From Croceicoccus sp. (lineage in GTDB: Bacteria; Pseudomonadota; Alphaproteobacteria; Sphingomonadales; Sphingomonadaceae): a DNA stretch of 64,000 nucleotides. This document shows, in pieces, positions 1-64,000 of this stretch. The stretch is taken from contig NZMY01000014.1 in NCBI GenBank assembly GCA_002694745.1, forward strand, positions 124,001 to 188,000. The letters run 5' to 3'. Under the pieces are notes generated by a model. It saw nothing but the letters and a program-made list of their open reading frames with translations, ran no database searches and was not told the origin of the DNA. Position numbers and translations under genes: made by a program. Numbering within the stretch: position 1 is the first letter of the stretch; each line of letters starts with the position of its first letter.

Positions 1-72
1 ATTCTCGCCCAGCCCGCTGCGAACCGCCGCCTGCTGCCATCCGCCTTGCGTCGGCGCGCCCGTCTCCAGCAT
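1..72 (-). CDS. Possible 5' end of a leftward gene, cut by the window edge
   Basis: The minus strand is open from an ATG at 72 to the left edge and reads MLETGAPTQGGWQQAAVRSG and on. The composition looks protein-like. The plus-strand frame over the same bases is arginine-rich and looks like an antisense shadow. If real, the gene diverges from the serine hydrolase at 188 and only about 24 codons are visible. No convincing ribosome site is seen, and the frame also stays open upstream of 72 without another ATG, so both the start and the gene are uncertain. No family is recognised. Confidence 0.3.
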   Translation of the reverse strand, partial: MLETGAPTQGGWQQAAVRSGLGEN

Positions 73-187
73 TGCGAATTCGGTGACCCGCGATCTGGCT
101 GGCTCCTGTTCCGCCTGAAGCGCAGGCGATGACAGCGGACCGGTCTGTGGTAGATATGGACCGACAGGATGCGCCGGGTGCGAGATC

Positions 188-1321
188 GTGCAGCGAAACA
201 AGCTTTGCCTGAATGCGGTCGCGGCGGCGATGCTGGCTGCGCTTGCCGCACCCGCTGCCGCCGATCCCGGCGGTGCCGCGCCGCCACTGGAAGACGCATC
301 TGCCCGCACTGCCGAGGTGATGCGGGCCGCGGGGCTTCCCGGCGAACTGGTCGTCACCGATGTCGCGGGGGCGGAGCGGTCGTTTGCATTCGGGCTGGCC
401 GACCGCGAAGCAGGGACCCCGAACAGGATCGGGCAGCCATGGATCTGGGCATCGGTCACCAAGCAGGTCACCGCCACGCTGGTGATGCAGGAGGTCGATC
501 GCGGCCGGATTTCCCTCGACGCCCCCGTCGGGAAATATCTTCCGGCGTTCGGGGGCAATCGGGAAATCACCATACGCGAATTGCTGCAGCACCGCTCCGG
601 CCTTCCCAATCCCTCCGCCGACGCGGCATCGGGGTTCTACACGCAATCCGGCGAACACATCACGGACCGGGGCCGCACCGCAGGTTTTTGCGCGGGCCCG
701 ACGGCCAAGGCAAACGGCGGTGACTGGGAATACAACAATTGCGATTACATGGTGCTGGGCGCCGTCCTCGAAGCCGTGACGGGTCTGGGCTATGACGCGC
801 TTGTGGAGGAGCGCCTCGTTCGGCCGCTGGGGCTGGACGGGCCGCATCTGGCCGTCGACGGGGCCGCCTGGGGCGGCGCTGCGGCAAGGGGGTATGGCGC
901 GTCCGGGCGGGTGGCCGAGATCAATGTCGCGACCGGCGGCGCTGCCGCGGCGCTGCTCGGCACCGCGCGCGATCTCGCTCGTCTCGACCGCGCATGGATG
1001 GGGGGCGGCCTGCTGTCGGCTGAGGCCCGCGACATGGCGTGGAAGGGCGATCCCGCGCTCGGCTTTATGGCGCTTGGCGTGTGGTCTTATCCGGCGGGAC
1101 TGAACGGATGCGCCGCGCCCGTGCATCTGGTCGAACGGCGCGGTGATTTTGGCGGGACCCAGGTTCGCAACGTGATCGCGCCATCGCTGGGCCGGGCCGT
1201 GGTGCTGTTCACCAACGATGCCTCGGCAGAATTCGGCGAGGTGTGGCAGGCCAAGGGCCTGACCTATGATCTGCTGTCGGCGGCCTTTTGCCCAGACCCT
1301 GCGAACTTGCGCGAAGACTGA
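188..1321 (+). CDS. Secreted serine hydrolase, beta-lactamase / penicillin-binding-protein-like family
   Basis: A 377-residue protein starting at a GTG. Residues 1-25 are a classic signal peptide (basic start, Ala/Leu core, cleavage near AAADP), so it should act in the periplasm or outside. The beta-lactamase-fold catalytic motif SxxK is SVTK at residues 89-92. The second motif is Y-x-N-like, in EYNNCDY near 181-187. A QHRSGLPN stretch near 134-141 is typical of class C-like serine hydrolases (EstB, DAP-like and related). The substrate cannot be told from sequence; members cleave esters, D-amino-acid peptides or beta-lactams. It stands alone, with 260 bases before the next gene. Confidence 0.85.
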   Translation: MQRNKLCLNAVAAAMLAALAAPAAADPGGAAPPLEDASARTAEVMRAAGLPGELVVTDVAGAERSFAFGLADREAGTPNRIGQPWIWASVTKQVTATLVMQEVDRGRISLDAPVGKYLPAFGGNREITIRELLQHRSGLPNPSADAASGFYTQSGEHITDRGRTAGFCAGPTAKANGGDWEYNNCDYMVLGAVLEAVTGLGYDALVEERLVRPLGLDGPHLAVDGAAWGGAAARGYGASGRVAEINVATGGAAAALLGTARDLARLDRAWMGGGLLSAEARDMAWKGDPALGFMALGVWSYPAGLNGCAAPVHLVERRGDFGGTQVRNVIAPSLGRAVVLFTNDASAEFGEVWQAKGLTYDLLSAAFCPDPANLRED

Positions 1322-1581
1322 CAAGCCGAAGTATCGCGGGCGATGACAGGCCCGTTTTACCCGCCCTTAACTTTGTTTCCGTAATGTCCGAAGCCAAGGC
1401 ATGGAGTGATTTGTTCTGCCGAACGGGATCGAACAGGCGCGATCAAGGAGAAGTTGAGAGTGTCTTTTTCAGGTCGCGCAGTGCATGATGCATGCCTGTT
1501 TACTATCGATACTGCATCGCCCGGGCGTGCATCGGTGTCGGGCAGCGCGACGAAGACGGCAGGGACCGGAGCTTTCGGGTG

Positions 1582-2421
1582 ATGAATTTCCTCGACAACT
1601 ATCTCGACAAGCTGATTTTCCTGGTCAGCGCGGCGTTGGTCTTCATTCCGCTCGAACGCGTGTTTCCGCGGGTCAGGCGGCAGGGCTGGATCCGCGACAA
1701 TCTCAAGCTCGACGTGATGTACATGTTGCTGGGGGCGGTTGCGATCATGCTGCTTTCGGCCATCTTCATCACCGTGGCGGTCGTCCTCCTCGGTCCGCTG
1801 GTGCCGGAATCGGCCCGGTCCTTCGTCCGCTCGCAGAATTTCGTGGTGCAGGCGCTGATGCTGATCGTCGCGGGGGATCTGTATTATTACTGGGCCCACC
1901 GGCTGTTTCATACCTTGCCGGTCCTGTGGAAGTTCCATGCCATTCATCATTCGATCGAGGACATGGACTGGATCGCGGCGCACCGCACGCATCCCGTCGA
2001 TACCGCGATCACGAATTCGGGCGCGTTCATCATTGCGCTGCTGTTCGATTTCGGCGCTTTGGCGATCCTGATCTTTGGCGTTCAGTTTTCATGGCATTCG
2101 CTGCTGAAGCATTCGAACGTGTCGGTAAGCTGGGGACCTCTGCGCTGGCTGTATCTGACGCCGACCTTCCATCACTGGCATCACGCCAATGTCGAAGAGG
2201 CCTATGACAAGAACTTTGCCGGCCAGCTTCCCGTCTGGGATCTTGTGTTCGGCACCGCCATCATGAAGCAGGACGAGGGCCCGGACAGATATGGCGTGAA
2301 CGACCCGGTGCCGAGGACCTTTCTGGGGTCGCTGGCCTATCCCTTCAAGCCCCGGCAGACCGGCCGGGAAGAGGCGGAGCCGGCCGATGCCGTCGTGCCC
2401 GGAAACGCGGTCGCGGATTGA
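1582..2421 (+). CDS. Sterol desaturase / fatty acid hydroxylase family membrane protein
   Basis: A 279-residue integral membrane protein. Several hydrophobic segments (about 10-25, 45-75, 85-100 and 145-170) surround the histidine clusters that hold a di-iron centre in this superfamily: HRLFH at 106-110, HAIHH at 119-123, HRTH at 134-137 and HHWHH at 197-201. Such enzymes use O2 to hydroxylate or desaturate lipids, carotenoids or sterols; the actual substrate is not evident. The frame opens earlier, at 1492, but the ATG at 1582 follows an AGGGACCGGA stretch and begins the conserved part, so it is preferred. The 3' end precedes the methyltransferase ATG at 2507 by 85 bases. Confidence 0.85.
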   Translation: MNFLDNYLDKLIFLVSAALVFIPLERVFPRVRRQGWIRDNLKLDVMYMLLGAVAIMLLSAIFITVAVVLLGPLVPESARSFVRSQNFVVQALMLIVAGDLYYYWAHRLFHTLPVLWKFHAIHHSIEDMDWIAAHRTHPVDTAITNSGAFIIALLFDFGALAILIFGVQFSWHSLLKHSNVSVSWGPLRWLYLTPTFHHWHHANVEEAYDKNFAGQLPVWDLVFGTAIMKQDEGPDRYGVNDPVPRTFLGSLAYPFKPRQTGREEAEPADAVVPGNAVAD

Positions 2422-2506
2422 CGCGAACGGCGGCCTTCGCACGCATGATTTCGCACCCAATCCCCATGTGCCATGCACCGGCGAGCAACGAGAGTGGTTT
2501 TCACCG

Positions 2507-3379
2507 ATGATGCAGGAAAACGCCGCCGGGTTTGAGCCGGAACTCGAACAGGCCTGCTGTCCGATGTGCGAAAGCGCGAAGAGCGAGCCGACGCCCTACG
2601 GGAAGGCGCCGTTCGCCCTGCGGCGATGCAGCGACTGCCGCCTATGGTTCCTCAGCCCGCGGCTGCCCGAGCCCGAGATGATGCGCTATTATGCCGGGCA
2701 GGGCTATTTCCAGTCCGAAGGGCAGGGCATCGGCTATTCGGGCTACGAAGAACAGGCAGACGCCCTCAGGCAAACCTTCGCCCTGCTGATGCGGACGCTG
2801 GACCGGGCGGGTGCGGCGCGCGGCGATCTGCTGGAGGTCGGGGCGGGTCTTGGCTATCTGCTTTCCGAGGCGGGCGATTACTTCGACACCGTGAGCGGCG
2901 TGGAGATGTCGGCAGGGGCGCGGGCGAAAGCGGCGCAGGTTTCGGGCGCAACGCTTTATGAAAGCCTGGATGATCTGGATCCATCGCAGACATTCGACTG
3001 CATTGTCGCGACCCATGTGATCGAGCATGTCTATGACCCGGTCGGCTTTGCCACACGTTTGAAGCAGCATCTTGCGCCGGGCGGTGTGCTGGTACTGGCC
3101 GCGCCGCACATGGGCAGCGTCTTTCGCAAGGCGATGGGCAACCGCTGGCCGTCCTTCAAATATCCCGAGCATGTCGCCTTCTACGATGAGGACACGCTGC
3201 GTTCGCTGTTCGAGCGGGCAGGCTTTGGGCAGGTGACGCGGCTGCCCTATCCGCACGCCTTTCCGCTTTCGCTGATCCTGAACAAGCTTGGCCTTCCGGC
3301 ACCGCGCTGGACGGCACGGTTCAATCTCAAGCTGCCTGCAACGACGGTGTGCTACATGGGCAGACGAGGTGTCTCATGA
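2507..3379 (+). CDS. Class I SAM-dependent methyltransferase with N-terminal zinc-ribbon-like motif
   Basis: A 290-residue protein from the first ATG of an ATGATG pair; the frame is open from 2387 but the upstream part looks non-coding. The N-terminus holds two Cys pairs, C18-PM-C21 and C41-SD-C44, a likely zinc site seen in methyltransferases of polysaccharide clusters. The SAM motif I is LEVGAGLGYL. Later motifs include THVIEHVYDP and the AAPH strand. It is followed by a polyprenyl-phosphate-type glycosyltransferase with an ATGA overlap at 3376-3379, so the two are probably translationally coupled and work on the same envelope glycan or glycolipid. The methyl acceptor is unknown. Confidence 0.8.
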   Translation: MMQENAAGFEPELEQACCPMCESAKSEPTPYGKAPFALRRCSDCRLWFLSPRLPEPEMMRYYAGQGYFQSEGQGIGYSGYEEQADALRQTFALLMRTLDRAGAARGDLLEVGAGLGYLLSEAGDYFDTVSGVEMSAGARAKAAQVSGATLYESLDDLDPSQTFDCIVATHVIEHVYDPVGFATRLKQHLAPGGVLVLAAPHMGSVFRKAMGNRWPSFKYPEHVAFYDEDTLRSLFERAGFGQVTRLPYPHAFPLSLILNKLGLPAPRWTARFNLKLPATTVCYMGRRGVS

Positions 3380-4422
3380 ATAATCCTGCGCCTTTCCTTT
3401 CGCTGGTCATCCCCGCCTATCGCGAGGCCGAGGGCCTGAAGGCCGCGTTCGAAATCATCCGGCAGCACACCGAGCCGCTGGCGCGGTGGGAATATATCAT
3501 CGTGGACGATGGCTCGACCGACGATACGTGGAAGGTGATCGAGCAGCTGGCGACCGCGCACAAGGAGGTCGTCGGCCTTTCCCTGTCGCGGAATTTCGGC
3601 AAGGAGGGGGCCATCGCGGCGGGGCTGTCCGCTGCGAAGGGCGATGCGGTCGTCGTCATGGATGCCGACCTGCAGCATCCGCCGCAACTGATCGGGAAAA
3701 TGATCGAGCTTTGGCGCGGCGGGGCCGAAGTGGTGAATACGCACAAGAGCTCGCGCGGCAAGGAAGGCAGCCTCAAGCGCTGGCTGGTGCATTGCTATTT
3801 CGGCTTCTTCTCGCGGCTGGCAGGCATGGAGATCGGCAATGCCGCCGACTTCAAGCTGCTCGACCGGTCGGTCGTCGATTGCATGAAGAAACTGCCCGAA
3901 CGCACCCGGTTCTTCCGGGGGCTGGTGGCTTGGGTGGGGTTCCGTCAGGAGACCATCGCATTCGACGTCGCGGCGCGCGAGATCGGCACGGGCAAATGGT
4001 CGTTCACCAGGCTGGCGCGGCTGGCGATCGAATCGATCATGGTCTTCAGCAGCCTGCCGATGCAACTGATGACTCTGGTCGGGGGGCTGTTCGCCCTTCT
4101 GGCGGTCGGCCTCTCTATCCGAACCGTGTGGCTGCTGTGGACCGGGCAGGCCCTGCCGGGGTTCGCCACGGTCATCCTGCTGCTGATCGTGATCGGATCG
4201 ATCCTGATGATCGGACTGGGGATCATCGGCATGTATCTCGCCAAGATCTATGACGAGGTGAAATCCCGCCCCGGCTTCATCGTCCGGGAGGTCGCGTCGG
4301 CGCATGACCCTGCGACAATCATTCCGGCGCAGGATAGCGATACAGTTCGAACGATCCCAGCCGCTGTGGCGCAGGCGAGCGTGCCTGAACGGCCTTCAAA
4401 AGCTCTGCGCCTTGCGGAGTGA
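3376..4422 (+). CDS. Glycosyltransferase family 2, polyprenyl-phosphate (GtrB/ArnC/DPM1-like)
   Basis: A 348-residue protein. The GT-A domain comes first: VDDGSTDD at 43-50 binds the nucleotide sugar and DADLQHPP at 96-103 is the DxD metal region with the LQHPP extension typical of dolichol- or undecaprenyl-phosphate sugar transferases. Two C-terminal membrane segments follow, at about 225-255 and 260-295. The family moves a sugar from UDP/GDP to a polyprenyl phosphate at the inner membrane, feeding GT-C enzymes such as the convergent gene at 4319-5992. ATG 3376 is fixed by the ATGA overlap with the methyltransferase. Its last 34 codons lie antisense to the 3' end of that GT-C-like gene. Confidence 0.88.
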   Translation: MNNPAPFLSLVIPAYREAEGLKAAFEIIRQHTEPLARWEYIIVDDGSTDDTWKVIEQLATAHKEVVGLSLSRNFGKEGAIAAGLSAAKGDAVVVMDADLQHPPQLIGKMIELWRGGAEVVNTHKSSRGKEGSLKRWLVHCYFGFFSRLAGMEIGNAADFKLLDRSVVDCMKKLPERTRFFRGLVAWVGFRQETIAFDVAAREIGTGKWSFTRLARLAIESIMVFSSLPMQLMTLVGGLFALLAVGLSIRTVWLLWTGQALPGFATVILLLIVIGSILMIGLGIIGMYLAKIYDEVKSRPGFIVREVASAHDPATIIPAQDSDTVRTIPAAVAQASVPERPSKALRLAE

Positions 4423-5992
4423 GATATTTGTCGTTCGGCTTGTGGACGACGAATAGCGGGGCGGCCTTATCCAGCGCGGCGATGGCCGCTTCGACATCTG
4501 CCGCAGTCTTGAGGCCCAGCTGGGTGCCGTAATAGGGCACCGGGGACCGGCGGGCCGTCATGAAATTGATCTCGGGGTTCATCTGGACGGTCATCAGGGC
4601 TTCGTCCGCGCCGGAACCGCGTTCTATCGCCTCGATGATCTGCGCATATTCCGCGCGGCTGTCCTCGCCGATGCGGAGCGAGACCCGTGGCAGGTCGCTG
4701 GCGACATATGGCTCATAGGCTTCGCTTGCGACGATACTCGCCAGACTGCGATCGATCGGCCGCGCCGCCTGAAACAACACGGCCCATGCCGACAGGGCCG
4801 CAACACCGGCGAGCACGGCAGGCCGGTTCGACAGACTGATAAGCGCGAGGATGGCGGGAGCGACGGCCATCATCAGATACACCGGGATCTGGTAATGAAG
4901 CGCGCTGCACGCCCAGACCGCCGCCAGCATGACCTTCGGAGACAGGGACAACCCGTCGCGCAATCTGACGACGGCGAGGATCCCCACCACCGGGAAGATC
5001 AGCAGCAGCGCCGTCCAGGCGGTGCCGGATATCGCGCCGACGATGCCGGTCCGGAACAGGTTTGCCAGCGCCAGCACGAGTATATCGGAGTAGCTGCGCG
5101 CCGATATGAAGTCCTGATTGTTGATGACGAGCGCAGAGAACAGGATGTCGTGTAGCCAGTCGCCAAATGCCCCGACCATCGCCATGAACAGCGCGACCGG
5201 AAGGCCCGCCAGCAGGAACCCCGCGCCCAGCAAGAGGGCAAGCCTGAAAAACCCGCCCCAGTTCAGGCGAGCCCTGAACGTCAGGATGGCGAGCAGCGCC
5301 AGCGGCCAGATCCCGATCAAAAGCAGGCCGAACAGATGACCCTTGGACATGACATAGGCCGCGAGACCGAGCAGAGGCACGCCGCCCAAAATGAGGGCCG
5401 GAACGCGGCTGGCCGATCTGTCGTCCCTGCACTCGGACAGCAGGACTGCGATCAGTCCGATGGCGAGAAAGACCCCGCTCAATTGCCGGGTGAAGAAGGC
5501 GATACCGACGATGAAGCCGGCCAATAGCAGGCGCGAGGCCGATCCGGCCTGCCTCTTGGTCAGGCAGAGCGCAAGCGCGAAAAACGCAGCCAGCGCGTGC
5601 CAGTTGGCGCTGGGGTTGAGGAACTGGATGAAGGAAAAGGCGGTCACGGCAAAAGCGCCGATGAATGCGGCCATGTTGCCCTGCGGCCTGAGCAGCCAGA
5701 GCGCGGCTGCGCCCTGCAGCAGCGTCAGCACGACCAGCGGATAGCGCAGGCTGAGCAGATCCTCGCCGAAAACGAAAAAGGCGAGGATGTTGAGGAGATT
5801 GCCATAGCCCGGATGAATATCGATCAGATCCCTGTGGATCGTGTCGCCGGCCAGGAAACGCTGTGCGACATAGGCATAGACACCCTCGTCCGGGCCCCAC
5901 CAGAACTGGTCGTGGAAATGGAACAGGATCAGGCCGCTGAGCAGCAGCCAGAGAAAGCCCAGCCCTGCAAAACCCATCGTATCGCGCTGCAT
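4319..5992 (-). CDS. Multi-pass membrane protein, GT-C / ArnT-PMT-like glycosyltransferase candidate
   Basis: A 557-residue protein with about ten or more hydrophobic segments. The first outside loop contains WWGPDEGVYAYVAQRFLAGD (residues about 32-51); an acidic pair after the first membrane segment is the hallmark of GT39/GT83 and related GT-C enzymes that take sugar from a polyprenyl phosphate. A C-terminal soluble part of about 130 residues follows the membrane region. ATG 5992 overlaps the TGA of the upstream flippase-like gene (TGATG), so the two are probably co-translated; a GTG directly before it is an alternative. The 3' end overlaps the GT2 gene head-on by 104 bases. Acceptor unknown. 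Confidence 0.72.
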   Translation of the reverse strand: MQRDTMGFAGLGFLWLLLSGLILFHFHDQFWWGPDEGVYAYVAQRFLAGDTIHRDLIDIHPGYGNLLNILAFFVFGEDLLSLRYPLVVLTLLQGAAALWLLRPQGNMAAFIGAFAVTAFSFIQFLNPSANWHALAAFFALALCLTKRQAGSASRLLLAGFIVGIAFFTRQLSGVFLAIGLIAVLLSECRDDRSASRVPALILGGVPLLGLAAYVMSKGHLFGLLLIGIWPLALLAILTFRARLNWGGFFRLALLLGAGFLLAGLPVALFMAMVGAFGDWLHDILFSALVINNQDFISARSYSDILVLALANLFRTGIVGAISGTAWTALLLIFPVVGILAVVRLRDGLSLSPKVMLAAVWACSALHYQIPVYLMMAVAPAILALISLSNRPAVLAGVAALSAWAVLFQAARPIDRSLASIVASEAYEPYVASDLPRVSLRIGEDSRAEYAQIIEAIERGSGADEALMTVQMNPEINFMTARRSPVPYYGTQLGLKTAADVEAAIAALDKAAPLFVVHKPNDKYLTPQGAELLKAVQARSPAPQRLGSFELYRYPAPE

Positions 5993-6894
5993 CACGATGC
6001 TCTCTCGGCCAAGAGCGTGAGTATGGCCAGTCCGACCAGTGTCGCCGCCACCTGCGTCAGCCCGAACATGATCGACATGGCGACGGCGATATTCTCATCG
6101 ATGCCGATCAGGGGCAGGCTGACCATGGCGGCCAGCTCCCGGCTTCCCCAGCCGCCGATGGAAACCGGCATGGCGGCTGCGAGCAGAAGGGCTGGAAACA
6201 CCGCCAGCAACGCAAGCGGGGAAACGAACTCGCCCGCCGAGTGAAGCAGCAGATAGGCGATCGCGGTCGCCGCAACATGTCCCACCAGCGAGAGGCCGAG
6301 AAGCGAGCCCACGAACTTGCCGAGGCTGCGCGTGCTGCCCGCAGCAGGGAGGAAGACATAGAGCGCGACCGACAGCGCGGCAGCCAGCAGCACAGCCATG
6401 ATGGCCAGTCCGTCCGGGACGAGCGATGGCGCGGCAAGCGCGCCGGTGGCAGCCGCCAGCGCCAGTGCCACCAGACCCGCCAACCGGTCCGAAATGCCGA
6501 TATTGACCGCCAGCCTTGTGTCCACGCCATGCTTTCGTATCAGCCAGACCCTGCCCGCATCTCCCAACAACCCGGTCGGCAGCAGCAGATTGGCAAGCGT
6601 GGCGCCGAACGTCATCCGGCAGACAATGAGGGCGAAGAGACCGGCGAAGCCCTGTCCTTGGAAAAGCACGATGAACCGCCACGACAGCAGAACCACGATC
6701 GCAATATGCAGCGCGACGGCTGCCGCGATGGCAGGCACCGAGAATTCCGACATCGCATCCAGCACCTTTGCGGTGTCGATCTGCGAGATGATGATCGCCA
6801 GCAATCCGATGAAGCTGGCGATCTGGACGAGAGGGATGACGGGACTGCGCTTTTTCGGCTGGATGGCGGGATCGGATTGTCGAACCACATTCAT
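5992..6894 (-). CDS. Lysylphosphatidylglycerol synthase TM-region-like (UPF0104/YbhN) membrane protein
   Basis: A 300-residue integral membrane protein with about eight hydrophobic segments. It matches the flippase-like half of MprF, found as stand-alone proteins near glycolipid and hopanoid genes. Diagnostic stretches are MTFGATLANLLLPTGLLGDAGR-type sequence near 95-115 and a GGWGSREL motif near the C-terminus. The preferred start is ATG 6894, behind GGTGAG with good spacing; the frame continues to 6921. It starts a two-gene minus-strand unit with the GT-C-like gene (1-base TGATG overlap), which suggests a role in lipid-linked sugar handling. Direct substrate evidence is lacking. Confidence 0.8.
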   Translation of the reverse strand: MNVVRQSDPAIQPKKRSPVIPLVQIASFIGLLAIIISQIDTAKVLDAMSEFSVPAIAAAVALHIAIVVLLSWRFIVLFQGQGFAGLFALIVCRMTFGATLANLLLPTGLLGDAGRVWLIRKHGVDTRLAVNIGISDRLAGLVALALAAATGALAAPSLVPDGLAIMAVLLAAALSVALYVFLPAAGSTRSLGKFVGSLLGLSLVGHVAATAIAYLLLHSAGEFVSPLALLAVFPALLLAAAMPVSIGGWGSRELAAMVSLPLIGIDENIAVAMSIMFGLTQVAATLVGLAILTLLAERAS

Positions 6895-7055
6895 AGAGCT
6901 CACCGATCCACATGCGTGCAACCCGGGCAGTGCCCGGTGTCCAAATCCGCGGGGCTTAGTCTAGTAGCACGACCCGATTTACAATCCGATAATCAGCATG
7001 TCGCGGGCGGAACCCGCGCGTTGAAACAGGCTTGCGACCGCACCGATGGAACCCG

Positions 7056-8879
7056 TCATTCCACCGTGACGGATTTGGCCAGGTTGCGCGGCTGGTCGAC
7101 GTCGGTGCCCTTGGCCACCGCCACGTGATAGGCGAGGAGCTGGACCGGAACGGCGTAGACCAGAGGCGCGATCAGCGGGTGGACCTTGGGCATTTCGATC
7201 GTGGCGAGACAGCCTTCGCCCGCTTCGGCAAGACCTTCGGCATCGCTGATCAGCACGATCTTGCCGCCGCGCGCGCGAACCTCCTGCATGTTGGACACGG
7301 TCTTTTCGAACAGCGGGCCCGACGGGGCGAGGACGACCACGGGGACAAGATCGTCGATCAGCGCGATGGGGCCGTGCTTCATCTCGCCGCTGGCATAGCC
7401 TTCGGCATGGATATAGCTGATTTCCTTGAGCTTGAGCGCGCCTTCCAGCGCGAGCGGATAATCCGGTCCGCGGCCCATGTAGAGCACGTCGCGCGCGGGC
7501 GCGATCAGATGCGCCATGGCGGCGATGTCCTCGTCATGGTTCAGCGCTTCGTTGAGGCAGGCGGGCGCTTCCAGCAGATGATCGACGATGGCGCGTTCTT
7601 CCGCCTCGCTCAGCCGGCCCTTCTTGACCGCGAAATGCGCGGCGAGCGCGGCCAGTACGGCAAGCTGGCAGGTGAACGCCTTGGTCGAGGCGACGCCGAT
7701 CTCGGGCCCCGCGTGGGTCGGCAGCAACAGGTCTGCCTCACGCGCCATGGAGCTTGTCGGCACGTTGACGACGACCGCGATGGTCTGCCCTGCCTGCTTG
7801 CAATGGCGCAGCGCCGCCAGCGTGTCGGCGGTCTCGCCGCTTTGCGAGATGAACAGCGACAGCCCGCCGGGTTCCAGCACCGGGTCGCGGTAGCGGAATT
7901 CGGAGGCCACATCGATGTCGACGGGCACGCGGGCGAACGTCTCAAACCAGTATTTCGCGACCATGCCGGCGTAGTAGCTCGTCCCGCAGGCGACGATGGT
8001 GACGCGGTCGATGCGGCTGATGTCGAAATCGATCTGCGGCAAAGCGACGGTGCGTTCCAGCTGGCGGATATAGCTGCGCAGGGTCTGCGCCACCACGGTC
8101 GGCTGCTCGAAGATCTCCTTCTGCATGAAGTGGCGGTAATTGCCCTTCTCGATCGCGACGGCGCTGGCGCCCGACTTGACCACGGGGCGTTCGACCGGGT
8201 TACCATCGGCGTCGAAAATCTGCGCACCATCGCGCGTGACGATCGTGAAGTCGCCTTCTTCCAGATAGGTGATATCCTGCGTCAGCGGAGCCAGCGCCAA
8301 GGCGTCGGAGCCGAGAAAGGTCTCACCGTCGCCGAAGCCGACCACCAGCGGAGAGCCCAGCCGCGCGCCGATCAGCATGTCGGGATGCTGGCGAAACGCC
8401 ACAGCCAGCGCGAAGGCGCCGCGCAGCATGGGCAGGACCTCGCGCACCGCTTCCTCTGGCGTCATGCCCTGTTCGATGCGGCTGGACAGCAGATGGACGA
8501 CGACTTCGCTGTCGGTCTCGCTTTCGAACTGGCGGCCCTGCGCGATCAGTTCCTCGCGCAGGGGGCGGAAATTCTCGATGATGCCGTTGTGGACCAGCGC
8601 GACCTCGGCAGTGGCGTGTGGGTGGGCATTCGCCTCGGTCGGCGCGCCATGCGTGGCCCAGCGGGTGTGCGCGATGCCGACATCGCCGGGGGCGGGGCGG
8701 GCCGCGACTTCGCGGGCCAGATTGGCGAGCTTGCCCTCGGCCCGGCGGCGCACCAGCGTATGATCGCTGATGGTGCAAAGCCCCGCGCTGTCATAGCCGC
8801 GATATTCCATGCGGCGCAGCCCGTCGACCAGCCGCTCCGCCACGGGCTCTGCGCCCACGATGCCGATGATACCGCACAT
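7056..8879 (-). CDS. glmS: Glutamine--fructose-6-phosphate aminotransferase (isomerizing)
   Basis: A 607-residue protein of normal GlmS length. It begins MCGIIGIVG, so Cys2 becomes the N-terminal nucleophile of the class II glutamine amidotransferase half. Further glutaminase motifs are RMEYRGYDSAG, HTRWATHG and HNGIIEN. The isomerase half has two SIS domains with CGTSYYAG and SQSGETADT, and the C-terminus ends PRNLAKSVTVE as usual. It makes glucosamine-6-phosphate for peptidoglycan and LPS. It lies downstream of glmU with one small gene between, probably in one transcription unit. No glmS ribozyme is expected in this phylum and none was seen. Confidence 0.98.
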   Translation of the reverse strand: MCGIIGIVGAEPVAERLVDGLRRMEYRGYDSAGLCTISDHTLVRRRAEGKLANLAREVAARPAPGDVGIAHTRWATHGAPTEANAHPHATAEVALVHNGIIENFRPLREELIAQGRQFESETDSEVVVHLLSSRIEQGMTPEEAVREVLPMLRGAFALAVAFRQHPDMLIGARLGSPLVVGFGDGETFLGSDALALAPLTQDITYLEEGDFTIVTRDGAQIFDADGNPVERPVVKSGASAVAIEKGNYRHFMQKEIFEQPTVVAQTLRSYIRQLERTVALPQIDFDISRIDRVTIVACGTSYYAGMVAKYWFETFARVPVDIDVASEFRYRDPVLEPGGLSLFISQSGETADTLAALRHCKQAGQTIAVVVNVPTSSMAREADLLLPTHAGPEIGVASTKAFTCQLAVLAALAAHFAVKKGRLSEAEERAIVDHLLEAPACLNEALNHDEDIAAMAHLIAPARDVLYMGRGPDYPLALEGALKLKEISYIHAEGYASGEMKHGPIALIDDLVPVVVLAPSGPLFEKTVSNMQEVRARGGKIVLISDAEGLAEAGEGCLATIEMPKVHPLIAPLVYAVPVQLLAYHVAVAKGTDVDQPRNLAKSVTVE

Positions 8880-8903
8880 TGAACTTCTGTTCCTTCTGGC
8901 CCG

Positions 8904-9230
8904 TCAGTGCGGGAAATTGGTGTCGACGAAATGGCGCGTGAATTCGCGCGGATCGGGCTGCTTGCCGTTCGCCTGCAGGAACTTGACGCGGCCCTTGTCC
9001 CACACTTCGCGAATGGCCCTGTCCATGCCGGGGCGGAAGTTCATTCGCCGCTCAACGATGGAGCGCCAGCTGCCGGTCTGGCCGAACGCCTTGTGGAACT
9101 GCGGTTCCATCGATGTCAGCGTGCTGTCGGCCACCGGGTCCAGATTGCCGGTCGCCGCCAGCACATAGGCATCGAGCAGGCGCAGGAACGGCTTGTTGTC
9201 GTACCTTGTATTTGGCGCAGGCGTCGTCAC
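8904..9230 (-). CDS. Conserved small protein between glmU and glmS, function unknown
   Basis: A 108-residue soluble protein rich in charged and aromatic residues, with no signal peptide or membrane segment and no motif I can assign. Its ATG overlaps the glmU stop (ATGA, 9227-9230), so translation is probably coupled, and glmS starts 24 bases after it ends. The tight placement between two hexosamine-synthesis genes suggests a related or co-regulated role, but that is inference from position only. Confidence 0.75.
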   Translation of the reverse strand: MTTPAPNTRYDNKPFLRLLDAYVLAATGNLDPVADSTLTSMEPQFHKAFGQTGSWRSIVERRMNFRPGMDRAIREVWDKGRVKFLQANGKQPDPREFTRHFVDTNFPH

Positions 9231-10588
9231 TTGCCTTCCTTCTTCTTCTTTTTCATCGCATCGTGGAATCGGTCGGCCCAGCCGGGTTTCACCAGCTGCT
9301 CGCCGCGCACCATGCGCAATTCTCCGTCACCGACGTCGCGGGTGACCGCGCTGCCCGCCCCGACGATGGCATCCGCGCCGATCTTCAGCGGCGCGATCAG
9401 GGCCGAATTCGATCCGATGAAGGCGCGCTCGCCGATTTCGGTCCGGTGCTTGAAATAGCCGTCGTAATTGCAGGTGATCGTGCCCGCCCCGATATTCGCG
9501 CCCGCCCCGATGGTGGCATCGCCCAGATAGGAAAGATGGTTGGCCTTGGCCCCTTCGCCCAGCGTGCTGTTCTTCATCTCGACGAAATTGCCCAGCTTCG
9601 ACCCCGGCTCCATCACCGCGCCGGGGCGCAGGCGGGCATAGGGGCCGACGTCGCAGCCCTTGCCAACAACGGCGCCTTCCAGATGGCTGAAGGCGCGGAT
9701 CGTGGCGTTGGCGGCGACTTTCACGCCCGGGCCGAACACGACATTGGGTTCGACGACGACATCCTCGGCCAGCTCGGTGTCCCAGCTGAAGAATACGGTT
9801 TCGGGGGCGCGCAAAGTGGTGCCCGCGTCCATCGCCTCGGCTCGGCGGAAATCCTGCCACTGCGCTTCGGCCTCGGCCAGTTCGGCGCGGCTGTTGATGC
9901 CTGCGACTTCGCCGGGATCGTCGGTTTCCACCACCGCGCAGGGCCGGCCGTCGGCGGTGGCGAGATTGACGATGTCGGGCAGGTAATATTCGCCCTGCGC
10001 ATTGTCGTTGCCGACCCGTTCCAGCAGAGCGAACAGCGCATCGCCGCGCACCGCCATCACGCCGGAATTGCACAATGTGCAGGCCCGTTCCTCGTCGCTG
10101 GCGTCCTTGTGCTCGACCATTTTGGCGATGCGGCCACCGTCTTCGGCGATGATGCGGCCATAGGACTTGGTGTCGCCGGGGCGGAAGCCCAGCACCACCG
10201 CGGGCGGCGCGTCATCGGCGTGGAGGCGGCGCTGCATCGCCTGCATCGTCGCGCCGCGCAGGAAGGGCACGTCGCCATAAAGGATCAGCACATCGCCCGA
10301 AAAACCGGCCAGCGCCTCGCGCGCCTGCAGCACCGCGTGGCCGGTGCCCAGCTGCCGGTCCTGCACCGCGAAATCGGCCTTGCCCTTCAGCGCGCCCTCG
10401 ACCTGTTCGCGCAGATCGCCGGTGACGACGATGAAGCGCGTGGGATTGAGCGCGGCGGCGCTGGCCATCAGGTGCTCGATCATCGGACGGCCCGCGATGG
10501 GGTGGAGCACCTTGTGCAGCGCGCTTTTCATGCGCGTGCCCTTGCCCGCGGCAAGGATGATGACGGCAAGCTGGTTCGTTTCTGTCAC
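9227..10588 (-). CDS. glmU: Bifunctional N-acetylglucosamine-1-phosphate uridyltransferase / glucosamine-1-phosphate acetyltransferase
   Basis: A 453-residue protein from a GTG start (VTETNQLAV...). The open frame runs upstream to 11344, antisense to gph, but conserved sequence begins here. The uridyltransferase domain has LAAGKGTRMKS near residues 12-22 and the GDVP metal-site region. The C-terminal half is a left-handed beta helix of hexapeptide repeats with the acetyltransferase signatures (YARLRPGAVM, NFVEMKNS, YLGDATIGAGANIGAG, CNYDG). It forms UDP-GlcNAc for cell-wall precursors. The extreme C-terminus is unusually lysine-rich (MKKKKKEGK). It is divergent from gph with about 80 bases between the starts. 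Confidence 0.97.
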   Translation of the reverse strand: MTETNQLAVIILAAGKGTRMKSALHKVLHPIAGRPMIEHLMASAAALNPTRFIVVTGDLREQVEGALKGKADFAVQDRQLGTGHAVLQAREALAGFSGDVLILYGDVPFLRGATMQAMQRRLHADDAPPAVVLGFRPGDTKSYGRIIAEDGGRIAKMVEHKDASDEERACTLCNSGVMAVRGDALFALLERVGNDNAQGEYYLPDIVNLATADGRPCAVVETDDPGEVAGINSRAELAEAEAQWQDFRRAEAMDAGTTLRAPETVFFSWDTELAEDVVVEPNVVFGPGVKVAANATIRAFSHLEGAVVGKGCDVGPYARLRPGAVMEPGSKLGNFVEMKNSTLGEGAKANHLSYLGDATIGAGANIGAGTITCNYDGYFKHRTEIGERAFIGSNSALIAPLKIGADAIVGAGSAVTRDVGDGELRMVRGEQLVKPGWADRFHDAMKKKKKEGK

Positions 10589-10669
10589 GGCGGTCCCGGT
10601 AATCAGGGGTTGGTCAGGGTTGCGGGCAGGCTTGCCAGCAAATTGTTGCGGTTTCCATAGGCACAAGGC

Positions 10670-11380
10670 ATGCGCGCACAGATGTCCGAACGTCCCGAAC
10701 CCGCAATCCGTTTCCGGCCCATCCGCTTTGCCATCGTCGGCTTCGACCTCGACGGCACGCTGCTCGATACCGCACCCGATATCGCGCATGCCCTGAACCA
10801 CGCCTTGCGCGCGGCGGGCAGGCCCGCGCTGCCGCTTGACGAGGTGCGCCCGATGATCGGCGGCGGGGCCAAGAAGCTGCTGGCCAAAGCGCTGGGCCAA
10901 GGGGCGCGCGTGCCCGAGGACGAGCTGGCGCCGCTCTACCGGATGCTGCTGGACCATTACGCCGCCCATATCGCGGTGGAGACGCGGGCCTATGACGGGC
11001 TTGAGCGGGCGCTGGACGCGCTTGCGGAGCAGGGCGCCGTGCTGGGCGTGGCGACCAACAAGCTGGAAGCCTTGGCCGCCGATCTGCTGGGGCAGATGGG
11101 GCTGGCGGACCGCTTTGCCGCGATCGTCGGCGGCGACACGCTGGGGACCGACCGTGCCAAGCCGCTGCCCGACATGCTGCACCACATGGCCGAGGCCTGC
11201 GGCGGCGGGGAGATGGCCTTCGTCGGCGATTCGGCGTTCGACATGAAGGCGGCGCGCGCGGCGGGCGTGCCGGGGATCGCGGTCAGCTTCGGCTATCCGG
11301 GGATGGCGGTCGCGGCACTGGGCGCGGACCGGGTCATCGACCATTACGACGAATTGCTGCCCGTCCTGACTGAATTATAG
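10670..11380 (+). CDS. gph: Phosphoglycolate phosphatase (HAD superfamily)
   Basis: A 236-residue HAD hydrolase. Motif I is FDLDGTLLDT, with the nucleophile Asp26 and acid Asp28. Motif II is GVATNK, the lysine of motif III lies in the DRAKPLPDML region, and motif IV is FVGDSAFDMKAA. A helical cap domain sits between I and II, as in Gph, which clears phosphoglycolate from oxygenation reactions or DNA repair. ATG 10670 or ATG 10682 could be the start; neither has a strong ribosome site. It diverges from glmU. Related HADs with other small phosphates cannot be excluded. Confidence 0.85.
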   Translation: MRAQMSERPEPAIRFRPIRFAIVGFDLDGTLLDTAPDIAHALNHALRAAGRPALPLDEVRPMIGGGAKKLLAKALGQGARVPEDELAPLYRMLLDHYAAHIAVETRAYDGLERALDALAEQGAVLGVATNKLEALAADLLGQMGLADRFAAIVGGDTLGTDRAKPLPDMLHHMAEACGGGEMAFVGDSAFDMKAARAAGVPGIAVSFGYPGMAVAALGADRVIDHYDELLPVLTEL

Positions 11381-11401
11381 GCGCCGAACTATAGGCGCGA
11401 A

Positions 11402-11485
11402 AAGTGACAACGGTGACACGTCCTACAGGCACTGTCACCCGCCGCAAACCCGCGGGATTGCGCGCTTTGCGGGCCAAAAGTGACA
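11402..11485. repeat. Cluster of four GTGACA / TGTCAC motifs
   Basis: In the convergent gap after gph the hexamer GTGACA occurs at 11404, 11413 and 11480, and inverted (TGTCAC) at 11433. GGTGACA at 11412-11418 and TGTCACC at 11433-11439 form an inverted pair. The role is unknown. It lies downstream of both flanking genes, so it is not an obvious promoter operator. Confidence 0.4.
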
Positions 11486-11519
11486 CATCGACCTGCGAGA
11501 GAGAATTACGCGTGAAAGA

Positions 11520-11546
11520 GCCGCGGCGGAAGAATCGCGCCGCGGC
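11520..11546. terminator. Candidate bidirectional terminator or hairpin between gph and gapR
   Basis: Perfect 9-base arms GCCGCGGCG (11520-11528) and CGCCGCGGC (11538-11546) with a 9-base loop, placed between the 3' ends of two convergent genes. There is no clear T tract, so intrinsic termination is likely but not certain. Confidence 0.45.
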
Positions 11547-11598
11547 CTCAATCGCCATTTTGCCGGATGTAGGACAGTAAAACCCGTCAGGTCGGCGG

Positions 11599-11841
11599 TC
11601 AGCCGATGCCGAGCGCGGCCTTGTAGGTTTCGAGGATCAGTTCCATCTCGCGGCGGTCGTCGGCGTTCATCTTGCGCAGGCGCACGATCTGGCGCATGAT
11701 CTTGACGTCGTAGCCGACCGCTTTCGCCTCGGCATAGACGTCACGGATATCGTCGGAGATCCCCTTCTTTTCCTCTTCGAGGCGTTCGACGCGCTCGATC
11801 AGAAGGCGCAGGCGATCGTCGGTGTTTTCGGCTTCGGCCAT
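11599..11841 (-). CDS. gapR: GapR family nucleoid-associated protein (DUF2312)
   Basis: An 80-residue protein of almost purely helical, charged sequence. It contains the family core RLLIERVERLEEEKK and the downstream YAEAKAVGYDVKIMRQIVR region, matching DUF2312/GapR of alphaproteobacteria. GapR clamps overtwisted DNA ahead of polymerases and aids replication and topology control. ATG 11841 is chosen because CGGAG lies 8 bases upstream; the frame stays open to 11865. The gene is convergent with gph and transcribed separately from the DUF1244 gene. Confidence 0.9.
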   Translation of the reverse strand: MAEAENTDDRLRLLIERVERLEEEKKGISDDIRDVYAEAKAVGYDVKIMRQIVRLRKMNADDRREMELILETYKAALGIG

Positions 11842-11977
11842 CGGGTCAGCTCCGGTGAGAATCAATCAGGGAATCGCGAAAGAGCGGCCTGATAGGCAGC
11901 GAGGGCCCCCGGGTGAAGACGCGGCGCGGCAAGTTATCCCCATGGCGTGGATAAGTGGCCGGCCCCCGCCCGATGGG

Positions 11978-12307
11978 TCAGGGAAGCGCGCTGCGAACCT
12001 GGTTCTTCGCCACGCTGTCCTCCATCCGCGCGATCTGCTCGCCCGAGGCCGGGGTCTGGCGGGTCGCTTTCCATTCGTCCATCGGCATGCCGTGGATCAG
12101 CTCGCGCGCCTGCGCCTTGTCGCCGGGATAGCCCGCGTCGCGGATCCAGTCGGCCAGACAATTGCGGCAAAAGCCCGCCAGCCCCATCAGATCGATGTTC
12201 TGCGCGTCGTGGCGGTGCTGCAGATGGCGGACGAGGCGGCGGAACGCATCGGCCGCGACATCGTCGGGAAGCTGGTCGAGCGGGTCGTGCGGGGTAGAAT
12301 CGTCCAT
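11978..12307 (-). CDS. DUF1244 family protein
   Basis: A 109-residue protein from ATG 12307, which has GGAG 8 bases upstream; the frame is open to 12424. The conserved core is AFRRLVRHLQHR...NIDLMGLAGFCRNCLADW, with a Cys-x-x-Cys pair in GFCRNC, as in the DUF1244 (SMc-type) family. A structural zinc or redox role for the cysteines is possible but not known. It is divergent from pyk with about 120 bases between the starts. Confidence 0.85.
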   Translation of the reverse strand: MDDSTPHDPLDQLPDDVAADAFRRLVRHLQHRHDAQNIDLMGLAGFCRNCLADWIRDAGYPGDKAQARELIHGMPMDEWKATRQTPASGEQIARMEDSVAKNQVRSALP

Positions 12308-12429
12308 CGTCGTCACTCCGGTTTCGCAATTGTCGGGCAATTGCCCCTGACACGGCTTGCGCCATGCCATGCGTCTGAATAGGTCAGTCGCTGAATCTAT
12401 CCCCATCCAGCTATCATCGGGCATCTATC

Positions 12430-13896
12430 TTGGCAAAGTTCGAACCGCGCGACCGCAAGGTCAAGATTCTCGCCACGCTGGGCCCTGCCAGCGCCAATCC
12501 CGACATGATCGCAAGGCTGCACCGCGCCGGCGCCGATGCGTTCCGCATCAACATGAGCCATGCGGACCACGAGACGCATGCGAAAACCTTTACCGCGATC
12601 CGCGAGTACGAGGCGAAGATCGGCCAGCCGATCGGCATCTTGTGCGATCTGCAGGGGCCGAAACTGCGCGTCGGCAAGTTCGAGAACGGCAAGGCCGTGA
12701 TCCCGCACGGGCGCCATTTCACGCTGGACCGCAACCCTGAGCCGGGGAACGAGACGCGCGTTCAATTGCCGCATCCCGAATTGTTCGGCCTGCTGCAAAA
12801 GGGGCAGCGCCTGCTGCTCGACGACGGCAAGCTGCGGCTGCGCGTGATCCGCGCGGACGAGAACGAGATCTTGTGCAGCGCCGAGGTCGGCGGCGTGATT
12901 TCGGACCGCAAGGGCGTGAACGTGCCCGATGCCGAGGTGCCGATCCCCGCGCTGACCGACAAGGACCGCCGCGATCTGGCCTTCGCCATCCAGCAAAAGG
13001 CCGACTGGATCGGCCTGTCCTTCGTGCAGCGGCCCGAGGATTTGGCCGAGGCGCGCAAGCTAATGGGCGGTTACGGCGCGCTGATGGCCAAGATCGAGAA
13101 GCCGCTGGCGGTGCGCCATCTGGACGAGATCCTCGAGATGTCGGACGGTCTGATGGTCGCGCGCGGCGATCTGGGCGTGGAGCTGAACCCCGAGGAAGTG
13201 CCCCCGCTGCAGAAGCGCATCGTCCAGGAGGCGCGCAAGGCGGGCAAGCCCGTCGTCGTCGCGACGCAGATGCTGGAATCCATGATCGAGAGCCCCGCGC
13301 CGACCCGCGCCGAGGTGTCCGACGTGGCCAACGCGGTTTATGACGGCGCGGACGCGGTGATGCTGTCGGCGGAAACCGCGGCGGGCCAGTGGCCCGAGGA
13401 AGCGGTCACCATCATGCACCGCATCGCCAAGCAGGTCGAAAAGGACCCCGGCTATGACGAGCGCATCTCGCTGGGCCGGGTGACGCCCGATGCGACCACC
13501 TCGGACGCGCTGGCAGAGGCATGTGCGTCGATTGCGCGGGCGCTGAAGATCTCGGCGATTACGGTGTTCACCTCGTCCGGATCGTCGGCGCGGCGCGTGG
13601 CGCGTGAACGGCCCAAGGTGCCGCTGCTGGTGCTGACGCCCTCGCAGATCACGGCGCGGCGCGTGGCGCTGCTCTGGGGCGCGCATGCGGTGCGGACCAA
13701 GGACATCGGCAGTTTCGAGGAGATGATCGGCAAGGGCAAGCGCATGGCGCTGCGCCACGGGTTCGGCGCGGCGGGTGCGCGGGTGGTGGTTCTGGCGGGT
13801 GTGCCCTTCGGCAAGCCGGGCGCGACCAACCTGCTGCATGTCGTCACGCTGCAGGGCGACGAGCTGGACCGCCACAAGGGCGAAGGCGCCGCTTGA
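12430..13896 (+). CDS. pyk: Pyruvate kinase
   Basis: A 488-residue protein of normal length beginning at a TTG (MAKFEPRDRKVKILATLGPAS). Clear signatures are LGPAS, the RINMSH substrate loop, LCDLQGPKLR, the catalytic lysine in LMAKIEKP, MVARGDLGVE and the signature VATQMLESM. The C-terminal domain starts near residue 350. It converts PEP and ADP to pyruvate and ATP at the end of the Entner-Doudoroff pathway or glycolysis. The TTG start lacks a strong ribosome site but fits the family N-terminus. Confidence 0.96.
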   Translation: MAKFEPRDRKVKILATLGPASANPDMIARLHRAGADAFRINMSHADHETHAKTFTAIREYEAKIGQPIGILCDLQGPKLRVGKFENGKAVIPHGRHFTLDRNPEPGNETRVQLPHPELFGLLQKGQRLLLDDGKLRLRVIRADENEILCSAEVGGVISDRKGVNVPDAEVPIPALTDKDRRDLAFAIQQKADWIGLSFVQRPEDLAEARKLMGGYGALMAKIEKPLAVRHLDEILEMSDGLMVARGDLGVELNPEEVPPLQKRIVQEARKAGKPVVVATQMLESMIESPAPTRAEVSDVANAVYDGADAVMLSAETAAGQWPEEAVTIMHRIAKQVEKDPGYDERISLGRVTPDATTSDALAEACASIARALKISAITVFTSSGSSARRVARERPKVPLLVLTPSQITARRVALLWGAHAVRTKDIGSFEEMIGKGKRMALRHGFGAAGARVVVLAGVPFGKPGATNLLHVVTLQGDELDRHKGEGAA

Positions 13897-13927
13897 CGGC
13901 GGAATACGCGCGACGCATGGCGCGGGC

Positions 13928-14938
13928 ATGACAACCCGCCTGTTCGTTTCCGACAATTCCGCCGCCGTCCACCCGCATGTGTGGGAGGCGATGCGCGCCG
14001 CCGATGCGCCCGACATGCCCTATGACGGCGATGCGCTGTCGCAGGGGCTGGATGCGCGCTTTTCCGCGCTGTTCAGGCGCGAATGCGCGGTGGTGTGGGC
14101 GGGCACCGGCACGGCGTCCAATGCGCTGGCGCTGGCCTGCCTGACGCCGCCCTATGGCGGGATCGTGTGCCATTACGACGCCCATGTCGAAGCGGACGAG
14201 GGCGGCGCGCCCGAGTTCTTCACCCATGGCGCCAAGCTGATGCTTGCCGACGGCGAGGGCGCCAAGGTCACGCCCGAGCCCGTCGCGGCGGTGATCGACC
14301 CGATCCGGGATGACGTGCACCGCGTGCAGCCGGTGACGCTGGCGCTGACGCAGGCGACCGAGCAGGGGCGGGTCTATACGCCGGACGAGCTGGCGGCGCT
14401 GACGGATTTCGCGCGCGGGCGTGGGCTGCGGGTGCATCTCGACGGGGCGCGTTTCGCCAATGCGGTCGCGCATTTGGGCTGCTCGCCCGCCGAGGCGGCG
14501 GCGGTGCAGGGGATCGACAGCCTCTCTTTCGGTTTCATCAAGAACGGCGGGATGGGGGCCGAGGCTCTGCTGCTGTTTGACACCGCGCTGGCCGACCAGT
14601 GCCGCCGCCGCCACAAGCGCGCGGGGCAGCTGCAGTCCAAGGGCCGCTACATGGCGGCGCAGCTGCACGCGATGCTGGACGACGACATCTGGCTGGAAAA
14701 CGGGCGCGCCGCCAATCGCGCCGCGCGGATCGTGGCCGAAGCCGCGCCCGAACGCCTGCTGGATCAGGTCGATGCGAACGAGGTCTTCATGCGGCTGTCG
14801 GCAGCGGAGCGCGAGTCTTTGCGGTCGCAGGGTTTCGCGTTCTACGACTGGTCGGACACATCGGCGCGTTTCGTGACCGCGTGGAACACCAGCGCCGAGG
14901 ATGCGGATGCGCTGGCCAAGGCACTGGCCGCGCTGTGA
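13928..14938 (+). CDS. Low-specificity L-threonine aldolase (PLP enzyme)
   Basis: A 336-residue aspartate-aminotransferase-fold protein from ATG 13928; the frame is open from 13775 within pyk but the conserved start is MTTRLFVSDNS. Family signatures are the AVVWAGTGTASNALAL cofactor-binding region, LHLDGARFANA-type sequence (here VHLDGARFANA) and the Schiff-base lysine in SFGFIKNGG. It splits threonine or allo-threonine to glycine and acetaldehyde. It overlaps the following transporter by a GTGA, so the two are probably co-translated. Related beta-eliminating lyases are a less likely alternative. Confidence 0.88.
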   Translation: MTTRLFVSDNSAAVHPHVWEAMRAADAPDMPYDGDALSQGLDARFSALFRRECAVVWAGTGTASNALALACLTPPYGGIVCHYDAHVEADEGGAPEFFTHGAKLMLADGEGAKVTPEPVAAVIDPIRDDVHRVQPVTLALTQATEQGRVYTPDELAALTDFARGRGLRVHLDGARFANAVAHLGCSPAEAAAVQGIDSLSFGFIKNGGMGAEALLLFDTALADQCRRRHKRAGQLQSKGRYMAAQLHAMLDDDIWLENGRAANRAARIVAEAAPERLLDQVDANEVFMRLSAAERESLRSQGFAFYDWSDTSARFVTAWNTSAEDADALAKALAAL

Positions 14939-15927
14939 CGGATACGCAGGCCTCGCTGCTGAAGCGCTGGGGGCCGTTCGTCCTTGTGACGCTGATCTGG
15001 AGTTCGACCTGGCTGGTCATCAAGGACCAGATCGGGCTGGGCACGCCGGGCTGGTCGATCACCTTGCGCTTTGCCATCGCGACCGTCGGCATGTTCGTGC
15101 TGTGCGCGGTCAGGGGCGACGGCTGGCGGCTGAAACCGGGGTGGCTGCCGGTCGTGGGCCTGGTGGGGATCTGCCAGTTCACCGGCAATTTCCAGTTCGT
15201 CTACCGCGCGGAGCAATATCTGACCTCGGGCATCGTCGCGGTGTTCTTCGGCCTGCTGCTGGTGCCCAATGCGATCCTGTCGCGGCTGGTGCTGGGGCAG
15301 CGCAGTTCCAGGCGGTTCATCGTCGGATCCGCCATCGCGATCGCGGGCATCATGCTGCTGTTCGCGCATGAATACCGGACCGCCGGGGTCGACCGCGGGG
15401 TCGTCGCGGGCATCGTGCTGGCGACGCTGGCCATGCTGGCCGCATCGATCGCCAATATCACCCAGGCGACGCCCGCCGCGCATCGCCAGCCGTTCCTGCC
15501 GATGCTGGCATGGTCGATGGCGCTGGGGACATTGATCGACGCGGCGCTGGCGCTGGGGATGGAAGGCTGGCCGGTGTGGCCCGATGGCTGGCGCTATTAC
15601 GCGGGGGTCGGCTATCTGGCGATCATCGGGTCGGTCGCGACGTTCCCGCTCTATTTCGGGCTGGTGCGCACGATGGGGGCGGGGCAGGCGGCCTATGTCG
15701 GGGTGGCGGTGCCGCCGATCGCCATGCTGATCTCGACCCTGTTCGAAGGCTATCAGTGGAGCGTCATGGCCGCGGGCGGGGTGGCGCTGGCGATGGTGGG
15801 GCTGATCATCGCGATCCGCACCCGCCCCAAGCCGCGCAGCACCGAGGGCGAGGCCGAACCGCCGCTGTCAGCCGAGACCGCCATCCGCGAGGCTGGCCGA
15901 GTCGCTGCCCGCGAGGCAGGCGACTAG
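14935..15927 (+). CDS. DMT (EamA) family drug/metabolite transporter
   Basis: A 330-residue inner-membrane protein starting at GTG 14935, which overlaps the aldolase stop (GTGA). Ten hydrophobic segments are arranged as two EamA repeats; the first begins FVLVTLIWSSTWLVIKDQIG, and the W/STW pattern is typical. The C-terminal tail (RTRPKPRSTEGEAE...) is cytosolic and charged. The substrate is unknown; linkage to threonine aldolase hints at amino-acid-related export but does not prove it. The last 60 bases lie antisense to the 3' end of the epimerase-like gene. Confidence 0.85.
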   Translation: MTDTQASLLKRWGPFVLVTLIWSSTWLVIKDQIGLGTPGWSITLRFAIATVGMFVLCAVRGDGWRLKPGWLPVVGLVGICQFTGNFQFVYRAEQYLTSGIVAVFFGLLLVPNAILSRLVLGQRSSRRFIVGSAIAIAGIMLLFAHEYRTAGVDRGVVAGIVLATLAMLAASIANITQATPAAHRQPFLPMLAWSMALGTLIDAALALGMEGWPVWPDGWRYYAGVGYLAIIGSVATFPLYFGLVRTMGAGQAAYVGVAVPPIAMLISTLFEGYQWSVMAAGGVALAMVGLIIAIRTRPKPRSTEGEAEPPLSAETAIREAGRVAAREAGD

Positions 15928-16695
15928 CCCCTCGCGGTAGGTGGGGTAGGCGGGCTGCCATTCCAGCACGCGCTTTGCCTTGATATTCGCGACGCGCCGG
16001 TTCTCGGCATAAAATCCGCGCGCCATGGGGGAGAGATCGGCTTCCTCCAGCGTCTGCAAGGGCGGCGGGGCGGTGCCGAGCAGGCGGCAGGCTTCCTCGA
16101 TCACAGTGTTCTGCGGGCAGGGCAGGTCGTCGGACAGATTATAGGCACCGCGCGGCGCACGCTGCTTCAGCGCGAGGGCGACCCCCTCGGCAATGTCGCG
16201 GACATGCACGCGGCTGAACACCTGGCCGGGAATGTCGATGCGGTTGGCGCGGCCTTCTCGCACGCGGTCGAGCGCGCTGCGTCCCGGTCCGTAGATGCCG
16301 GGCAGGCGGAATACCCGCGCGCCAAGGCCCAGCCATGCCTCGTCCGCCTCGCTGCGGGCCGAGCGTCTGCCGGTGCCGGTGGGCGCGGTTTCGTCGACCC
16401 ATGCCCCGTCCGCATCGCCATAGACGCCGGTGGAGGAGAGATAGCCGATCCAGCCATCGAAGCGCGCCAGATCCGCGCCATAGTCCGCCAGCACCTGATC
16501 GCTGCCGCTCTGCCGGTCGGGCGGGACCGAGGACAGCACCGCATCCGCCTTACCCAGCGCGAACTGCACAGCGTCCTTGTCGGCGAAGTCCAGCGTGCCG
16601 TCGCGTCCCGTCGCCTCGACCGCCCAGCCATGCGGTTCGAGCCGCGCCGCCACATGTTTCGCCGTATAGCCGAGGCCAAAGATCAGAAGTCGCAT
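15868..16695 (-). CDS. SDR family NAD(P)-dependent epimerase/reductase-like protein
   Basis: A 275-residue protein with an N-terminal Rossmann motif FGLGYTAKHVA (GxGxxxxH form, residues 6-16) and the extended-SDR substrate region YLSSTGVYGDADG. RLPGIYGPGRSALD follows. This pattern is that of YeeZ-like NAD-dependent epimerase/dehydratases. The classical YxxxK is not clearly present (STGVYGDADG), so catalysis may be altered. It faces the DMT gene head-on with a 60-base overlap of the 3' ends. Physiological substrate unknown. Confidence 0.8.
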   Translation of the reverse strand: MRLLIFGLGYTAKHVAARLEPHGWAVEATGRDGTLDFADKDAVQFALGKADAVLSSVPPDRQSGSDQVLADYGADLARFDGWIGYLSSTGVYGDADGAWVDETAPTGTGRRSARSEADEAWLGLGARVFRLPGIYGPGRSALDRVREGRANRIDIPGQVFSRVHVRDIAEGVALALKQRAPRGAYNLSDDLPCPQNTVIEEACRLLGTAPPPLQTLEEADLSPMARGFYAENRRVANIKAKRVLEWQPAYPTYREGLVACLAGSDSASLADGGLG

Positions 16696-16830
16696 CGGCC
16701 CTAGTTAGGGTCCCTGCGCCCCGCCGCGTAGGGGTCGGCGCACGATTGCGGATAAATTCCGGCGGACAGGGCGGCGCGAAGGCAGAATAGGGCTTGAGAA
16801 AACCGCCGCAAACCGCATCTAGGATTAATT

Positions 16831-19488
16831 ATGGATATCGCCCGCAACCCCACCAGCATTCCCGGCAACCCCGAACTGGCCGACGCCGCGCCCGAGCCTT
16901 CGGCGCCCGACACGATCCGCCGCCTCGATTACCAGCCGCCCGCGTGGCTGGTGCCCGACATCGCGCTGGAGTTCGAGCTTGGCACCGAACTGACCAAGGT
17001 GCGCTCCACGCTGACGGTACGGCAGAACCCCGATGCGTCGCGCGACCAGACGCTGCACCTGTGCGGCGACAATATCGCGGTGATGGATTTGATGGTCGAC
17101 GGCAAGCCCGCCGAGGGCTGGAGCATGAGCGGATCGAACCTGCTGCTGCCGCTGCCCGGCGACGCGCACGAGGTGACGATCGAGACGCATCTGCATCCCG
17201 CGACCAACAGCCAGCTGATGGGACTCTATGCCTCGAACGGGATGCTGTGCACGCAGTGCGAGGCCGAGGGCTTTCGCCGCATCACCTTCTTTCCCGACCG
17301 GCCCGATGTGCTGTCGCGCTACTCCGTGCGGATGAGCGGGCCGAAGGCGGATTTCCCGATCCTGCTGTCGAACGGCGACATGACCGCCAGCGGCGAGAAG
17401 GACGACGGGACGCATTGGGCCGAATGGACCGATCCGTGGCCCAAGCCGTCCTATCTGTTCGCGCTGGTCGCGGGCGATCTGGTGGCGCGCAAGGACAGCT
17501 TTACCACCATGAGCGGGCGCAAGGTGGAGCTTGGCGTGTGGGTCCGCCCCGGTGACGAGGACCGCACCGAACATGCGATGCGCAGCCTGATCAATTCGAT
17601 GAAATGGGACGAGGAGGTGTTCGGCCGCGAATACGACCTCGACACGTTCAACATCGTCGCCGTCAGCGATTTCAACATGGGCGCGATGGAGAACAAGGGC
17701 CTCAACATCTTCAACACGCGCTATATCCTGGCCGATCCCGATACCGCCACCGATGGCGATTTCGACGCGGTCGAGGGCGTGGTGGGGCACGAGTATTTCC
17801 ACAACTGGTCGGGCAACCGCGTCACCTGCCGCGACTGGTTCCAGCTGAGCCTGAAGGAAGGCTTTACCGTGCTGCGCGACCAGATGTTCAGCGCGGACAT
17901 GGGCAGCGAGGCGGTGAAGCGGATCGAGGATGTGCGCATATTGCGCGCCGCCCAATTCCCCGAGGATTCGGGCCCGCTGGCGCATCCGATCCGCCCCGAT
18001 TCCTATCAGGAAATCAGCAATTTCTATACCGCGACCGTCTATAACAAGGGCGCGGAAGTCATTCGCATGATGCGCACCATGGCGGAGCCGGACAAGTTCC
18101 GCGAAGGCAGCGACCTGTATTTCCAGCGCCATGACGGCGAGGCGGCGACCTGCGAGGATTTCGTCAAGGCGATGGAGGACGGCGCGGGGCTGGACCTGTC
18201 GCAGTTCCGCCTGTGGTACGAGCAGGCAGGCACGCCGCAGGTCACCGCGCATATGAAGCACGACGCGGCCAGCGGCACGGTGACGCTGGAGGTGAAGCAG
18301 AAGGTGCCCGCCACCCCCGGCCAGCCGGTGAAGAAGCCGATGCATTTCCCGCTGAAGATCGCTTTGTTCGACCGCGACACCGGCACGCATGGCGGCGAGA
18401 TCACGCTGAACATCACGAAGGCGAGCGAGAGCTTCAGCTTCGACGGGTTTGCCAAGGCTCCGGTGCTGTCGGCCAATCGCGGCTTTTCCGCGCCGATCCA
18501 GCTTGAGACCGAGACGAGCGACGCGGACCTCAAATTCCTGGCCGCGAAGGACGATGACAGCTTTGCGCGTTACGAGGCGCTGCAGCAGCTGGAGACGCGC
18601 GAATTGCTGGGCGCGGTCGACATGGGACCGAACGAGGCCCGCCGCGCCGCGATTGCCGAGGCGATGGGCGCGATCATCGACGACGCCGCCATCGACGACA
18701 TGATGCGCGGCGAATTGCTGATGCTGCCCGCGATCAATTTCCTGATCGAACTGGCCGCGCCCGCCGACCCGCTGGCGCTGCACAATGCGCGCGAGCGGCT
18801 GAAGGCCTATCTGGGCACGCGGCTGCGCGATCGGCTGACCGCGCTGCACGACCGGGCGTCCAGGGTCGCGTTCTCGCTGGATGCGGACAGCCGCGGGGCG
18901 CGCAAGGTGAAGACGCAGGCGCTGATCCTGCTGGCGGGCGCCGATGCGGCCGAGACGGCGAAGCGCGCCGAGGCGCAATATCGCGGATCGGACAACATGA
19001 CCGACCGGCAGGGCGCATTGGCGGTGATGTCGGGGCTGGACGTGCCCGCGCGCGGCGAATTGCTGGACGATTTCCATGCGCGCTATGCCGGCAATGCGTT
19101 GGTGATCGACAAATGGTTCGCCATTCAGGCGAGCGCGCTGCGCGGCGACGTGCTCGATGCGGTGGAGGCTTTGGCGAAGCATGAGGACTTCACCATGAAG
19201 AACCCCAACCGCGTGCGCGCGCTTTATATGACGATGGCGGGCAATCCGGCGGCGTTCCATGACGAGAGCGGGCGCGGTTACCGGATGATCGCCGACCTCG
19301 TGCTGGAACTCGACCCGATCAATCCGCAGACGGCGGCGCGTTTCGTGCCTTGGCTGGGCCGGTGGCGCAAGATCGAGCCGGTGCGCGCCGCGATGATGCG
19401 CGAGGAGCTGACCCGCATGGCCGAGGTCAAGACGCTCTCCAAGGACGTGCGCGAACAGGTGACCAAGAGCCTCGACGCGAGTGCCTGA
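16831..19488 (+). CDS. pepN: Aminopeptidase N (M1 zinc metallopeptidase)
   Basis: An 885-residue protein of full bacterial PepN length. The exopeptidase motif GAMEN lies near residue 284 (NMGAMENKGLNIF). The zinc motif HEYFHNWSGNRVTCRDWF lies near 320, with the third zinc ligand Glu in LSLKEG about 18 residues later. The catalytic domain is followed by the beta-sandwich (DUF3458) and helical C-terminal (DUF3458_C) domains. It trims N-terminal residues from peptides in the cytoplasm. The stop overlaps the GTG of the next gene by 8 bases, so the two form an operon. Confidence 0.97.
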   Translation: MDIARNPTSIPGNPELADAAPEPSAPDTIRRLDYQPPAWLVPDIALEFELGTELTKVRSTLTVRQNPDASRDQTLHLCGDNIAVMDLMVDGKPAEGWSMSGSNLLLPLPGDAHEVTIETHLHPATNSQLMGLYASNGMLCTQCEAEGFRRITFFPDRPDVLSRYSVRMSGPKADFPILLSNGDMTASGEKDDGTHWAEWTDPWPKPSYLFALVAGDLVARKDSFTTMSGRKVELGVWVRPGDEDRTEHAMRSLINSMKWDEEVFGREYDLDTFNIVAVSDFNMGAMENKGLNIFNTRYILADPDTATDGDFDAVEGVVGHEYFHNWSGNRVTCRDWFQLSLKEGFTVLRDQMFSADMGSEAVKRIEDVRILRAAQFPEDSGPLAHPIRPDSYQEISNFYTATVYNKGAEVIRMMRTMAEPDKFREGSDLYFQRHDGEAATCEDFVKAMEDGAGLDLSQFRLWYEQAGTPQVTAHMKHDAASGTVTLEVKQKVPATPGQPVKKPMHFPLKIALFDRDTGTHGGEITLNITKASESFSFDGFAKAPVLSANRGFSAPIQLETETSDADLKFLAAKDDDSFARYEALQQLETRELLGAVDMGPNEARRAAIAEAMGAIIDDAAIDDMMRGELLMLPAINFLIELAAPADPLALHNARERLKAYLGTRLRDRLTALHDRASRVAFSLDADSRGARKVKTQALILLAGADAAETAKRAEAQYRGSDNMTDRQGALAVMSGLDVPARGELLDDFHARYAGNALVIDKWFAIQASALRGDVLDAVEALAKHEDFTMKNPNRVRALYMTMAGNPAAFHDESGRGYRMIADLVLELDPINPQTAARFVPWLGRWRKIEPVRAAMMREELTRMAEVKTLSKDVREQVTKSLDASA

Positions 19489-20242
19489 CATCATCACCGC
19501 CGCCCCGCTGGAGGGCCTGCCGCATGGCTTTCTGGGCCGGCGCGGCGGGGGGTCGGGCGGGGCCTATGCCTCGCTGAATGTCGGCACCGGGTCCGAGGAC
19601 GATCCCGCACTGGTGGAGCAGAACCGGCGGATCGCGGCGGATGCGGTGCTGCCGGGCGCGGCATTGGCGACGGTCTATCAGGTGCATTCGGCGCTGTGCG
19701 AGCGCGTGATCGCGCCGCGGCCGCTGGCCGAGCGGCCCCATGCCGATGCCATGGTGACGGACCGCCCCGGCGTATTGCTGGGCATACTCACCGCCGATTG
19801 CGCGCCGGTGCTGCTGGCCGACCGGCAGGCGGGCGTGGTGGGGGCGGCCCATGCGGGGTGGAAGGGCGCGATCGGCGGGGTGACCGACGCCGCCATCGCC
19901 GCGATGGAAGCGCTGGGCGCGAACCGCAGTGGCATCGCCGCCGCCATCGGCCCCTGCATCGCGCAGGTAAGCTATGAGGTGGATAAAGGCTTCCTCGTCC
20001 GGTTCTGTCAGGACGATCCGGCGAACGAGCGTTTCTTCAAACCCGGCAGGCCCGGCCACCAGCAATTCGATCTGGCTGGCTATGTCGCCGCGCGGCTGGC
20101 AGGCGCGGGTATCGGCACGGTGGCGATCACCGGGCACGACACGCTGGCGGAGGAAGAGCGGTTCTTCTCGTACCGCCGCGCGACGCTGGCGGGTGAGGAT
20201 GGGTATGGGCGGCAGATTAGTTTGATCGGGGTTGGGGCGTAG
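19481..20242 (+). CDS. pgeF: Multicopper polyphenol oxidase / laccase-domain (YfiH, PgeF-like) protein
   Basis: A 253-residue protein from GTG 19481 inside the pepN 3' end. Family motifs are VHS (TVYQVHSAL), the TADCAPVLLAD stretch with the metal-binding Cys, and AAHAGWKGA with the metal-binding His. The C-terminal half has GPCI and YEVD. Proteins of this family act as purine nucleoside phosphorylase/deaminase or clear mis-incorporated L-Ser from peptidoglycan precursors (PgeF); the exact role here is unproven. Operon with pepN. Confidence 0.88.
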   Translation: MPDIITAAPLEGLPHGFLGRRGGGSGGAYASLNVGTGSEDDPALVEQNRRIAADAVLPGAALATVYQVHSALCERVIAPRPLAERPHADAMVTDRPGVLLGILTADCAPVLLADRQAGVVGAAHAGWKGAIGGVTDAAIAAMEALGANRSGIAAAIGPCIAQVSYEVDKGFLVRFCQDDPANERFFKPGRPGHQQFDLAGYVAARLAGAGIGTVAITGHDTLAEEERFFSYRRATLAGEDGYGRQISLIGVGA

Positions 20243-20303
20243 CGGCGGGTTTTGCGGGTTATGGGTCGGAAGGGGGCATTCCAGTTACGACCGAAAGCGG
20301 TTG

Positions 20304-20696
20304 TTAAAGCTTTCGCACGATTTCGGCGATCTCAGGGTCGGTGTAAGTTTTTACCGGGTCATGAGTTGGCAAATTCGGACTAGCAAACTCCCCAGCATCA
20401 AATGCCTCGAAGACCCGAAAAAACAACGTCGGCCACGGTGGCGGCGACCCTCCGGCCTGCTGCCCAATCATCATGCCATAAAGATGATTCACTACCTCGT
20501 CGCAGAATTCGAATGAGAAACGCTTCTCATGGTAACCCACCGCAAGCTTTGTAGCGATCTGATCGTAAAGATGAGCTAGCGCCTGCCCTGAACCACCGGA
20601 CCAAGCGAGCAAATCGGCCTCAGTAGGTGCTTGGCCCTCCCAATCTACGGCATATCGTCGCTGAATTTCGACGAGGACTGATGAAATGTCGAACAT
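20304..20696 (-). CDS. Orphan hypothetical protein of lower GC content
   Basis: A 130-residue, acidic, helix-rich protein with no signal peptide, membrane segment or motif that I recognise. ATG 20696 is preceded in frame by GTG 20699 and TTG 20717, so the start is uncertain, and no good ribosome site is visible. By eye its base composition is clearly more AT-rich than the host genes on both sides, and it stands alone next to a dispersed repeat element. This fits recent acquisition. The sequence looks protein-like (varied composition, regular hydrophobic spacing), so it is probably a real gene. Confidence 0.6.
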   Translation of the reverse strand: MFDISSVLVEIQRRYAVDWEGQAPTEADLLAWSGGSGQALAHLYDQIATKLAVGYHEKRFSFEFCDEVVNHLYGMMIGQQAGGSPPPWPTLFFRVFEAFDAGEFASPNLPTHDPVKTYTDPEIAEIVRKL

Positions 20697-20786
20697 CACT
20701 AGGAGATACCACGGCAACGTCAGCTTACCACCTCATTCCCGTCATTCCAGTGCACTTCATAAGCAGACGTCGCCCACCTCCGCGTT

Positions 20787-20884
20787 CGTCATTCCTGCGA
20801 AGGCGGGAGCATGAGTGGCCAAAGGCCAACCTTGCGAGACATGGCGCCAATTCGCTGTGGACCCCCGCCTGCGCGGGGATGACG
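20787..20884. repeat. Dispersed intergenic inverted-repeat element (REP/MITE-like)
   Basis: The ends are imperfect inverted repeats: CGTCATTCCTGCGAAGGCGG (from 20787) faces the complement of a block ending GGGGATGACG (20861-20884), with about 19 of 23 bases matching. The middle is about 50 bases. This GTCATTCC-GCGAAGGCGGG pattern is a common intergenic repeat in sphingomonads and other alphaproteobacteria (recalled knowledge, not searched). It fills the gap between the orphan gene and the hydrolase gene and could fold into a long hairpin at the RNA level. Confidence 0.65.
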
Positions 20885-20924
20885 CAGGTGGCAAGCGGCG
20901 GCTGCGCTTATTCGTGGGGCGGTG

Positions 20925-21851
20925 TCACAGCCCCGCGTAAAGCGCCAGCATCTGCGCCCATGCCTTTTCCGCCTCGGCCCGGTCGTAGGCGGGGCTGTCG
21001 AGGACGGTCCAGCCGTGGTCGGCGGGATAGACGATGACTTCGATGGGTGCGCCCACCGCCGCGGCCGCTTCGCGCAGGGCGGTCTTGGCTTCGGGCTGCT
21101 TGGCGTCGTCGTCCTGCGAGATGGCGACGAGGTAGGATGTGCCCGCCTGCATGATGCGGTGCGGGCTTTGCGGGGAATCGGTGACCAGCCCGCCGCCATG
21201 CATCGAGGCGGCGGCCTTGACGCGGGCAGGCACGGCGGCGGCGGCGTAGAAGGTCCACGAACCGGTCATGCAATGCCCGTTCGCGCCGATGCCGCGCGCG
21301 GTGTCGACCGCATCCTGCGCATCCAGCCATGCGACGAAGGCCCTGGTGTCGGCCATCACCGCGTCGGGCGTGTTCTGCTCGCGCCAGGGGCCGACCTTGG
21401 AGAAGCCCTCATCGTTCATGAAACCGGCGAAATCGGCGAATTGCTGGCCCTTGACCGAGCGGTAATAGGGATTGGGGTGCAGCACCGCATAGCCCTCGCC
21501 CGCCAGCCTTTCGGCCATCTGCTGCGAGGCGGGGCGCACGCTGGCGATGTCGGGCCACATGATGATGGCGGGGTGCTTGCCCTCGGCAGGGTGATAGAAG
21601 GTCGCGTCGGCGGTTCCGGCGGGGGTGGGGATCGACACTTCGCTGCGCGTGACGGCAGCACCTGTGCCCGTGGCGGTCGCGGCGGCCTCTTGCGCGGTGG
21701 CGCCTTCGTTACCCGATGCGCATCCGGCCAGCAGCGCCGCACCGCCCATCGCGGCGAAACTGCGGCGGTTCATCGCGCCCGCGCCCATCGAGTCCCCACT
21801 CATCGAGCCCGAATTCTTCGCCATTTCGGCAAGCTGGCGTTCGTCGCACAT
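20925..21851 (-). CDS. Dienelactone hydrolase family protein with Tat and lipobox-like signal
   Basis: A 308-residue alpha/beta hydrolase. ATG 21851 is chosen because GAGGAG lies 7 bases upstream; the frame opens at 21923. The N-terminus begins MCDERQL, then carries MNRRSFAAMGGAALLAGCAS near residues 27-46: a twin-arginine motif followed by a hydrophobic core and LAGC, so it is probably exported folded and perhaps lipidated. The DLH core follows, with NGHCMTGSW as nucleophile elbow (Cys in G-x-C-x-G, as in true dienelactone hydrolases) and PADHGW as the catalytic-His region. Substrate unknown. Confidence 0.82.
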   Translation of the reverse strand: MCDERQLAEMAKNSGSMSGDSMGAGAMNRRSFAAMGGAALLAGCASGNEGATAQEAAATATGTGAAVTRSEVSIPTPAGTADATFYHPAEGKHPAIIMWPDIASVRPASQQMAERLAGEGYAVLHPNPYYRSVKGQQFADFAGFMNDEGFSKVGPWREQNTPDAVMADTRAFVAWLDAQDAVDTARGIGANGHCMTGSWTFYAAAAVPARVKAAASMHGGGLVTDSPQSPHRIMQAGTSYLVAISQDDDAKQPEAKTALREAAAAVGAPIEVIVYPADHGWTVLDSPAYDRAEAEKAWAQMLALYAGL

Positions 21852-21927
21852 CGGCATTCTCCTCGCATGTTCGGCGGCGAGAATAGGCGCTGACCGGGCA
21901 TAAGCAACCGCCCGAATGTACATGGCG

Positions 21928-22938
21928 TCAGCGGCGGGTGAGCGCGGCCTCGCTCTCGTCCAGCAGCTGCGCGATGATGTCGGCGACGGGTTCTTCCTTT
22001 TTCACCATGCCGACCGACTGGCCCGCCATCAGCGATCCGTTCTCGATATCGCCGTCGATCACCGCGCGGCGCAGCGCGCCTGCCCAGTAATGCTCGATCT
22101 GCAATTGCGCTTCCATCATCTCGAGCCCCTCGCTGTCGAGCAGGCCTGCCACTTCGCGCTGCTTGGTGGTGAACGCCTCGGTGCCCTTGTTCTTGAGCGC
22201 GCGGACGGGGATCACCGGCAGGCGCGGATCGACCTGCACGCTGGCGACCGCGTCGCGGGCCCCGGCGCGGAAGAAGGCCTTCTTGAAGTCGGGATGGGCG
22301 ATGCTTTCGGTTGCGCAGGCGAAACGCGTGCCCAGCTGCACGCCCGCCGCGCCCATTTCCAGATAGCCGGCAATGGCCTCGCCCCGCCCGATGCCGCCCG
22401 CCACGAAGACGAGGTGATCGTTCGCCAGTTCGGGCAGGAATTCCTGTGCCAGCACGCTGGTCGAGACGGGGCCGATATGGCCGCCTGCCTCCATCCCCTC
22501 GATCACCATGGCATCCGCGCCCGAACGCAGCAGTTTCTTCGCCAGCGCCAGCGTGGGGGCAAAGCAGATGACCTTGGCGCCCGATGCCTTGATCGCCTCG
22601 ACGCTGCCCTTGGGGGGCAGGCCGCCTGCCAGCACGACATGGCCGACGCCGTGCTTCCTGCACACATCGATCAGCTCCATGATCTGCGGGTGCATGGTGA
22701 TGAGGTTCACGCCGAAGGGCTTGTCCGTCATGCCCCTGGTCGCCGCGATCTCGGCATCCAGCAGATCGGGCGTCATCGCGCCGCAGGCGATCACGCCGAA
22801 CCCGCCCGCGTTGGACATGGCGGAGACCAGGTTGCGCTCCGAAACCCAGCTCATCGCGCCGCACAGGATCGCATATTCGCTGCCGAGGAATTCGGCACCG
22901 CGCGCCATCAGCGCCTGCGTCTTGGAATGGCTGGTCAT
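21928..22938 (-). CDS. Nitronate monooxygenase (FMN-dependent, NPD family)
   Basis: A 336-residue TIM-barrel flavoprotein. Family landmarks are CGAMSWVSERNLVSAMSNAGGFGVI at the start (the AMSN-AGG-G region), PFGVNLI, the VIEGMEAGGHIG loop and the FVAGGIGRGEAIAGYLEMGAAGVQLGTRF phosphate-binding end. Nitronate monooxygenases detoxify alkyl nitronates such as propionate 3-nitronate; FabK-type enoyl reductases share the fold and are the main alternative. It ends 76 bases before the start of the hydrolase gene on the same strand. Confidence 0.85.
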   Translation of the reverse strand: MTSHSKTQALMARGAEFLGSEYAILCGAMSWVSERNLVSAMSNAGGFGVIACGAMTPDLLDAEIAATRGMTDKPFGVNLITMHPQIMELIDVCRKHGVGHVVLAGGLPPKGSVEAIKASGAKVICFAPTLALAKKLLRSGADAMVIEGMEAGGHIGPVSTSVLAQEFLPELANDHLVFVAGGIGRGEAIAGYLEMGAAGVQLGTRFACATESIAHPDFKKAFFRAGARDAVASVQVDPRLPVIPVRALKNKGTEAFTTKQREVAGLLDSEGLEMMEAQLQIEHYWAGALRRAVIDGDIENGSLMAGQSVGMVKKEEPVADIIAQLLDESEAALTRR

Positions 22939-23083
22939 GTCGTCGTCGCGTCCTTGGAAAAATGGCGTTGCGGCGCTTTAGGCAGCGGGTGTGATCACGG
23001 CAAGTGCGGGGCGGCGAAGATATGGGGAACGACGACCGGCGGGGGGCGTAGGTTCGCAAAGTGTCATGGCAAGGGAGCGCGGC

Positions 23084-23602
23084 ATGGACATGCTATTCGG
23101 CGAAGACTGGAGTGCGGCGGTGCTGCGCGGGCTGGTGCTGGGCGCGATCGCACTGATGTGGGTGGTGCTGCTGGTCCGCATATTGGGGCTGCGCAGCTTT
23201 TCCAAGATGACCAATTTCGACTTCGTGATGACGATCGCGATGGGCTCGCTGATCGCATCGGCGTCGCAGTCCGAGAAGATCCTGCCGTTTCTGCAGGGGC
23301 TGGCGGCGATGGTGTCGCTGTTCGCGGTGCAATGGACCGCGGCGCGCCTGCGCAAATCCTCGGACGCGGTAGAGGCCGCGATCAGCAACACGCCGCTGAT
23401 CCTGATGCGCAACGGCGAATATTGCGAGGAGGCGCTGAAGGCCACCCGCGTCAGCCGCAACGACCTTGTCGCCAAGCTGCGCGAGGCGAACGTGATGGAC
23501 CTGTCCGAAGTGCGCGCCGTGGTGCTGGAAACGACGGGGGACATCTCCGTCCTGCACGGCGATCACCTCAGCGAGGCGATGCTGAAGGGCGTCGCCCAAT
23601 AG
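23084..23602 (+). CDS. DUF421 (YetF family) membrane protein
   Basis: A 172-residue protein. ATG 23084 has AGGGAG 6 bases upstream; the frame opens at 22991. It has three hydrophobic segments at about 10-35, 50-65 and 65-85, including the characteristic GLRSFSKMTNFDFVMTIAMGS stretch in which an R/K-rich turn precedes FDF and a G-S membrane helix. The C-terminal cytosolic YetF domain follows, with the ILMRNGEYCEEALKATRVSRNDL pattern. The function of the family is unknown. It is separate from the DUF1328 gene by about 70 bases. Confidence 0.85.
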   Translation: MDMLFGEDWSAAVLRGLVLGAIALMWVVLLVRILGLRSFSKMTNFDFVMTIAMGSLIASASQSEKILPFLQGLAAMVSLFAVQWTAARLRKSSDAVEAAISNTPLILMRNGEYCEEALKATRVSRNDLVAKLREANVMDLSEVRAVVLETTGDISVLHGDHLSEAMLKGVAQ

Positions 23603-23674
23603 GCCGCAGCGGAACGATGGCGGCGACGGCCCATTGAGAGGGCAGACACCCCGAATTTTATCAAGGAAATGCAT

Positions 23675-23857
23675 ATGTACGGTTGGGCCATCATGTTCGC
23701 GCTTGTCGCGCTGGTCGCGGCGATTTTGGGCTTTAGCGGGCTGGCGGGGACGCTGGCCAATATCGCGCTGGTCATCTTCGTGATCGCGCTGGTGGCGACG
23801 GCCGTGTTTTTCTTCATGGGCTGGAAGGCGGCGAAGGCGGTGGGCCGGAAGTTGTAG
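23675..23857 (+). CDS. DUF1328 (YtjA family) small membrane protein
   Basis: A 60-residue protein of two hydrophobic segments (about 3-22 and 28-48) with a basic C-terminus, matching the small DUF1328/YtjA family. Of two ATGs, 23669 has AAGGAA directly against it, whereas 23675 has it 6 bases upstream, so 23675 is preferred. Members are often stress-induced; the function is unknown. Confidence 0.82.
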   Translation: MYGWAIMFALVALVAAILGFSGLAGTLANIALVIFVIALVATAVFFFMGWKAAKAVGRKL

Positions 23858-23865
23858 CGCCCCAA

Positions 23866-24387
23866 TCAGCGGGTGTCGTCGATCAGCCGTGACAATTCGG
23901 CATCGTCGCTTTCCGCCAGATCGAGCAGCCGCCGGTAGGGATCGCCTTTCAGACGCAGCGCTGCGGCGAAGGCCGGTTCGGTTTTCAGGCCGGTCCGCCT
24001 CCATTTCATCACCACATCGGCAAGACGCGGCCCGCCCAGCGCCAGCAGGCGCCGTTCGGCGATGAAGTGGCGCCAGCCCGCTTGCTGCGAGACGGGCTTT
24101 GCCTGCCCGAAGATCTCGAACTGCCAGCCGTGTGCGGCGAAACCGGCCAGCACGGGCCGGTCGTCGCGGCTCCACTGCCACACGCGGAAATCCGCGCAAT
24201 CGGCGAACCGATCCCACAGGATTTGCGCGAACCGCGCCGGGTCGGGCGCGTGGCACAATATGTCGATGTCGCTGCCCGGCAAGTCGAGACCGAGCGGCGG
24301 CGTGCCCGCGATGTGGGGATCGTAGGGTTGCAACGCCTCCATGACCCCGGTGCGGGTTAACGCTTCACGGTAATCGATGCGGGTCAT
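23866..24387 (-). CDS. DUF4269 nucleotidyltransferase-fold protein
   Basis: A 173-residue protein starting MTRIDYREALTRTG. It contains the nucleotidyltransferase-like LPGSDIDILC (residues about 38-47), where the two Asp of DID are the usual metal ligands. Then come WQFEIFG and FIAERRLLALGG. These features match DUF4269, a small family distantly related to MNT/KNT nucleotidyltransferases with unknown substrate. The long frame running on to 25239 is antisense coincidence over rlmE. Confidence 0.8.
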   Translation of the reverse strand: MTRIDYREALTRTGVMEALQPYDPHIAGTPPLGLDLPGSDIDILCHAPDPARFAQILWDRFADCADFRVWQWSRDDRPVLAGFAAHGWQFEIFGQAKPVSQQAGWRHFIAERRLLALGGPRLADVVMKWRRTGLKTEPAFAAALRLKGDPYRRLLDLAESDDAELSRLIDDTR

Positions 24388-24431
24388 GACTGACGCTCCG
24401 CCCCGTTTCGTTTCGCCAGTCGCCAAGATCG

Positions 24432-25109
24432 TCAGATCGCGCGATCCTCCGGCGTGCCCTTGCAGCCGCTGGCGATGACGTACCATTCGCTGCTGTCCTT
24501 GCGGCTGGCGGGCGGCTTGGCGTGCTTGACCGTGGTGAAATGCTTCTTGAGGATGCTGAGCAGCGCGGTGTCGGTGCCGCCCGCGAAGACCTTGGCGACG
24601 AAGGTGCCGCCCTCGGCCAAGGTGCGGATCGCGAAATCGGCGGCGGCCTCGACAAGGCCCATGGTGCGCAAATGGTCGGTCTGCTTGTGGCCCACCGTGT
24701 TCGCCGCCATGTCCGACAGCACCAGATCGGGCGCTTCGCCCAGCGCGTCCATCAGTGCGTCGGGCGCCTTGTCGTCCATGAAATCCATCTGGAAGATCGT
24801 GACCCCCGCGATCGGCTCGACCTCCAGCAAATCGATGCCGACGATCTTTGCCTGCGGGCTTTTCTTGGCCACCAGCTGCGCCCAGCCGCCCGGCGCGATG
24901 CCCAGGTCGACGACGGCGCGCGTGCCTTTCAGCAGGCCGAATTTCTCGTCCAGCTCGGCCAGCTTGAACGCGGCGCGGCTGCGATATCCCTCGGCCTTGG
25001 CCTTGGCGACATAGGGGTCGTTCAGCTGCCGCGCCAGCCAGCGCGCGCTGCTCGCCGTGCGCTTCTTGTTGCTTTTCAGCTTCTGGCGGTCGCTTCCCGA
25101 TCTGCTCAT
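24432..25109 (-). CDS. rlmE: 23S rRNA (uridine-2'-O)-methyltransferase RlmE
   Basis: A 225-residue FtsJ/RrmJ protein. A basic N-terminus is followed by NDPYVAKAKAEGYRSRAAFKL (first catalytic lysine region), the SAM motif VVDLGIAPGGWAQ, the catalytic Asp in LSDMAANTVG and the late Lys/Glu in VAKVFAGG. It methylates U2552-equivalent in the A-loop of 23S rRNA in the 50S subunit. It starts 9 bases after the stop of the ppx/gppA gene, so the two are one transcription unit, an arrangement common in this order. Confidence 0.95.
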   Translation of the reverse strand: MSRSGSDRQKLKSNKKRTASSARWLARQLNDPYVAKAKAEGYRSRAAFKLAELDEKFGLLKGTRAVVDLGIAPGGWAQLVAKKSPQAKIVGIDLLEVEPIAGVTIFQMDFMDDKAPDALMDALGEAPDLVLSDMAANTVGHKQTDHLRTMGLVEAAADFAIRTLAEGGTFVAKVFAGGTDTALLSILKKHFTTVKHAKPPASRKDSSEWYVIASGCKGTPEDRAI

Positions 25110-25118
25110 CGGCGGGCC

Positions 25119-26387
25119 CTACAGCGGCTTTTCGCGCGGGGATAGGGGGCGCGAGTGCGCATGCGTCCCGCCCATCAGCGAGCGCAGGATCCCCTCTCGG
25201 ATGCCGCGGTCGGCGACGCCCAGCTTGGTCGCGGGCCACAGGTCGAGGATGGTTTCCAGAATGGCGCAGCCCGCGACGACCAGCTCGGCGCGTTCGCGCC
25301 CGATACAGGGCAGATCCTCGCGCTCGGCAAAGCTCATCCGTGAAAGGCTGGCCGCGATGTCGCGCATGGCGAGCGAGGGCACGATCAGCCCGTCGACCGC
25401 CTGCCGGTCATATTGTTCCAGCCCCAGATGCACGCTGGCCAGCGTCGTGACCGTGCCGCTGGTGCCCAGCAGGCGCGGCCCGTCGTCCTCCTCGGCGCGC
25501 GGCAGGTTGCGAAACGGCTCAAGCCGGCGCGAGAACTGGCGGAAGCTGTCCGCCACCCTGCGCCGCATCTCGCGGTAACGGGCAAGGCGCTGCTCGTCGT
25601 CTTCGCCTTCCGCCGCAGGATAGCTTTCGGTCAGCGAGACGACGCCCCATGGCACCGATTGCCAGTCGAGGATGCGGGGCACGACATCGCCGGTTTCGAT
25701 CAGCACAAGCTCGGTCGATCCGCCGCCGATGTCGAAGATCATCGCCGGGCCTTCGCCGCGTTCCAGCAGCACGTGGCAGCCCAGCACCGCCAGCCGCGCC
25801 TCTTCCTGCGCGCTGATGACGTCGAGCACGATGCCCGTTTCCTCGCGCACGCGGTCGATGAACGCCTGCCCGTTGGACGCGCGGCGGCAGGCCTCGGTCG
25901 CGACGCTGCGAGCCAAGTGGACGTTGCGGCGGCGCAGTTTCTGCGAGCAGACCTTCAATGCGCCCAGCGCCCGCTCCATCGCCTCGTCCGACAGGCGGCC
26001 GCTTTGCGCCAGCCCTTCGCCCAGACGCACGACGCGGCTGAACGCGTCGATCACCATGAAGTTCTCACCCTGCGCGCGGGCGATCAGCAGGCGGCAATTA
26101 TTGGTGCCGAGGTCGATCGCGGCATAGGCCTGTCGAGAGGCGGGGGCCTGTTTTGAAGGCGCGGGGTTCGAAGCGCGCGTCGCTTCGCCATTCCGCCGTT
26201 CGGGCAGATCCTTGCCATTCTTGCGGGATGCGGCGCCATTGGCCTTGCCATCCCTGCTTTTTGCGCCGGCAGCGGGACCCGATTGACCCTTGCGGGCCGC
26301 TCTGTCCGGATCGGCGTTTGCATGGCGGCGTCCGCGCTGCCCGCGCCGATCCCCGTCATGCGATGCCGGCGGAAGCGATTCCGCCAT
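25119..26387 (-). CDS. Ppx/GppA family phosphatase (exopolyphosphatase / pppGpp phosphohydrolase)
   Basis: A 422-residue protein from ATG 26387. The first 95 residues are basic, low-complexity and probably disordered. The ASKHA-fold catalytic domain starts at YAAIDLGTNNCRLLIA (phosphate-1 motif). It continues with VATEACRRASN, the FDIGGGSTEL phosphate-2 motif with catalytic Glu region, and GTSGTVTTLA. The family removes phosphate from polyphosphate ends or pppGpp. CYTH and CHAD polyphosphate-linked genes lie 12 kb away across the mobile element. It is coupled with rlmE. Confidence 0.9.
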   Translation of the reverse strand: MAESLPPASHDGDRRGQRGRRHANADPDRAARKGQSGPAAGAKSRDGKANGAASRKNGKDLPERRNGEATRASNPAPSKQAPASRQAYAAIDLGTNNCRLLIARAQGENFMVIDAFSRVVRLGEGLAQSGRLSDEAMERALGALKVCSQKLRRRNVHLARSVATEACRRASNGQAFIDRVREETGIVLDVISAQEEARLAVLGCHVLLERGEGPAMIFDIGGGSTELVLIETGDVVPRILDWQSVPWGVVSLTESYPAAEGEDDEQRLARYREMRRRVADSFRQFSRRLEPFRNLPRAEEDDGPRLLGTSGTVTTLASVHLGLEQYDRQAVDGLIVPSLAMRDIAASLSRMSFAEREDLPCIGRERAELVVAGCAILETILDLWPATKLGVADRGIREGILRSLMGGTHAHSRPLSPREKPL

Positions 26388-26568
26388 GTTTTTCAACTTT
26401 CCAAATTCACATCGACCGCGCGGATAGGGTGCGCGGGGGACCTGACGCCGATGCTAACGACGGCAATGGCTGCTGGCAAGCGCAGCACCGCTCGCCGCCG
26501 CAGACACCCCGCTGCGATACGGCGGCGGGCGCATCGGGCCATCGGGCGGTGCTGCAACCGAAAGGCGG

Positions 26569-26597
26569 TTGACCGGACGGCAGCCGCGCGCTAATGG
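26569..26597 (+). promoter_or_regulatory. Promoter of tRNA-Gln
   Basis: TTGACC (26569-26574), a 17-base spacer and TAATGG (26592-26597) lie 23 bases before the tRNA. Spacing and sequence fit a housekeeping sigma-70-type promoter. Confidence 0.6.
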
Positions 26598-26619
26598 CCC
26601 GCCCCTCACCAGAGATCGA

Positions 26620-26693
26620 TGCCCCGTCGTCTAATGGTAAGACTACGGACTCTGACTCCGTCAATTGAGGTTCGAATCCTCACGGGGCATCCA
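26620..26693 (+). tRNA. tRNA-Gln (anticodon CUG)
   Basis: A 74-base cloverleaf with encoded CCA. Acceptor arms are TGCCCCG (26620-26626) and CGGGGCA (26683-26689). The anticodon stem ACGGA/TCCGT flanks loop CTCTGAC, giving anticodon CTG. The T arm is GAGG-TTCGAAT-CCTC. The discriminator base is T. The last 16 bases (26678-26693) are the attachment core of the neighbouring integrated element, which therefore rebuilds the tRNA 3' end on insertion. Confidence 0.95.
26678..26693 (+). other. attL core, 16 bp identical to attR
   Basis: CCTCACGGGGCATCCA forms the 3' end of tRNA-Gln and recurs exactly at 37318-37333 in the same orientation. Flanking bases differ on both sides. An adjacent tyrosine integrase makes it the left attachment site of the 10.6 kb element. 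Confidence 0.92.
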
Positions 26694-26747
26694 CTGTGCA
26701 CTCATTTCCCTATACTCCCTAAGGGTTTAGCGTGATGCGGTGTCTAA

Positions 26748-27791
26748 CTATTCGACGGGGTTAGACACTTCCTTCCCGTATGCTTTGGCCATTGCGCTAT
26801 CTGCGCGGGCCGCATTTCCTGAGTCGCCAGCGTATCGCCGGAACTCGCGAACAGTCTTGTGGCCGGTGATCGCCATGCCTTCTTCATCGGTGCAGCCACA
26901 GTCCACCAAACGGCGTGCTGCGGCCTTTCGCAGGCCATGCGCAGAGCAGTGCGGAAGGTCTGCCTTGATGCAGGCGCGCTTCACCATGTTGTAAAAGCCT
27001 TTGGCGGTGAAGGTGGCCCCGTCCTTGTTCTCCATCAGGAAAACATCACCCAGCGGGCCAGCGTCCAAAGCCTCGCGCAGTGGTGCCACCACGGGCACAT
27101 CGACAGAATTTGAGGTCTTGCTTTGCTTAAGCCTGATCCGATCATCCGCGATGGCCTTGTGCGTCAGGAAGCGAACGTCCGCGCTGCGCTGTGCGCCATA
27201 GAGTAACAACGCAAAAGCAAGGCGGGGCTTGGTGCCCAGCGGGTGCTTTGCTTCGAACTGGGCAAGTTCCTCTTCGCTCCAGCGGTGATAGCCATCACCC
27301 TCGGCTTTCGGTGGTCGGGTGTCTTTCACCGGGTCGAACGTGCCAGGCACGATGCGTTCGCGACGGGCCACGATGAAAAGCTGTGCGAGTAGCTTGCGAA
27401 GCCGAGCGGCGGCATGGGGTTTATGCCGCCATTTGTTCATGAGACTTTGAATGTGGCCAGCGTCGAAGCGTGCAATCGGGTCATCACCGAACGTCTTGCG
27501 GAATCGCTCTAACACGCCGCGATAGACGTTTTGCGTGGCGGGCTTCAGATCCTGAAAAGCAGTGTCCGAATAATAGCGGACGATCACGTCTGACACGCTG
27601 CCAGGTCGAATTCGACCAGCACCCACTGACGGCTTCTCAGCCTCTAGGAAGGCAGCATATTCCCGCTCAAATTCCTTCGTTCCGAAAGGCGAATGGAAAT
27701 AGGCCGGGGGATAGCCCTTGCGCCGGAAACGATAGCGCCGCTTGCCGTGGCGATCATTGAAGCTGGAGACGTAGGGGAATGCCTTTGTCAT
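26748..27791 (-). CDS. int: Tyrosine recombinase / phage-type integrase
   Basis: A 347-residue integrase. An arm-binding-like N-terminus (RHGKRRYRFRRKG) and a SAM-like core-binding domain (about 65-145) precede the catalytic domain. Visible catalytic residues are Arg202 (GAQRSADV), a beta-hairpin Lys near 223-225, His285 and Arg288 (HGLR), His311 (ITGHKT) and the nucleophile Tyr320 (EFRRYAG). ATG 27791 overlaps the stop of the 66-aa gene (ATGA); an in-frame start 4 codons upstream is less likely. It should excise and integrate the element at tRNA-Gln. Its 3' end points at the attachment site. Confidence 0.95.
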   Translation of the reverse strand: MTKAFPYVSSFNDRHGKRRYRFRRKGYPPAYFHSPFGTKEFEREYAAFLEAEKPSVGAGRIRPGSVSDVIVRYYSDTAFQDLKPATQNVYRGVLERFRKTFGDDPIARFDAGHIQSLMNKWRHKPHAAARLRKLLAQLFIVARRERIVPGTFDPVKDTRPPKAEGDGYHRWSEEELAQFEAKHPLGTKPRLAFALLLYGAQRSADVRFLTHKAIADDRIRLKQSKTSNSVDVPVVAPLREALDAGPLGDVFLMENKDGATFTAKGFYNMVKRACIKADLPHCSAHGLRKAAARRLVDCGCTDEEGMAITGHKTVREFRRYAGDSGNAARADSAMAKAYGKEVSNPVE

Positions 27792-27988
27792 GAAGCGGCC
27801 CAATCATCGAAACGGCTGTCGAAGTCATCGCGCCCAGTGGAAGCCCCAGCTTCCGGCTGCGGGGTCATAGTGAAGGTAAAGCCGCCCATAGGATCGACGC
27901 GGCCCTTCAGAACGACGCCATGGGCCGCGACGGCAGTTGCCATGCGGTCTAGGTCGTCTTTCGATATCAAGGCGCGTCGTGATGCCAT
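27788..27988 (-). CDS. Small element protein between portal and integrase
   Basis: A 66-residue protein, predicted soluble, with no recognised family. The ATG overlaps the portal stop (TAATG) and its stop overlaps the integrase ATG, so it is translated in line from the capsid genes to int. A role as excision helper or virion-associated factor could be imagined from its position, but nothing in the sequence shows it. Confidence 0.7.
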   Translation of the reverse strand: MASRRALISKDDLDRMATAVAAHGVVLKGRVDPMGGFTFTMTPQPEAGASTGRDDFDSRFDDWAAS

Positions 27989-29172
27989 TACGCTGCTTGT
28001 TCTCCCTCATTTGACGGGGGATCACTACGGACGCTTTCGCTGCGCGGATTCCAGCCTTCGACCTGCCGAACCTCGTCGGGATCGAGCACGCCGGTTTCCA
28101 AAGCGATCTTATGCGCGTTCCACCGAGTTTCGGGATCGCCGCGCAGGAAGCCGGACAGATCGAGTTCCAGTTCATAAGGCCCGTTCGTCGGGAACAGCGA
28201 GCGGGCAAACTCTGCCTCGATCTTCCTCGCCCATGGCGCCAGGCAGAACGTCGCGAACCACAGGCCCGCTTGGCTGGCATTCGTGAAAGTGTTGTTTTCG
28301 TATGCCTGCACGATCGGCGGTGGCACCTGAAACAGGCGGAAAATCTCGATCACGCCAAAGCGCCGGGTTTCCAGCAGTTCAGCGTCTTCAGGCGAGATTT
28401 GCGCAGGCTTCCACGTCAGCCCGCCATCCAGCACCAAGGTTTTGCCAACATTACCGGCACCAGCATGTCGCTCAGCGAATTGTGCCCGGAGCCTTTCGGC
28501 AATTTCCTGCGTCATCACGCCGTCCGACTGGATCACGCCGGAAGGGTTTGCACCATTGGCGAGGAACGTGCGTGCATGGCGATTCGCCAGATCCACCCCG
28601 CTGACGGTATCAGCCGATCGCGCTAGTCGTGACTTGCCGATCTTGCCGTCGTCGGTGCGGTCGCGAAGGTGCAGCACCTCGCCCTCCAGCAGGCGGCGCA
28701 CGCGCCCTTTGCCGTCGCCTACGTCATAGGCCAAACGCCCGCTTGCAAGCTCCTGCACGGCCACGTTCGACCAGGGCACATAGACAAGCCCGGAAGGCTG
28801 CCCGTTGCCGCTGCGTTCAATCTCGATAAGCCCGTTGCCGGTGAGCAGGGCCGATGCGATCCAGTGCTCCACGAGATCCGGCCAGGTCATCGCCGAATTT
28901 GGCCCGCCGCGCACCAGCCGAGATAGCGGGTGTGCGGGGTGCTCTAGCCGGGTCAGGCCGTCGCGCTTGTAAACAAGCGCCGGAACGTAAGCGAGTGCCG
29001 TGCTGATAGCTGTGGTGCAGGCAAGCACGGTGGACAGGTTCTCTGCGGCCCTCGCGCTCATACCAGCGTAATAACCGCCGGGGCTGAGCGCCTGCCAGCT
29101 AGGGTCCAGCGGTGAAAGGTCGCTGCGTCGTTCATAGCCCGCCAGAGCCGCAAGACGGGTCATTAGGCCCAT
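27988..29172 (-). CDS. HK97-family phage portal protein
   Basis: A 394-residue protein with typical portal landmarks: SARAAENLSTVLACTTAISTALAYVPALVYKRD near the start, HPLSRLVRGGPN, the WP-LVEHWIASALLTGNGLIEIERSGNG stretch, YDV-VLHLRDRTDDG and the C-terminal FQVPPPIVQAYENNTFTNASQAGLWF. Portals form the dodecameric DNA gate of the capsid. ATG 29172 lies inside the protease 3' end; ATG 29163 (TAATG) is an alternative. It is about normal length for HK97-type portals and looks intact. Confidence 0.95.
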   Translation of the reverse strand: MGLMTRLAALAGYERRSDLSPLDPSWQALSPGGYYAGMSARAAENLSTVLACTTAISTALAYVPALVYKRDGLTRLEHPAHPLSRLVRGGPNSAMTWPDLVEHWIASALLTGNGLIEIERSGNGQPSGLVYVPWSNVAVQELASGRLAYDVGDGKGRVRRLLEGEVLHLRDRTDDGKIGKSRLARSADTVSGVDLANRHARTFLANGANPSGVIQSDGVMTQEIAERLRAQFAERHAGAGNVGKTLVLDGGLTWKPAQISPEDAELLETRRFGVIEIFRLFQVPPPIVQAYENNTFTNASQAGLWFATFCLAPWARKIEAEFARSLFPTNGPYELELDLSGFLRGDPETRWNAHKIALETGVLDPDEVRQVEGWNPRSESVRSDPPSNEGEQAA

Positions 29173-29723
29173 TGCTTTACCTCCGCCAATCGCAGTGCCC
29201 TCGCACGCCTCTGTGCGCCGTCGTGATGCGCCAGCGCCCTAAGTGCTATTTCGGTGCCCTCATAAGCGGGCCAGGCAGAGACAACGCTGATCTCGCGCAG
29301 CCCGATCGAGCGAAGGGTGCGGGTGCGCCCATTCCAACTTTCGCCGCCTTCCGGCACGACAAAGCCAAAGGACATGCCGCCAAGGTCGCCACGTTCGGCC
29401 AGCGCCAGAACGTCGCGCCCTGCCTGCGTGTCGGGCACCTGCAGTTCGAATGCCAGACCCCGGCTATCTTCGCGCAGCGTAAGCGTGCCGCTCTTGGTCC
29501 GCCCCAGCACCTTCGCCGGGTCGTGGTCCAAGAGCGCCAGCACATCACCGGCTAGTGCGGCGCGGAAGGCACCCGGTTCGATCGTTTCCACGAAAGATCC
29601 AAGGTTCGCTTCCGCGCCGAACGTGGCAGCATACCCACCGATCTTGCGCTGCTTGGAGTCAGCACGGATCTCATTGAAGGCACGCCGCTCGATAGCGGGG
29701 CGGGAGTGAAGCGCCCCGGCCAT
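29163..29723 (-). CDS. HK97-family prohead protease
   Basis: A 186-residue serine protease of the capsid maturation family. The N-terminal ERRAFNEIRADSKQRKIGGYAATFG strand pattern leads to the catalytic His region DHDPAKVLGRTKSGTL (about 79-94) and the Ser region GDLGGMSFGFV (about 125-135). ISVVSAWPAYEGTEIALR closes the fold. It should cleave the capsid protein's N-terminal scaffolding part. It overlaps the spike gene by one base (TGATG) and the portal by 10 bases. Confidence 0.95.
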   Translation of the reverse strand: MAGALHSRPAIERRAFNEIRADSKQRKIGGYAATFGAEANLGSFVETIEPGAFRAALAGDVLALLDHDPAKVLGRTKSGTLTLREDSRGLAFELQVPDTQAGRDVLALAERGDLGGMSFGFVVPEGGESWNGRTRTLRSIGLREISVVSAWPAYEGTEIALRALAHHDGAQRRARALRLAEVKQWA

Positions 29724-29989
29724 CAGTAGAGCGCCACCATGTCGGCAGCCGTCGTTCCGGTTGTGCGAACGTATTCTGTCCGCACCGGGAGGAAACAGCC
29801 GCTCGGCACGTTCTTGAACGTCACGTCGGAACTGGCGTTGGACGCGCGCAACTTCACGTCGCCACCCGTTCCGACGTAGAGGGCCTTGGCCACCCCATCG
29901 GGCAGGGCATTCGTGTTATGCGTGGTCACAGCCGCGTGATTACGGGCCGGATCCGATGCGCTGTCGAAGGTGTGGCCAAAGGGGTCCAT
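29723..29989 (-). CDS. Spike-base protein, RCAP_Rcc01079-like (GTA head-spike base)
   Basis: An 88-residue protein with the pattern I recall for the spike-base family of alphaproteobacterial gene transfer agents and related phages: an N-terminal DP-F region, NTNALPDGVAKALYVGTGGDVKLR, a VTFKNVPSGCFLPVRTEYVRTTGTT strand pair and a final DMVALY. In GTA particles it anchors fibres on the capsid. It sits exactly between capsid and protease genes, 1 base after the capsid stop, and overlaps the protease start. Assignment rests on memory of the family pattern, not on a search. Confidence 0.75.
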   Translation of the reverse strand: MDPFGHTFDSASDPARNHAAVTTHNTNALPDGVAKALYVGTGGDVKLRASNASSDVTFKNVPSGCFLPVRTEYVRTTGTTAADMVALY

Positions 29990-29990
29990 A

Positions 29991-31205
29991 TTAGCCCACC
30001 GTCACGCCGGATGCCGCCACGAACGATGCAGGGCGGCGGATACCGAAGTCCACCGAAGCCATGGCGCGGATCAAGATATTGCCCTTGCTGTAGGCGGTTT
30101 CCGCGTAGGGGTTCACCAGCACGTCAAGCTGGCTCCAGACACCGACCAGGAAGTCGCGCCAATCGCCATAAATCAAGGCGTGCTCGTTAGTGCCCGCGCC
30201 GAGATTGGACGGGGCCTGATTGGTAAAGTTCACCGGCTCGCCATGGAAGGTTTCCGCGATCGTGATGGCGTGGCCCTCATTGTCGCGCAGCTTCATGGCA
30301 TCGGACTTGATGCCGTTAGTGGCGAGGAAGGCGCGGGCTGCATCCACGTTGGCGAGGTCTGCCGTAGCGATCATGTTAGCAGCGGTCGTGAACAGATCCG
30401 TTGCGAAAGGCTCGGTCGGCACGTCACCGTCGTTCAGAATGCCCTGCGGTTCGGCTCCGGTGCCGCTGCCATTGACGGCGGCGCGGTCGATTTCCAAAGC
30501 GATATTTCGCGCCAACATCGAGCGCAGCAGGCGTTCAACGTCAGGGCTGGCCTGCATCACCATCTGGCGGCTGAACTCGCTGATTGCGCCGACGTGGTGC
30601 GGGGTCAGGGTCAGGCTGTCGAACGCGGCGTCATCAGTCGAAAGCGCTTCATTCTCATTCACCCAGCCAACCGCGGGGCTGTCGGTTTCGCGCGGGATCA
30701 CCACGTCACCGGTCAGGCCGGTCAGGACAGTTGCGCCCATGCGGTTCATGACGGTCGCGTTGGTCAGGGCCGAAACGAACAGATCGGGGCGAAAGTCATC
30801 GCTGATAATGCCGCCGCTGTTCGCAGTCGTCTGCACGCGCTTTTCGAATACCTCAGTGGGCACATAGAAACCCTGTGCAGGCTTGCCGGCGCGCTTGGGC
30901 AGTTCCGCCTGCAATTCGATTTCGCGCCCCGCATCCACCGGCATACCGGCCTTGTGGGCAATCATCTTTGCGATGCTGAACTTGCTGGCTTCGGCGCGGA
31001 ACTGAATGTCGCCGCCGCCATGAAGGGGCCTGCCCGCTTCGGTGCGCTCGGCTGCCTCGATCTTCTTGGCCCGGTCAATCTTGCAGTCGAGCGAGCGAAG
31101 TTCGTTTTCCGCCGTCTCGAAGGCGGTGGCATCATCATTTGTGTGGGCAGTGGTCATGCGGTCCACCAGGCCCGCCCGCTGCTCTAGCAGTTCCGCGATC
31201 TTCAT
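29991..31205 (-). CDS. HK97-family major capsid protein
   Basis: A 404-residue protein. Residues 1-65 form a charged coiled-coil (scaffolding delta domain), followed by the HK97 fold: KAGMPVDAGREIELQ, GGIISDDFRPDLF, the VVIPRETDSPAVGWVNENEA E-loop, LARNIALEIDRAAVNGSGTG-EPQGILN and the C-terminal DFLVGVWSQLDVLVNP-ETAYSKGNILIRAMASVDFGIRRPASF. ATG 31205 has GAGG 8-9 bases upstream. The frame stays open to a TTG at 31367 and the extra 54 residues look like a signal peptide, which is odd (see findings). The shell should carry the satellite genome. Confidence 0.96.
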   Translation of the reverse strand: MKIAELLEQRAGLVDRMTTAHTNDDATAFETAENELRSLDCKIDRAKKIEAAERTEAGRPLHGGGDIQFRAEASKFSIAKMIAHKAGMPVDAGREIELQAELPKRAGKPAQGFYVPTEVFEKRVQTTANSGGIISDDFRPDLFVSALTNATVMNRMGATVLTGLTGDVVIPRETDSPAVGWVNENEALSTDDAAFDSLTLTPHHVGAISEFSRQMVMQASPDVERLLRSMLARNIALEIDRAAVNGSGTGAEPQGILNDGDVPTEPFATDLFTTAANMIATADLANVDAARAFLATNGIKSDAMKLRDNEGHAITIAETFHGEPVNFTNQAPSNLGAGTNEHALIYGDWRDFLVGVWSQLDVLVNPYAETAYSKGNILIRAMASVDFGIRRPASFVAASGVTVG

Positions 31206-31223
31206 ATTCCATTCCTCTATCTG

Positions 31224-31244
31224 GCCGGGGCACGATGCCCCGGC
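31224..31244 (-). promoter_or_regulatory. Perfect hairpin just upstream of the capsid ribosome site
   Basis: Nine-base arms GCCGGGGCA and TGCCCCGGC with a 3-base loop end 19 bases before the capsid ATG. A second small hairpin (ACGTC-4-GACGT) follows at 31259-31272. Without a T tract this may be an mRNA processing or stabilising element, or an attenuator, that sets capsid expression apart from the upstream genes. Confidence 0.55.
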
Positions 31245-31354
31245 ACTGAGCAAGCCAACGTCTCCCGACGTGAGCGAAGTGAGCGGCTGCGCGGTGGCAA
31301 GCGATGCGGTCAGCACCGTTGCAGCCAGCGCAGCCGCAATCTGGTAAAGGGCGC

Positions 31355-31645
31355 TTAGGCGGCGCAAAGGAAGCCGCTCTCCCAGTCGCCGCGCTTGAAG
31401 CTAATCAATTCCCAAGAATCGCTGTTAAGATAGCGCGTGGCGCTAAACAGCTTTTTGTCCTGCCAAACATCAACCGTTTCACGTTCGCCAGCCTGCACCC
31501 AGTGCATCGCGCCGAAGGTGCCAAGGTTGCGGGTGCGCGTCTGCATCCCGCGTTGCGGTTGCTCGGCCAAGCAATCGGCGGTCACGTTCAACGCATGGGC
31601 TATGATAGCCCGCGCAACGTCCGCCTTCTTTTCACCGTTTGCCAT
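31355..31645 (-). CDS. Small element protein upstream of capsid gene
   Basis: A 96-residue protein from ATG 31645, which has GGGAG 8 bases upstream. An N-terminal helical part (ADVARAIIAHALNVTADCLAEQ) is followed by a strand-rich part (TFGAMHWVQAGERETVDVWQDKKLF). No family is recognised. The frame opens at 31831 with an ATGA overlap to the regulator gene, so a 158-residue product is possible, but the extra residues look non-coding. It may be a DNA-binding or capsid-related factor; position alone is the clue. Confidence 0.65.
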   Translation of the reverse strand: MANGEKKADVARAIIAHALNVTADCLAEQPQRGMQTRTRNLGTFGAMHWVQAGERETVDVWQDKKLFSATRYLNSDSWELISFKRGDWESGFLCAA

Positions 31646-31827
31646 TATGCGAACTCCCTTCGCGCTGTTGAGGGGTTCGACCTGAAACAGCGCTGGGCCT
31701 GTTCCTTCGCTAGCGCTGAGCCTAGCGCGCCGGGTCGAACGGCGGATTTCATAGCTCCCCATCCCGCGCGCGGGTTTTCCCATATCGGCAGACGCGCCGG
31801 GACCGCTCAGGGGGGAACGGGTTTCGG

Positions 31828-32367
31828 TCATTCGGTATCAACTTTGTAGGCTTCAGCCATGACCGCGCGCGGATCGTGGCCAAGCCGCTTAACGACACGG
31901 TCAAAAACCTCGTCCACTTCAAGAACGATGAAGCTCGTGGATCTAAGTCTAGAGCGGATGGTGGGGATCACATCGGTCTTCAGCTCCCAGAGGATTTCAA
32001 TCGATTTATCGCCAGACACGCAAAGCAGGGTCCGCGCAGCCATGCCGAAATTTAAAAACGGAAGGCTCGGCCACCTCTCAGGATTACCGTAAACAGGCCC
32101 CTCGCCTACATGTGCGAAATGCTGCGCAGCCTTGATCGCGTTCGCAGCAGAAAGCCCCGTTTCGATCAGTTCTTTTGCGATGGCGATTTCCATCACGGTG
32201 AAGAAGGTAAAGCGGCGATGCGCACCTGATACGCCACCACCTTCAATCGGTGCGCCCGGCTTCCCGATCAACAGGTCACGCTTGAGCCAGCTCTGCAGGG
32301 TATGGTTGGGCAAACAAGTTGCATCCAACACTTGGCCTGTCGTGAATCGGTCTTCAAGGATGTGCAT
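31828..32367 (-). CDS. MerR-like helix-turn-helix regulator of the element
   Basis: A 179-residue protein from ATG 32367 (GGAA 7 bases upstream; the frame opens at 32451). The N-terminus has a MerR-type winged-helix pattern, FTTGQVLDATCLPNHTLQSWLKRDLL, then HRRFTFFTVMEIAIAKELIETGLSAANAIKAAQHF. The rest may be an effector or dimer domain. It heads the leftward late-type block (96-aa, capsid, spike, protease, portal, int). Two copies of a CCAAnTTGGCn4GCCAA motif lie directly upstream, so it may control itself and this block, like AlpA/Stl-type switches in satellites. That function is inferred. Confidence 0.72.
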   Translation of the reverse strand: MHILEDRFTTGQVLDATCLPNHTLQSWLKRDLLIGKPGAPIEGGGVSGAHRRFTFFTVMEIAIAKELIETGLSAANAIKAAQHFAHVGEGPVYGNPERWPSLPFLNFGMAARTLLCVSGDKSIEILWELKTDVIPTIRSRLRSTSFIVLEVDEVFDRVVKRLGHDPRAVMAEAYKVDTE

Positions 32368-32375
32368 ATCATGTT

Positions 32376-32432
32376 CCAAATTGGCGTCTGCCAACCTAGC
32401 TAGTCCTATGTAGCCAAGTTGGCAAGCGCCAA
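32376..32432 (-). promoter_or_regulatory. Duplicated candidate operator CCAAnTTGGCn4GCCAA
   Basis: Two 19-base copies lie at 32376-32394 and 32414-32432, start-to-start distance 38 bases. Each contains the palindrome TTGGC-4-GCCAA, and the leading CCAA makes further dyads (GCCAA-g-TTGGC at 32413-32423). They sit 9 to 65 bases upstream of the MerR-like gene's ATG, where an autoregulator or helper-derived antirepressor system would act. Confidence 0.65.
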
Positions 32433-32469
32433 TTCGTTCATCCAGCTTCACTGACGGTGGATAAGTCTT

Positions 32470-32766
32470 TCAGCAGTCCAGCCCATGCGTGCCGCCTGGG
32501 TCGCTGATTTCACAGCCAGGACCACTCGGATGCCAAGCATACGTTAGGCCGCCGCAACTGATTTCATCTTCGGTGCATTGTCCGGCTGGATCGTCGTCCT
32601 CTAGATCCGGGTCGCCGTCGATCGTATCTAGCAGTTCCACCAGCGCCTCCACCGCTGCCGCGATTTCCTCGCGATCCACATAACCTTGGATCAGGAAGCG
32701 AGATTGCGCGGTCGCCGGTTCGGGAAAGAACGCCACGTAGGGCGCGATCTTGATAGCCTCGCCCAT
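32470..32766 (-). CDS. Small acidic element protein, unknown
   Basis: A 98-residue acidic protein. ATG 32766 has GGAGG about 9 bases upstream and lies one base after the stop of the preceding gene. Its middle (REEIAAAVEALVELLDTIDGDPDLEDDD) is a helix running into an Asp/Glu tail, and the C-terminus holds three Cys. I recall similar short proteins in sphingomonad prophages but cannot assign a function. Co-translated with the 96-aa gene upstream. Confidence 0.65.
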   Translation of the reverse strand: MGEAIKIAPYVAFFPEPATAQSRFLIQGYVDREEIAAAVEALVELLDTIDGDPDLEDDDPAGQCTEDEISCGGLTYAWHPSGPGCEISDPGGTHGLDC

Positions 32767-32767
32767 A

Positions 32768-33058
32768 TCATAGGCCCTCCGCATGAAAGGCTGCCACGGC
32801 AGCGAGGTAGCCAATGCCTGCGAAGGCTTCGGCCAAAATTTCCGGATTCAGATCTTCCAATGCGCTTTCGCCGTCATTGTTTTTGCGGTGCCCCATCTCC
32901 AGCGTTAGCGCGAGCGAGCGGATCATCGGCAGGATTTCATGCACCGCATCAATGCCGGTCGAGCCGAGCGGCGAACTGGTCGAAAGCCGGAAATTATAGA
33001 GTGCTTCGAATGCGGGATTGATATGGGCGGATTCCGCCCTAGGGGTAGTGGTAGCCAT
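32768..33058 (-). CDS. Small element protein, unknown
   Basis: A 96-residue helical protein. ATG 33058 has GAGG 8-9 bases upstream. No membrane segment or motif is recognised. It opens a two-gene leftward unit with the 98-aa gene, and its start faces that of the plus-strand RHH gene across 88 bases that contain a palindrome at 33068-33091. Confidence 0.65.
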   Translation of the reverse strand: MATTTPRAESAHINPAFEALYNFRLSTSSPLGSTGIDAVHEILPMIRSLALTLEMGHRKNNDGESALEDLNPEILAEAFAGIGYLAAVAAFHAEGL

Positions 33059-33067
33059 TATGCGTTC

Positions 33068-33091
33068 CTCTAAAACGTGTTTTGGTTAGAG
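33068..33091. promoter_or_regulatory. Palindrome in the divergent RHH / 96-aa promoter region
   Basis: Arms CTCTAAAAC (33068-33076) and GTTTT-gg-TTAGAG (33079-33091) form a dyad with a 2-base bulge, 9 bases upstream of the 96-aa gene's start. It could be bound by the divergently encoded RHH protein. Confidence 0.45.
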
Positions 33092-33146
33092 CTGGGCGGT
33101 TGTTGGTAGCTTCCGCTCGGCTCGCTTTCGTGTTAGCGCCAAAGAT

Positions 33147-33347
33147 ATGGCAAAGTCAAATCGCGTTTACACGAAAAAGCAACGCCCTGAAGCGGCCGGC
33201 ACGATGGTTGGTGTCCGCCTTCAGCCTGACGATCTTGAATTGCTCGATCTTTGGATTGCGGCGCAAGACGAGCATATGACACGGCCCGAAGCAATGAGGC
33301 GCGTTTTGCGCATGGTTGCTCTACGAACTCGTAGCTTAAACCCATAG
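33147..33347 (+). CDS. Ribbon-helix-helix type small DNA-binding protein
   Basis: A 66-residue basic protein and the only plus-strand gene in the element. After a basic tail (MAKSNRVYTKKQRPEA) it reads MVGVRLQPDDLELLDLWIAAQDEHMTRPEAMRRVLRM. This is the strand-helix-helix layout of Arc/MetJ/CopG-type regulators with an RPEA turn (R-P-E-A before the second helix), common in short sphingomonad proteins. It probably represses the divergent 96-/98-aa unit or itself. The 3' end overlaps the terminase gene head-on by 12 bases. Confidence 0.72.
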   Translation: MAKSNRVYTKKQRPEAAGTMVGVRLQPDDLELLDLWIAAQDEHMTRPEAMRRVLRMVALRTRSLNP

Positions 33348-34946
33348 CAGCCCCGCCCCCTCATATGTCTTCGGCCCGCTGTCACGCGCTGCAATGCCAC
33401 AGGCCATGATAAGGGCGGCCATGCCGTCGATGCGGTCAATCGAGCGTGCTTTATTGGGTTTTCGGTTGCCCGCAGCGTCGGTGTCAAAAAGCAAGTTCGA
33501 AGCGTTCCAGCGCAGCACCGGGTGCATGGCGTGGCGCAACTCGCCCTCTAGCAACAGCGCCTCGAAAGCGTCGATCGCTGGCCCCATGCTGACATAACCC
33601 TGTCCCCATGGCTCCAGCGGTAACTTCACGCCCTCGCCGTCGAGAATGACGGTCAAATCCTCGATCGCGTGCCGGTCATAGGCCACGGCGCGCAGATCAT
33701 AAGTTGCCGCCACCTTGGCCAGCCGCTTGGCGATAAACCGCTTGTCGATGGCCTTGCCGGGTGTCGCCTCGATGAAGCCCTGCTTCTCCCAAGTGCGATA
33801 GGGCACCCGGTCGATTTCCTCTTTCCGTTCGATCCCTGCTTTTGGACACCAGAAAAACGGCAGCACCGCCCCACTTTCAGGGAAAAATAGCACAAGCGCG
33901 GACAGGTCGCGGACGGCTGAGAGATCCAGCCCCGCATAGCATTTCTTCCCCTTCAGGCTCGCAAGGTCGATCGCTTCGCCGCAGGCATCCCATTCTGCCG
34001 GATTGATCGCTTTCGGCTCAGCATCGACTCGCATATTGCAGTGCAGATTCAGGAACGCCGGTTCGAAAGTCGGCATCCGCTGCGCCCGTTCGGCTTCGTC
34101 GGCAATCTGTTCCGCAGAAACGAACGTGCCAAGCGCAGGATTGGCCAGCGGCCAGTTGTCGGGGTCGTAGGGGTCGGCATCTTCCGGCACCGCATAGACA
34201 GCGCCGTGAAAGCTGCGATCTTCAATCTCGCCCGTCTCGATCCGCCGGGAATAGTCCACCAGTTCGCTCATAATATTGAGCGGGTTCGGGGATTGGGTGC
34301 CGATCGCCAGCATTAAAGGCTCGGCGCGCTTGCCCATGGAGGTGCGCAGCACGTCGAACAATTCGCGTTTCTTCCATTGGGCCAGCTCGTCGCAGACAAT
34401 GAAGCTGGAAGCAGTGCCGTGCACCGCCGCGCCATCGCTGGCCAATGCCCGATAGCGGCTGCCCGTCTCGTCATCCTCGATCGTTTTATAGAAACGTTGC
34501 ACATTCAGCCTGGATGCCATCCACGGCACAGCCAGGATAACCGCCTCCATCTCGGCAAAGATCAATCCAGCCTGTTCCTTCGTCGCCGCCGCAGAGTAGC
34601 ACTCGCCCCTCTGCTCAGCTTCCGGCCCACACAGATGGCAGAGGCATAGCATGGCAGCCAGGACGGTCTTGCCTTGCCCGCGCGCAACGGAAAGCAAGCC
34701 AGTGCGCACCCGCCGCTTCCCTTCGACATCGGTGGCATAGACTGCCTCGATCCATTCCCGCTGGAACGGCAGCAGCTTAACATTTTCGCCAGCGCCAAAG
34801 CCCTTTGTAATCGGCAGGCTTTCGATGAATGCGATAACCCGCTCCGCACGGGAAAGCCCCTCGGCTTCCCACGGGTGCGCGGCATTGATTTCGACAAGCG
34901 CCGCCGCTTTCCGTTGGCGCGATGCACCCGGTCCCCTAGCGCCCAT
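33336..34946 (-). CDS. terL: Phage terminase large subunit
   Basis: A 536-residue terminase with both domains. The ATPase has LPFQREWI (Q motif region), Walker A SVARGQGKT near residues 87-95, Walker B FIVCDELAQW near 183-192 and coupling motif AIGTQSPN. The nuclease domain holds acidic residues in GLDLSAVRDLSALVL and near AYDRHAIED and DGMAALIMA. It should cut and pump element DNA into the capsid. It overlaps the HNH gene by 11 bases. No small terminase is recognised in the element. Confidence 0.95.
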   Translation of the reverse strand: MGARGPGASRQRKAAALVEINAAHPWEAEGLSRAERVIAFIESLPITKGFGAGENVKLLPFQREWIEAVYATDVEGKRRVRTGLLSVARGQGKTVLAAMLCLCHLCGPEAEQRGECYSAAATKEQAGLIFAEMEAVILAVPWMASRLNVQRFYKTIEDDETGSRYRALASDGAAVHGTASSFIVCDELAQWKKRELFDVLRTSMGKRAEPLMLAIGTQSPNPLNIMSELVDYSRRIETGEIEDRSFHGAVYAVPEDADPYDPDNWPLANPALGTFVSAEQIADEAERAQRMPTFEPAFLNLHCNMRVDAEPKAINPAEWDACGEAIDLASLKGKKCYAGLDLSAVRDLSALVLFFPESGAVLPFFWCPKAGIERKEEIDRVPYRTWEKQGFIEATPGKAIDKRFIAKRLAKVAATYDLRAVAYDRHAIEDLTVILDGEGVKLPLEPWGQGYVSMGPAIDAFEALLLEGELRHAMHPVLRWNASNLLFDTDAAGNRKPNKARSIDRIDGMAALIMACGIAARDSGPKTYEGAGLLWV

Positions 34947-35442
34947 GTTCAGTTTTCCGCGCCGTGTTCTGAACTAACTCAAGATTTGGGTACGGGCGCG
35001 GTCCTATGTCGTCAGCTTCCAGCGATTTATTTATTGATGCGCCACCCAGAACACCACCTCTGCCCCTACCTTGTACAGCATCACAATGGTTATCCAGAGA
35101 ACAAGAAGCTTTAGCCAAGTCAGCATTCGGTGCTTGAACATGCCAAGGGTGCTCCGGGTCAATAGGATTGCCCTGAAGATCGCAACCCTTCCGAGGTTTG
35201 TTAGTCTTAGCACGCCCCGCTTCTGAACCCCTAGCGGTCTTTCTCGAATGGCAGGCAGGGCAATAGCTGGCCAATCCATCATGGCCGGGGAACGGATGCC
35301 CGCCCTCGCTGATCGGGTGAACGTGGTCGACGGTATTCGCCGTCACCAGCCTTGGCGCGCAGCCCCGGCAGAATGGCTCAAGCTGGAGGTGCTGCTTTCG
35401 CAGGCGCAGCCACCGTGCCGTTGAGTAGGGCCAATCAGCCAT
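34936..35442 (-). CDS. HNH endonuclease of the packaging module
   Basis: A 168-residue protein from ATG 35442 (GGAGG 7 bases upstream). The HNH core is CRGCAPRLVTANTVDHVHPISEGG (His of DH as catalytic residue, Cys pairs for zinc), then GLASYCPACHSRKTARG. HK97-type cos phages pair such an HNH protein with the terminase for cohesive-end cleavage, and the gene directly precedes terL here. Residues after about 75 look unstructured. It overlaps both neighbours. Confidence 0.9.
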   Translation of the reverse strand: MADWPYSTARWLRLRKQHLQLEPFCRGCAPRLVTANTVDHVHPISEGGHPFPGHDGLASYCPACHSRKTARGSEAGRAKTNKPRKGCDLQGNPIDPEHPWHVQAPNADLAKASCSLDNHCDAVQGRGRGGVLGGASINKSLEADDIGPRPYPNLELVQNTARKTEHGR

Positions 35443-35665
35443 GATCGTCCTCCCGTTCCGGCCCAAGCATGGCGATGATGCCCCAATGCTTCAGGCATCC
35501 CGCCAGCTTCACCGCTCTTGCCCTTGGCACGCCGCCGGTCCGCAGGAAGCGTTCAATTTCCCTTGCCTGTAACGGACGGGTGAAATGATCGAGCACGGCA
35601 ATTGCACCCTCGCGCTGCGCTGGCGGCATCGCCTCGATTTGTTCGATTAGCGGGGTCTTGGTCAT
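35435..35665 (-). CDS. Small protein between AAA ATPase and HNH genes
   Basis: A 76-residue helical protein with a pattern resembling a small winged-helix (QAREIERFLRTGGVPRARAVKLAGCLKHWGII). It overlaps the ATPase stop (ATGA) and the HNH start by 8 bases. Position before HNH-terL would fit a small terminase or DNA-binding adaptor, but it is short for a TerS and no family is recognised. Confidence 0.65.
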   Translation of the reverse strand: MTKTPLIEQIEAMPPAQREGAIAVLDHFTRPLQAREIERFLRTGGVPRARAVKLAGCLKHWGIIAMLGPEREDDHG

Positions 35666-36816
35666 GGCTTAGCCCTCCTGCGTGCGGATTGCGCAGGGCT
35701 TTGACCTGTCCAGCCGTCGTCATCGTCTCGAACGTCGAACGGGTCTTTTCTATACCCTGTCCCATCTGTCCCATTGTCCCAATCAAGGGGTGTATCGGCA
35801 TCATTTGGGACGTTGGGACAGTTGGGACAGCTATATAGGCCCCGGCCTTCTTTCTCGATTTCACCGGAATGCGCCATGCGCGTCAGCGTCTTGCGAACAG
35901 CCTCGTAAGACTTACCCAAAAGGTCGGAAACTTCTCGTGCATTCAATGCCTTGCCTGCATCCTGCAGCACATCGCGGATCTCTTGGCGCTCGTCGGTCTT
36001 GGCGAAGTCTGCCGCCGCGCCAATCACCTGCCATGTCCCAATGTCCCGATCGAAGTCGAAAGCTGTCTCAATTTCCTCTATGTCTCTGCCGCGCCCGTAT
36101 AGGACAGTGCGACCTGTCCCAATGTCCCGTTTGAGCACGAGAACGGTGTCAGCAGCGCCGGTAATCCCACGGGTGCCCGATACGGAATCGAACGGATCGT
36201 CAGCTTCCATCTTGCGCGTGTGATGCAAGGGCACGATCGCGATGCCCAGCTTTCCAGCAAGTTCCTGCAAGCCGGTTAGCGTGCGATAGTCGGCATCATA
36301 TGCGCTGTCCTTGCCGTTGGCGCTGTCCCGCACCTTCGCCAGCACGTCCACAAAGACGAGCACTGGGTTCTTGACAGCATTGGCCCACGCCTCGATTTCC
36401 TGCACGGCACCGTCTGCAAGGCTCGGCCAGGACGTGCAGAGCGTCAGGCGTTCGGGAGGCTCTCCGATGCCCATCTTGCTGATACGGCTGCGCAGGCGGC
36501 GGTTATTGTCTTCCAGCGCCAGATAGAGCACGTCGCCATGGCTACATGGCACTGTGCCGAATGCCGGTTTGCCGGACGCAACAGCGATCGCAATGTTTAG
36601 CGCCATCCAGCTTTTGCCGATCTTGGGGGCACCTGCCAGCACGGTCAGGCCCTCGGCAATATAGCCGTTCACCACATAGCGGATCGGCTCGAACTGCATT
36701 GCCATCAAGGCAGATGCAGTGATGCCCGATCGGTATGCAGGCAGCTTTTCACCGGAGTATTCGCAGGCCATCTGATCCAGCATCGCATCCATGCCTTCAA
36801 GGGGTTCGAAAGTCAT
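35662..36816 (-). CDS. RepA-like AAA/RecA-fold ATPase (replicative helicase candidate)
   Basis: A 384-residue protein of the AAA_25/RepA type. Walker A is AGAPKIGKSW (61-70), followed by VLYLALEDNNRRLRSRI and the hydrophobic Walker B strand VLVFVDVLAKV (about 150). PLHHTRK and GTRGITGAADTVLVL are the later RecA motifs. A winged-helix-like C-terminal part (AREVSDLLGKSYEAVRKTLTRM) may bind DNA. It likely drives replication of the excised element. Unusually, its 3' third carries repeated TGTCCCA motifs that encode a CPNCPNVPN tail. It overlaps both neighbours by ATGA. Confidence 0.82.
   Translation of the reverse strand: MTFEPLEGMDAMLDQMACEYSGEKLPAYRSGITASALMAMQFEPIRYVVNGYIAEGLTVLAGAPKIGKSWMALNIAIAVASGKPAFGTVPCSHGDVLYLALEDNNRRLRSRISKMGIGEPPERLTLCTSWPSLADGAVQEIEAWANAVKNPVLVFVDVLAKVRDSANGKDSAYDADYRTLTGLQELAGKLGIAIVPLHHTRKMEADDPFDSVSGTRGITGAADTVLVLKRDIGTGRTVLYGRGRDIEEIETAFDFDRDIGTWQVIGAAADFAKTDERQEIRDVLQDAGKALNAREVSDLLGKSYEAVRKTLTRMAHSGEIEKEGRGLYSCPNCPNVPNDADTPLDWDNGTDGTGYRKDPFDVRDDDDGWTGQSPAQSARRRAKP
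35758..35829. repeat. Iteron-like inverted array of six TGTCCC motifs
   Basis: Three direct TGTCCCA at 35758, 35767 and 35775 face three inverted copies (TGGGAC-A/G) at 35806, 35814 and 35823. Spacing is mirror-symmetric: 9,8 then 8,9. The arms match at about 22 of 26 bases across a 24-base spacer. The array lies inside the RepA-like gene's 3' end. It is a candidate replication origin or protein-binding array; an RNA hairpin is the alternative. Confidence 0.6.
36034..36129. repeat. Two direct copies of TGTCCCAATGTCCCG in the rep-like gene
   Basis: The exact 15-mer occurs at 36034-36048 and 36115-36129. The second copy is entered by a hairpin GGACAG (36102-36107) / CTGTCC (36114-36119). Together with the array at 35758-35829 this gives ten TGTCCC-type sites within 370 bases. 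Confidence 0.6.
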
Positions 36817-37097
36817 TTCGCTTCCCCTTCCAGATGTTCGGCGTCGAAAGCGGCTTGCACGCTATTCCGGCAGAACCGCAGCGCGATCGTCAGGCGTGCT
36901 AACGGCACCTCGGCAAAGACGAACTGGCCCGCCATCTCGTGGGCCGCGCAGGCCAAGTCATAGGCAAGGTCGGACGCCGCTTTCCATTTAAGTGCGCTGG
37001 CGTAATCCCGCGCCTTCAGCAGGGCGATGCGCGTCTTTAGTTCTTCACCCTCGGCATTGGGCACGAACTCGCGGACGTGGAATGACAAATCGCTCAT
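36813..37097 (-). CDS. Small element protein, unknown
   Basis: A 94-residue helical, mildly acidic protein (LKARDYASALKWKAASDLAYDLACAAHEMAG). No motif is recognised. ATG 37097 overlaps the stop of the preceding gene (ATGA), and its own stop overlaps the ATPase ATG the same way, so it is part of a tightly coupled replication-type operon. Confidence 0.65.
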   Translation of the reverse strand: MSDLSFHVREFVPNAEGEELKTRIALLKARDYASALKWKAASDLAYDLACAAHEMAGQFVFAEVPLARLTIALRFCRNSVQAAFDAEHLEGEAK

Positions 37098-37315
37098 TGC
37101 GAAGCCCCCCCGTCCTGAGTAGGCTGCAAATGCTTTACCGAACTCCTGGTAGCATCTGCCCTCGCGCCGGTTGCCGCCGGTGCGGGGGCTTTCACTTTTC
37201 GTCGCCTTGGCGGTGCCGAAAGGTTAGACAGCCGGAATGTGTAACCCGCAGGAAACCGTGGCGATAATGTGCCGGTTAGACGGTCTAAGGGGTTTGATTC
37301 GTCTTGTTTGTTCAT
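37094..37315 (-). CDS. First gene of the leftward replication operon, unknown
   Basis: A 73-residue basic protein (MNKQDESNPLDRL...RRRKVKAPAPAATGA). ATG 37315 lies 3 bases inside the attR core; the frame runs across attR to 37330. No family is recognised; the basic, Ala/Pro-rich middle is likely disordered. Because it starts right at the attachment site, its promoter must lie outside the element when integrated and near the integrase end when excised. Confidence 0.55.
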   Translation of the reverse strand: MNKQDESNPLDRLTGTLSPRFPAGYTFRLSNLSAPPRRRKVKAPAPAATGARADATRSSVKHLQPTQDGGASQ

Positions 37316-37317
37316 GC

Positions 37318-37333
37318 CCTCACGGGGCATCCA
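37318..37333 (+). other. attR core, 16 bp identical to the tRNA-Gln 3' end
   Basis: CCTCACGGGGCATCCA repeats the last 16 bases of tRNA-Gln (26678-26693) exactly and in the same orientation; no tRNA body precedes it here. Host sequence resumes to its right. Confidence 0.92.
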
Positions 37334-37508
37334 GCTTTCACACTGACATCGCCGTTATTCGCCCATGTAGGCGGCGGTCTGCGGGTTAATCCCGATACAG
37401 TCCGCCCGGCGCTTGGCCTAGTGGCTGGGGTCGCGGGCGGTTTGCCGTGGTTGCCGTCAAGGGCGGCCGCGCATCGCAGGGATGCAGCGTGCCGCCCCGC
37501 GATGAGGG

Positions 37509-38441
37509 ATGTTGCGCGTGATCGGTATTGCGGAAACGAAGCTGGGTAATTGTGCCCGACGTCTCGGCCTGGCGGCCTTGGCGCTGGGTTTTCCCATGGG
37601 CGCTGCCGCGCAAGAGGCGGACGCGCCGGTGGAGGCGATTTCGGATGCCAATCCGGCCGATGCCAATCCGGCCGATGCCAGCCCGGCCGATGCCAGCGCG
37701 TCGGGCGGGGCGGGCGCCGATCTGGCGCAGCAATTGTCCAATCCGATCGCCAATCTGATCTCGGTCCCCATTCAGCAGAACATTGACCTTGGCATCGGGC
37801 CGGACAATGACGGGTGGCGGTCCACGACCAATGTGCAGCCGGTCGTTCCGGTCCCGATTAACGAGGACTGGAACCTCATCTCGCGCACGATCCTGCCGGT
37901 GATCTATCAAGAGGGCGTGACGGCAAGGAACCAGAACCAGTTCGGGCTCGGCGATACGGTGCAGAGCGTGTTCTTCTCGCCCAGGGAAGTAGGCGCGTCG
38001 GGCATCATCTGGGGTGTTGGCCCGGCGTTCCTGTTGCCCACGGCGACCGATGGCGCTCTGGGCGGCAAGAAATGGGGCGCGGGGCCGACGGCGGTGATGC
38101 TGAAGCAATCGGGGCCGATCACGGTCGGGCTGCTGGCGAACCAGATCTGGTCGGTTGCGGGTTCCGACAACCGGCCCGATGTGTCGCAGGCCTTTATCCA
38201 GCCGTTCCTGTCCTATGTTACGCCGACCGCCACCACCTTCTCGGTCAATGCCGAGAGCAGCTATAACTGGAAGGCCGAGCAGTGGAGCGTGCCGATCAAC
38301 GTCAGCGTCTCACAACTGACCAAGCTGGGCGACCAGCCGGTGTCGCTGGGGCTGGGCGGGCGCTATAATGTCGAGAAGCCCGAGGGCGGGGCCGACTGGG
38401 GCCTGCGTTTTATCGTGACGTTCCTGTTTCCGACGGGGTGA
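37509..38441 (+). CDS. Outer-membrane transporter-like (neuromedin-U-annotated) beta-barrel protein
   Basis: A 310-residue protein. Residues 1-35 are a signal peptide ending GAAAQ. A low-complexity PAD repeat (about 45-65) is followed by strand-rich sequence ending in VTFLFPTG, a typical outer-membrane C-terminus. This pattern matches proteobacterial proteins often named transporter or neuromedin U in databases. ATG 37509 abuts GAGGG, so GTG 37518, with that site 4-9 bases upstream, may be the true start. The 3' end overlaps the CYTH gene head-on by 32 bases. Function unknown. Confidence 0.75.
   Translation: MLRVIGIAETKLGNCARRLGLAALALGFPMGAAAQEADAPVEAISDANPADANPADASPADASASGGAGADLAQQLSNPIANLISVPIQQNIDLGIGPDNDGWRSTTNVQPVVPVPINEDWNLISRTILPVIYQEGVTARNQNQFGLGDTVQSVFFSPREVGASGIIWGVGPAFLLPTATDGALGGKKWGAGPTAVMLKQSGPITVGLLANQIWSVAGSDNRPDVSQAFIQPFLSYVTPTATTFSVNAESSYNWKAEQWSVPINVSVSQLTKLGDQPVSLGLGGRYNVEKPEGGADWGLRFIVTFLFPTG
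37644..37697 (+). repeat. 15-bp tandem repeat, 3.6 copies
   Basis: Units of GATGCCAATCCGGCC repeat with two A-to-G changes in the later copies. They encode the ANPAD/ASPAD linker of the outer-membrane protein in frame, so copy-number changes would alter length without a frameshift. Confidence 0.8.
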
Positions 38442-38898
38442 CCCCATCGGCTGCGAGGGCCGCGTTGTAATAGGCCTTGTCGCCCGTGACTTCCCGGCCC
38501 AGCCAGTCGGGGCGGTCGAAGTCGGCATCTTCGCTGTCCAGCTCGATCTCGGCGATGACCAGTCCCTCGTGGCGATCCTCGAACCGGTCGATTTCCCATG
38601 TCAGCCCGCCGCCTGCCGGAACGCGGAAGCGGGTCTTGGCGATGGGCTGGCCGACGCCGCTTTCCATCAGCGCCTCGGCATCGGAGAGCGGGATGTCGTA
38701 TTCGAATTCGGCGCGCGACAGCGATGCGCCGCCGGTCTTGATGGTCAGCCTTGCGGTTTTGCCGTCCAGAATGCGCACGCGCACCTGCCGGTCGTCGTCG
38801 ATGGCCAGATAGGCCTGCCGGATCGTCTGCCCTTCATCCGCCTGCGCCCGCCAGCCTTCACCGTTGACGAGGAACTTGCGCTCGGTCTCGCGCCCCAT
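38410..38898 (-). CDS. CYTH domain protein (triphosphate tunnel metalloenzyme family)
   Basis: A 162-residue protein whose N-terminus carries the ExExK signature (Glu4, Glu6, Lys8 in MGRETERKF). Further tunnel residues are in RQAYL, VRVRILDGKTARLTIK and WEIDRFED. CYTH enzymes act on triphosphates, including inorganic triphosphate, or make polyphosphate-linked products. ATG 38898 lies 2 bases after the CHAD gene's stop, with AAGGA upstream, so the pair is co-transcribed. The end of the gene overlaps the transporter gene head-on. Confidence 0.88.
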   Translation of the reverse strand: MGRETERKFLVNGEGWRAQADEGQTIRQAYLAIDDDRQVRVRILDGKTARLTIKTGGASLSRAEFEYDIPLSDAEALMESGVGQPIAKTRFRVPAGGGLTWEIDRFEDRHEGLVIAEIELDSEDADFDRPDWLGREVTGDKAYYNAALAADGVTPSETGTSR

Positions 38899-38900
38899 GG

Positions 38901-39797
38901 TCAGCCGTCCTTTTGCCAGACGTTCCACAGCGCTTCGAAATGCTGGCCCAGCACCTTGGGCTGTTGCACCAGCATGCGGTTCAGGATCGGCCAGGCCTGC
39001 GCCTCCAGCCGCGCCTGACGCGCGCGGGCGAGGCCGATCGCGACCTCGACATCGGCGCTACTGCCGAATCCATCGGGATCCTGCGCCAGCCGGCCTGCAA
39101 AGACGTGGAGATCGTGATGATCGCCGAGGATGTCCGACAATTGCTTGGCCGCGTGCTTGCGGGTCGCCATCATGTCGGGCCACAGGTTTTCCAGCAGGCG
39201 GCAGTGATACCAGTGGTATTTCGCCCGTTTGCGCAGTTCGTGAAACTGCTCGCCATCGGGGCAGTCGCGCGCCTTTTCGGCGGCATCGACCGCGCGGCCA
39301 TAGGTCTTCTTCAAACCGCCCGCGACCGCGTCCCAGCCGTCATCGTCAAGCGTCCACGATTGCGCGCGTTCCCGCGCCTCGACCAGGCGTTCGCGCGCTT
39401 CGTCAAGGTGGTCGTCCACATCGCCGTCCTCGATCCGCGACTTGCGCTCCATGGTGAACTGGCGGCGGATCGGGCCCAGCGCGGTGCGGTCGAGCGATCC
39501 GTCATGATCCGACATCAGCAGGTCGTAGGTGTCCTGCATGACCTTGGCATCGCGCGCGCCCGAGATCATCCTGGCGGTGTCGCGAAACGCGGCATTTTCG
39601 TCCGAATAGCCGCCGAAAGCCGGGCGGACGAGCCGGATCAGCCCGCGCAATTTCTTGCAGCGCTTGCGCACGTCATGCACCGCCTCGGCCCGCTGGGCGC
39701 TGTCGATCGAGGCGAGCGCCTTGCCGATCTGTTCGTCCGCGATGCGGCGGACGGCATTGCCGACCCCGTCGTCCTTGCGTTTCAGTCTATAGGCCAT
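38901..39797 (-). CDS. CHAD domain protein
   Basis: A 298-residue, all-helical protein with many conserved His, Arg and Lys: AVHDVRKRCKKLRGLIRLVR near 40-60, ELRKRAKYHWYHCRLLENLWPD near 190-210 and GDHHDLHVF near 225. CHAD proteins bind polyphosphate through these basic helices, and often occur fused or next to CYTH domains, as here. It is first in the two-gene operon and could guide polyphosphate granules or feed the CYTH partner. Confidence 0.88.
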   Translation of the reverse strand: MAYRLKRKDDGVGNAVRRIADEQIGKALASIDSAQRAEAVHDVRKRCKKLRGLIRLVRPAFGGYSDENAAFRDTARMISGARDAKVMQDTYDLLMSDHDGSLDRTALGPIRRQFTMERKSRIEDGDVDDHLDEARERLVEARERAQSWTLDDDGWDAVAGGLKKTYGRAVDAAEKARDCPDGEQFHELRKRAKYHWYHCRLLENLWPDMMATRKHAAKQLSDILGDHHDLHVFAGRLAQDPDGFGSSADVEVAIGLARARQARLEAQAWPILNRMLVQQPKVLGQHFEALWNVWQKDG

Positions 39798-39843
39798 GGC
39801 GCGATGCTACGCCGCGAATGCGCCCATTGCCAAGCGGCGAAGA

Positions 39844-40698
39844 TCAGGCGGCCATATTGTCGATCAGCCGCGTGCCGCCGATCCGCGCCGCCACGAATAG
39901 CCGCGCATGGCCGTTCGGCGCATCCAGCAATTCGATGCTGTCGGCGTCGCGCAATTCGGTATAGTCGACACTGTCGAACCCGGCGGCGAGGATCGCGGAC
40001 CTCAGGTCCGCCAAGACGGCGGCGGTGGCGTCATGGCCCAGCCGCGCGATGGCCTCGCGCATCGCTACGTTCAGCCTGCCCGCCGCCTGCCTCTGCTCCG
40101 GCGAGAGATAGGCGTTGCGCGAGCTCATCGCCAGCCCGTCCGCCTCGCGCACGATGGGCACGCCGAGGATGGCGTCGGCATGCGGCAGGGCCAGGTCGAG
40201 ATCGCGGGCCATGCGGCGGATCACGGCCAGTTGCTGCCAGTCCTTTTCCCCGAACAGCGCGATATCGGGGCGGACCTGGTTGAACAGCTTGCACACCACG
40301 GTCGCCACCCCGTCGAAATGGCCGGGCCGGTCCGCGCCGCACAGCCCCGCGCTGACGCCCGAAACGCTGATGTTGGTCGCATAGCCCTGCGGATACATCG
40401 CGCCGACATCGGGCGCCCACAGCAGGTCCACGCCCTCGGCCTCGAGCAACCGGCTGTCGCGCTCCATCTGGCGCGGATAGGCGTCCAGATCCTCGTTCGG
40501 GCCGAACTGCCGGGGGTTCACGAAGATCGACACGGCGACCAGCCCGGCCAGTTCCTTCGCGCGGCGCACCAGCGTCAGGTGCCCCTCGTGCAGCGCGCCC
40601 ATCGTCGGGACCAGCGCCAGCCTTGTGCCCGCTCCAGCCTGCTCGCGAAGGGCATCCACTGTCTGCCGTAGTGGATTCAACGCGTGAACGGTTTGCAT
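39844..40698 (-). CDS. panC: Pantothenate synthetase
   Basis: A 284-residue protein from ATG 40698 (MQTVHALNPLRQ); the open frame continues far upstream over mipZ as a shadow. Family motifs are VPTMGALHEGHLTLVRRA (HIGH-like), SIFVNPRQFGPNEDLDAYPR, the LFGEKDWQQLAVIRRM KMSKS-equivalent region and SSRNAYLSP. It joins pantoate and beta-alanine with ATP to make pantothenate for CoA. It is divergent from mipZ with about 100 bases between the starts. Confidence 0.96.
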   Translation of the reverse strand: MQTVHALNPLRQTVDALREQAGAGTRLALVPTMGALHEGHLTLVRRAKELAGLVAVSIFVNPRQFGPNEDLDAYPRQMERDSRLLEAEGVDLLWAPDVGAMYPQGYATNISVSGVSAGLCGADRPGHFDGVATVVCKLFNQVRPDIALFGEKDWQQLAVIRRMARDLDLALPHADAILGVPIVREADGLAMSSRNAYLSPEQRQAAGRLNVAMREAIARLGHDATAAVLADLRSAILAAGFDSVDYTELRDADSIELLDAPNGHARLFVAARIGGTRLIDNMAA

Positions 40699-40797
40699 CT
40701 TGGGAGTCCCGCTTGGTAGTCTGTGGTAATGTCGGCGCGGGTGTAACGCGCAATCCGGCAGCGTAAAGCCATTTGGCGCAAGCGAGTTGACCGATCT

Positions 40798-41601
40798 ATG
40801 AGCCAGCCACACCGCATCGTCTTCGCCAATGGAAAGGGCGGAACGGGCAAATCGACCACCGCGGTGCATGTTGCCGTGGCGCTTGCCTATCAGGGCGCGA
40901 AGGTCGCGGCGCTCGACCTCGACCACCGGCAGCGCACCTTTTTCCGCTATTTCGAGAACCGGCTGGATACCGAGAAGCGGCGCGGCATCGAATTGCCCGG
41001 CGCGATGGTCGGCGTGTTCGGCGGGCCTTCTATCGAGATACTGGAAGCCATGATCGACGAGGCGAGCGAGGGGATGGACTACCTGATCTTCGACACCGCG
41101 GGCCGCGACGACAAATATGCGCGCCATGTCGCCACCACGGCGGATACGCTGGTCACGCCGCTCAACGACAGTTTCGTCGATTTCGACCTGTTCGGCCATG
41201 TCGATCCCGACACGTTCAAGGTCAAGAAACTGTCCTTCTATGCCGAGCTGATGTTCGAGGCGCGCAAGAAGCGCGGCCTTTCGGCGCAGGGCGGTCGGCG
41301 CGAGATGGACTGGATCGTGGTGCGCAACCGCACCCAGCATATCGAGGCGCGCAACATGCGCCGCCTTGAATTCGCATTGTCGGAATTGTCGAAGCGCGTC
41401 GGCTTCCGCACTGCGCCCGGCCTGTCCGAACGCGTGATCTATCGCGAGCTGTTCCCCGCGGGACTGACCCTGCTGGACAAGGGGCATCTGGGCGACATGG
41501 CGACCAGCCATCTGGTCGCGCGGCAGGAACTGCGTTCGCTGGTCAAGGCGCTGAACCTGCCGCCTGTCGAGCGCCGCGACGAGGTGGGCGAAGCCGCGTG
41601 A
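40798..41601 (+). CDS. mipZ: MipZ, ParA-like division-site positioning ATPase
   Basis: A 267-residue deviant-Walker ATPase: ANGKGGTGKSTT at 10-21 with the signature lysine Lys13, switch I region LDLDHRQRTFFRYFENR (39-55) and Walker B LIFDTAGRDD. The DLDxRQRT-x-RYxENR pattern is characteristic of MipZ of Caulobacter and relatives, which forms polar gradients through ParB and blocks FtsZ assembly away from mid-cell. It overlaps the following J-domain gene (GTGA). No parB is in the window, as usual for mipZ. Confidence 0.92.
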   Translation: MSQPHRIVFANGKGGTGKSTTAVHVAVALAYQGAKVAALDLDHRQRTFFRYFENRLDTEKRRGIELPGAMVGVFGGPSIEILEAMIDEASEGMDYLIFDTAGRDDKYARHVATTADTLVTPLNDSFVDFDLFGHVDPDTFKVKKLSFYAELMFEARKKRGLSAQGGRREMDWIVVRNRTQHIEARNMRRLEFALSELSKRVGFRTAPGLSERVIYRELFPAGLTLLDKGHLGDMATSHLVARQELRSLVKALNLPPVERRDEVGEAA

Positions 41602-41882
41602 AATTCCTGATCCTCGCCATTCTGGCGCTGGTGGTGTTTCGCATGGTCTTTCACAAATGGCCGTGGGAAATGTTTCGCGAATCCGAAAAGTCGCAGCAGC
41701 GCGCGCAGGCCCGCGCCCTGCTGGGGGTGGACCGCAATGCCAGCCGCGAGGATATTCTGGCGGCGCACAGGCGGCTGATCCTTACCGCCCATCCGGACAA
41801 GGGCGGATCGCCGGAAGAGGTGTTTCGCATCGACGCGGCGCGTGACATATTGCTGGAACAAACTGTCCCCACCAAACGCTAA
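41598..41882 (+). CDS. Small membrane-anchored J-domain protein
   Basis: A 94-residue protein starting at GTG 41598, which overlaps the mipZ stop. One N-terminal membrane segment ([17 protein letters not shown]) is followed by a short linker and a J domain with [23 protein letters not shown] and the essential HPD in [12 protein letters not shown]. The layout resembles TIM14/DjlC-like co-chaperones that recruit DnaK to the membrane. Operon position after mipZ is suggestive of an envelope or division link, by inference. Confidence 0.85.
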
Positions 41883-41968
41883 GCGTGGGTCTCTGCCGAT
41901 TGCGTCCTGCGACCGGCGTCCTGCAGATAGCGTCCAGCATATTGTCCAGCGTTGCGAAAGGCATCTTC

Positions 41969-43381
41969 ATGTCCCATCAGTTCCACCCCACTGTCCTGCG
42001 CGAATACGACATTCGCGGCATCATCGGCGAGACGCTGGGCCCCGACGATGCCCGCGCGATCGGGCGCGGCTTTGCCACGCTGCTGCGGCGGGCGGGCGGC
42101 AGCCGGGTGGCGGTCGGCTATGACGGGCGCGTATCGTCGCCCACGCTGGAACACGCGCTGGTCGAGGGGCTGAACGCCAGTGGCTGCGACGTGGTGCGGA
42201 TCGGCCTCGGCCCCACGCCCATGCTCTATTACGCCGAGGCGTCAGCCGAAGATGTCGATGGCGGCATTCAGATAACCGGCAGCCATAATCCCGCCAATTA
42301 CAACGGCTTCAAGATGGTATTTCAGGGACGCCCGTTTTTCGGCGCGGACATCCTGAAGATCGGCGAGATGGCCGCCGCGGGCGACTGGGACGACGGCAGC
42401 GGCACGCATGAGAAGCGCGATGTCGTCGACGCCTATATCGACGCGCTGATGAAGCCGTTCGACGGGCTTTCTGCAGGCGAGATGGAAAAGCTGTCCAGCC
42501 TGCGGATCGGCTGGGACGCGGGCAATGGCGCCGCCGGCCCCTGCCTTGAAAGACTGGTCGCGCGGCTGCCGGGCGAGCATTTCACCCTGTTCACCGAAGT
42601 CGACGGTAATTTCCCCAATCATCACCCGGACCCCACCGAAGAGAAGAACCTTGCCGATCTGAAGACGCTGGTGGCCGAGAAGAATCTCGACTTCGGCGTG
42701 GCCTTCGACGGCGACGGCGACCGCATCGGTGCGATCGACGGCACGGGACGGGTTATCTGGGGTGACCAGTTGCTGATGATCTACGCCGAGGATCTGTTGA
42801 AATACCTACCCGGCGCGACGATCATCGCCGATGTGAAGGCCAGCCGCGCATTGTACGACAGCGTGGCCGAGCATGGCGGCAAGCCGCTGATGTGGAAGAC
42901 CGGCCATTCGCTGATCAAGTCGAAGATGAAGGAAACAGGCTCTCCGCTGGCGGGCGAGATGAGCGGGCATGTGTTCTTCGCCGACCAGTATTACGGCTAT
43001 GACGACGCGCTTTATGGCGGGGTGCGGCTGATTCTGGCCAGCGCGCGGCTGGGCAAGAGCGTGACCGATCTGCGTTCGGCCATGCCCGACATGATCAACA
43101 CGCCCGAAATGCGCTTTCAGGTCGACGAGAGCCGCAAGTTCGCGGTAATCGACGAGGTGAAGGCGCGGCTGGCCGATTCGATCGACGAGGTGAACGACAC
43201 CGATGGCGTGCGCGTGACCAGCGACGATGGCTGGTGGCTGCTGCGTGCATCGAACACGCAGGACGTTCTGGTCGCGCGTGCCGAAAGCGACAGCGAGGCC
43301 GGTCTTGAGCGTCTGATGGCGCAGATCGACGGTCAGCTCGCGGCCTCGGGGCTGGAGCGGGGACCGCAGGCAGGTCACTGA
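41969..43381 (+). CDS. pgmG: Phosphoglucomutase / phosphomannomutase (PgmG-type)
   Basis: A 470-residue alpha-D-phosphohexomutase. The active-site serine is in [15 protein letters not shown] near residue 105, the metal site is [12 protein letters not shown] near 247, the sugar-binding EMSGH loop is in [11 protein letters not shown] and the phosphate-binding end is RASNTQD. PgmG of sphingomonads serves both glucose and mannose phosphates for exopolysaccharide and LPS sugars. ATG 41969 has AAAGG 8 bases upstream; the frame opens at 41885. A perfect hairpin at 43401-43439 follows the stop. Confidence 0.92.
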
Positions 43382-43400
43382 CCGGCATTTCGCAAAATTT

Positions 43401-43439
43401 CCGAATCGGGCCGCGACTCGTAATCTTGGCCCGATTCGG
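43401..43439 (+). terminator. Perfect 12-bp inverted repeat after pgmG
   Basis: Arms CCGAATCGGGCC (43401-43412) and GGCCCGATTCGG (43428-43439) with a 15-base loop lie 20 bases after the pgmG stop. No T tract follows, so it may end or protect the transcript, or be a protein-binding dyad. Confidence 0.5.
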
Positions 43440-43552
43440 AAGCGATTTGATCGTGTGAAGAGCGCTCGACCCCAAAACCGGTGTGTTGCCACGCGATTTC
43501 CACAGCGGCATGGTAGCGCTAACTTGCTGTATTTTCGAGCTTACTGACATTC

Positions 43553-43599
43553 TTGCAAAATGCGCAATGATGCTTCGCTTTTTCGCAGTTGCAAAATGC
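43553..43599 (+). repeat. Two direct copies of TTGCAAAATGC
   Basis: Exact 11-mers at 43553-43563 and 43589-43599, 36 bases apart, in the gene-free stretch between pgmG and the helicase gene. They lie at the expected promoter position of the possible sRNA and may bind a regulator. Confidence 0.4.
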
Positions 43600-43687
43600 C
43601 GTGCTGCGGTGCACAAAGAACCTGCCTTTCAGGCATCCTCTCCCAAAACTTCATGGCCCGGCGGGTTTTCCCTCCGGGCCTTTTTTT
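43579..43687 (+). ncRNA. Possible small RNA ending at a strong terminator
   Basis: A candidate of roughly 110 bases. It would start below a weak CTGACA-17-ATGATG promoter (43544-43572), contains a short hairpin TGCCT-ttc-AGGCA (43623-43635), then an unpaired C/U-rich stretch TCCTCTCCC able to pair with ribosome-binding sites, and ends in the GC-rich terminator at 43655-43687. This layout is that of trans-acting alphaproteobacterial sRNAs. No known family is claimed. The start is a guess; the terminator could instead serve a leader RNA or pgmG read-through. Confidence 0.4.
43655..43687 (+). terminator. Strong rho-independent terminator
   Basis: GGCCCGG (43655-43661) pairs with CCGGGCC (43674-43680), with an inner GGG-TTTT-CCC stem, and is followed by seven T. 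It is more than 270 bases from the pgmG stop, which argues for a separate transcript in the gap. Confidence 0.85.
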
Positions 43688-43694
43688 GTCCATA

Positions 43695-43730
43695 GTCGAT
43701 GGGGGCGTCGATCCGGGCGTCGATGCGGGG
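43695..43730 (+). repeat. 12-bp tandem repeat GTCGATnnGGGC, three copies
   Basis: Units begin at 43695, 43707 and 43719, directly upstream of the helicase ATG at 43773. No function is evident; the third copy runs into a G tract. Confidence 0.6.
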
Positions 43731-43772
43731 GGGGGCAGAACCAATCGCGCCGCCATGGGTTGAAGCAGGACG

Positions 43773-46199
43773 ATGGCGGTTCCCGACACGATCAAGAGCT
43801 GGTTCGATGGCCGCGGCTGGCGCATCCGGCGGCATCAGGCAGAAATGCTGGAGGCCGACGACGCCGGGCGCCATGGCCTGCTGGCGGCCGATACGGGTGC
43901 GGGCAAGACGCTGGCGGGCTTTTTGCCGACGCTGGCCGCCTTTACGCCTGAGCGGCTGGGCGACGATCCGCCGCCTGACGGCTTGCATACGCTCTATGTT
44001 TCGCCGCTGAAGGCGCTGGCGACCGATGTGCGGCGCAACCTGCTTATACCGGTCGAGGAGATGGGCCTGCCGATCCGGATCGAGACGCGCAGCGGCGATA
44101 CGCCCTCCGACCGCAAGAAGCGCCAGCGCAGCCGGCCGCCGCATGTCCTGCTCACCACGCCCGAATCGCTGTCGCTGCTGATCTCCTACCCCGAGGCGGC
44201 GGAGCTGTTCGCCGGGCTGAAGCGCGTGGTGATCGACGAGATGCACGCCTTCGCCACGGGAAAGCGCGGCGATCTGCTGATGCTGGCGCTGGCGCGGCTG
44301 CAGGCCATTGCACCGGACATGCGTCGCAGCGGTCTGTCCGCGACGGTGGCCGATGTCGAATCCTATCGCGGCTGGCTGGCGCCATGGGGCGATCTTGATG
44401 CAGTGCAGCATGTCGTGGGTGAGCCGGGGGCGCCGCCCGACATCTCGATCCTGCTGCCCGACGAGGAACGCGTGCCGTGGGGCGGTCATGCGGCGACCTG
44501 GGCGATCCCGCAGATCTATGAGGAAGTGCGTCGCAACCGGACCACGCTGATCTTCACCAATACGCGCTTTCTGGCCGAATATATCTTCCAGAAGCTGTGG
44601 GACGTGAACGAGGACGTTCTGCCCATCGGCATCCACCACGGGTCGCTGTCGGTCGAGGCGCGGCGCAAGGTCGAGGGCGCGATGGCGCGCGGTGAATTGC
44701 GGGCGCTGGTGGCGACGGCCAGCCTGGATCTGGGGGTCGACTGGGGCGACATCGACTGCGTGATCCAGATGGGCGCTCCCAAGGGATCGTCGCGCCTGTT
44801 GCAGCGGATCGGGCGCGCCAATCACCGGCTCGACCAGCCGAGCCGCGCCTTGCTGGTGCCCGGCAACCGGTTCGAGTTTCTGGAGGCGCAGGCGGCACTG
44901 GATGCGGTGGAGGAGGGCGTGCGTGACGGAGAGGATTTCCGTCCCGGCGCGCTGGACGTGCTGGCGCAGCATGTGATGGCCTGCGCCTGCGCGGGGCCGT
45001 TTCAGGAGGATGCGCTGCTGGCGGAGGTGCGTTCGACGCTCGCCTATGTCTGGCTGGACGAGAAGATCTGGCAGCGCGTGCTGAAGTTCGTCGAGAGCGG
45101 CGGCTATGCGCTGCAGGCCTATGAACGGTTCAAGCGGATCACGCGCGAGGAGGGCGGATGGTGGCGGCTGACCCATCCCGAACATGCCGCGCGCCACCGC
45201 CTGAACGCGGGCATCATCCTCGACGGCGAGATGCTGACGGTGCGGTTCCGCAACGGGCGATCGCTGGGGCGGGTCGAGGAGAATTTCGCCGCCAGCCTGA
45301 CCGTGGGCGATACGTTCCAGTTCGCGGGGCTGGACCTTGAGGTGGAGTCGATCAAGGAAGTCGAACTGATCGTCAGGGCCGCCAAGAAATCGGCGATGAT
45401 CCCCAGCTATGGCGGGGCGCGCATGCCGCTGACCACGCATCTGGCGGACCGGGTGCGCGGATTGCTGATCGACCGGGCCGGCTGGGCGCGGTTTCCCGAC
45501 GACGTGCGCGAATGGCTTGAGGTGCAGGACTGGCGCAGCGAGCTGCCCGGACCGGGCGAATTGCTGGTCGAGAGTTTCCCGCATGAAAGCCGCGAATATA
45601 GCGTGTTCTATACGTTTGAGGGCTGGAACGCGAACCAGTCGCTGGGGATGCTGGTCACCCGGCGGATGGAGGACCGGGGGCTGGGACCGCTGGGCTTCGT
45701 AGCCAATGATTATTCGCTCGCCGTATGGGGGCTGCGCGCGATCGAGGATCCGGCGGCGATCCTGTCACCTGATATCCTTGCGCATGAATTCACCGACTGG
45801 GTGACCAATTCGCACCTGCTGCGCCGCGCGTTTCGCGAGGTGGCGGTGATCGGCGGAATGGTAGAACGGCAGCAACCGGGCAAGCGCAAGACGGGCAAGC
45901 AGGTCACGTTCTCGACCGACCTGATCTATGACGTGCTGCGCAAGTACGAGCCCGACCACGTGCTGATCGAAGCGGCCTGGCAGGATGCGCGCACCCGCAT
46001 GACCGACGTGGGCAGGCTGGCCAATGTGCTGGAACGGGCGGAGCGCGAGACGGTGCATGTGCGGCTCGACCGGGTCAGCCCGCTCGCCGTTCCCGTGCTG
46101 GTCACGATCGGGCGAGAGCGCATGCCCGCCGGTTCCGCCGATGACGAGATGCTGGTGGAGGCGGAGAGCATCGTCTCGCTGGCCATGACGCCGGAATAG
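43773..46199 (+). CDS. Lhr-like, ligase-associated DEXH-box DNA helicase
   Basis: An 808-residue SF2 helicase. WRIRRHQAEML and Walker A LLAADTGAGKTLAG (about 37-50), YVSPLKALA (Ia), LLTTPESLSLL (Ic), VIDEMHAF (II, DEMH), SGLSATV (III), TLIFTNTRFLAE (IV), ASLDLGVDWGDID (V) and QRIGRANHR (VI) are all present, followed by an Lhr-core C-terminal region. It matches the ligase-associated DNA damage response DEXH helicase family, which usually sits near a nuclease, ligase and phosphoesterase; those partners are not in this window. Confidence 0.9.
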   Translation: MAVPDTIKSWFDGRGWRIRRHQAEMLEADDAGRHGLLAADTGAGKTLAGFLPTLAAFTPERLGDDPPPDGLHTLYVSPLKALATDVRRNLLIPVEEMGLPIRIETRSGDTPSDRKKRQRSRPPHVLLTTPESLSLLISYPEAAELFAGLKRVVIDEMHAFATGKRGDLLMLALARLQAIAPDMRRSGLSATVADVESYRGWLAPWGDLDAVQHVVGEPGAPPDISILLPDEERVPWGGHAATWAIPQIYEEVRRNRTTLIFTNTRFLAEYIFQKLWDVNEDVLPIGIHHGSLSVEARRKVEGAMARGELRALVATASLDLGVDWGDIDCVIQMGAPKGSSRLLQRIGRANHRLDQPSRALLVPGNRFEFLEAQAALDAVEEGVRDGEDFRPGALDVLAQHVMACACAGPFQEDALLAEVRSTLAYVWLDEKIWQRVLKFVESGGYALQAYERFKRITREEGGWWRLTHPEHAARHRLNAGIILDGEMLTVRFRNGRSLGRVEENFAASLTVGDTFQFAGLDLEVESIKEVELIVRAAKKSAMIPSYGGARMPLTTHLADRVRGLLIDRAGWARFPDDVREWLEVQDWRSELPGPGELLVESFPHESREYSVFYTFEGWNANQSLGMLVTRRMEDRGLGPLGFVANDYSLAVWGLRAIEDPAAILSPDILAHEFTDWVTNSHLLRRAFREVAVIGGMVERQQPGKRKTGKQVTFSTDLIYDVLRKYEPDHVLIEAAWQDARTRMTDVGRLANVLERAERETVHVRLDRVSPLAVPVLVTIGRERMPAGSADDEMLVEAESIVSLAMTPE

Positions 46200-46214
46200 G
46201 CGGCGCACGGCCCA

Positions 46215-46244
46215 AACAAAAAGGGCGGACCCGAAGGCCCGCCC
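46215..46244 (-). terminator. Terminator of the tonB-exbB-exbD operon
   Basis: Read on the minus strand, GGGCGG and CCGCCC arms (46223-46228 and 46239-46244) are followed by a T-rich run (AAACAAAAA on the plus strand). It lies 26 bases after the last exbD and also separates the convergent helicase gene. Confidence 0.8.
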
Positions 46245-46269
46245 CATCTGTTTCACCGAACTTGAAAAA

Positions 46270-46737
46270 TCAGGCCGAGGTCTGCGTCGGATTGATATCC
46301 TTCGGCGCGGATTCGAACATGCGATAACGCTCGTTACCGACGAAGCCGAACTTGGTCGCGCCCGAGTTCTTGATGATTTTCAGAACTTCGGCGGTCACCT
46401 CATATGCGGTGAACTCGTCGGGCTCGAACTGCAGCTCGGGCTCTACCGGCAGCAGCAGCGATTCCTGGATCGTGCTGACCAGCTGGCCCTGCGTCAGCTC
46501 TTCGCCGTTCCACAGGATGTCGCCCTCGCGGGTGATGATCACCTTGTTCTTGATCGGGTCGATATTGACCTCGCTCGGCACATTGCTGGGCGTGGGCAGG
46601 TCGATGTTCACCGCGTGGGTGGCGACGGGGATCGACAGGATGAAGATGATGAGCATGCAGAGCATGACGTCGATAAGCGGCGTCGTGTTCATCTCCATCA
46701 TCGGGGAGCCGTCGTCGCTGCCTCCTGACATTGCCAT
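46270..46737 (-). CDS. exbD: Biopolymer transport protein ExbD/TolR family (second copy)
   Basis: A 155-residue protein with a short cytosolic start, one membrane helix carrying the proton-path Asp (TTPLIDVMLCMLIIFILSIPV, residues about 18-38) and a periplasmic domain. It is the last gene of the TonB energy-transduction operon, 32 bases after the first exbD. The periplasmic domain (EVNIDPIKNKVIITREGDILWNGE) is of the usual ExbD type. With ExbB it uses the proton gradient to drive TonB-dependent uptake. Two ExbD paralogues in one operon are common in this order. Confidence 0.93.
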   Translation of the reverse strand: MAMSGGSDDGSPMMEMNTTPLIDVMLCMLIIFILSIPVATHAVNIDLPTPSNVPSEVNIDPIKNKVIITREGDILWNGEELTQGQLVSTIQESLLLPVEPELQFEPDEFTAYEVTAEVLKIIKNSGATKFGFVGNERYRMFESAPKDINPTQTSA

Positions 46738-46769
46738 GGGTGGTCTCCTTTAAACTTTACGCGGCGCGA

Positions 46770-47300
46770 TCAGGCGTCGGGATCGATCGGCGTCGAAATG
46801 AAGCCGACGGTCGGATAGCCTGCTGCCTGGATCTGGTAGATCGCACCGGCAACGCACTTCCACGGCGCGTTCTGGTCGGCGCGGATGTGCACCTGCGGGA
46901 TCTTGTCCGGGTCCTCGGCAATCGCTTCCGGGCCGCCTTCGCGCTGGACGATGGCGTCGAGCCGGTTGAACGAACGCTCCTGCAACTCGTCCGAGTTGAC
47001 CGGGGTGTCGTTGATGTAGACGCGGCACGAACCCTCGCGCGAGGCGCCGGAATATCCGGCCTGACCGGGGCTGAGGCCCGCCACGTCGGTCGAGGTGATC
47101 GACAGCATCAGGTTCTCGACCTTGTCCTGCGATTCTTCCGATTCGATGATCGGCACCTTGAGCTGTTCGATCGACTGGATCGCGACCGGGACCGCGATCA
47201 GGAAGATGATTAGGAGCACCAGCATCACGTCCACGAGGGGCGTGGTGTTGATGTCCGACATCGGTGTCTCGGCGCCACCGCCGCCACTAGAAATCGCCAT
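46770..47300 (-). CDS. exbD: Biopolymer transport protein ExbD/TolR family (first copy)
   Basis: A 176-residue protein. The membrane helix NTTPLVDVMLVLLIIFLIAVPVA (about 18-40) includes the conserved Asp. The periplasmic domain is longer than in its neighbour and has an extra loop (TSTDVAGLSPGQAGYSGASREGSCRVY) with one Cys. It lies between exbB and the second exbD. A strong hairpin in the exbB-exbD gap could lower or stabilise its expression. The two ExbD copies probably form mixed or alternative dimers in the ExbB pentamer. Confidence 0.93.
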   Translation of the reverse strand: MAISSGGGGAETPMSDINTTPLVDVMLVLLIIFLIAVPVAIQSIEQLKVPIIESEESQDKVENLMLSITSTDVAGLSPGQAGYSGASREGSCRVYINDTPVNSDELQERSFNRLDAIVQREGGPEAIAEDPDKIPQVHIRADQNAPWKCVAGAIYQIQAAGYPTVGFISTPIDPDA

Positions 47301-47378
47301 TATCTTACCCTATCTGGCCGTTTTCGGGCCCCTGGGGGCCAATCCGCGCCTTCCGGTCGTGCCGGTCGGCGGGAAAGC

Positions 47379-47400
47379 GGGGCGGCCCGAAGACCGCCCC
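47379..47400 (-). promoter_or_regulatory. Hairpin in the exbB-exbD gap
   Basis: Seven-base arms GGGGCGG and CCGCCCC with an 8-base loop (CTTCGG-type on the minus strand) lie 9 bases after the exbB stop. There is no T run, so it probably tunes the exbB:exbD ratio by attenuation or protects the exbB mRNA end. Confidence 0.6.
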
Positions 47401-47408
47401 AATGTCAC

Positions 47409-48176
47409 TTACTTCTTCACCGTGGCGCCGGCCGTCGTCGTCGCCGGCTTGGCGGTTGCCGGAGCAGCCGTCACGGCGGGCTTGATCGTGCCGCGCGAGT
47501 TGATGTTCGCCAGGATGTCGGTCGAGAAGCCCGAGAGCTGCTCGGCGATCCGCTTGTTGCGAGCCTGCAGGTAGTTGTAGGCAAGCACGGCGGGAACGGC
47601 GACCAGCAGGCCGAGCGCGGTCATGATGAGCGCCTCACCCACGGGGCCGGCGACCTTGTCGATCGAGGCCGAACCGGCGATGCCGATGTTAATCAGCGCG
47701 CGATAGATGCCGACCACGGTGCCGAACAGGCCGATGAACGGTGCGGTTGCGCCGACGGTGGCGAGGAACGGCAGACCCGATGCGAGGCGTGCGTTGATGG
47801 TCGCTTCCGAACGGGCGAGCGAGCCGTGCAGCCAGTCGTGTGCTTCGAGGCTGTCGGTCATCTTGGCGTGCTGCTCTTCAGCGGCGAGGCCGTCGTCGAC
47901 GATCTGGCGATAGGCCGAGTTCTTGGCAAGGCGGCCGGCGCCTTCGCGAAGCGAGTTCGCGCGCCAGAAGCCCGAGCGGACTTCCTTGGCCTGACGCATG
48001 ATCTTGTTCTGCTCGAACCACTTGGTGAAGAGGATGTAGAACGAACCGAAGGACATGATGCCCAGGATGATGACGGTGGCGTAGGCGATGAAACCGCCCT
48101 GTTCCAGCGCCTCTTTGAAGCCGAACTTGTTGGCCGGCGCTTCCGAGGCAGCTGCGGCGAGGATTTCGATGATCAT
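47409..48176 (-). CDS. exbB: MotA/TolQ/ExbB proton channel protein
   Basis: A 255-residue membrane protein. Three membrane helices lie at about 28-50, 140-165 and 185-210, with the large cytosolic loop after the first. GLFGTVVGIYRALINIG and TALGLLVAVPAVLAYNYL are the conserved TolQ/ExbB helices with the Thr/Ser-lined proton path. The C-terminus is an Ala/Thr/Lys-rich tail (PAVTAAPATAKPATTTAGATVKK). It assembles with ExbD and TonB in the inner membrane. Second gene of the operon, about 100 bases after tonB. Confidence 0.95.
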   Translation of the reverse strand: MIIEILAAAASEAPANKFGFKEALEQGGFIAYATVIILGIMSFGSFYILFTKWFEQNKIMRQAKEVRSGFWRANSLREGAGRLAKNSAYRQIVDDGLAAEEQHAKMTDSLEAHDWLHGSLARSEATINARLASGLPFLATVGATAPFIGLFGTVVGIYRALINIGIAGSASIDKVAGPVGEALIMTALGLLVAVPAVLAYNYLQARNKRIAEQLSGFSTDILANINSRGTIKPAVTAAPATAKPATTTAGATVKK

Positions 48177-48278
48177 GCGGAAACTTCCTTCAATGACAGT
48201 AATTTCGTTTTGAAAATCAGGGCTTCGGAACAGCGCCTTGCGATCATTAAGCGATCGGGCCCGGCGCTGCCCGCCGCC

Positions 48279-48950
48279 TTATCTCGGGATCTGGTAACGG
48301 ATCGTCTGCGACATCGTGCTGCTGATCTCGTTGCCAGCGGCATCCAGCGCCGGGTCGTAGCGTGCATAACGCTGCATCCCTTCGCAGGCCGCCTCGTCAA
48401 GCGAGGAAGACCCGCTCGAGCTGGTAACCGAACATTCCGTGACACGGCCCCTTGCGTCGACCGTGATGCGCATACCGACGGAGCCTTCCTCCTCGTTACG
48501 CAGCGCACGGCTGGGGTAGTTGTCCTGGATCCGGGCGGCCCAGCTGCCCTGATTCTTGGCCCGCGCGCCACGTGCCTGCGAGGGAGCAGGCGGTGCCACG
48601 GGTGCCGGCGGAGCCGCAGGCGGAATGCGGACGGCCGGCGGTGACGGCGGCGGAATCGTCTGCACGGTCTTGATCTGCGGCGCGGGCCGCGTGATCTTCA
48701 CGGCCGGAGGCGGCGCAACCGGCGGAGGCGGAGCCTGCGGCGGCGGCGGTTCATCCGGCGGCGGCGGCGGAGGAGGCGGCGGTGGCGGCGGATCCTCGAT
48801 ATTTACCGCGGTGACCGTTTCCTTGACCTTCTCGATAGCCTCATACGCGAGGCCGGTGACCAAGGCATAGATGGCCGCGATATGCAGAAGGGCAACAATG
48901 ATGATCGCAGCGATCTTGTTGCCGCTCATCTGTTGGTCAGCATAAGCCAT
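48279..48950 (-). CDS. tonB: TonB energy transducer
   Basis: A 223-residue protein with an N-terminal signal anchor (IAAIIIVALLHIAAIYALVTG), a periplasmic proline-rich spacer with a run of eleven prolines then PPPPQAPPPP, and a C-terminal TonB domain (NYPSRALRNEEEGSVGMRITVDARGRVTECSVTSSSGSSSLDEAA). It couples proton-motive force to outer-membrane TonB-dependent receptors. First gene of the operon. An inverted repeat GCAGGC/GCCTGC at 48984-49003 upstream may be an operator or leader hairpin. Confidence 0.95.
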   Translation of the reverse strand: MAYADQQMSGNKIAAIIIVALLHIAAIYALVTGLAYEAIEKVKETVTAVNIEDPPPPPPPPPPPPDEPPPPQAPPPPVAPPPAVKITRPAPQIKTVQTIPPPSPPAVRIPPAAPPAPVAPPAPSQARGARAKNQGSWAARIQDNYPSRALRNEEEGSVGMRITVDARGRVTECSVTSSSGSSSLDEAACEGMQRYARYDPALDAAGNEISSTMSQTIRYQIPR

Positions 48951-49337
48951 TCAAATAACCCACTCCATTAAAAGCACGCGCAAGCAGGCCTGCAAAAGCC
49001 TGCCCTCAACAAATGGAACATACATGGCATCGAGATACCATATTCATCCCACGTTTCCTGCCCTGCCGGTAGAACCGGGCGCAAGCTGCCGGCCGAATTA
49101 ACCCTAATGGGCATATCGACCGTTGAACATGCGCAAGATTATTGCGGCCCGATCTGTCGCCAAGCCGTTCGTCGTGAGGGTTTAACGCCGAAGATTGGGG
49201 TGCGCAAATGCTTTGTCGATTAAGGAGCGATTCACTACCCTAGTCGTTTGAAGGGCTTGCCGTGTCCTTCGCCCACGAGTCATGCGCGCGAGATTCTATA
49301 TACACACACCACCGCCAAGGGGGCTGCCGAGTTGCCG
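48951..49337. other. Gene-free divergent region between tonB and the exported protein gene
   Basis: A 387-base stretch without a convincing gene. It must contain the tonB promoter (leftward) and that of the gene at 49338 (rightward). The only structure noted is the dyad GCAGGC (48984-48989) / GCCTGC (48998-49003) near the tonB start. No clear Fur- or Irr-type box was recognised by eye. Confidence 0.5.
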
Positions 49338-50195
49338 ATGAAAAACCGTCCCGATCGCCGAATTTTGTCCACGATTGCGTCTGCCGGGCTGTCGCTGGCC
49401 CTTCTCGCGGCCATGCCCGCGGCCGCGCAGGACCCGCAGTCCGAATCGGCGCTGACCTATGCCGATCTGGCCGATCTGGCGATCGGCGCACCGCTGACGA
49501 TCACCGCCGAACTGCGCAGGATGAGCAAGATCGATCCCGAACGCACAGGCCCGGTCAGGCCCGGCTGGGCGCGCGTCTATGTCGAGGCGGAGACAAGAAG
49601 CCTGCTGGCCGGAACCACCCCGATCGGCGAGGACCTGAAATATCTTGCCGACGTCAAGCTGACGGCCAAGGGCAAGGTGCCCAAGCTGAAGGGCGAGACG
49701 GTGGTGCTGTTCGCGCGCCCGGTGGCGGGCCGGATGGACGAGATCCAGCTGGTCGCCCCCGATGCGCAGATCCTGGCGAGCAAGGTCGACACGACCTCGC
49801 TGCGCAGCCTGCTGGCCGAGAAGCTGTCGCCCGACGCGCCGCCCGTGGTCACCGGGGTGCGCGATGCGCTGCATACGCCGGGCAATCTGGCGGGCGAGGG
49901 CGAGACGCAGATCTTCCTCAAGACCAAGGACGGATCGCCCGCCTCGATCGCGGTCGTGCGCTCGCCCGGCCAGCCGCCGGTGTGGGGGCTTTCGACCGGA
50001 GAGCTGGTGCAGATCGATGCGCGGCCGCCGCGGCCGGGCACTCTCGAATGGTATCGCCTCGCCTGCTCGCTGCCGCAGACGCTGCCGCCCGAGGCCCAGC
50101 TTTCGACCGATCCGCGCCTTCGCCAGCAGGCCTCGGCCGATTACGCGACGGTGATGGAAGACCTCGGCGCCTGCGAGCGCCAGCGCGAGTTCTGA
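49338..50195 (+). CDS. Exported protein of unknown function
   Basis: A 285-residue protein. ATG 49338 starts MKNRPDRRILSTIASAG, followed by a hydrophobic core and an AAAQD cleavage site (about residue 30); the open frame begins at 49248. The mature part is mixed alpha/beta with repeated strand patterns (PLTITAELRRMSKIDPERTG, DVKLTAKGKVPKLKGETVVLFARPV). No family motif is recognised, though I recall similar exported proteins in sphingomonads. It is followed by hom after 141 bases, which include a small hairpin, so co-transcription is uncertain. Confidence 0.75.
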   Translation: MKNRPDRRILSTIASAGLSLALLAAMPAAAQDPQSESALTYADLADLAIGAPLTITAELRRMSKIDPERTGPVRPGWARVYVEAETRSLLAGTTPIGEDLKYLADVKLTAKGKVPKLKGETVVLFARPVAGRMDEIQLVAPDAQILASKVDTTSLRSLLAEKLSPDAPPVVTGVRDALHTPGNLAGEGETQIFLKTKDGSPASIAVVRSPGQPPVWGLSTGELVQIDARPPRPGTLEWYRLACSLPQTLPPEAQLSTDPRLRQQASADYATVMEDLGACERQREF

Positions 50196-50199
50196 GGCG

Positions 50200-50215
50200 G
50201 CGTTTCGGCAAACGC
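50200..50215 (+). terminator. Small hairpin after the exported protein gene
   Basis: GCGTTT-CGGC-AAACGC is a perfect 6-base stem with a 4-base loop, 5 bases after the stop. A T run (GTTTTTTG) occurs only about 40 bases later, so termination is possible but unproven. Confidence 0.35.
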
Positions 50216-50336
50216 GGCTGACGCGACCGTATCGTGCAGGCCGGGGGCGTTTTTTGTAACGCGCCTCTGGCCAAGCGCGCCCTTCTCGCCTAACCGCCAC
50301 GCTCCTTTTCACTCGGTGCTGCACCGTATTTCAGCA

Positions 50337-51707
50337 ATGGAGCCTTTTCGCGTGTCCGATCCGTCCCGTCCTCAGCCCGATCCGCTTCGCATCGCCCTTG
50401 CCGGCCTTGGCACGGTCGGCGCCGGGGTCATTCGGCTGATCGAGACCAATCGCGAATTGCTGGCCCGCCGCGCGGGGCGCGAGATCGAGATCGTGGCGGT
50501 GTCCGCGCGCGACCGGTCGAAGGATCGCGGTGTCGACATTTCCCGCTATGACTGGGAAGACGACATGGGCGCGATGGCGACGCGGCCCGATGTCGACGTG
50601 GTGGTCGAGCTTGTCGGCGGATCCGACGGCCCGGCGCTGACGCTGGCCCGAAATGCCATAGCCAATGGCAAGAGCTTCGTCACCGCCAACAAGGCGATGA
50701 TCGCGCATCACGGTCTGGGCCTTGCGCGCGAGGCGGAGGCCGCGGGCCATGCGCTGAAGTTCGAGGCGGCGGTCGCGGGCGGCATCCCCATCGTCAAGGG
50801 ACTGCGCGAAGGCGCGGCGGCCAACGCGATCGAGCGGGTCTATGGCATCCTCAATGGCACATCGAACTATATCCTCTCGACCATGGAGGACACGGGCGCC
50901 GATTTCGCCGACGTTCTGGGCGAGGCGCAGGCGATGGGCTATGCCGAGGCCGATCCCAGTTTCGACATCGACGGCATCGACGCGGCGCACAAGCTGTCGA
51001 TCCTTGCCAGCATCGCCTTCGGCACCGAGCTGGACTTCACCAGCGTGGGCGCGGACGGCATCCGGCGTATCCTCGCCGCCGATATCGCGCAGGCCGGATC
51101 GCTCGGTTACGTGATTCGCCTGCTCGGAATGGCGAATGTCGAGACCGGCGCCGACGGCACGACCCGGCTGTTCCAGCGGGTGCATCCTTATCTGGTGCCC
51201 AAGAACCACCCGCTCGCCCATGTAGACGGGCCGACTAATGCGGTGGTGGCCGAGGGCAATTTTTCCGGCATGCTGCTGTTTCAGGGCGCAGGTGCGGGCG
51301 ACGGGCCGACCGCCAGCGCGGTGGTCGCCGACATCATCGACATCGCGCGTTACTGGGACAGCGAGGGCGAGATCGATCCGCCGTTCTCGATCCCCGTCGC
51401 AGAGCTCGACAGGACGCTGCCCGCCGAAACCGGCCACCGCACCGGCAAGGCCTATTTGCGCTTTATCGTGAAGGACCGCCCCGGCGTGCTGGCCGAGATC
51501 ACCGCCGGCATGCGCGACGCGGGCGTCTCGATCGAGAGCCTGATCCAGATGGGCAGCGAATATACCGGCGGCGAAGACGGGTCGGTGCTGGTGTCGATGG
51601 TCACGCATGAAGGCGAGGAAGCGGCGGTCGAAAAGGCTCTGGACCTGCTGGCGGGCCTTGAGTTCATGACCGCGCCGCCGCTGGTGATGCATATCCTGCG
51701 GCAATAG
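50337..51707 (+). CDS. hom: Homoserine dehydrogenase
   Basis: A 456-residue protein from ATG 50337; GTG 50352 is a possible alternative. The NAD(P)-binding loop is ALAGLGTVGAGVIRLI. Catalytic-domain motifs include VTANKAMIAHHG, AAVAGGIPIVKGLREG, GILNGTSNYILSTM and DPSFDIDGIDAAHKLSILASI. A C-terminal ACT domain (RPGVLAEITAGMRDAGVSIESLIQMG) suggests feedback control by threonine. It reduces aspartate semialdehyde to homoserine. The stop codon lies inside a perfect 16-bp tandem duplication. Confidence 0.97.
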   Translation: MEPFRVSDPSRPQPDPLRIALAGLGTVGAGVIRLIETNRELLARRAGREIEIVAVSARDRSKDRGVDISRYDWEDDMGAMATRPDVDVVVELVGGSDGPALTLARNAIANGKSFVTANKAMIAHHGLGLAREAEAAGHALKFEAAVAGGIPIVKGLREGAAANAIERVYGILNGTSNYILSTMEDTGADFADVLGEAQAMGYAEADPSFDIDGIDAAHKLSILASIAFGTELDFTSVGADGIRRILAADIAQAGSLGYVIRLLGMANVETGADGTTRLFQRVHPYLVPKNHPLAHVDGPTNAVVAEGNFSGMLLFQGAGAGDGPTASAVVADIIDIARYWDSEGEIDPPFSIPVAELDRTLPAETGHRTGKAYLRFIVKDRPGVLAEITAGMRDAGVSIESLIQMGSEYTGGEDGSVLVSMVTHEGEEAAVEKALDLLAGLEFMTAPPLVMHILRQ

Positions 51708-51725
51708 TCTCCTGCGGCAATAGTC
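51694..51725 (+). repeat. Perfect 16-bp tandem duplication over the hom stop codon
   Basis: TCCTGCGGCAATAGTC occurs twice in direct succession (51694-51709 and 51710-51725). The first copy encodes the last residues LRQ and the TAG stop; the second lies just downstream. Confidence 0.9.
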
Positions 51726-51863
51726 CTGAAACACGGCTGCGGCATCAAAGGGGCCGGCGATAGCCCCTAAGCGGCAATCCCGATGCTCGCAGGCGGCGAA
51801 CTCGACAAGCGGGGGGTGCTCGGTTACCTGCCTGTGGCCTGACATTCGAAAGGAATTGCCTCC

Positions 51864-52841
51864 GTGCCGCAAGCCAGTGACGTACTCGACCGCGTTCTCG
51901 TCCTCGAAATGGTCCGCGTGACCGAAGCGGCGGCCATCGCCGCGTCCTATCTGGTCGGCCGCGGCGACGAGAAGGCGGCCGATGCCGCCGCCGTCGAAGC
52001 GATGCGCAAGGCCTTCGACGAGCTGTACATGGACGGCACCGTCGTGATCGGAGAGGGCGAGCGCGACGAGGCGCCGATGCTCTATATCGGCGAGAAGGTC
52101 GGCGGCGCGCCCGGCAAGGGGCCCAAGATCGACATCGCGCTCGACCCGCTGGAAGGCACCACCATCACCGCCAAGGCCGGGCCCAACGCGCTGGCCGTGC
52201 TGGCCGCGGCCGAGGAAGGCTGCCTGCTGAACGCGCCCGACGTCTACATGGAAAAGATCGCGGTCGGCCCCGGCTATCCCGAAGGCGTGATCGACCTGAC
52301 GAAAAGCCCGACCGAAAACGTCAAGGCCGTCGCCGCCGCAAAAGGCGTCGAGCCGTCCGAGATCATCGTCTGCGTGCTTGACCGGCCGCGTCACGAGGCG
52401 ATGATTGCCGAACTGCGCGCTTTGGGCTGCGGCGTGGTGCTGATCGGCGACGGCGACGTGGCGGGCGTGATTGCCACCACCAATCCCGAGACGACCATCG
52501 ACATCTACATGGGTTCGGGCGGCGCGCCCGAGGGCGTTCTGGCCTGTGCCGCGCTGCGCTGCGTGGGCGGCCAGTTTCAGGGCAAGCTGCTGTTCCGCAA
52601 CGATGACGAGCGCGCCCGCGCCGCCAAATGGGGCATCGACGATCTCGACAAGATCTACAGCCTGCGCGATCTGGCCAAGGGCGACTGCATCTTTGCCGCG
52701 ACCGGCGTGACCGACGGATCGCTGCTGGCGGGCGTCAAGCATCTGAAGGGCGGACGGATGACCACCGATTCGGTGGTGATGCGCGCGTCGTCGCGCACCG
52801 TGCGCTGGATCAAGGGCGAGCACGACCGCGAACCCGTCTGA
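51864..52841 (+). CDS. glpX: Fructose-1,6-bisphosphatase class II
   Basis: A 325-residue GlpX protein from GTG 51864 (AAAGGAA about 8 bases upstream). Conserved stretches are EAAAIAASYLVGRGDEKAADAAAVEAMR, the metal site GEGERDEAPMLYIGEKVG, DIALDPLEGTT and GSGGAPEGVLACAALRCVGGQFQGKL. It makes fructose-6-phosphate in gluconeogenesis. It follows hom by 156 bases, in an order seen in other alphaproteobacteria (hom-glpX, often then recJ), though recJ is absent here. Confidence 0.95.
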   Translation: MPQASDVLDRVLVLEMVRVTEAAAIAASYLVGRGDEKAADAAAVEAMRKAFDELYMDGTVVIGEGERDEAPMLYIGEKVGGAPGKGPKIDIALDPLEGTTITAKAGPNALAVLAAAEEGCLLNAPDVYMEKIAVGPGYPEGVIDLTKSPTENVKAVAAAKGVEPSEIIVCVLDRPRHEAMIAELRALGCGVVLIGDGDVAGVIATTNPETTIDIYMGSGGAPEGVLACAALRCVGGQFQGKLLFRNDDERARAAKWGIDDLDKIYSLRDLAKGDCIFAATGVTDGSLLAGVKHLKGGRMTTDSVVMRASSRTVRWIKGEHDREPV

Positions 52842-52847
52842 TCGCCG

Positions 52848-53120
52848 TCAATCTTCGGGTGGCCGTCTTTCTTCAAGCGGAAGGTTACCGCGATAGCCAA
52901 GGCCGCGCAATTCGTCTGCGCGGCCTTGTTCGATCAGGTCGGCGGCGGTTTCGGGCGTGCCGTATTTCTGCAGCGCCTCTGCGGTCCACAGCGCTTCGTC
53001 CGCCGGTGCATCCGGCTCGATCGTGCGTCTGCGCGAATCGGCAGGCCGCGCCGGTGCCGGCCCCGCCCACAGGCGAAGCAACAAAAGCACCATCAGGGCA
53101 CCGATCAGCATCCAGAACAT
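52848..53120 (-). CDS. Small single-pass membrane protein, unknown
   Basis: A 90-residue protein with an N-terminal membrane segment (MFWMLIGALMVLLLLRLW) and a charged C-terminal part containing helical APADEALWTAEALQKYGTPETAADLIEQGRADELRGLGYRG. ATG 53120 is chosen because it opens the hydrophobic segment; the frame starts at 53168. It is convergent with glpX and divergent from prs. No family recognised. Confidence 0.6.
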   Translation of the reverse strand: MFWMLIGALMVLLLLRLWAGPAPARPADSRRRTIEPDAPADEALWTAEALQKYGTPETAADLIEQGRADELRGLGYRGNLPLEERRPPED

Positions 53121-53272
53121 GATGCAAAGCACCCTAATCCACGATGCGCGCCCGCGCCAATGTTGCAATCGCGCGACTCCCCGTTAAGGCCCCCGGTGAG
53201 GCGCGTGACGGCCGCTGCGGCTTTCCCCCTCCCAAAAGACACGCACCGCAAGCCGTTTCGAGGACCGACGAA

Positions 53273-54208
53273 ATGAAGATCATGTCCGGCAATGCCAACC
53301 TGCCGCTCGCCCGCGCCATCGCCGGCTATCTCGAAGTGCCGATGACGGACGCCAGCGTGCGCCGCTTCGCCGACGAGGAGATCTTTATCGAGATCCACGA
53401 GAACGTGCGCGGCGAGGACGTGTTCATCGTACAGTCGACCAGCTTTCCGGCCAACGACAATCTGATGGAGCTGCTGATCGGGATCGACGCGCTGAAGCGC
53501 GCATCGGCCAAGCGGATCACCGCGGTGGTCCCCTATTTCGGCTATGCGCGGCAGGACCGGAAACCCGGCCCGCGCACGCCGATCTCGGCCAAGCTGGTCG
53601 CCAACCTGATCACCGAAGCGGGGGCCGACCGCGTGCTGGCGGTCGATCTGCATGCCGGTCAGATCCAGGGCTTCTTCGATATCCCGACCGACAATCTCTA
53701 TGCCGCGCCCGCCATGGCGGCCGATATTCAGGCGCGATACGGCGATCAGGACCTGATGGTCGTGTCGCCCGACGTAGGCGGCGTGGTGCGCGCCCGCGCG
53801 TTGGCCAAGCGTCTGGACAATGCGCCGCTGGCCATCGTCGACAAGCGCCGCGACCGTCCCGGCGAATCCGAGGTGATGAACATCATCGGCGAGGTTCAGG
53901 GCCGCCATTGCATCCTGATCGACGACATCATCGATTCGGGCGGCACGCTGTGCAACGCGGCGCAGGCCCTGCTGGACGAGGGCGCGAAGAGCGTCGCGGC
54001 CTATATCACCCACGGCGTTCTTTCGGGCGCGGCGGTGGCGCGGGTCGAGAAATCGGCGCTGAAGGAACTGGTCATCACCGACACGATCCAGGCGACCGAG
54101 GCGGCGCGCGAGTGTTCTTCGATCCGTATCCTGTCGATCGCGACCCTGATCGGCGAGGCGATCCGCCGCATCGCGGACGAGAGTTCGGTCAGCTCGCTGT
54201 TCGATTGA
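53273..54208 (+). CDS. prs: Ribose-phosphate pyrophosphokinase
   Basis: A 311-residue PRPP synthetase from ATG 53273 (GAGGA 8 bases upstream). Landmarks are [26 protein letters not shown], the ATP-binding flexible loop [41 protein letters not shown] and the PRPP loop [17 protein letters not shown]. It makes PRPP for nucleotides, His, Trp and NAD. Sixteen bases separate it from the hisN-like gene, so the two are probably co-transcribed. Confidence 0.97.
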
Positions 54209-54224
54209 GAGGGAGCTTCGGCTG

Positions 54225-55007
54225 ATGAAACTCCCCGACGATATCGCCCTTGCGCAAAGGCTTGCCGATGCGGCGGGCGCGGCGATCCGGCCGCATTTCC
54301 GCACGGGTGTGGAATCCGACCGCAAGGGCGATGCATCGCCCGTCACCATCGCCGACCGCGAGGCGGAGCAGGCGATGCGCGCGATCCTGTCGGCGGAGCG
54401 CCCGGACGACGGCATCATCGGGGAGGAATTCGGCAGCGAGCGACCGGGGGCCAAGCGCCAGTGGGTGCTCGACCCGATCGACGGCACTGCGGGTTTTCTG
54501 GCGGGGCGCGCGATATTCGGCACGCTGATCGCGCTGATGGTCGACGGATGGCCGCTGATCGGCGTGATCGACCAGCCTATCGCGGGTGAGCGCTGGGTCG
54601 GCGCATCGGGCCTGCCCACGCTGCTGAACGGCGCGCCGGTGCGTTCGCGCCCCTGCCGCCAGCTGGACGAGGCGACCTTGGCGACCACCGGCCCGCATTA
54701 TTTCGACGACCACGACGGCGAGCATTTCATGGCGCTGGCCGCGCGCACCGATCACAAGCGCATGGTGATGGGCGGCGATTGCTACAACTATGCCATGCTG
54801 GCGAGCGGCCATCTCGACATGGTGGTCGAGGCGGGGCTGAAGCTGCACGATTTCGCCGCGCTGATCCCCGTGGTCGAAGGCGCGGGCGGGATGATGACCG
54901 ACTGGAACGGCGATCCGCTCCACGCCGGCAGCGACGGCCATGTGCTGGCGCTGGGCGACAGCGCGCGGCTTGAGGACGTGATCGAGGCGCTGGCCTGCCA
55001 TCACTAG
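54225..55007 (+). CDS. hisN: Histidinol-phosphatase / inositol monophosphatase family
   Basis: A 260-residue protein. Metal-binding motifs are GEEFGSE (about 66-72), DPIDGTAGF (about 84-92) and GGDCYNYAMLASGHLD (about 181-196). Sequences of this kind in alphaproteobacteria serve as HisN in histidine synthesis; general inositol monophosphatase activity is the alternative. It lies just downstream of prs, whose product PRPP starts the histidine pathway, and overlaps no neighbour. Confidence 0.88.
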   Translation: MKLPDDIALAQRLADAAGAAIRPHFRTGVESDRKGDASPVTIADREAEQAMRAILSAERPDDGIIGEEFGSERPGAKRQWVLDPIDGTAGFLAGRAIFGTLIALMVDGWPLIGVIDQPIAGERWVGASGLPTLLNGAPVRSRPCRQLDEATLATTGPHYFDDHDGEHFMALAARTDHKRMVMGGDCYNYAMLASGHLDMVVEAGLKLHDFAALIPVVEGAGGMMTDWNGDPLHAGSDGHVLALGDSARLEDVIEALACHH

Positions 55008-55015
55008 GGCGCGGG

Positions 55016-55432
55016 ATGCTGCGGCACCTCTTCCTCTACGGCACGCTGCAGGCCGACACCGATACGCCGATGGCGCGCTGGCTGGCCCCGAAACTGCGCC
55101 GCGCGCACCGTGCCAGCCTGGCCGGACGCCTGATCGCGGTGGCGTCGCGGGGTGGGTATTACCCCGCGCTGATGACCGTAGGCGATCATCGCCGCGTGCA
55201 GGGAACGCTGGTGCAGGCCGCGCTCTCGCCGCGGGACTGGCGAATCCTCGACCGGTACGAAGGCGCGGAATACCGCCGCGAACGGGTCTGGGTGCGCGCG
55301 CCGGACGGCGTTGTGCGTGCGGATGTTTACCGGTGGGCCGGTGCGCGGCCACCGGGCACGGTGCCGATCTGGCATGGCGACTTTCCCCAATGGCTGGCGG
55401 AGCGCGGCGCGTCCCCCTATCGCGGATCGTGA
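55016..55432 (+). CDS. Gamma-glutamylcyclotransferase-fold (AIG2-like) protein
   Basis: A 138-residue protein starting LFLYGTLQADTDTPM, where YGTL is the phosphate/carboxylate loop of the GGCT fold. Later motifs are GRLIAVASRGGYYPAL, VQGTLVQ and LDRYEGAEYRRERVWV, where Glu of YEGAEY is the catalytic position. Members cleave gamma-glutamyl amines or similar bonds. It begins 8 bases after hisN and is likely in the same transcript. Confidence 0.82.
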   Translation: MLRHLFLYGTLQADTDTPMARWLAPKLRRAHRASLAGRLIAVASRGGYYPALMTVGDHRRVQGTLVQAALSPRDWRILDRYEGAEYRRERVWVRAPDGVVRADVYRWAGARPPGTVPIWHGDFPQWLAERGASPYRGS

Positions 55433-55540
55433 TCCGCGCGCCGGGTTAGCGAAATATTTACCGCGCCCTGCCACGATTCAGCACCATTGAACTGATGTTC
55501 GTGTGCAATTCCAGCGCGAGTGGGATCGTTGCTCTCTTTC

Positions 55541-55732
55541 ATGAAGGCCATACCTTTCGGGATTTTTCTCAGCTGGATCCTCTCGCTCTTCATGGGAAGC
55601 GGCGGGACGACCGGCGGGGTGCTGGCCGTGCACCGGATGCATATCTACGATGTCTCGTTCTACTGGAGCTGGCCGCTGTTCTTCGCGGGGCTGGCGCTGA
55701 CGTGGGCGCTGCTGCTGATGATGGACGCCTGA
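55541..55732 (+). CDS. Small two-pass membrane protein, unknown
   Basis: A 63-residue protein with two hydrophobic segments (AIPFGIFLSWILSLFMG and WSWPLFFAGLALTWALLLMM) and a Gly-rich turn. ATG 55541 opens the first segment; a GTG at 55520 (MGSLLSFMK...) is equally possible, and neither has a clear ribosome site. The length and hydrophobicity suggest a real inner-membrane peptide. No family is recognised. Confidence 0.55.
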   Translation: MKAIPFGIFLSWILSLFMGSGGTTGGVLAVHRMHIYDVSFYWSWPLFFAGLALTWALLLMMDA

Positions 55733-55886
55733 CGGACGCGAAGTCTTTGGCGCATGGCGTCACAGAACTTGCAAAACCGGCGCGGCGCGGTTAAGCGCGC
55801 GCCTTCACCGACACGAGATTCGATGATCGGCCTGGCGAAAAGGGCTGCCAGGGCTGGTTGAGCGTGTCCCATGCAAGGAGACGAAA

Positions 55887-56090
55887 ATGCCCAAGCTCAA
55901 GACGAAGAGCGGCGTGAAGAAGCGCTTCAAGATCACCGCGACCGGCAAGGTCAAGCATGGCGTGGCCGGCAAGCGCCACCGCCTCATCAGCCATAACGGC
56001 AAATATATCCGCCAGAACCGCGGCACCACCGTGATTTCCGACGCTGATGCGAAGGTGATCAAGAAGTGGGCGCCCTACGGGCTGAACTGA
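55887..56090 (+). CDS. rpmI: 50S ribosomal protein L35
   Basis: A 67-residue basic protein beginning [20 protein letters not shown] and containing [19 protein letters not shown], the L35 family pattern. AAGGAG lies just upstream. It is followed after 14 bases by rplT. The usual upstream partner infC is not next to it; the gene before is an unrelated small membrane protein. Confidence 0.97.
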
Positions 56091-56104
56091 GGAGGTAACT
56101 TACC

Positions 56105-56464
56105 ATGGCACGTGTCAAAAGGGGTGTTACCACCCGCGCCAAGCACAAGCGTCTTCTGGAGCAGGCCAAGGGCTACCGCGGCCGCCGGAAGAACACCATC
56201 CGCGTCGCTCGCCAGGCCGTCGAAAAGGCCGGGCAGTACGCCTATCGCGACCGCAAGGTTAAGAAGCGCAATTTCCGCGCCCTGTGGATCCAGCGCATCA
56301 ACGCTGCGGTCCGCGCCGAAGGCCTGACCTATTCGCAGTTCATGCACGGCGTGAAGCTGGCCGGGATCGAGCTGGACCGCAAGGTCATGGCCGATCTGGC
56401 GATGAACGAGGGCGCAGCCTTCGGTGCGATCATCGCGCAGGCGAAGAAGGCCCTTCCGGCCTGA
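56105..56464 (+). CDS. rplT: 50S ribosomal protein L20
   Basis: A 119-residue basic protein with [51 protein letters not shown] and an [20 protein letters not shown] core, as in L20, which binds 23S rRNA early in assembly and controls its own operon in many bacteria. GAGG lies upstream. A strong hairpin terminator follows at 56520-56552. Confidence 0.97.
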
Positions 56465-56519
56465 TTTGCCGCCGATAGCCGGGCGGTTCGCTGCCCGGCC
56501 GACCGGCACCATAACGAAA

Positions 56520-56552
56520 GGCCCGGAAAGCGCGCTGCTTTCCGGGCCTTTT
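56520..56552. terminator. Strong terminator after rplT
   Basis: GGCCCGGAAAGC (56520-56531) and GCTTTCCGGGCC (56537-56548) pair over 12 bases with a 5-base loop, then TTTT. The preceding AAA makes it usable in both directions. Confidence 0.85.
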
Positions 56553-56769
56553 CATCGTTTAGCCCCCGGCCCCTTTCCGGTCATGAAGCGTCGGTCATGA
56601 AGGAGGGCGGTTCGCTGGCGGCCATGGTCCCCCAACCAGGCACGCCAGCTTCCGAGCGGCGACTGTCCGTGGACCGTCGCTTTCATCCCCGCGATCATGC
56701 TGCCATGCAGCAGACCGTGCAATATCTGCGATGAGCAAAACGGCCTTTCACCGTGCTTTCGAACAGCGA

Positions 56770-56816
56770 TTGTCACCATTGTCAGACTTGTCAGTAGCGA
56801 TTTTTGAACAATTGTT
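56770..56816 (+). promoter_or_regulatory. Triple 9-bp TTGTCA repeat and AACAATTGTT palindrome upstream of pheS
   Basis: TTGTCA occurs at 56770, 56779 and 56788 with exact 9-base spacing. The third copy could be a -35 box with a weak -10 (ATTGTT, 56811) 17 bases on. The palindrome AACAATTGTT spans 56807-56816. The rest of the 477-base gap (56465-56941) holds the rplT terminator and no convincing gene. Confidence 0.45.
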
Positions 56817-56941
56817 ACCTGATTTCAGCGTCGTTTTTCGCGAATCGGCACCGCTCCGGGCGTTGCCCTTTGGCAGGCGGCGTCCTAGAGAGCGCCTCTC
56901 ATCCCGACCATCAATCGCAACTGCAAAGTGACGCCGCCGAC

Positions 56942-58048
56942 ATGGCACTCACCGATACCGACAGCCTGCGCGCCGACGCATTGGCACAGATCGAACAGGC
57001 CGAAACGCTCGACACGCTTGAGGCGGCGCGCATCGCCTTTCTGGGCAAGCAGGGCAGCATTTCGCTGCTGCTGAAGACATTGGGCAAGATGAGCCCCGAC
57101 GAGCGGCAGGTCGCGGGCCCCGCCTTCAACGGTCTGCGCAGCGACGTGAGCGACGCGATTGCGGCGCGCAAGGCGGTGCTGGAAACCGCGGCGCTCAACG
57201 CGAAGCTGGCGGGCGAGACGATCGACCTGTCGCTGCCCGCGCCCGAATCGCCGAACGGCAGCGTCCATCCCGTCAGCCAGGTGATGGACGAGCTGGCCGA
57301 GATCTTCGCCGATCTGGGCTTCGCCGTCGCCACCGGGCCCGAGATCGAGGACGACTGGCACAATTTCACCGCGCTCAACATGCCGGAAAGCCATCCGGCG
57401 CGCGCGATGCACGACACGTTCTATTTCCCCGATGCGGACGCCGAGGGGCGCTCGATGCTGCTGCGCACGCATACCTCGCCGGTGCAGATCCGCACGATGC
57501 TGCAAGACGGCGCGCCGCTGCGCGTGATTGCGCCGGGCCGCGTCTATCGCAGCGATTCGGATGCGACGCATACGCCGATGTTCCACCAGATCGAGGGGCT
57601 GGTGATCGACAAGGGCATCCATCTCGGCCATCTGAAATGGACGCTGGAAACCTTCCTCAAGGCGTTCTTCGAGCGCGACGACATCGTCCTGCGCCTGCGC
57701 CCCAGCTACTTCCCCTTCACAGAGCCTTCGGTCGAGATCGATGTTGGCTATTCGGTCGAAAAGGGTCGCCGCGTGGTCGGCGGTTCGGGCGACGATGACG
57801 GCCACGCCTGGATGGAAGTGCTGGGCAGCGGCATGGTCAATCGCCGCGTGATCGAATTCGGCGGGCTGGATCCCGACGAATGGCAGGGCTTTGCCTTTGG
57901 CACCGGCGTCGACCGGCTGGCCATGCTGAAATACGGGATGGACGATCTGCGCGCGTTCTTCGACGGCGATCTGCGCTGGCTGAAGCATTACGGTTTCGCC
58001 GCGCTCGACGTGCCGACATTGTCTGCCGGTGTGGGAGTGGGCGCATGA
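56942..58048 (+). CDS. pheS: Phenylalanine--tRNA ligase alpha subunit
   Basis: A 368-residue protein from ATG 56942; the frame opens at 56804. An N-terminal coiled coil (about 1-85) precedes the class II catalytic core: [45 protein letters not shown] (motif 1 region), [14 protein letters not shown], the [12 protein letters not shown] motif 2 area and [17 protein letters not shown] (motif 3). It overlaps pheT by ATGA. The pair charges tRNA-Phe. Confidence 0.98.
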
Positions 58049-60462
58049 AGTTCTCGCTCTCATGGCTGAAGGACCACCTCGATACCGAGGCGAGCGCCGG
58101 CGAGATCGCGGCCAAGCTCAACGAGATCGGGCTGGAGCTGGAAGGTCTGGAGAACCCGGCCGAGGCGCTGGCGGGTTTTCGCGTGGCCAGGGTCCTGACC
58201 GCGGCCAAACATCCCGATGCCGACAAGCTGCAGGTGCTGACCGTCGATACCGGAGCGGGCGATCCGCTGACCGTGGTGTGCGGCGCGCCCAATGCGCGGG
58301 CCGGGCTGGTCGGCGTGCTGGGCCTGCCGGGTGCGGTCGTGCCGTCGAACGGCATGGAGATGAAGAAGGCGGCGATCCGCGGCGTCGAATCGAACGGCAT
58401 GATGTGTTCGGCGCGCGAGCTGGACCTGTCCGACGAGCATGAGGGCATCATCGAGCTCCCCGAAGATGCGCCGGTGGGTCAGGATTATTCGGCCTATGCC
58501 GATCTGGACGATCCGGTGTTCGACGTGGCGATCACGCCGAACCGGCCTGACTGCATGGGCGTCTATGGCATCGCGCGCGATCTGGCGGCGGCGGGGCTGG
58601 GTACGCTGAAGCCGGTTCCGGACCGGGTGCATGAGGGCAGTTTCCCTTGTCCGGTGCCGATAGCGATCGAGGACGAGGACGGCTGCCAGGCCTTTTACGG
58701 GCGCGCCATTCGCGGCCTGAGCAATGGCGAAAGCCCCGCATGGATGCAGGCGCGGCTGAAGTCGGCGGGGCAGCGGCCGATCTCGGCGCTGGTGGACATC
58801 ACCAATTACGTGATGCTGGCATATGGCCGCCCCAGCCATGCCTATGACATCGCGCAGCTGAGCGGCACGCTGACCGCGCGCCGCGCCAAGGCTGGCGAGG
58901 GCGTGACCGCGCTGAACGAGAAGCATTATTTGCTCGACGACAGCATGACGGTGATCGCGGACGACGCTCAGGTGCACGATATCGCGGGCATCATGGGCGG
59001 CGAGCATTCGGGCGTTTCGGACGCGACCACCGACGTGCTGCTGGAAGTCGCGGCCTTCGATCCGGTGCGGCTGGCGCAAACGGGACGCGCGCTGAACCTG
59101 ACCAGCGATGCGCGCAGCCGGTTCGAGCGCGGGATCGATCCCGCCTTTCTTGCACCGGGTCTGGAGCTGCTGACCGGGCTGATCCTTGACATCTGCGGGG
59201 GCGAGGCGAGCGAGGCGGTGCATGTCGGCGCGCCGCATGCGGGCGAGAATGTCGTTCGCTACGAGCCTGCGATGACCGAGGCGCTGGGCGGTCTGGCCGT
59301 GCGCGAGGAAGAGCAGCGCGCGATCCTGACCGCGCTGGGTTTCGAGATCGCGGCGATCGAGGAATCGGGCAAGCGCCACTGGGCGGTCACCGCGCCAAGC
59401 TGGCGGCCCGATGTCGATGGCGCGGCCGATATCGTCGAGGAAGTGATCCGCATCAAGGGCCTCGATGCTATCCGATCGGTTCCGCTGGAGCGCGCCGAGG
59501 GCGTGGCCCAGCCGACCGCAACTGCGGTGCAGGCACTGGAACGCCGGGCGCGCCGTGCTGCGGCCAGCCGCGGCATGCATGAAGCGGTGACATGGTCGTT
59601 CCTGCCTGCCGATCAGGCCGCTGCCTTTGCGGAGGACGGGCATGAGCCGTGGAGCCTTGCCAATCCGATCAGCGAGGACCTGAAAGTCATGCGCCAGTCG
59701 CTGCTGCCGGGCCTGCTGTCGGCGGCGGCGCGCAACCGGGCGCGCGGCGCGGACAGCATTCGCCTGTTCGAGATCGGACGCCGCTATCTGCGCGGCAAGG
59801 GCGGCGCGAGCGACGAGCGGCTGACGCTGGGCCTTGTGCTGGCGGGTGAGAAGCGCGCGCGCGGATGGCAGAGCGGCAAGGCGGCGTCCTTCGACGCCTT
59901 CGACGCCAAGGCCGAGGTCGAGGCCGTGCTGGCCGCCGCGGGCGCGCCGGTCGAAAAGCTAATGGTGATGGGAGAAGCGGGCAGCGCGTTCCATCCCGGA
60001 CAGTCCGCAACGCTGCGGCTTGGACCGAAGAACGTGCTGGCGCGTTTCGGCACGATGCATCCGCTGATCGCAAAGCAATTCGATGTCGACGGAACTGTCG
60101 TCGCTGCCGAGATCTTCCTCGACGCCATTCCGGCGAAGAAGGGCGCGGCGGGCTTTACCCGTGCCGCCTTCGTGCCGCCCGCATTGCAGCCGGTGATGCG
60201 CGATTTCGCCTTTCTGGTGCCTGATAATCTGGCCGCCGGCGATCTGCTGAGGGCCGTGCGCGGGGCGGACAAGCAGGCGATCACCGACGCGCGCATCTTC
60301 GACGAGTTCCGCGGAGCCGGCGTGCCCGAGGGGCACAAGTCGCTCGCGGTCGAGATCGTGCTGCAACCCGGCGAGGCCAGCTTTACCGAGGCGGAATTGT
60401 CCGCGATTTCGGCGAAAGTGGTCGCCTCTGCTGAAAAGCTTGGGGCATCCTTGCGCGGATGA
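58045..60462 (+). CDS. pheT: Phenylalanine--tRNA ligase beta subunit
   Basis: An 805-residue protein from ATG 58045, fixed by the ATGA overlap with pheS. Domains in order: N-terminal region, the EMAP-like tRNA-binding fold (about 40-150, [14 protein letters not shown] and [10 protein letters not shown]), B3/B4 editing domain (about 210-390, [21 protein letters not shown]), B5 domains, the catalytic-like domain and a C-terminal ferredoxin-fold anticodon-binding domain (about 710-805). It proofreads Tyr-tRNA-Phe and binds tRNA. Confidence 0.98.
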
Positions 60463-61379
60463 ACGATTCGGTCACCATACGCTCCGAAGGGCTGACCGCC
60501 CGCATCGCGCTGATGGGCGCGGAGCTGGTTTCGCTGCGCGATGCGAGCGGAGCGGAGTGGATGACCGATGGCGATCCCGCCGTGTGGTCGGGCCATGCGC
60601 CGATACTGTTCCCCATCGTGGGCGAGCTGGCAGGCGGGGCATATCGGCTGGACGGGCGCGAATATCGGATGGCGCGGCATGGCTTTGCCCGCCGCCGCGT
60701 CTTCGAACTGGTCGAGAGCATGGACAGCAGCGCCGTTCTGCGCCTGACCGATGACGCGGAGACACGCGCGGTCTGGCCGTTTTCTTTCGTGCTGGACCTG
60801 CATTACGCGCTTGACGACCATGCGCTGAGCGTCACCGCCATCGTCACCAACCGCGGCGAGGGCGCGATGCCGTTCAGCATCGGCTTTCACCCCGGTTTCG
60901 CCTGGCCGCTGCCGGGCGGGGGCGACAAGGCGGCGCACCGCATCATTTTCGAGGATTTCGAGACCGGTCCGATCCGCCGCATCGACGAGAACGGCCTGCT
61001 GCGCGCGTTTGAGGATACGCCGGTCAAGAACCGGGTCCTGCGGCCCTATCCCGGCCTGTTCCACGCCGATGCGATGATCTGGGACCGCCTCTCCAGCCGC
61101 ATGCTGCGGTTCGAGGGGGAGACGGTGGAAACGGGTTCGGAAGAAGAGACGAAACTGCCCGCCGCGCTGGAACTGTCGTTTCCCGATTGCCCGATGCTGG
61201 GCATCTGGCAAAAGCCGGGCGCCGATTTCCTGTGCCTTGAGCCATGGGCAGGCATCGCCGATGCCGAGGGTTTCGACGGCGATTTCAGAGAGAAGCCGGG
61301 GATCATGGAGCTGAACGCTGGTGATTCGCGCAGCTTTGGCATCACCATCGCCGTCTTTCCGGCGGATGCAGGAGAATAG
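60459..61379 (+). CDS. Aldose 1-epimerase family protein
   Basis: A 306-residue protein overlapping the pheT stop (ATGA). It has the galactose-mutarotase-like beta fold: ILFPIVGELAGGAYRLDGREYRMARHGFARRR with the conserved His-Gly-Phe, SIGFHPGFAWPL with the second His, and a Glu-containing end (LCLEPWAGIAD). This is the YeaD/LacX-like branch acting on hexoses or hexose-6-phosphates. It sits in the pheST-SDR-prfC run of same-strand genes; the link to translation genes is probably only positional. Confidence 0.85.
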   Translation: MNDSVTIRSEGLTARIALMGAELVSLRDASGAEWMTDGDPAVWSGHAPILFPIVGELAGGAYRLDGREYRMARHGFARRRVFELVESMDSSAVLRLTDDAETRAVWPFSFVLDLHYALDDHALSVTAIVTNRGEGAMPFSIGFHPGFAWPLPGGGDKAAHRIIFEDFETGPIRRIDENGLLRAFEDTPVKNRVLRPYPGLFHADAMIWDRLSSRMLRFEGETVETGSEEETKLPAALELSFPDCPMLGIWQKPGADFLCLEPWAGIADAEGFDGDFREKPGIMELNAGDSRSFGITIAVFPADAGE

Positions 61380-61382
61380 ACG

Positions 61383-62135
61383 ATGAAGACCGTTCTGGTG
61401 ACCGGCGCGACCGCCGGGATCGGCGAGGCCTGTGTCCGCGCCTTTGCGAAAGCCGGATGGCGCGTGGTCGGCACCGGACGCCGGGCGGAAAGGCTGAAGG
61501 CCTTGCAGGACGAACTGGGGGCGGACCGGTTCCACCCCTGCGTGTTCGACGTCCGCGACGAGGATGTGCGCGACAAGGCGCTGGACGGCCTGCCCGAAGC
61601 GTTCGGACAGATCGACTGTCTGGTGAACAATGCCGGGCTGGCGCTGGGGACCGAGGCTGCGCAGGAAAGCGATCTCGATAACTGGAAGGTGATGATCGAC
61701 ACGAATATCACCGCGCTGGTGTCGCTGACGCGCAAGCTGCTGCCCATGCTGGTCGAGCGCAAGGGGGCGATCGTCAACCTGTCCTCGGTCGCGGCGACCT
61801 ATCCCTATCCCGGCGGCAATGTGTATGGCGGCACCAAGGCGTTCGTTCACCAGTTCACGCTGGGCCTGCGCAGCGATCTGCATGGCACGGGCGTGCGCGT
61901 CACCAGCATCGAGCCGGGCATGGTCGAGACCGAGTTCACGGTCGTGCGCACCGGCGGCAGCCAGCAGGCGAGCGATGCGCTGTATGGCGGGGCCAATCCG
62001 ATGACGGGCGAGGATATCGCCGAAACGATCCTGTGGGTGGCAAGCCTGCCCCCGCATCTCAACATCAATACGCTGGAACTGATGCCGGTAAGCCAGAGCT
62101 TTGCCGGATTTCAGGTGGCGCGGGGCGAAAAGTAG
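61383..62135 (+). CDS. Short-chain dehydrogenase/reductase (YdfG-like 3-hydroxy acid dehydrogenase)
   Basis: A 250-residue classical SDR. The cofactor loop is VLVTGATAGIGEACV (TGxxxGIG), CLVNNAGLAL is the NNAG motif, NLSSVAATYPYPGGNVYGGTK holds the catalytic Ser and YxxxK, and EPGMVETEF follows. GTGRRAERL after the second strand suggests NADP preference. The GNVYGGTKAFV and MVETEFT patterns match YdfG, which oxidises L-allo-threonine and 3-hydroxy acids. It starts 3 bases after the epimerase-like gene. Confidence 0.88.
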   Translation: MKTVLVTGATAGIGEACVRAFAKAGWRVVGTGRRAERLKALQDELGADRFHPCVFDVRDEDVRDKALDGLPEAFGQIDCLVNNAGLALGTEAAQESDLDNWKVMIDTNITALVSLTRKLLPMLVERKGAIVNLSSVAATYPYPGGNVYGGTKAFVHQFTLGLRSDLHGTGVRVTSIEPGMVETEFTVVRTGGSQQASDALYGGANPMTGEDIAETILWVASLPPHLNINTLELMPVSQSFAGFQVARGEK

Positions 62136-62141
62136 GACTTC

Positions 62142-63665
62142 ATGGCTTCCGAGCGGCGGACTTTCGCCATCATCTCCCACCCGGACGCGGGCAAGACCAC
62201 GCTGACCGAAAAGATGCTGCTGACGGGCGGCGCGATCCATCTGGCGGGCGAGGTCAAGGCGCGCGGACAGGCGCGGCGCGCGCGTTCGGACTGGATGAAG
62301 ATCGAGCAGCAGCGCGGAATCTCGGTCACATCCTCGGTCATGACGTTCGAGCGGGACGGGATCACCTTCAACCTGCTCGATACGCCGGGGCACGAGGATT
62401 TTTCCGAAGACACCTATCGCACGCTGACCGCGGTCGATTCGGCGATCATGGTGATCGACGCGGCCAAGGGCATCGAGCCGCAGACCCGAAAGCTGTTCGA
62501 GGTCTGCCGCCTTCGCAGCGTGCCGATCATCACCTTCGTCAACAAGGTCGACCGCGAAGGGCGCGATCCGTTCGAGCTGCTGGACGAGGTGGCCGACATG
62601 CTGGCGCTGGACGTCAGCCCGATGAGCTGGCCCATCGGCATGGGCGGGCAGTTCGAGGGCATCCTGGATTACGCCACCGGCCATGTCGCGCGGCCCGAGG
62701 GCGGGTCGAAGGAATTCCTCGGCAAGATTGATGAGGACCCGTCGATCCCGGACGACTTCGCCGAACAGGCCGAACTGGCGCGCGAGGCCTATCCCGACTT
62801 CGATGTGGAGGCCTATCGCGGCGGCGACCTGACGCCGGTGTTCTTCGGTTCGGCGCTGAAGAATTTCGGCGTGGTGCAGATGATCGAGGCGATTGCGCAA
62901 TATGCGCCGCCCCCGCGCCCGCAGCCGTCCGACGATGGCGAAGTGCAGCCCAGCCGCGACGAGGTATCGGGATTTATCTTCAAAGTGCAGGCCAACATGG
63001 ACCCGCAGCACCGCGACCGCATCGCCTTTATGCGGCTGGTGTCGGGCACGTTCAAGCGCGGCATGAAGCTGACGCCGAGCGGGCTGGGCAAGCCGATCGC
63101 AGTGCATTCGCCGATCCTGTTCTTCGCGCAGGACCGCGAGATCGCCGATACGGCGGAGCCGGGCGACATCATCGGCATTCCGAACCACGGCACGCTGCGC
63201 GTGGGAGACTCGCTGTCGGAAAAGAACGACATCCGCTTTACCGGCCTGCCCAATTTCGCGCCCGAGATCCTGCGCCGCGTGGTGCTGAAGGATCCGACCA
63301 AGACCAAGCAGCTGCGAAAGGCGCTCGACGATCTGTCGGAAGAAGGCGTGATCCAGGTGTTCTATCCCGAACTGGGTGCGCAGTGGATCATCGGTGTGGT
63401 CGGCCAGCTGCAGCTGGAAGTGCTGATCTCGCGCCTGTCGGCGGAATACAAGGTCGAAGCCGTGCTGGAAGCGGCCCCCTTCGCGACGGCGCGCTGGGTC
63501 AAGGGCGACAGCGCGGCGCTGGCCGAATTCGAAAGCTTCAACCGCCCCAATCTGGCGAAAGACCGCGACGGGGACATCGTCTTCCTCGCCAAGTCGCCGT
63601 GGGACGTGAATTATCAGCAGGAAAAGAATCCCAAGCTGACCTTCGGCGCCACCAAGGAGAGGTGA
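62142..63665 (+). CDS. prfC: Peptide chain release factor 3
   Basis: A 507-residue translational GTPase. G1 is SHPDAGKTTL, the switch I/G2 region is EQQRGISVTSSVM, G3 is DTPGHEDFSEDTYRTL, G4 is NKVDREGRDP and the RF3-specific C-terminal domain carries SRLSAEYKVE. DWMKIEQQRGISV distinguishes it from EF-G. It releases RF1/RF2 from the ribosome after termination. It starts 6 bases after the SDR gene. Confidence 0.96.
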   Translation: MASERRTFAIISHPDAGKTTLTEKMLLTGGAIHLAGEVKARGQARRARSDWMKIEQQRGISVTSSVMTFERDGITFNLLDTPGHEDFSEDTYRTLTAVDSAIMVIDAAKGIEPQTRKLFEVCRLRSVPIITFVNKVDREGRDPFELLDEVADMLALDVSPMSWPIGMGGQFEGILDYATGHVARPEGGSKEFLGKIDEDPSIPDDFAEQAELAREAYPDFDVEAYRGGDLTPVFFGSALKNFGVVQMIEAIAQYAPPPRPQPSDDGEVQPSRDEVSGFIFKVQANMDPQHRDRIAFMRLVSGTFKRGMKLTPSGLGKPIAVHSPILFFAQDREIADTAEPGDIIGIPNHGTLRVGDSLSEKNDIRFTGLPNFAPEILRRVVLKDPTKTKQLRKALDDLSEEGVIQVFYPELGAQWIIGVVGQLQLEVLISRLSAEYKVEAVLEAAPFATARWVKGDSAALAEFESFNRPNLAKDRDGDIVFLAKSPWDVNYQQEKNPKLTFGATKER

Positions 63666-63699
63666 CAGAAGATCGGCTTCGGGCCTATGCTGGGCGGCG

Positions 63700-64000
63700 A
63701 TGGCACAGTTTTACGACAGCATCGGGGACGACCACCGCGCGATGATTGCGCGCCAGCCAGTGTTCTTCGTCGCCACCGCCGCCGCAGAGGGGCGCATCAA
63801 CCTCAGCCCCAAGGGTTATGACACGTTCCGGATCCTGTCGAATACAAGCGTCGCGTGGCTGGATCTGGCCGGTTCGGGGAACGAGACGCATGCCCATCTG
63901 GCCGCCGATGGCCGGATCACCGTCATGTTCTGCAATTTCGAGCAGCCGGCGCTCATTCTGCGGCTGTATGGCCGCGGCCGCGCCGTGCTGCCCGCCGATG
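63700..64000 (+). CDS. Pyridoxamine 5'-phosphate oxidase family protein, cut by window end
   Basis: The first 100 codons are visible from ATG 63700 (MAQFYDSIGDDHRAMIARQP). The sequence continues with FFVATAAAEGRINLSPKGYDTFRIL and VMFCNFEQPALILRLYGRG, the split-barrel FMN-binding pattern of PPOX-like proteins. These reduce or bind flavin-linked substrates; the exact role is unknown. It lies 34 bases after prfC on the same strand. The rest of the gene is outside the window. Confidence 0.85.
   Translation, partial: MAQFYDSIGDDHRAMIARQPVFFVATAAAEGRINLSPKGYDTFRILSNTSVAWLDLAGSGNETHAHLAADGRITVMFCNFEQPALILRLYGRGRAVLPAD

Follow-up and report, generated by a model that had tools for sequence, protein, structure and literature searches.

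The 64,000-nucleotide stretch of Croceicoccus sp. DNA analysed here (the window) contains an element that is very probably an intact phage satellite working in the manner of the capsid-forming PICIs (cf-PICIs), that is, making and filling a small head and borrowing the tail of a helper. Judged by sequence, it combines insertion at a tRNA-Gln and a tyrosine integrase with a RepA-type ATPase, a motor of HNH endonuclease and large terminase subunit (TerL), and a head module of major capsid protein (MCP), protease and portal. Because neither connectors nor a small terminase subunit (TerS) could be recognised and its MCP falls outside three cf-PICI-type records, we regard it as cf-PICI-like in its working, a variant and not a plain member. 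Its relatives suggest a wide family of capsid-making satellites of constant size, many of them in environmental bacteria, and no description of this family was found in the open-licence literature searched.

Insertion site and gene content

The element (26678-37333, 10,640 bp) is bracketed exactly by 16-bp direct repeats, one of which is the 3' end of tRNA-Gln, as the sequence-only reading had claimed. The repeat, CCTCACGGGGCATCCA, starts at 26678 and 37318; these are the two forward copies in the 4.02-Mb genome, with no reversed copy, and a backward control gave 0 and 0. GC content is 0.600 in the element, against 0.658 in the DNA to its left and 0.653 in that to its right. With its own integrase, att sites and an incomplete set of virion genes, the element has what defines a phage satellite in the wide sense. 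Its features are as follows (fractions of 161 refer to loci).

26620..26693, + strand: tRNA-Gln(CTG), the integration site, whose 3' 16 nt are one att copy
26678..26693: att repeat copy 1, CCTCACGGGGCATCCA
26748..27803, - strand: tyrosine integrase (PF00589 1.3e-12; 65-80% identity to several relatives)
27788..27988, - strand: g2, 66 aa, between portal and integrase (homologues in 52/161 loci including the window)
27988..29172, - strand: portal protein (PF04860 5e-89)
29163..29723, - strand: S78 prohead protease (PF04586 4.8e-40)
29723..29989, - strand: g5, putative head-spike base of the RcGTA Rcc01079 family (NF048002 1e-25; PDB 6tb9_E3 3.9e-4)
29991..31205, - strand: HK97-type MCP (PF05065 3.8e-35; TIGR01554)
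31355..31831, - strand: g7, no assigned role (25/161)
31828..32451, - strand: g8, MerR-type regulator, model closest to CvkR (72/161)
32470..32814, - strand: g9, no assigned role (49/161)
32768..33058, - strand: g10, no assigned role (2/161)
33147..33347, + strand: ribbon-helix-helix-like regulator (PF01402 0.0052, below cut-off; 38/161)
33336..34946, - strand: TerL (PF20441 2e-40; PF03354; phrog_9 7.8e-137)
34936..35466, - strand: HNH endonuclease (phrog_2323 4.3e-23; PF01844)
35435..35665, - strand: g14, small helical protein with a winged-helix-like layout (25/161)
35662..36816, - strand: RepA-type AAA_25 ATPase (PF13481 2.9e-33)
36813..37097, - strand: g16, no assigned role (9/161)
37094..37330, - strand: g17, its start overlapping the distal att copy (23/161)
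37318..37333: att repeat copy 2

All genes lie on the minus strand except the ribbon-helix-helix-like one, which corrects the first annotation; the MCP start was placed at 31205 by comparison with relatives, the open reading frame itself extending to 31367. The cargo proposed from the letters (portal, protease, capsid, TerL, HNH and RepA-like ATPase) is backed throughout by family matches, as is the intact integrase near the repeat. The ATPase likely serves the element's own replication.

The 88-aa g5, between MCP and protease, matches NF048002 above its cut-off and PDB 6tb9_E3 along residues 1-82, matches by which we identify it as a homologue of the RcGTA head-spike base Rcc01079; its PHROG label 'tail fiber' was set aside in favour of these NCBIfam and PDB assignments. 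Such a spike base is rare (5/161 loci) and connects the satellite to gene transfer agents; the MCP profile also matches the RcGTA MCP in PDB (1.7e-6), and the portal an RcGTA chain. The RcGTA spike fibre is marked by a repeated leucine-glycine N-terminus; when the element, the window, loci L001, L061, L130 and L131 and contig C17 were scanned for this motif, no such fibre came up.

The tRNA-Gln is present in 14 of 14 genus genomes. Of the six viewed, five lack element genes next to it, while G399, the sixth, carries a relative at the end of another contig. The expectation of an empty site was thus borne out in part: the adjoining element genes are missing in those five, but a clean attB is blurred by a right flank that is not conserved (G321 has ~7.4 kb of other DNA there). 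No other match to the portal (PF04860), TerL_nuclease or PhageMin_Tail was found in the host's own genome, and so it holds no resident helper of these kinds; a gene transfer agent as resident source of tails was dropped after GTA_TIM was not found in that genome.

Relatives and the apparent lack of a neck

The MCP-protease-portal set also occurs elsewhere in Alpha-, Beta- and Gammaproteobacteria. With sizes of 8-16 kb accepted, tRNA-anchored repeats gave boundaries for 49 of 78 loci, whose tRNAs serve 14 amino acids; all 49 measure 9,540-11,307 bp (mean 10,507, SD 431), with the MCP upstream of the portal on the same strand in every one. The same gene set was therefore found at other tRNAs, as anticipated, and a larger tailed prophage, sought in close relatives as the finding most damaging to a satellite, did not turn up. 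The single exception in content, L076, has a tape-measure-like reading frame and no TerL match. In the relatives, tails were sought among 150 of 244 representatives of non-core reading frames and 25 of 89 matched PHROG families, so that tail genes may still exist there. A close relative on a metagenome contig, L155, closes to a 10,167-bp circle with one att core, the portal in frame across the joint and the recognised genes in the window's order; no connectors were found in it. Closure is known for L155 alone, and its 24-bp terminal repeat is short enough for an assembly artefact. Of the 80 relatives retained from IMG/VR, 77 lie on contigs of at most 15 kb, the longest being 22.4 kb, in a database that trims proviruses and includes fragmentary contigs.

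Comparison of seven genes with those of six relatives gave dN of 0.13-0.55 and dS of 0.8-3.4 (three pairs not computable), with no stop codons in the aligned parts. The compared genes are intact and under purifying selection, in agreement with the earlier argument from unbroken genes against a decayed prophage.

The absence of recognisable tail, lysis and connector genes also held up. Apart from the label on g5, none of the 17 reading frames matches a tail or lysis family in Pfam or PHROGs; several small ones match nothing at all, and these are therefore not shown to be non-structural. HMMs built from relatives detected neither connector, Ad1 or Hc1, in the element (best E 1.4 and 4.6), and profile-profile comparison (hhalign) recognised no connectors or TerS among its unassigned reading frames. 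The 187 bp that separate the portal match from the integrase match are occupied by g2, leaving no room for connectors at this junction; the clade B TerS profile gave its best, non-significant match in the g2 frame (E 0.024, 8 bits). As substitute connectors, g9 and g14 were dropped because both also occur in loci having connectors. A divergent, DNA-binding terminase subunit might be encoded by g14 or g8; the predicted fold of g14 has no PDB match at E<=0.001, and g8, whose model (mean pLDDT 70) is nearest the MerR regulator CvkR (2.2e-4), is for that reason not read as one, though it still might be. The missing TerS and connectors could alternatively mean that the element is defective. Ad1 and Hc1, both tail-joining proteins, occur in 76 and 38 of 161 loci, respectively, and this gradation, with both connectors, the adaptor alone or neither, offers a natural experiment on the minimal neck of its own that a satellite needs to accept foreign tails.

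In the satellite reading, the element would excise on entry of a tailed phage, then replicate and build a small HK97-type head; one unit-length genome of ~10.5 kb would be cut and packaged, presumably in a cos-type manner given the HNH and TerL pair, and the filled head would join helper tails. Because no adaptor, stopper or TerS is recognisable, the neck proteins would probably come from the helper, perhaps together with terminase specificity, and the spike base may decorate vertices of the head and aid attachment. We tentatively propose, at somewhat less than even confidence, a very small (10.5 kb) satellite lineage without a neck of its own, which would depend on its helper for adaptor, stopper and tail and display a GTA-type spike base. 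Volume scaling from the T=7 head of HK97 (39.7 kb) predicts a T=3 head holding ~11 kb; if true, this would be among the smallest satellite heads built from own genes.

Alternative readings and known systems

A larger tailed prophage stripped of its tail and lysis genes could also leave head genes that stand without tail, connectors or TerS, and the lack of another HK97-type portal or TerL in the host genome and the exceptional relative L076 fit this. Such a remnant is very unlikely, as it would have to account for 49 of 49 delimited relatives of 9.5-11.3 kb, genes under purifying selection, att copies bracketing the element exactly and the circular L155. Moreover, all INPHARED matches are below 60% identity (best-ranked listed: 33% for MCP and portal, 37.5% for TerL), with no tailed phage having a close MCP, portal or TerL among the matches listed, and the MCP-protease-portal order reverses that of the phages viewed, in which the portal precedes the capsid in eight of nine records (the ninth without labels). 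There is a very slight chance of a virus with no tail or a minimal one, in which the spike base and small proteins would attach and deliver DNA: the encoded spike base, several small proteins without assigned function and the seemingly mobile L155 lineage without recognised tail or connector genes would suit it. However, the spike base is rare among the loci, many relatives retain Ad1 and Hc1, and a portal-bearing HK97-type head normally requires neck and tail for DNA delivery. Equally hard to credit is a capsid element of use to its host, whether domesticated, GTA-like or defensive, to which the spike base, the RcGTA-like MCP and weak matches of the ATPase's winged-helix end to AbiEi models (PADLOC, best 1.3e-5) would point; the element has its own integrase and tRNA att sites, GTA_TIM was not found in the genome, and the spread is patchy, over many different tRNAs and with an MCP of at least 48% identity in 13 of the 397 genomes sampled from the host's family. 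The other nine of ten small or unassigned reading frames match no PADLOC model at 0.01, and a defence function, suggested by the AbiEi matches alone, was dropped.

A plain cf-PICI within the published catalogues, a reading that overlaps the satellite we favour and differs in novelty, not mechanism, is unlikely but deserves more weight. Three records (E. coli SCU-125, vB_KppS-Ant and Pasteurella Pmp8) were taken as cf-PICI-type by gene content; the prototype is EcCIEDL933. Like the element, which has the cf-PICI trait of its own head genes, all three have the MCP-protease-portal order, an integrase, TerL and no full tail set, and two, SCU-125 among them, have HNH; SCU-125 adds a RepA-family helicase where the others have a primase. 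In the portal tree the family sides with these records against five phages (support 95), and it could be one of the three radiations that cf-PICI capsids are said to form (PMC11389934). Against plain membership, the family is ~10.5 kb versus 15-16.5 kb in the records and a stated 14-kb average (PMC10803314), uses tRNA 3'-end sites unlike the records, and in the window has HNH-TerL upstream of the MCP, with its integrase on the portal side; a tail-labelled gene is present in each record and absent from the element. The MCP tree, with these three references where 900 cf-PICI capsids are cited in the literature (PMC13230959), separates the family from the records by a long branch (support 99, with a long-branch warning), and Alphaproteobacteria are not among the groups in which cf-PICIs are said to be 'primarily found' (PMC10803314). 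The records show connectors and TerS, with which cf-PICIs are also described (PMC10690885), whereas the element's packaging set is HNH and TerL, with TerS, Hc1 and Ad1 unrecognised. The sequence-only proposal thus stands for an intact, tail-less, capsid-encoding, satellite-like element in a sphingomonad, and is not supported as phrased in holding that cf-PICIs have this content.

Beyond the cf-PICIs, Streptomyces MulchRoom and MiniFlayer likewise carry their own capsid and packaging genes; compared by description alone, they differ in virulent helpers and terminal repeats, and are described as lacking significant homology to satellites already known (PMC10690885). The Vibrio cf-PISP (TG54) and PISP (TG93) are capsid-encoding, tail-less satellites of 15.8 and 11.1 kb, and in TG54 a recombinase lies between portal and head-tail adapter; both are described as episomal, unlike the element, TG54 having adapter and closure genes and TG93 a capsid of a different family, PF03864 (PMC13230959). 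RcGTA shares the Rcc01079 homologue and matching MCP and portal chains, but has adaptor, stopper and tail genes (PMC7296036), none recognised in the element, and is described as packaging host DNA fragments (PMC9690577). A gene transfer agent has tail genes and no integration module of its own; the element, with integrase and att sites and no recognised tail genes, is the opposite on both counts.

Boundaries, integrity and a relative that closes to a circle

The element lies in a tRNA gene, between two copies of a short repeat:
26620-26693, tRNA-Gln(CTG), the integration site
start 26678, 16-bp att repeat, first copy
start 37318, 16-bp att repeat, second copy

The sequence-only reading had reported exact 16-bp direct repeats at this tRNA-Gln, and these are indeed the only two copies in the 4.02-Mb genome; their starts therefore give an element of 10,640 bp plus one repeat copy, with a GC content of 0.600, whereas the flanks have 0.658 and 0.653. 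Family searches recovered the whole cargo named in that reading, namely an integrase, HK97 portal, protease, capsid, large terminase subunit (TerL), HNH protein and RepA-type ATPase. Its remark that no gene looks broken also holds: in seven genes compared with six relatives, the aligned stretches contain no stop, and dN was well below dS in each computable pair (three pairs were not computable), a contrast of which the direction alone is safe because dS above 1 is saturated. The element is intact. At the same tRNA-Gln in another genome of the genus (G321, locus L225), about 7.4 kb of other DNA (9678-17051) precedes the conserved right flank; this site may therefore be an integration hot spot.

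A metagenome contig of 10,191 bp (L155) carries a 24-bp terminal repeat and closes to 10,167 bp, with the portal gene in frame across the joint and the att core in single copy, although a short terminal repeat may also be an assembly artefact. Its recognised genes run g17, g16, RepA-like ATPase (called by eye, without a BLAST match to that of the window), HNH, TerL, g9, major capsid protein (MCP), protease, portal, g2 (in the window a 66-aa ORF) and integrase, and the order of the recognised genes is that of the window element. Neither the head-tail adaptor Ad1 nor the head-closure protein Hc1 was found in L155. A second contig, L009, has a terminal repeat of 127 bp but is distant from the window element.

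A family of constant size and variable layout

An MCP of at least 48% identity was present in 13 of 397 sampled genomes of the family (own genome counted), one of which has two copies. Scanning the genome contigs yielded 74 loci, distributed over Alpha-, Beta- and Gammaproteobacteria plus a small number of MAGs labelled otherwise. Together with the window, L042, L043 and L049 these make 78 loci, of which 49 could be delimited by tRNA-anchored repeats, at 9,540-11,307 bp (mean 10,507, SD 431); the count omits the other 29, several of them truncated where a contig stops and some having long flanks. Near copies occur among the loci, for instance L099 and L103, and the counts are therefore of loci rather than of independent events. 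The delimited loci occupy tRNAs for 14 amino acids. Their tRNA location was imposed by the anchoring, but their constancy of size was not, as 8-16 kb was allowed. Of the 313 relatives found in IMG/VR, 80 were retained: 77 are on contigs of up to 15 kb and three on contigs of 15.1, 16.4 and 22.4 kb. These lengths serve only as supporting evidence, as the database trims proviruses and includes fragments.

MCP and portal were found in all 49 delimited loci, with MCP upstream of portal on the same strand in every map, accompanied by integrase (43), protease (42, clustered), TerL (40), HNH (37) and helicase/primase (27). Among 161 loci, TerL precedes MCP in 102, the window counted (layout A), and follows the portal in 22 (layout B); a further 32 lack a TerL match and five an MCP or portal match. 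TerL occurs in two types among elements with similar portals (L043, L122 and L138 versus L057, L060 and L065), about 80-84% identical to the window's TerL in one type and about 46% in the other, a sign of module swapping. A 9.5-kb relative from a Sphingomonadales MAG (L076), in which neither TerL nor HNH was matched, encodes a 592-aa tape-measure-like protein (6290-8068; phrog_8462, 1.7e-51). In addition, a head module of layout B, together with HNH, TerL, connector and head-closure genes, is carried by an Acinetobacter schindleri plasmid (NZ_CP044475.1, 45348-51228; L242, 12001-17881); insertion sequences and a gene for a CBASS cyclase are located within a few kb of it.

The small ORF g8 has homologues in 72 of the 161 loci and is of MerR type; the best PDB match of its model (mean pLDDT 70) was CvkR (E 2.2e-4), and it may be the repressor of the island.

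Connectors and a head spike

Relatives encode Ad1 (phrog_40, 2e-15), Hc1 (phrog_25, 4e-12) and a small terminase subunit (TerS); of the 161 loci, many of which are truncated at contig ends, 76 have Ad1, 38 have Hc1 and 16 have the clade B TerS. In the window, where connector genes had been reported missing, HMM searches found none of the three: the best E values were 1.4, 4.6 and, in the g2 frame, 0.024. Probabilities from hhalign of the window's ORFs against connectors and TerS did not exceed 5.5%. Portal and integrase are adjacent in 30 loci: Ad1 occurs in none of 16 gaps of 152-424 bp and in 10 of 14 gaps of 440-1,297 bp. At this junction in the window (187 bp), the Ad1 gene is thus absent and has not simply escaped recognition.

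In a quick-method portal tree of 152 rows, the window falls inside a 14-row set (starred support 95). Ad1 is missing there from all eight rows with an adjacent integrase, whereas both connectors occur in L043, with its integrase at the opposite end, and in L134 and L142, which have no adjacent integrase match; L059 and L137 have Ad1. The connector label requires at least nine changes on this tree, and starred branches force six of these. Being unrooted, the tree cannot by itself separate gain from loss; repeated loss is the likelier reading, because connectors occur in layout B too.

An 88-aa ORF between MCP and protease matches the NCBIfam model of the Rcc01079 spike base above its cut-off (1e-25), and residues 1-82 align with PDB 6tb9_E3. 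In PMC7296036 the RcGTA spike-base protein is described as forming pentamers on capsid vertices and holding a fibre. Only five of the 161 loci have a spike base, and no gene of the element was recognised as encoding a fibre. Among INPHARED records with a homologue, 72 of 77 are Flavobacterium phages. The host genome has a second spike-base gene on another contig. In this region (L236, G000:C17, 5407-10293) two large ORFs of 618 and 924 aa come after it, among genes that we read from their translations as sugar-transferase-like; this could be a spike base and fibre pair outside any phage cluster.

Proposed life cycle and comparison with cf-PICIs

The integrated element carries head, motor, ATPase and integrase genes; it is real and intact, and is most likely a satellite working like a cf-PICI. 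A helper would trigger its excision; the element would then replicate by its own means, make its own small head and package a unit-length genome into it, with tail and neck supplied by the helper. Scaled by head volume from HK97 (39,732 bp; T=7), the capacity is estimated, rather than measured, at about 11 kb in a T=3 head and about 17 kb in a T=4 head. Searches of the own genome yielded no additional portal, TerL_nuclease or PhageMin_Tail, so that a helper would have to be external or of a different type. In the open-licence literature, searches on such satellites and on these hosts yielded no account of this family; an earlier listing elsewhere is possible.

PMC10690885 lists connectors, both terminase subunits and HNH for cf-PICIs, and PMC11389934 assigns their capsids to three radiations. 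Our three references, Pmp8, SCU-125 and vB_KppS-Ant, are termed cf-PICI-type by gene content, none being so named in its record, and in each a single gene carries a tail label (tail terminator, tail assembly protein or tape measure). In eight phage records the portal lies ahead of the capsid gene or genes; the labels of a ninth, VP882, do not reveal the order. A quick-method MCP tree sets the family apart from the three references (starred support 99, with a long-branch warning), and a portal tree by the same method groups layouts A and B with them against five phages (starred support 95); both trees omit L102, and the portal tree one more row below the length limit. Pmp8 and SCU-125 read MCP-protease-portal-closure-adaptor-HNH-TerS-TerL, and vB_KppS-Ant the same where annotated, its HNH being unlabelled. 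The MCP-protease-portal order of Pmp8 and SCU-125 matches that of L155 and the window element; in contrast, cf-PICIs have connectors and both terminase subunits, whereas the window element has no recognised connectors or TerS. Because connectors, a defining feature for which it was tested, were not found in it, we set the element apart as a cf-PICI variant.
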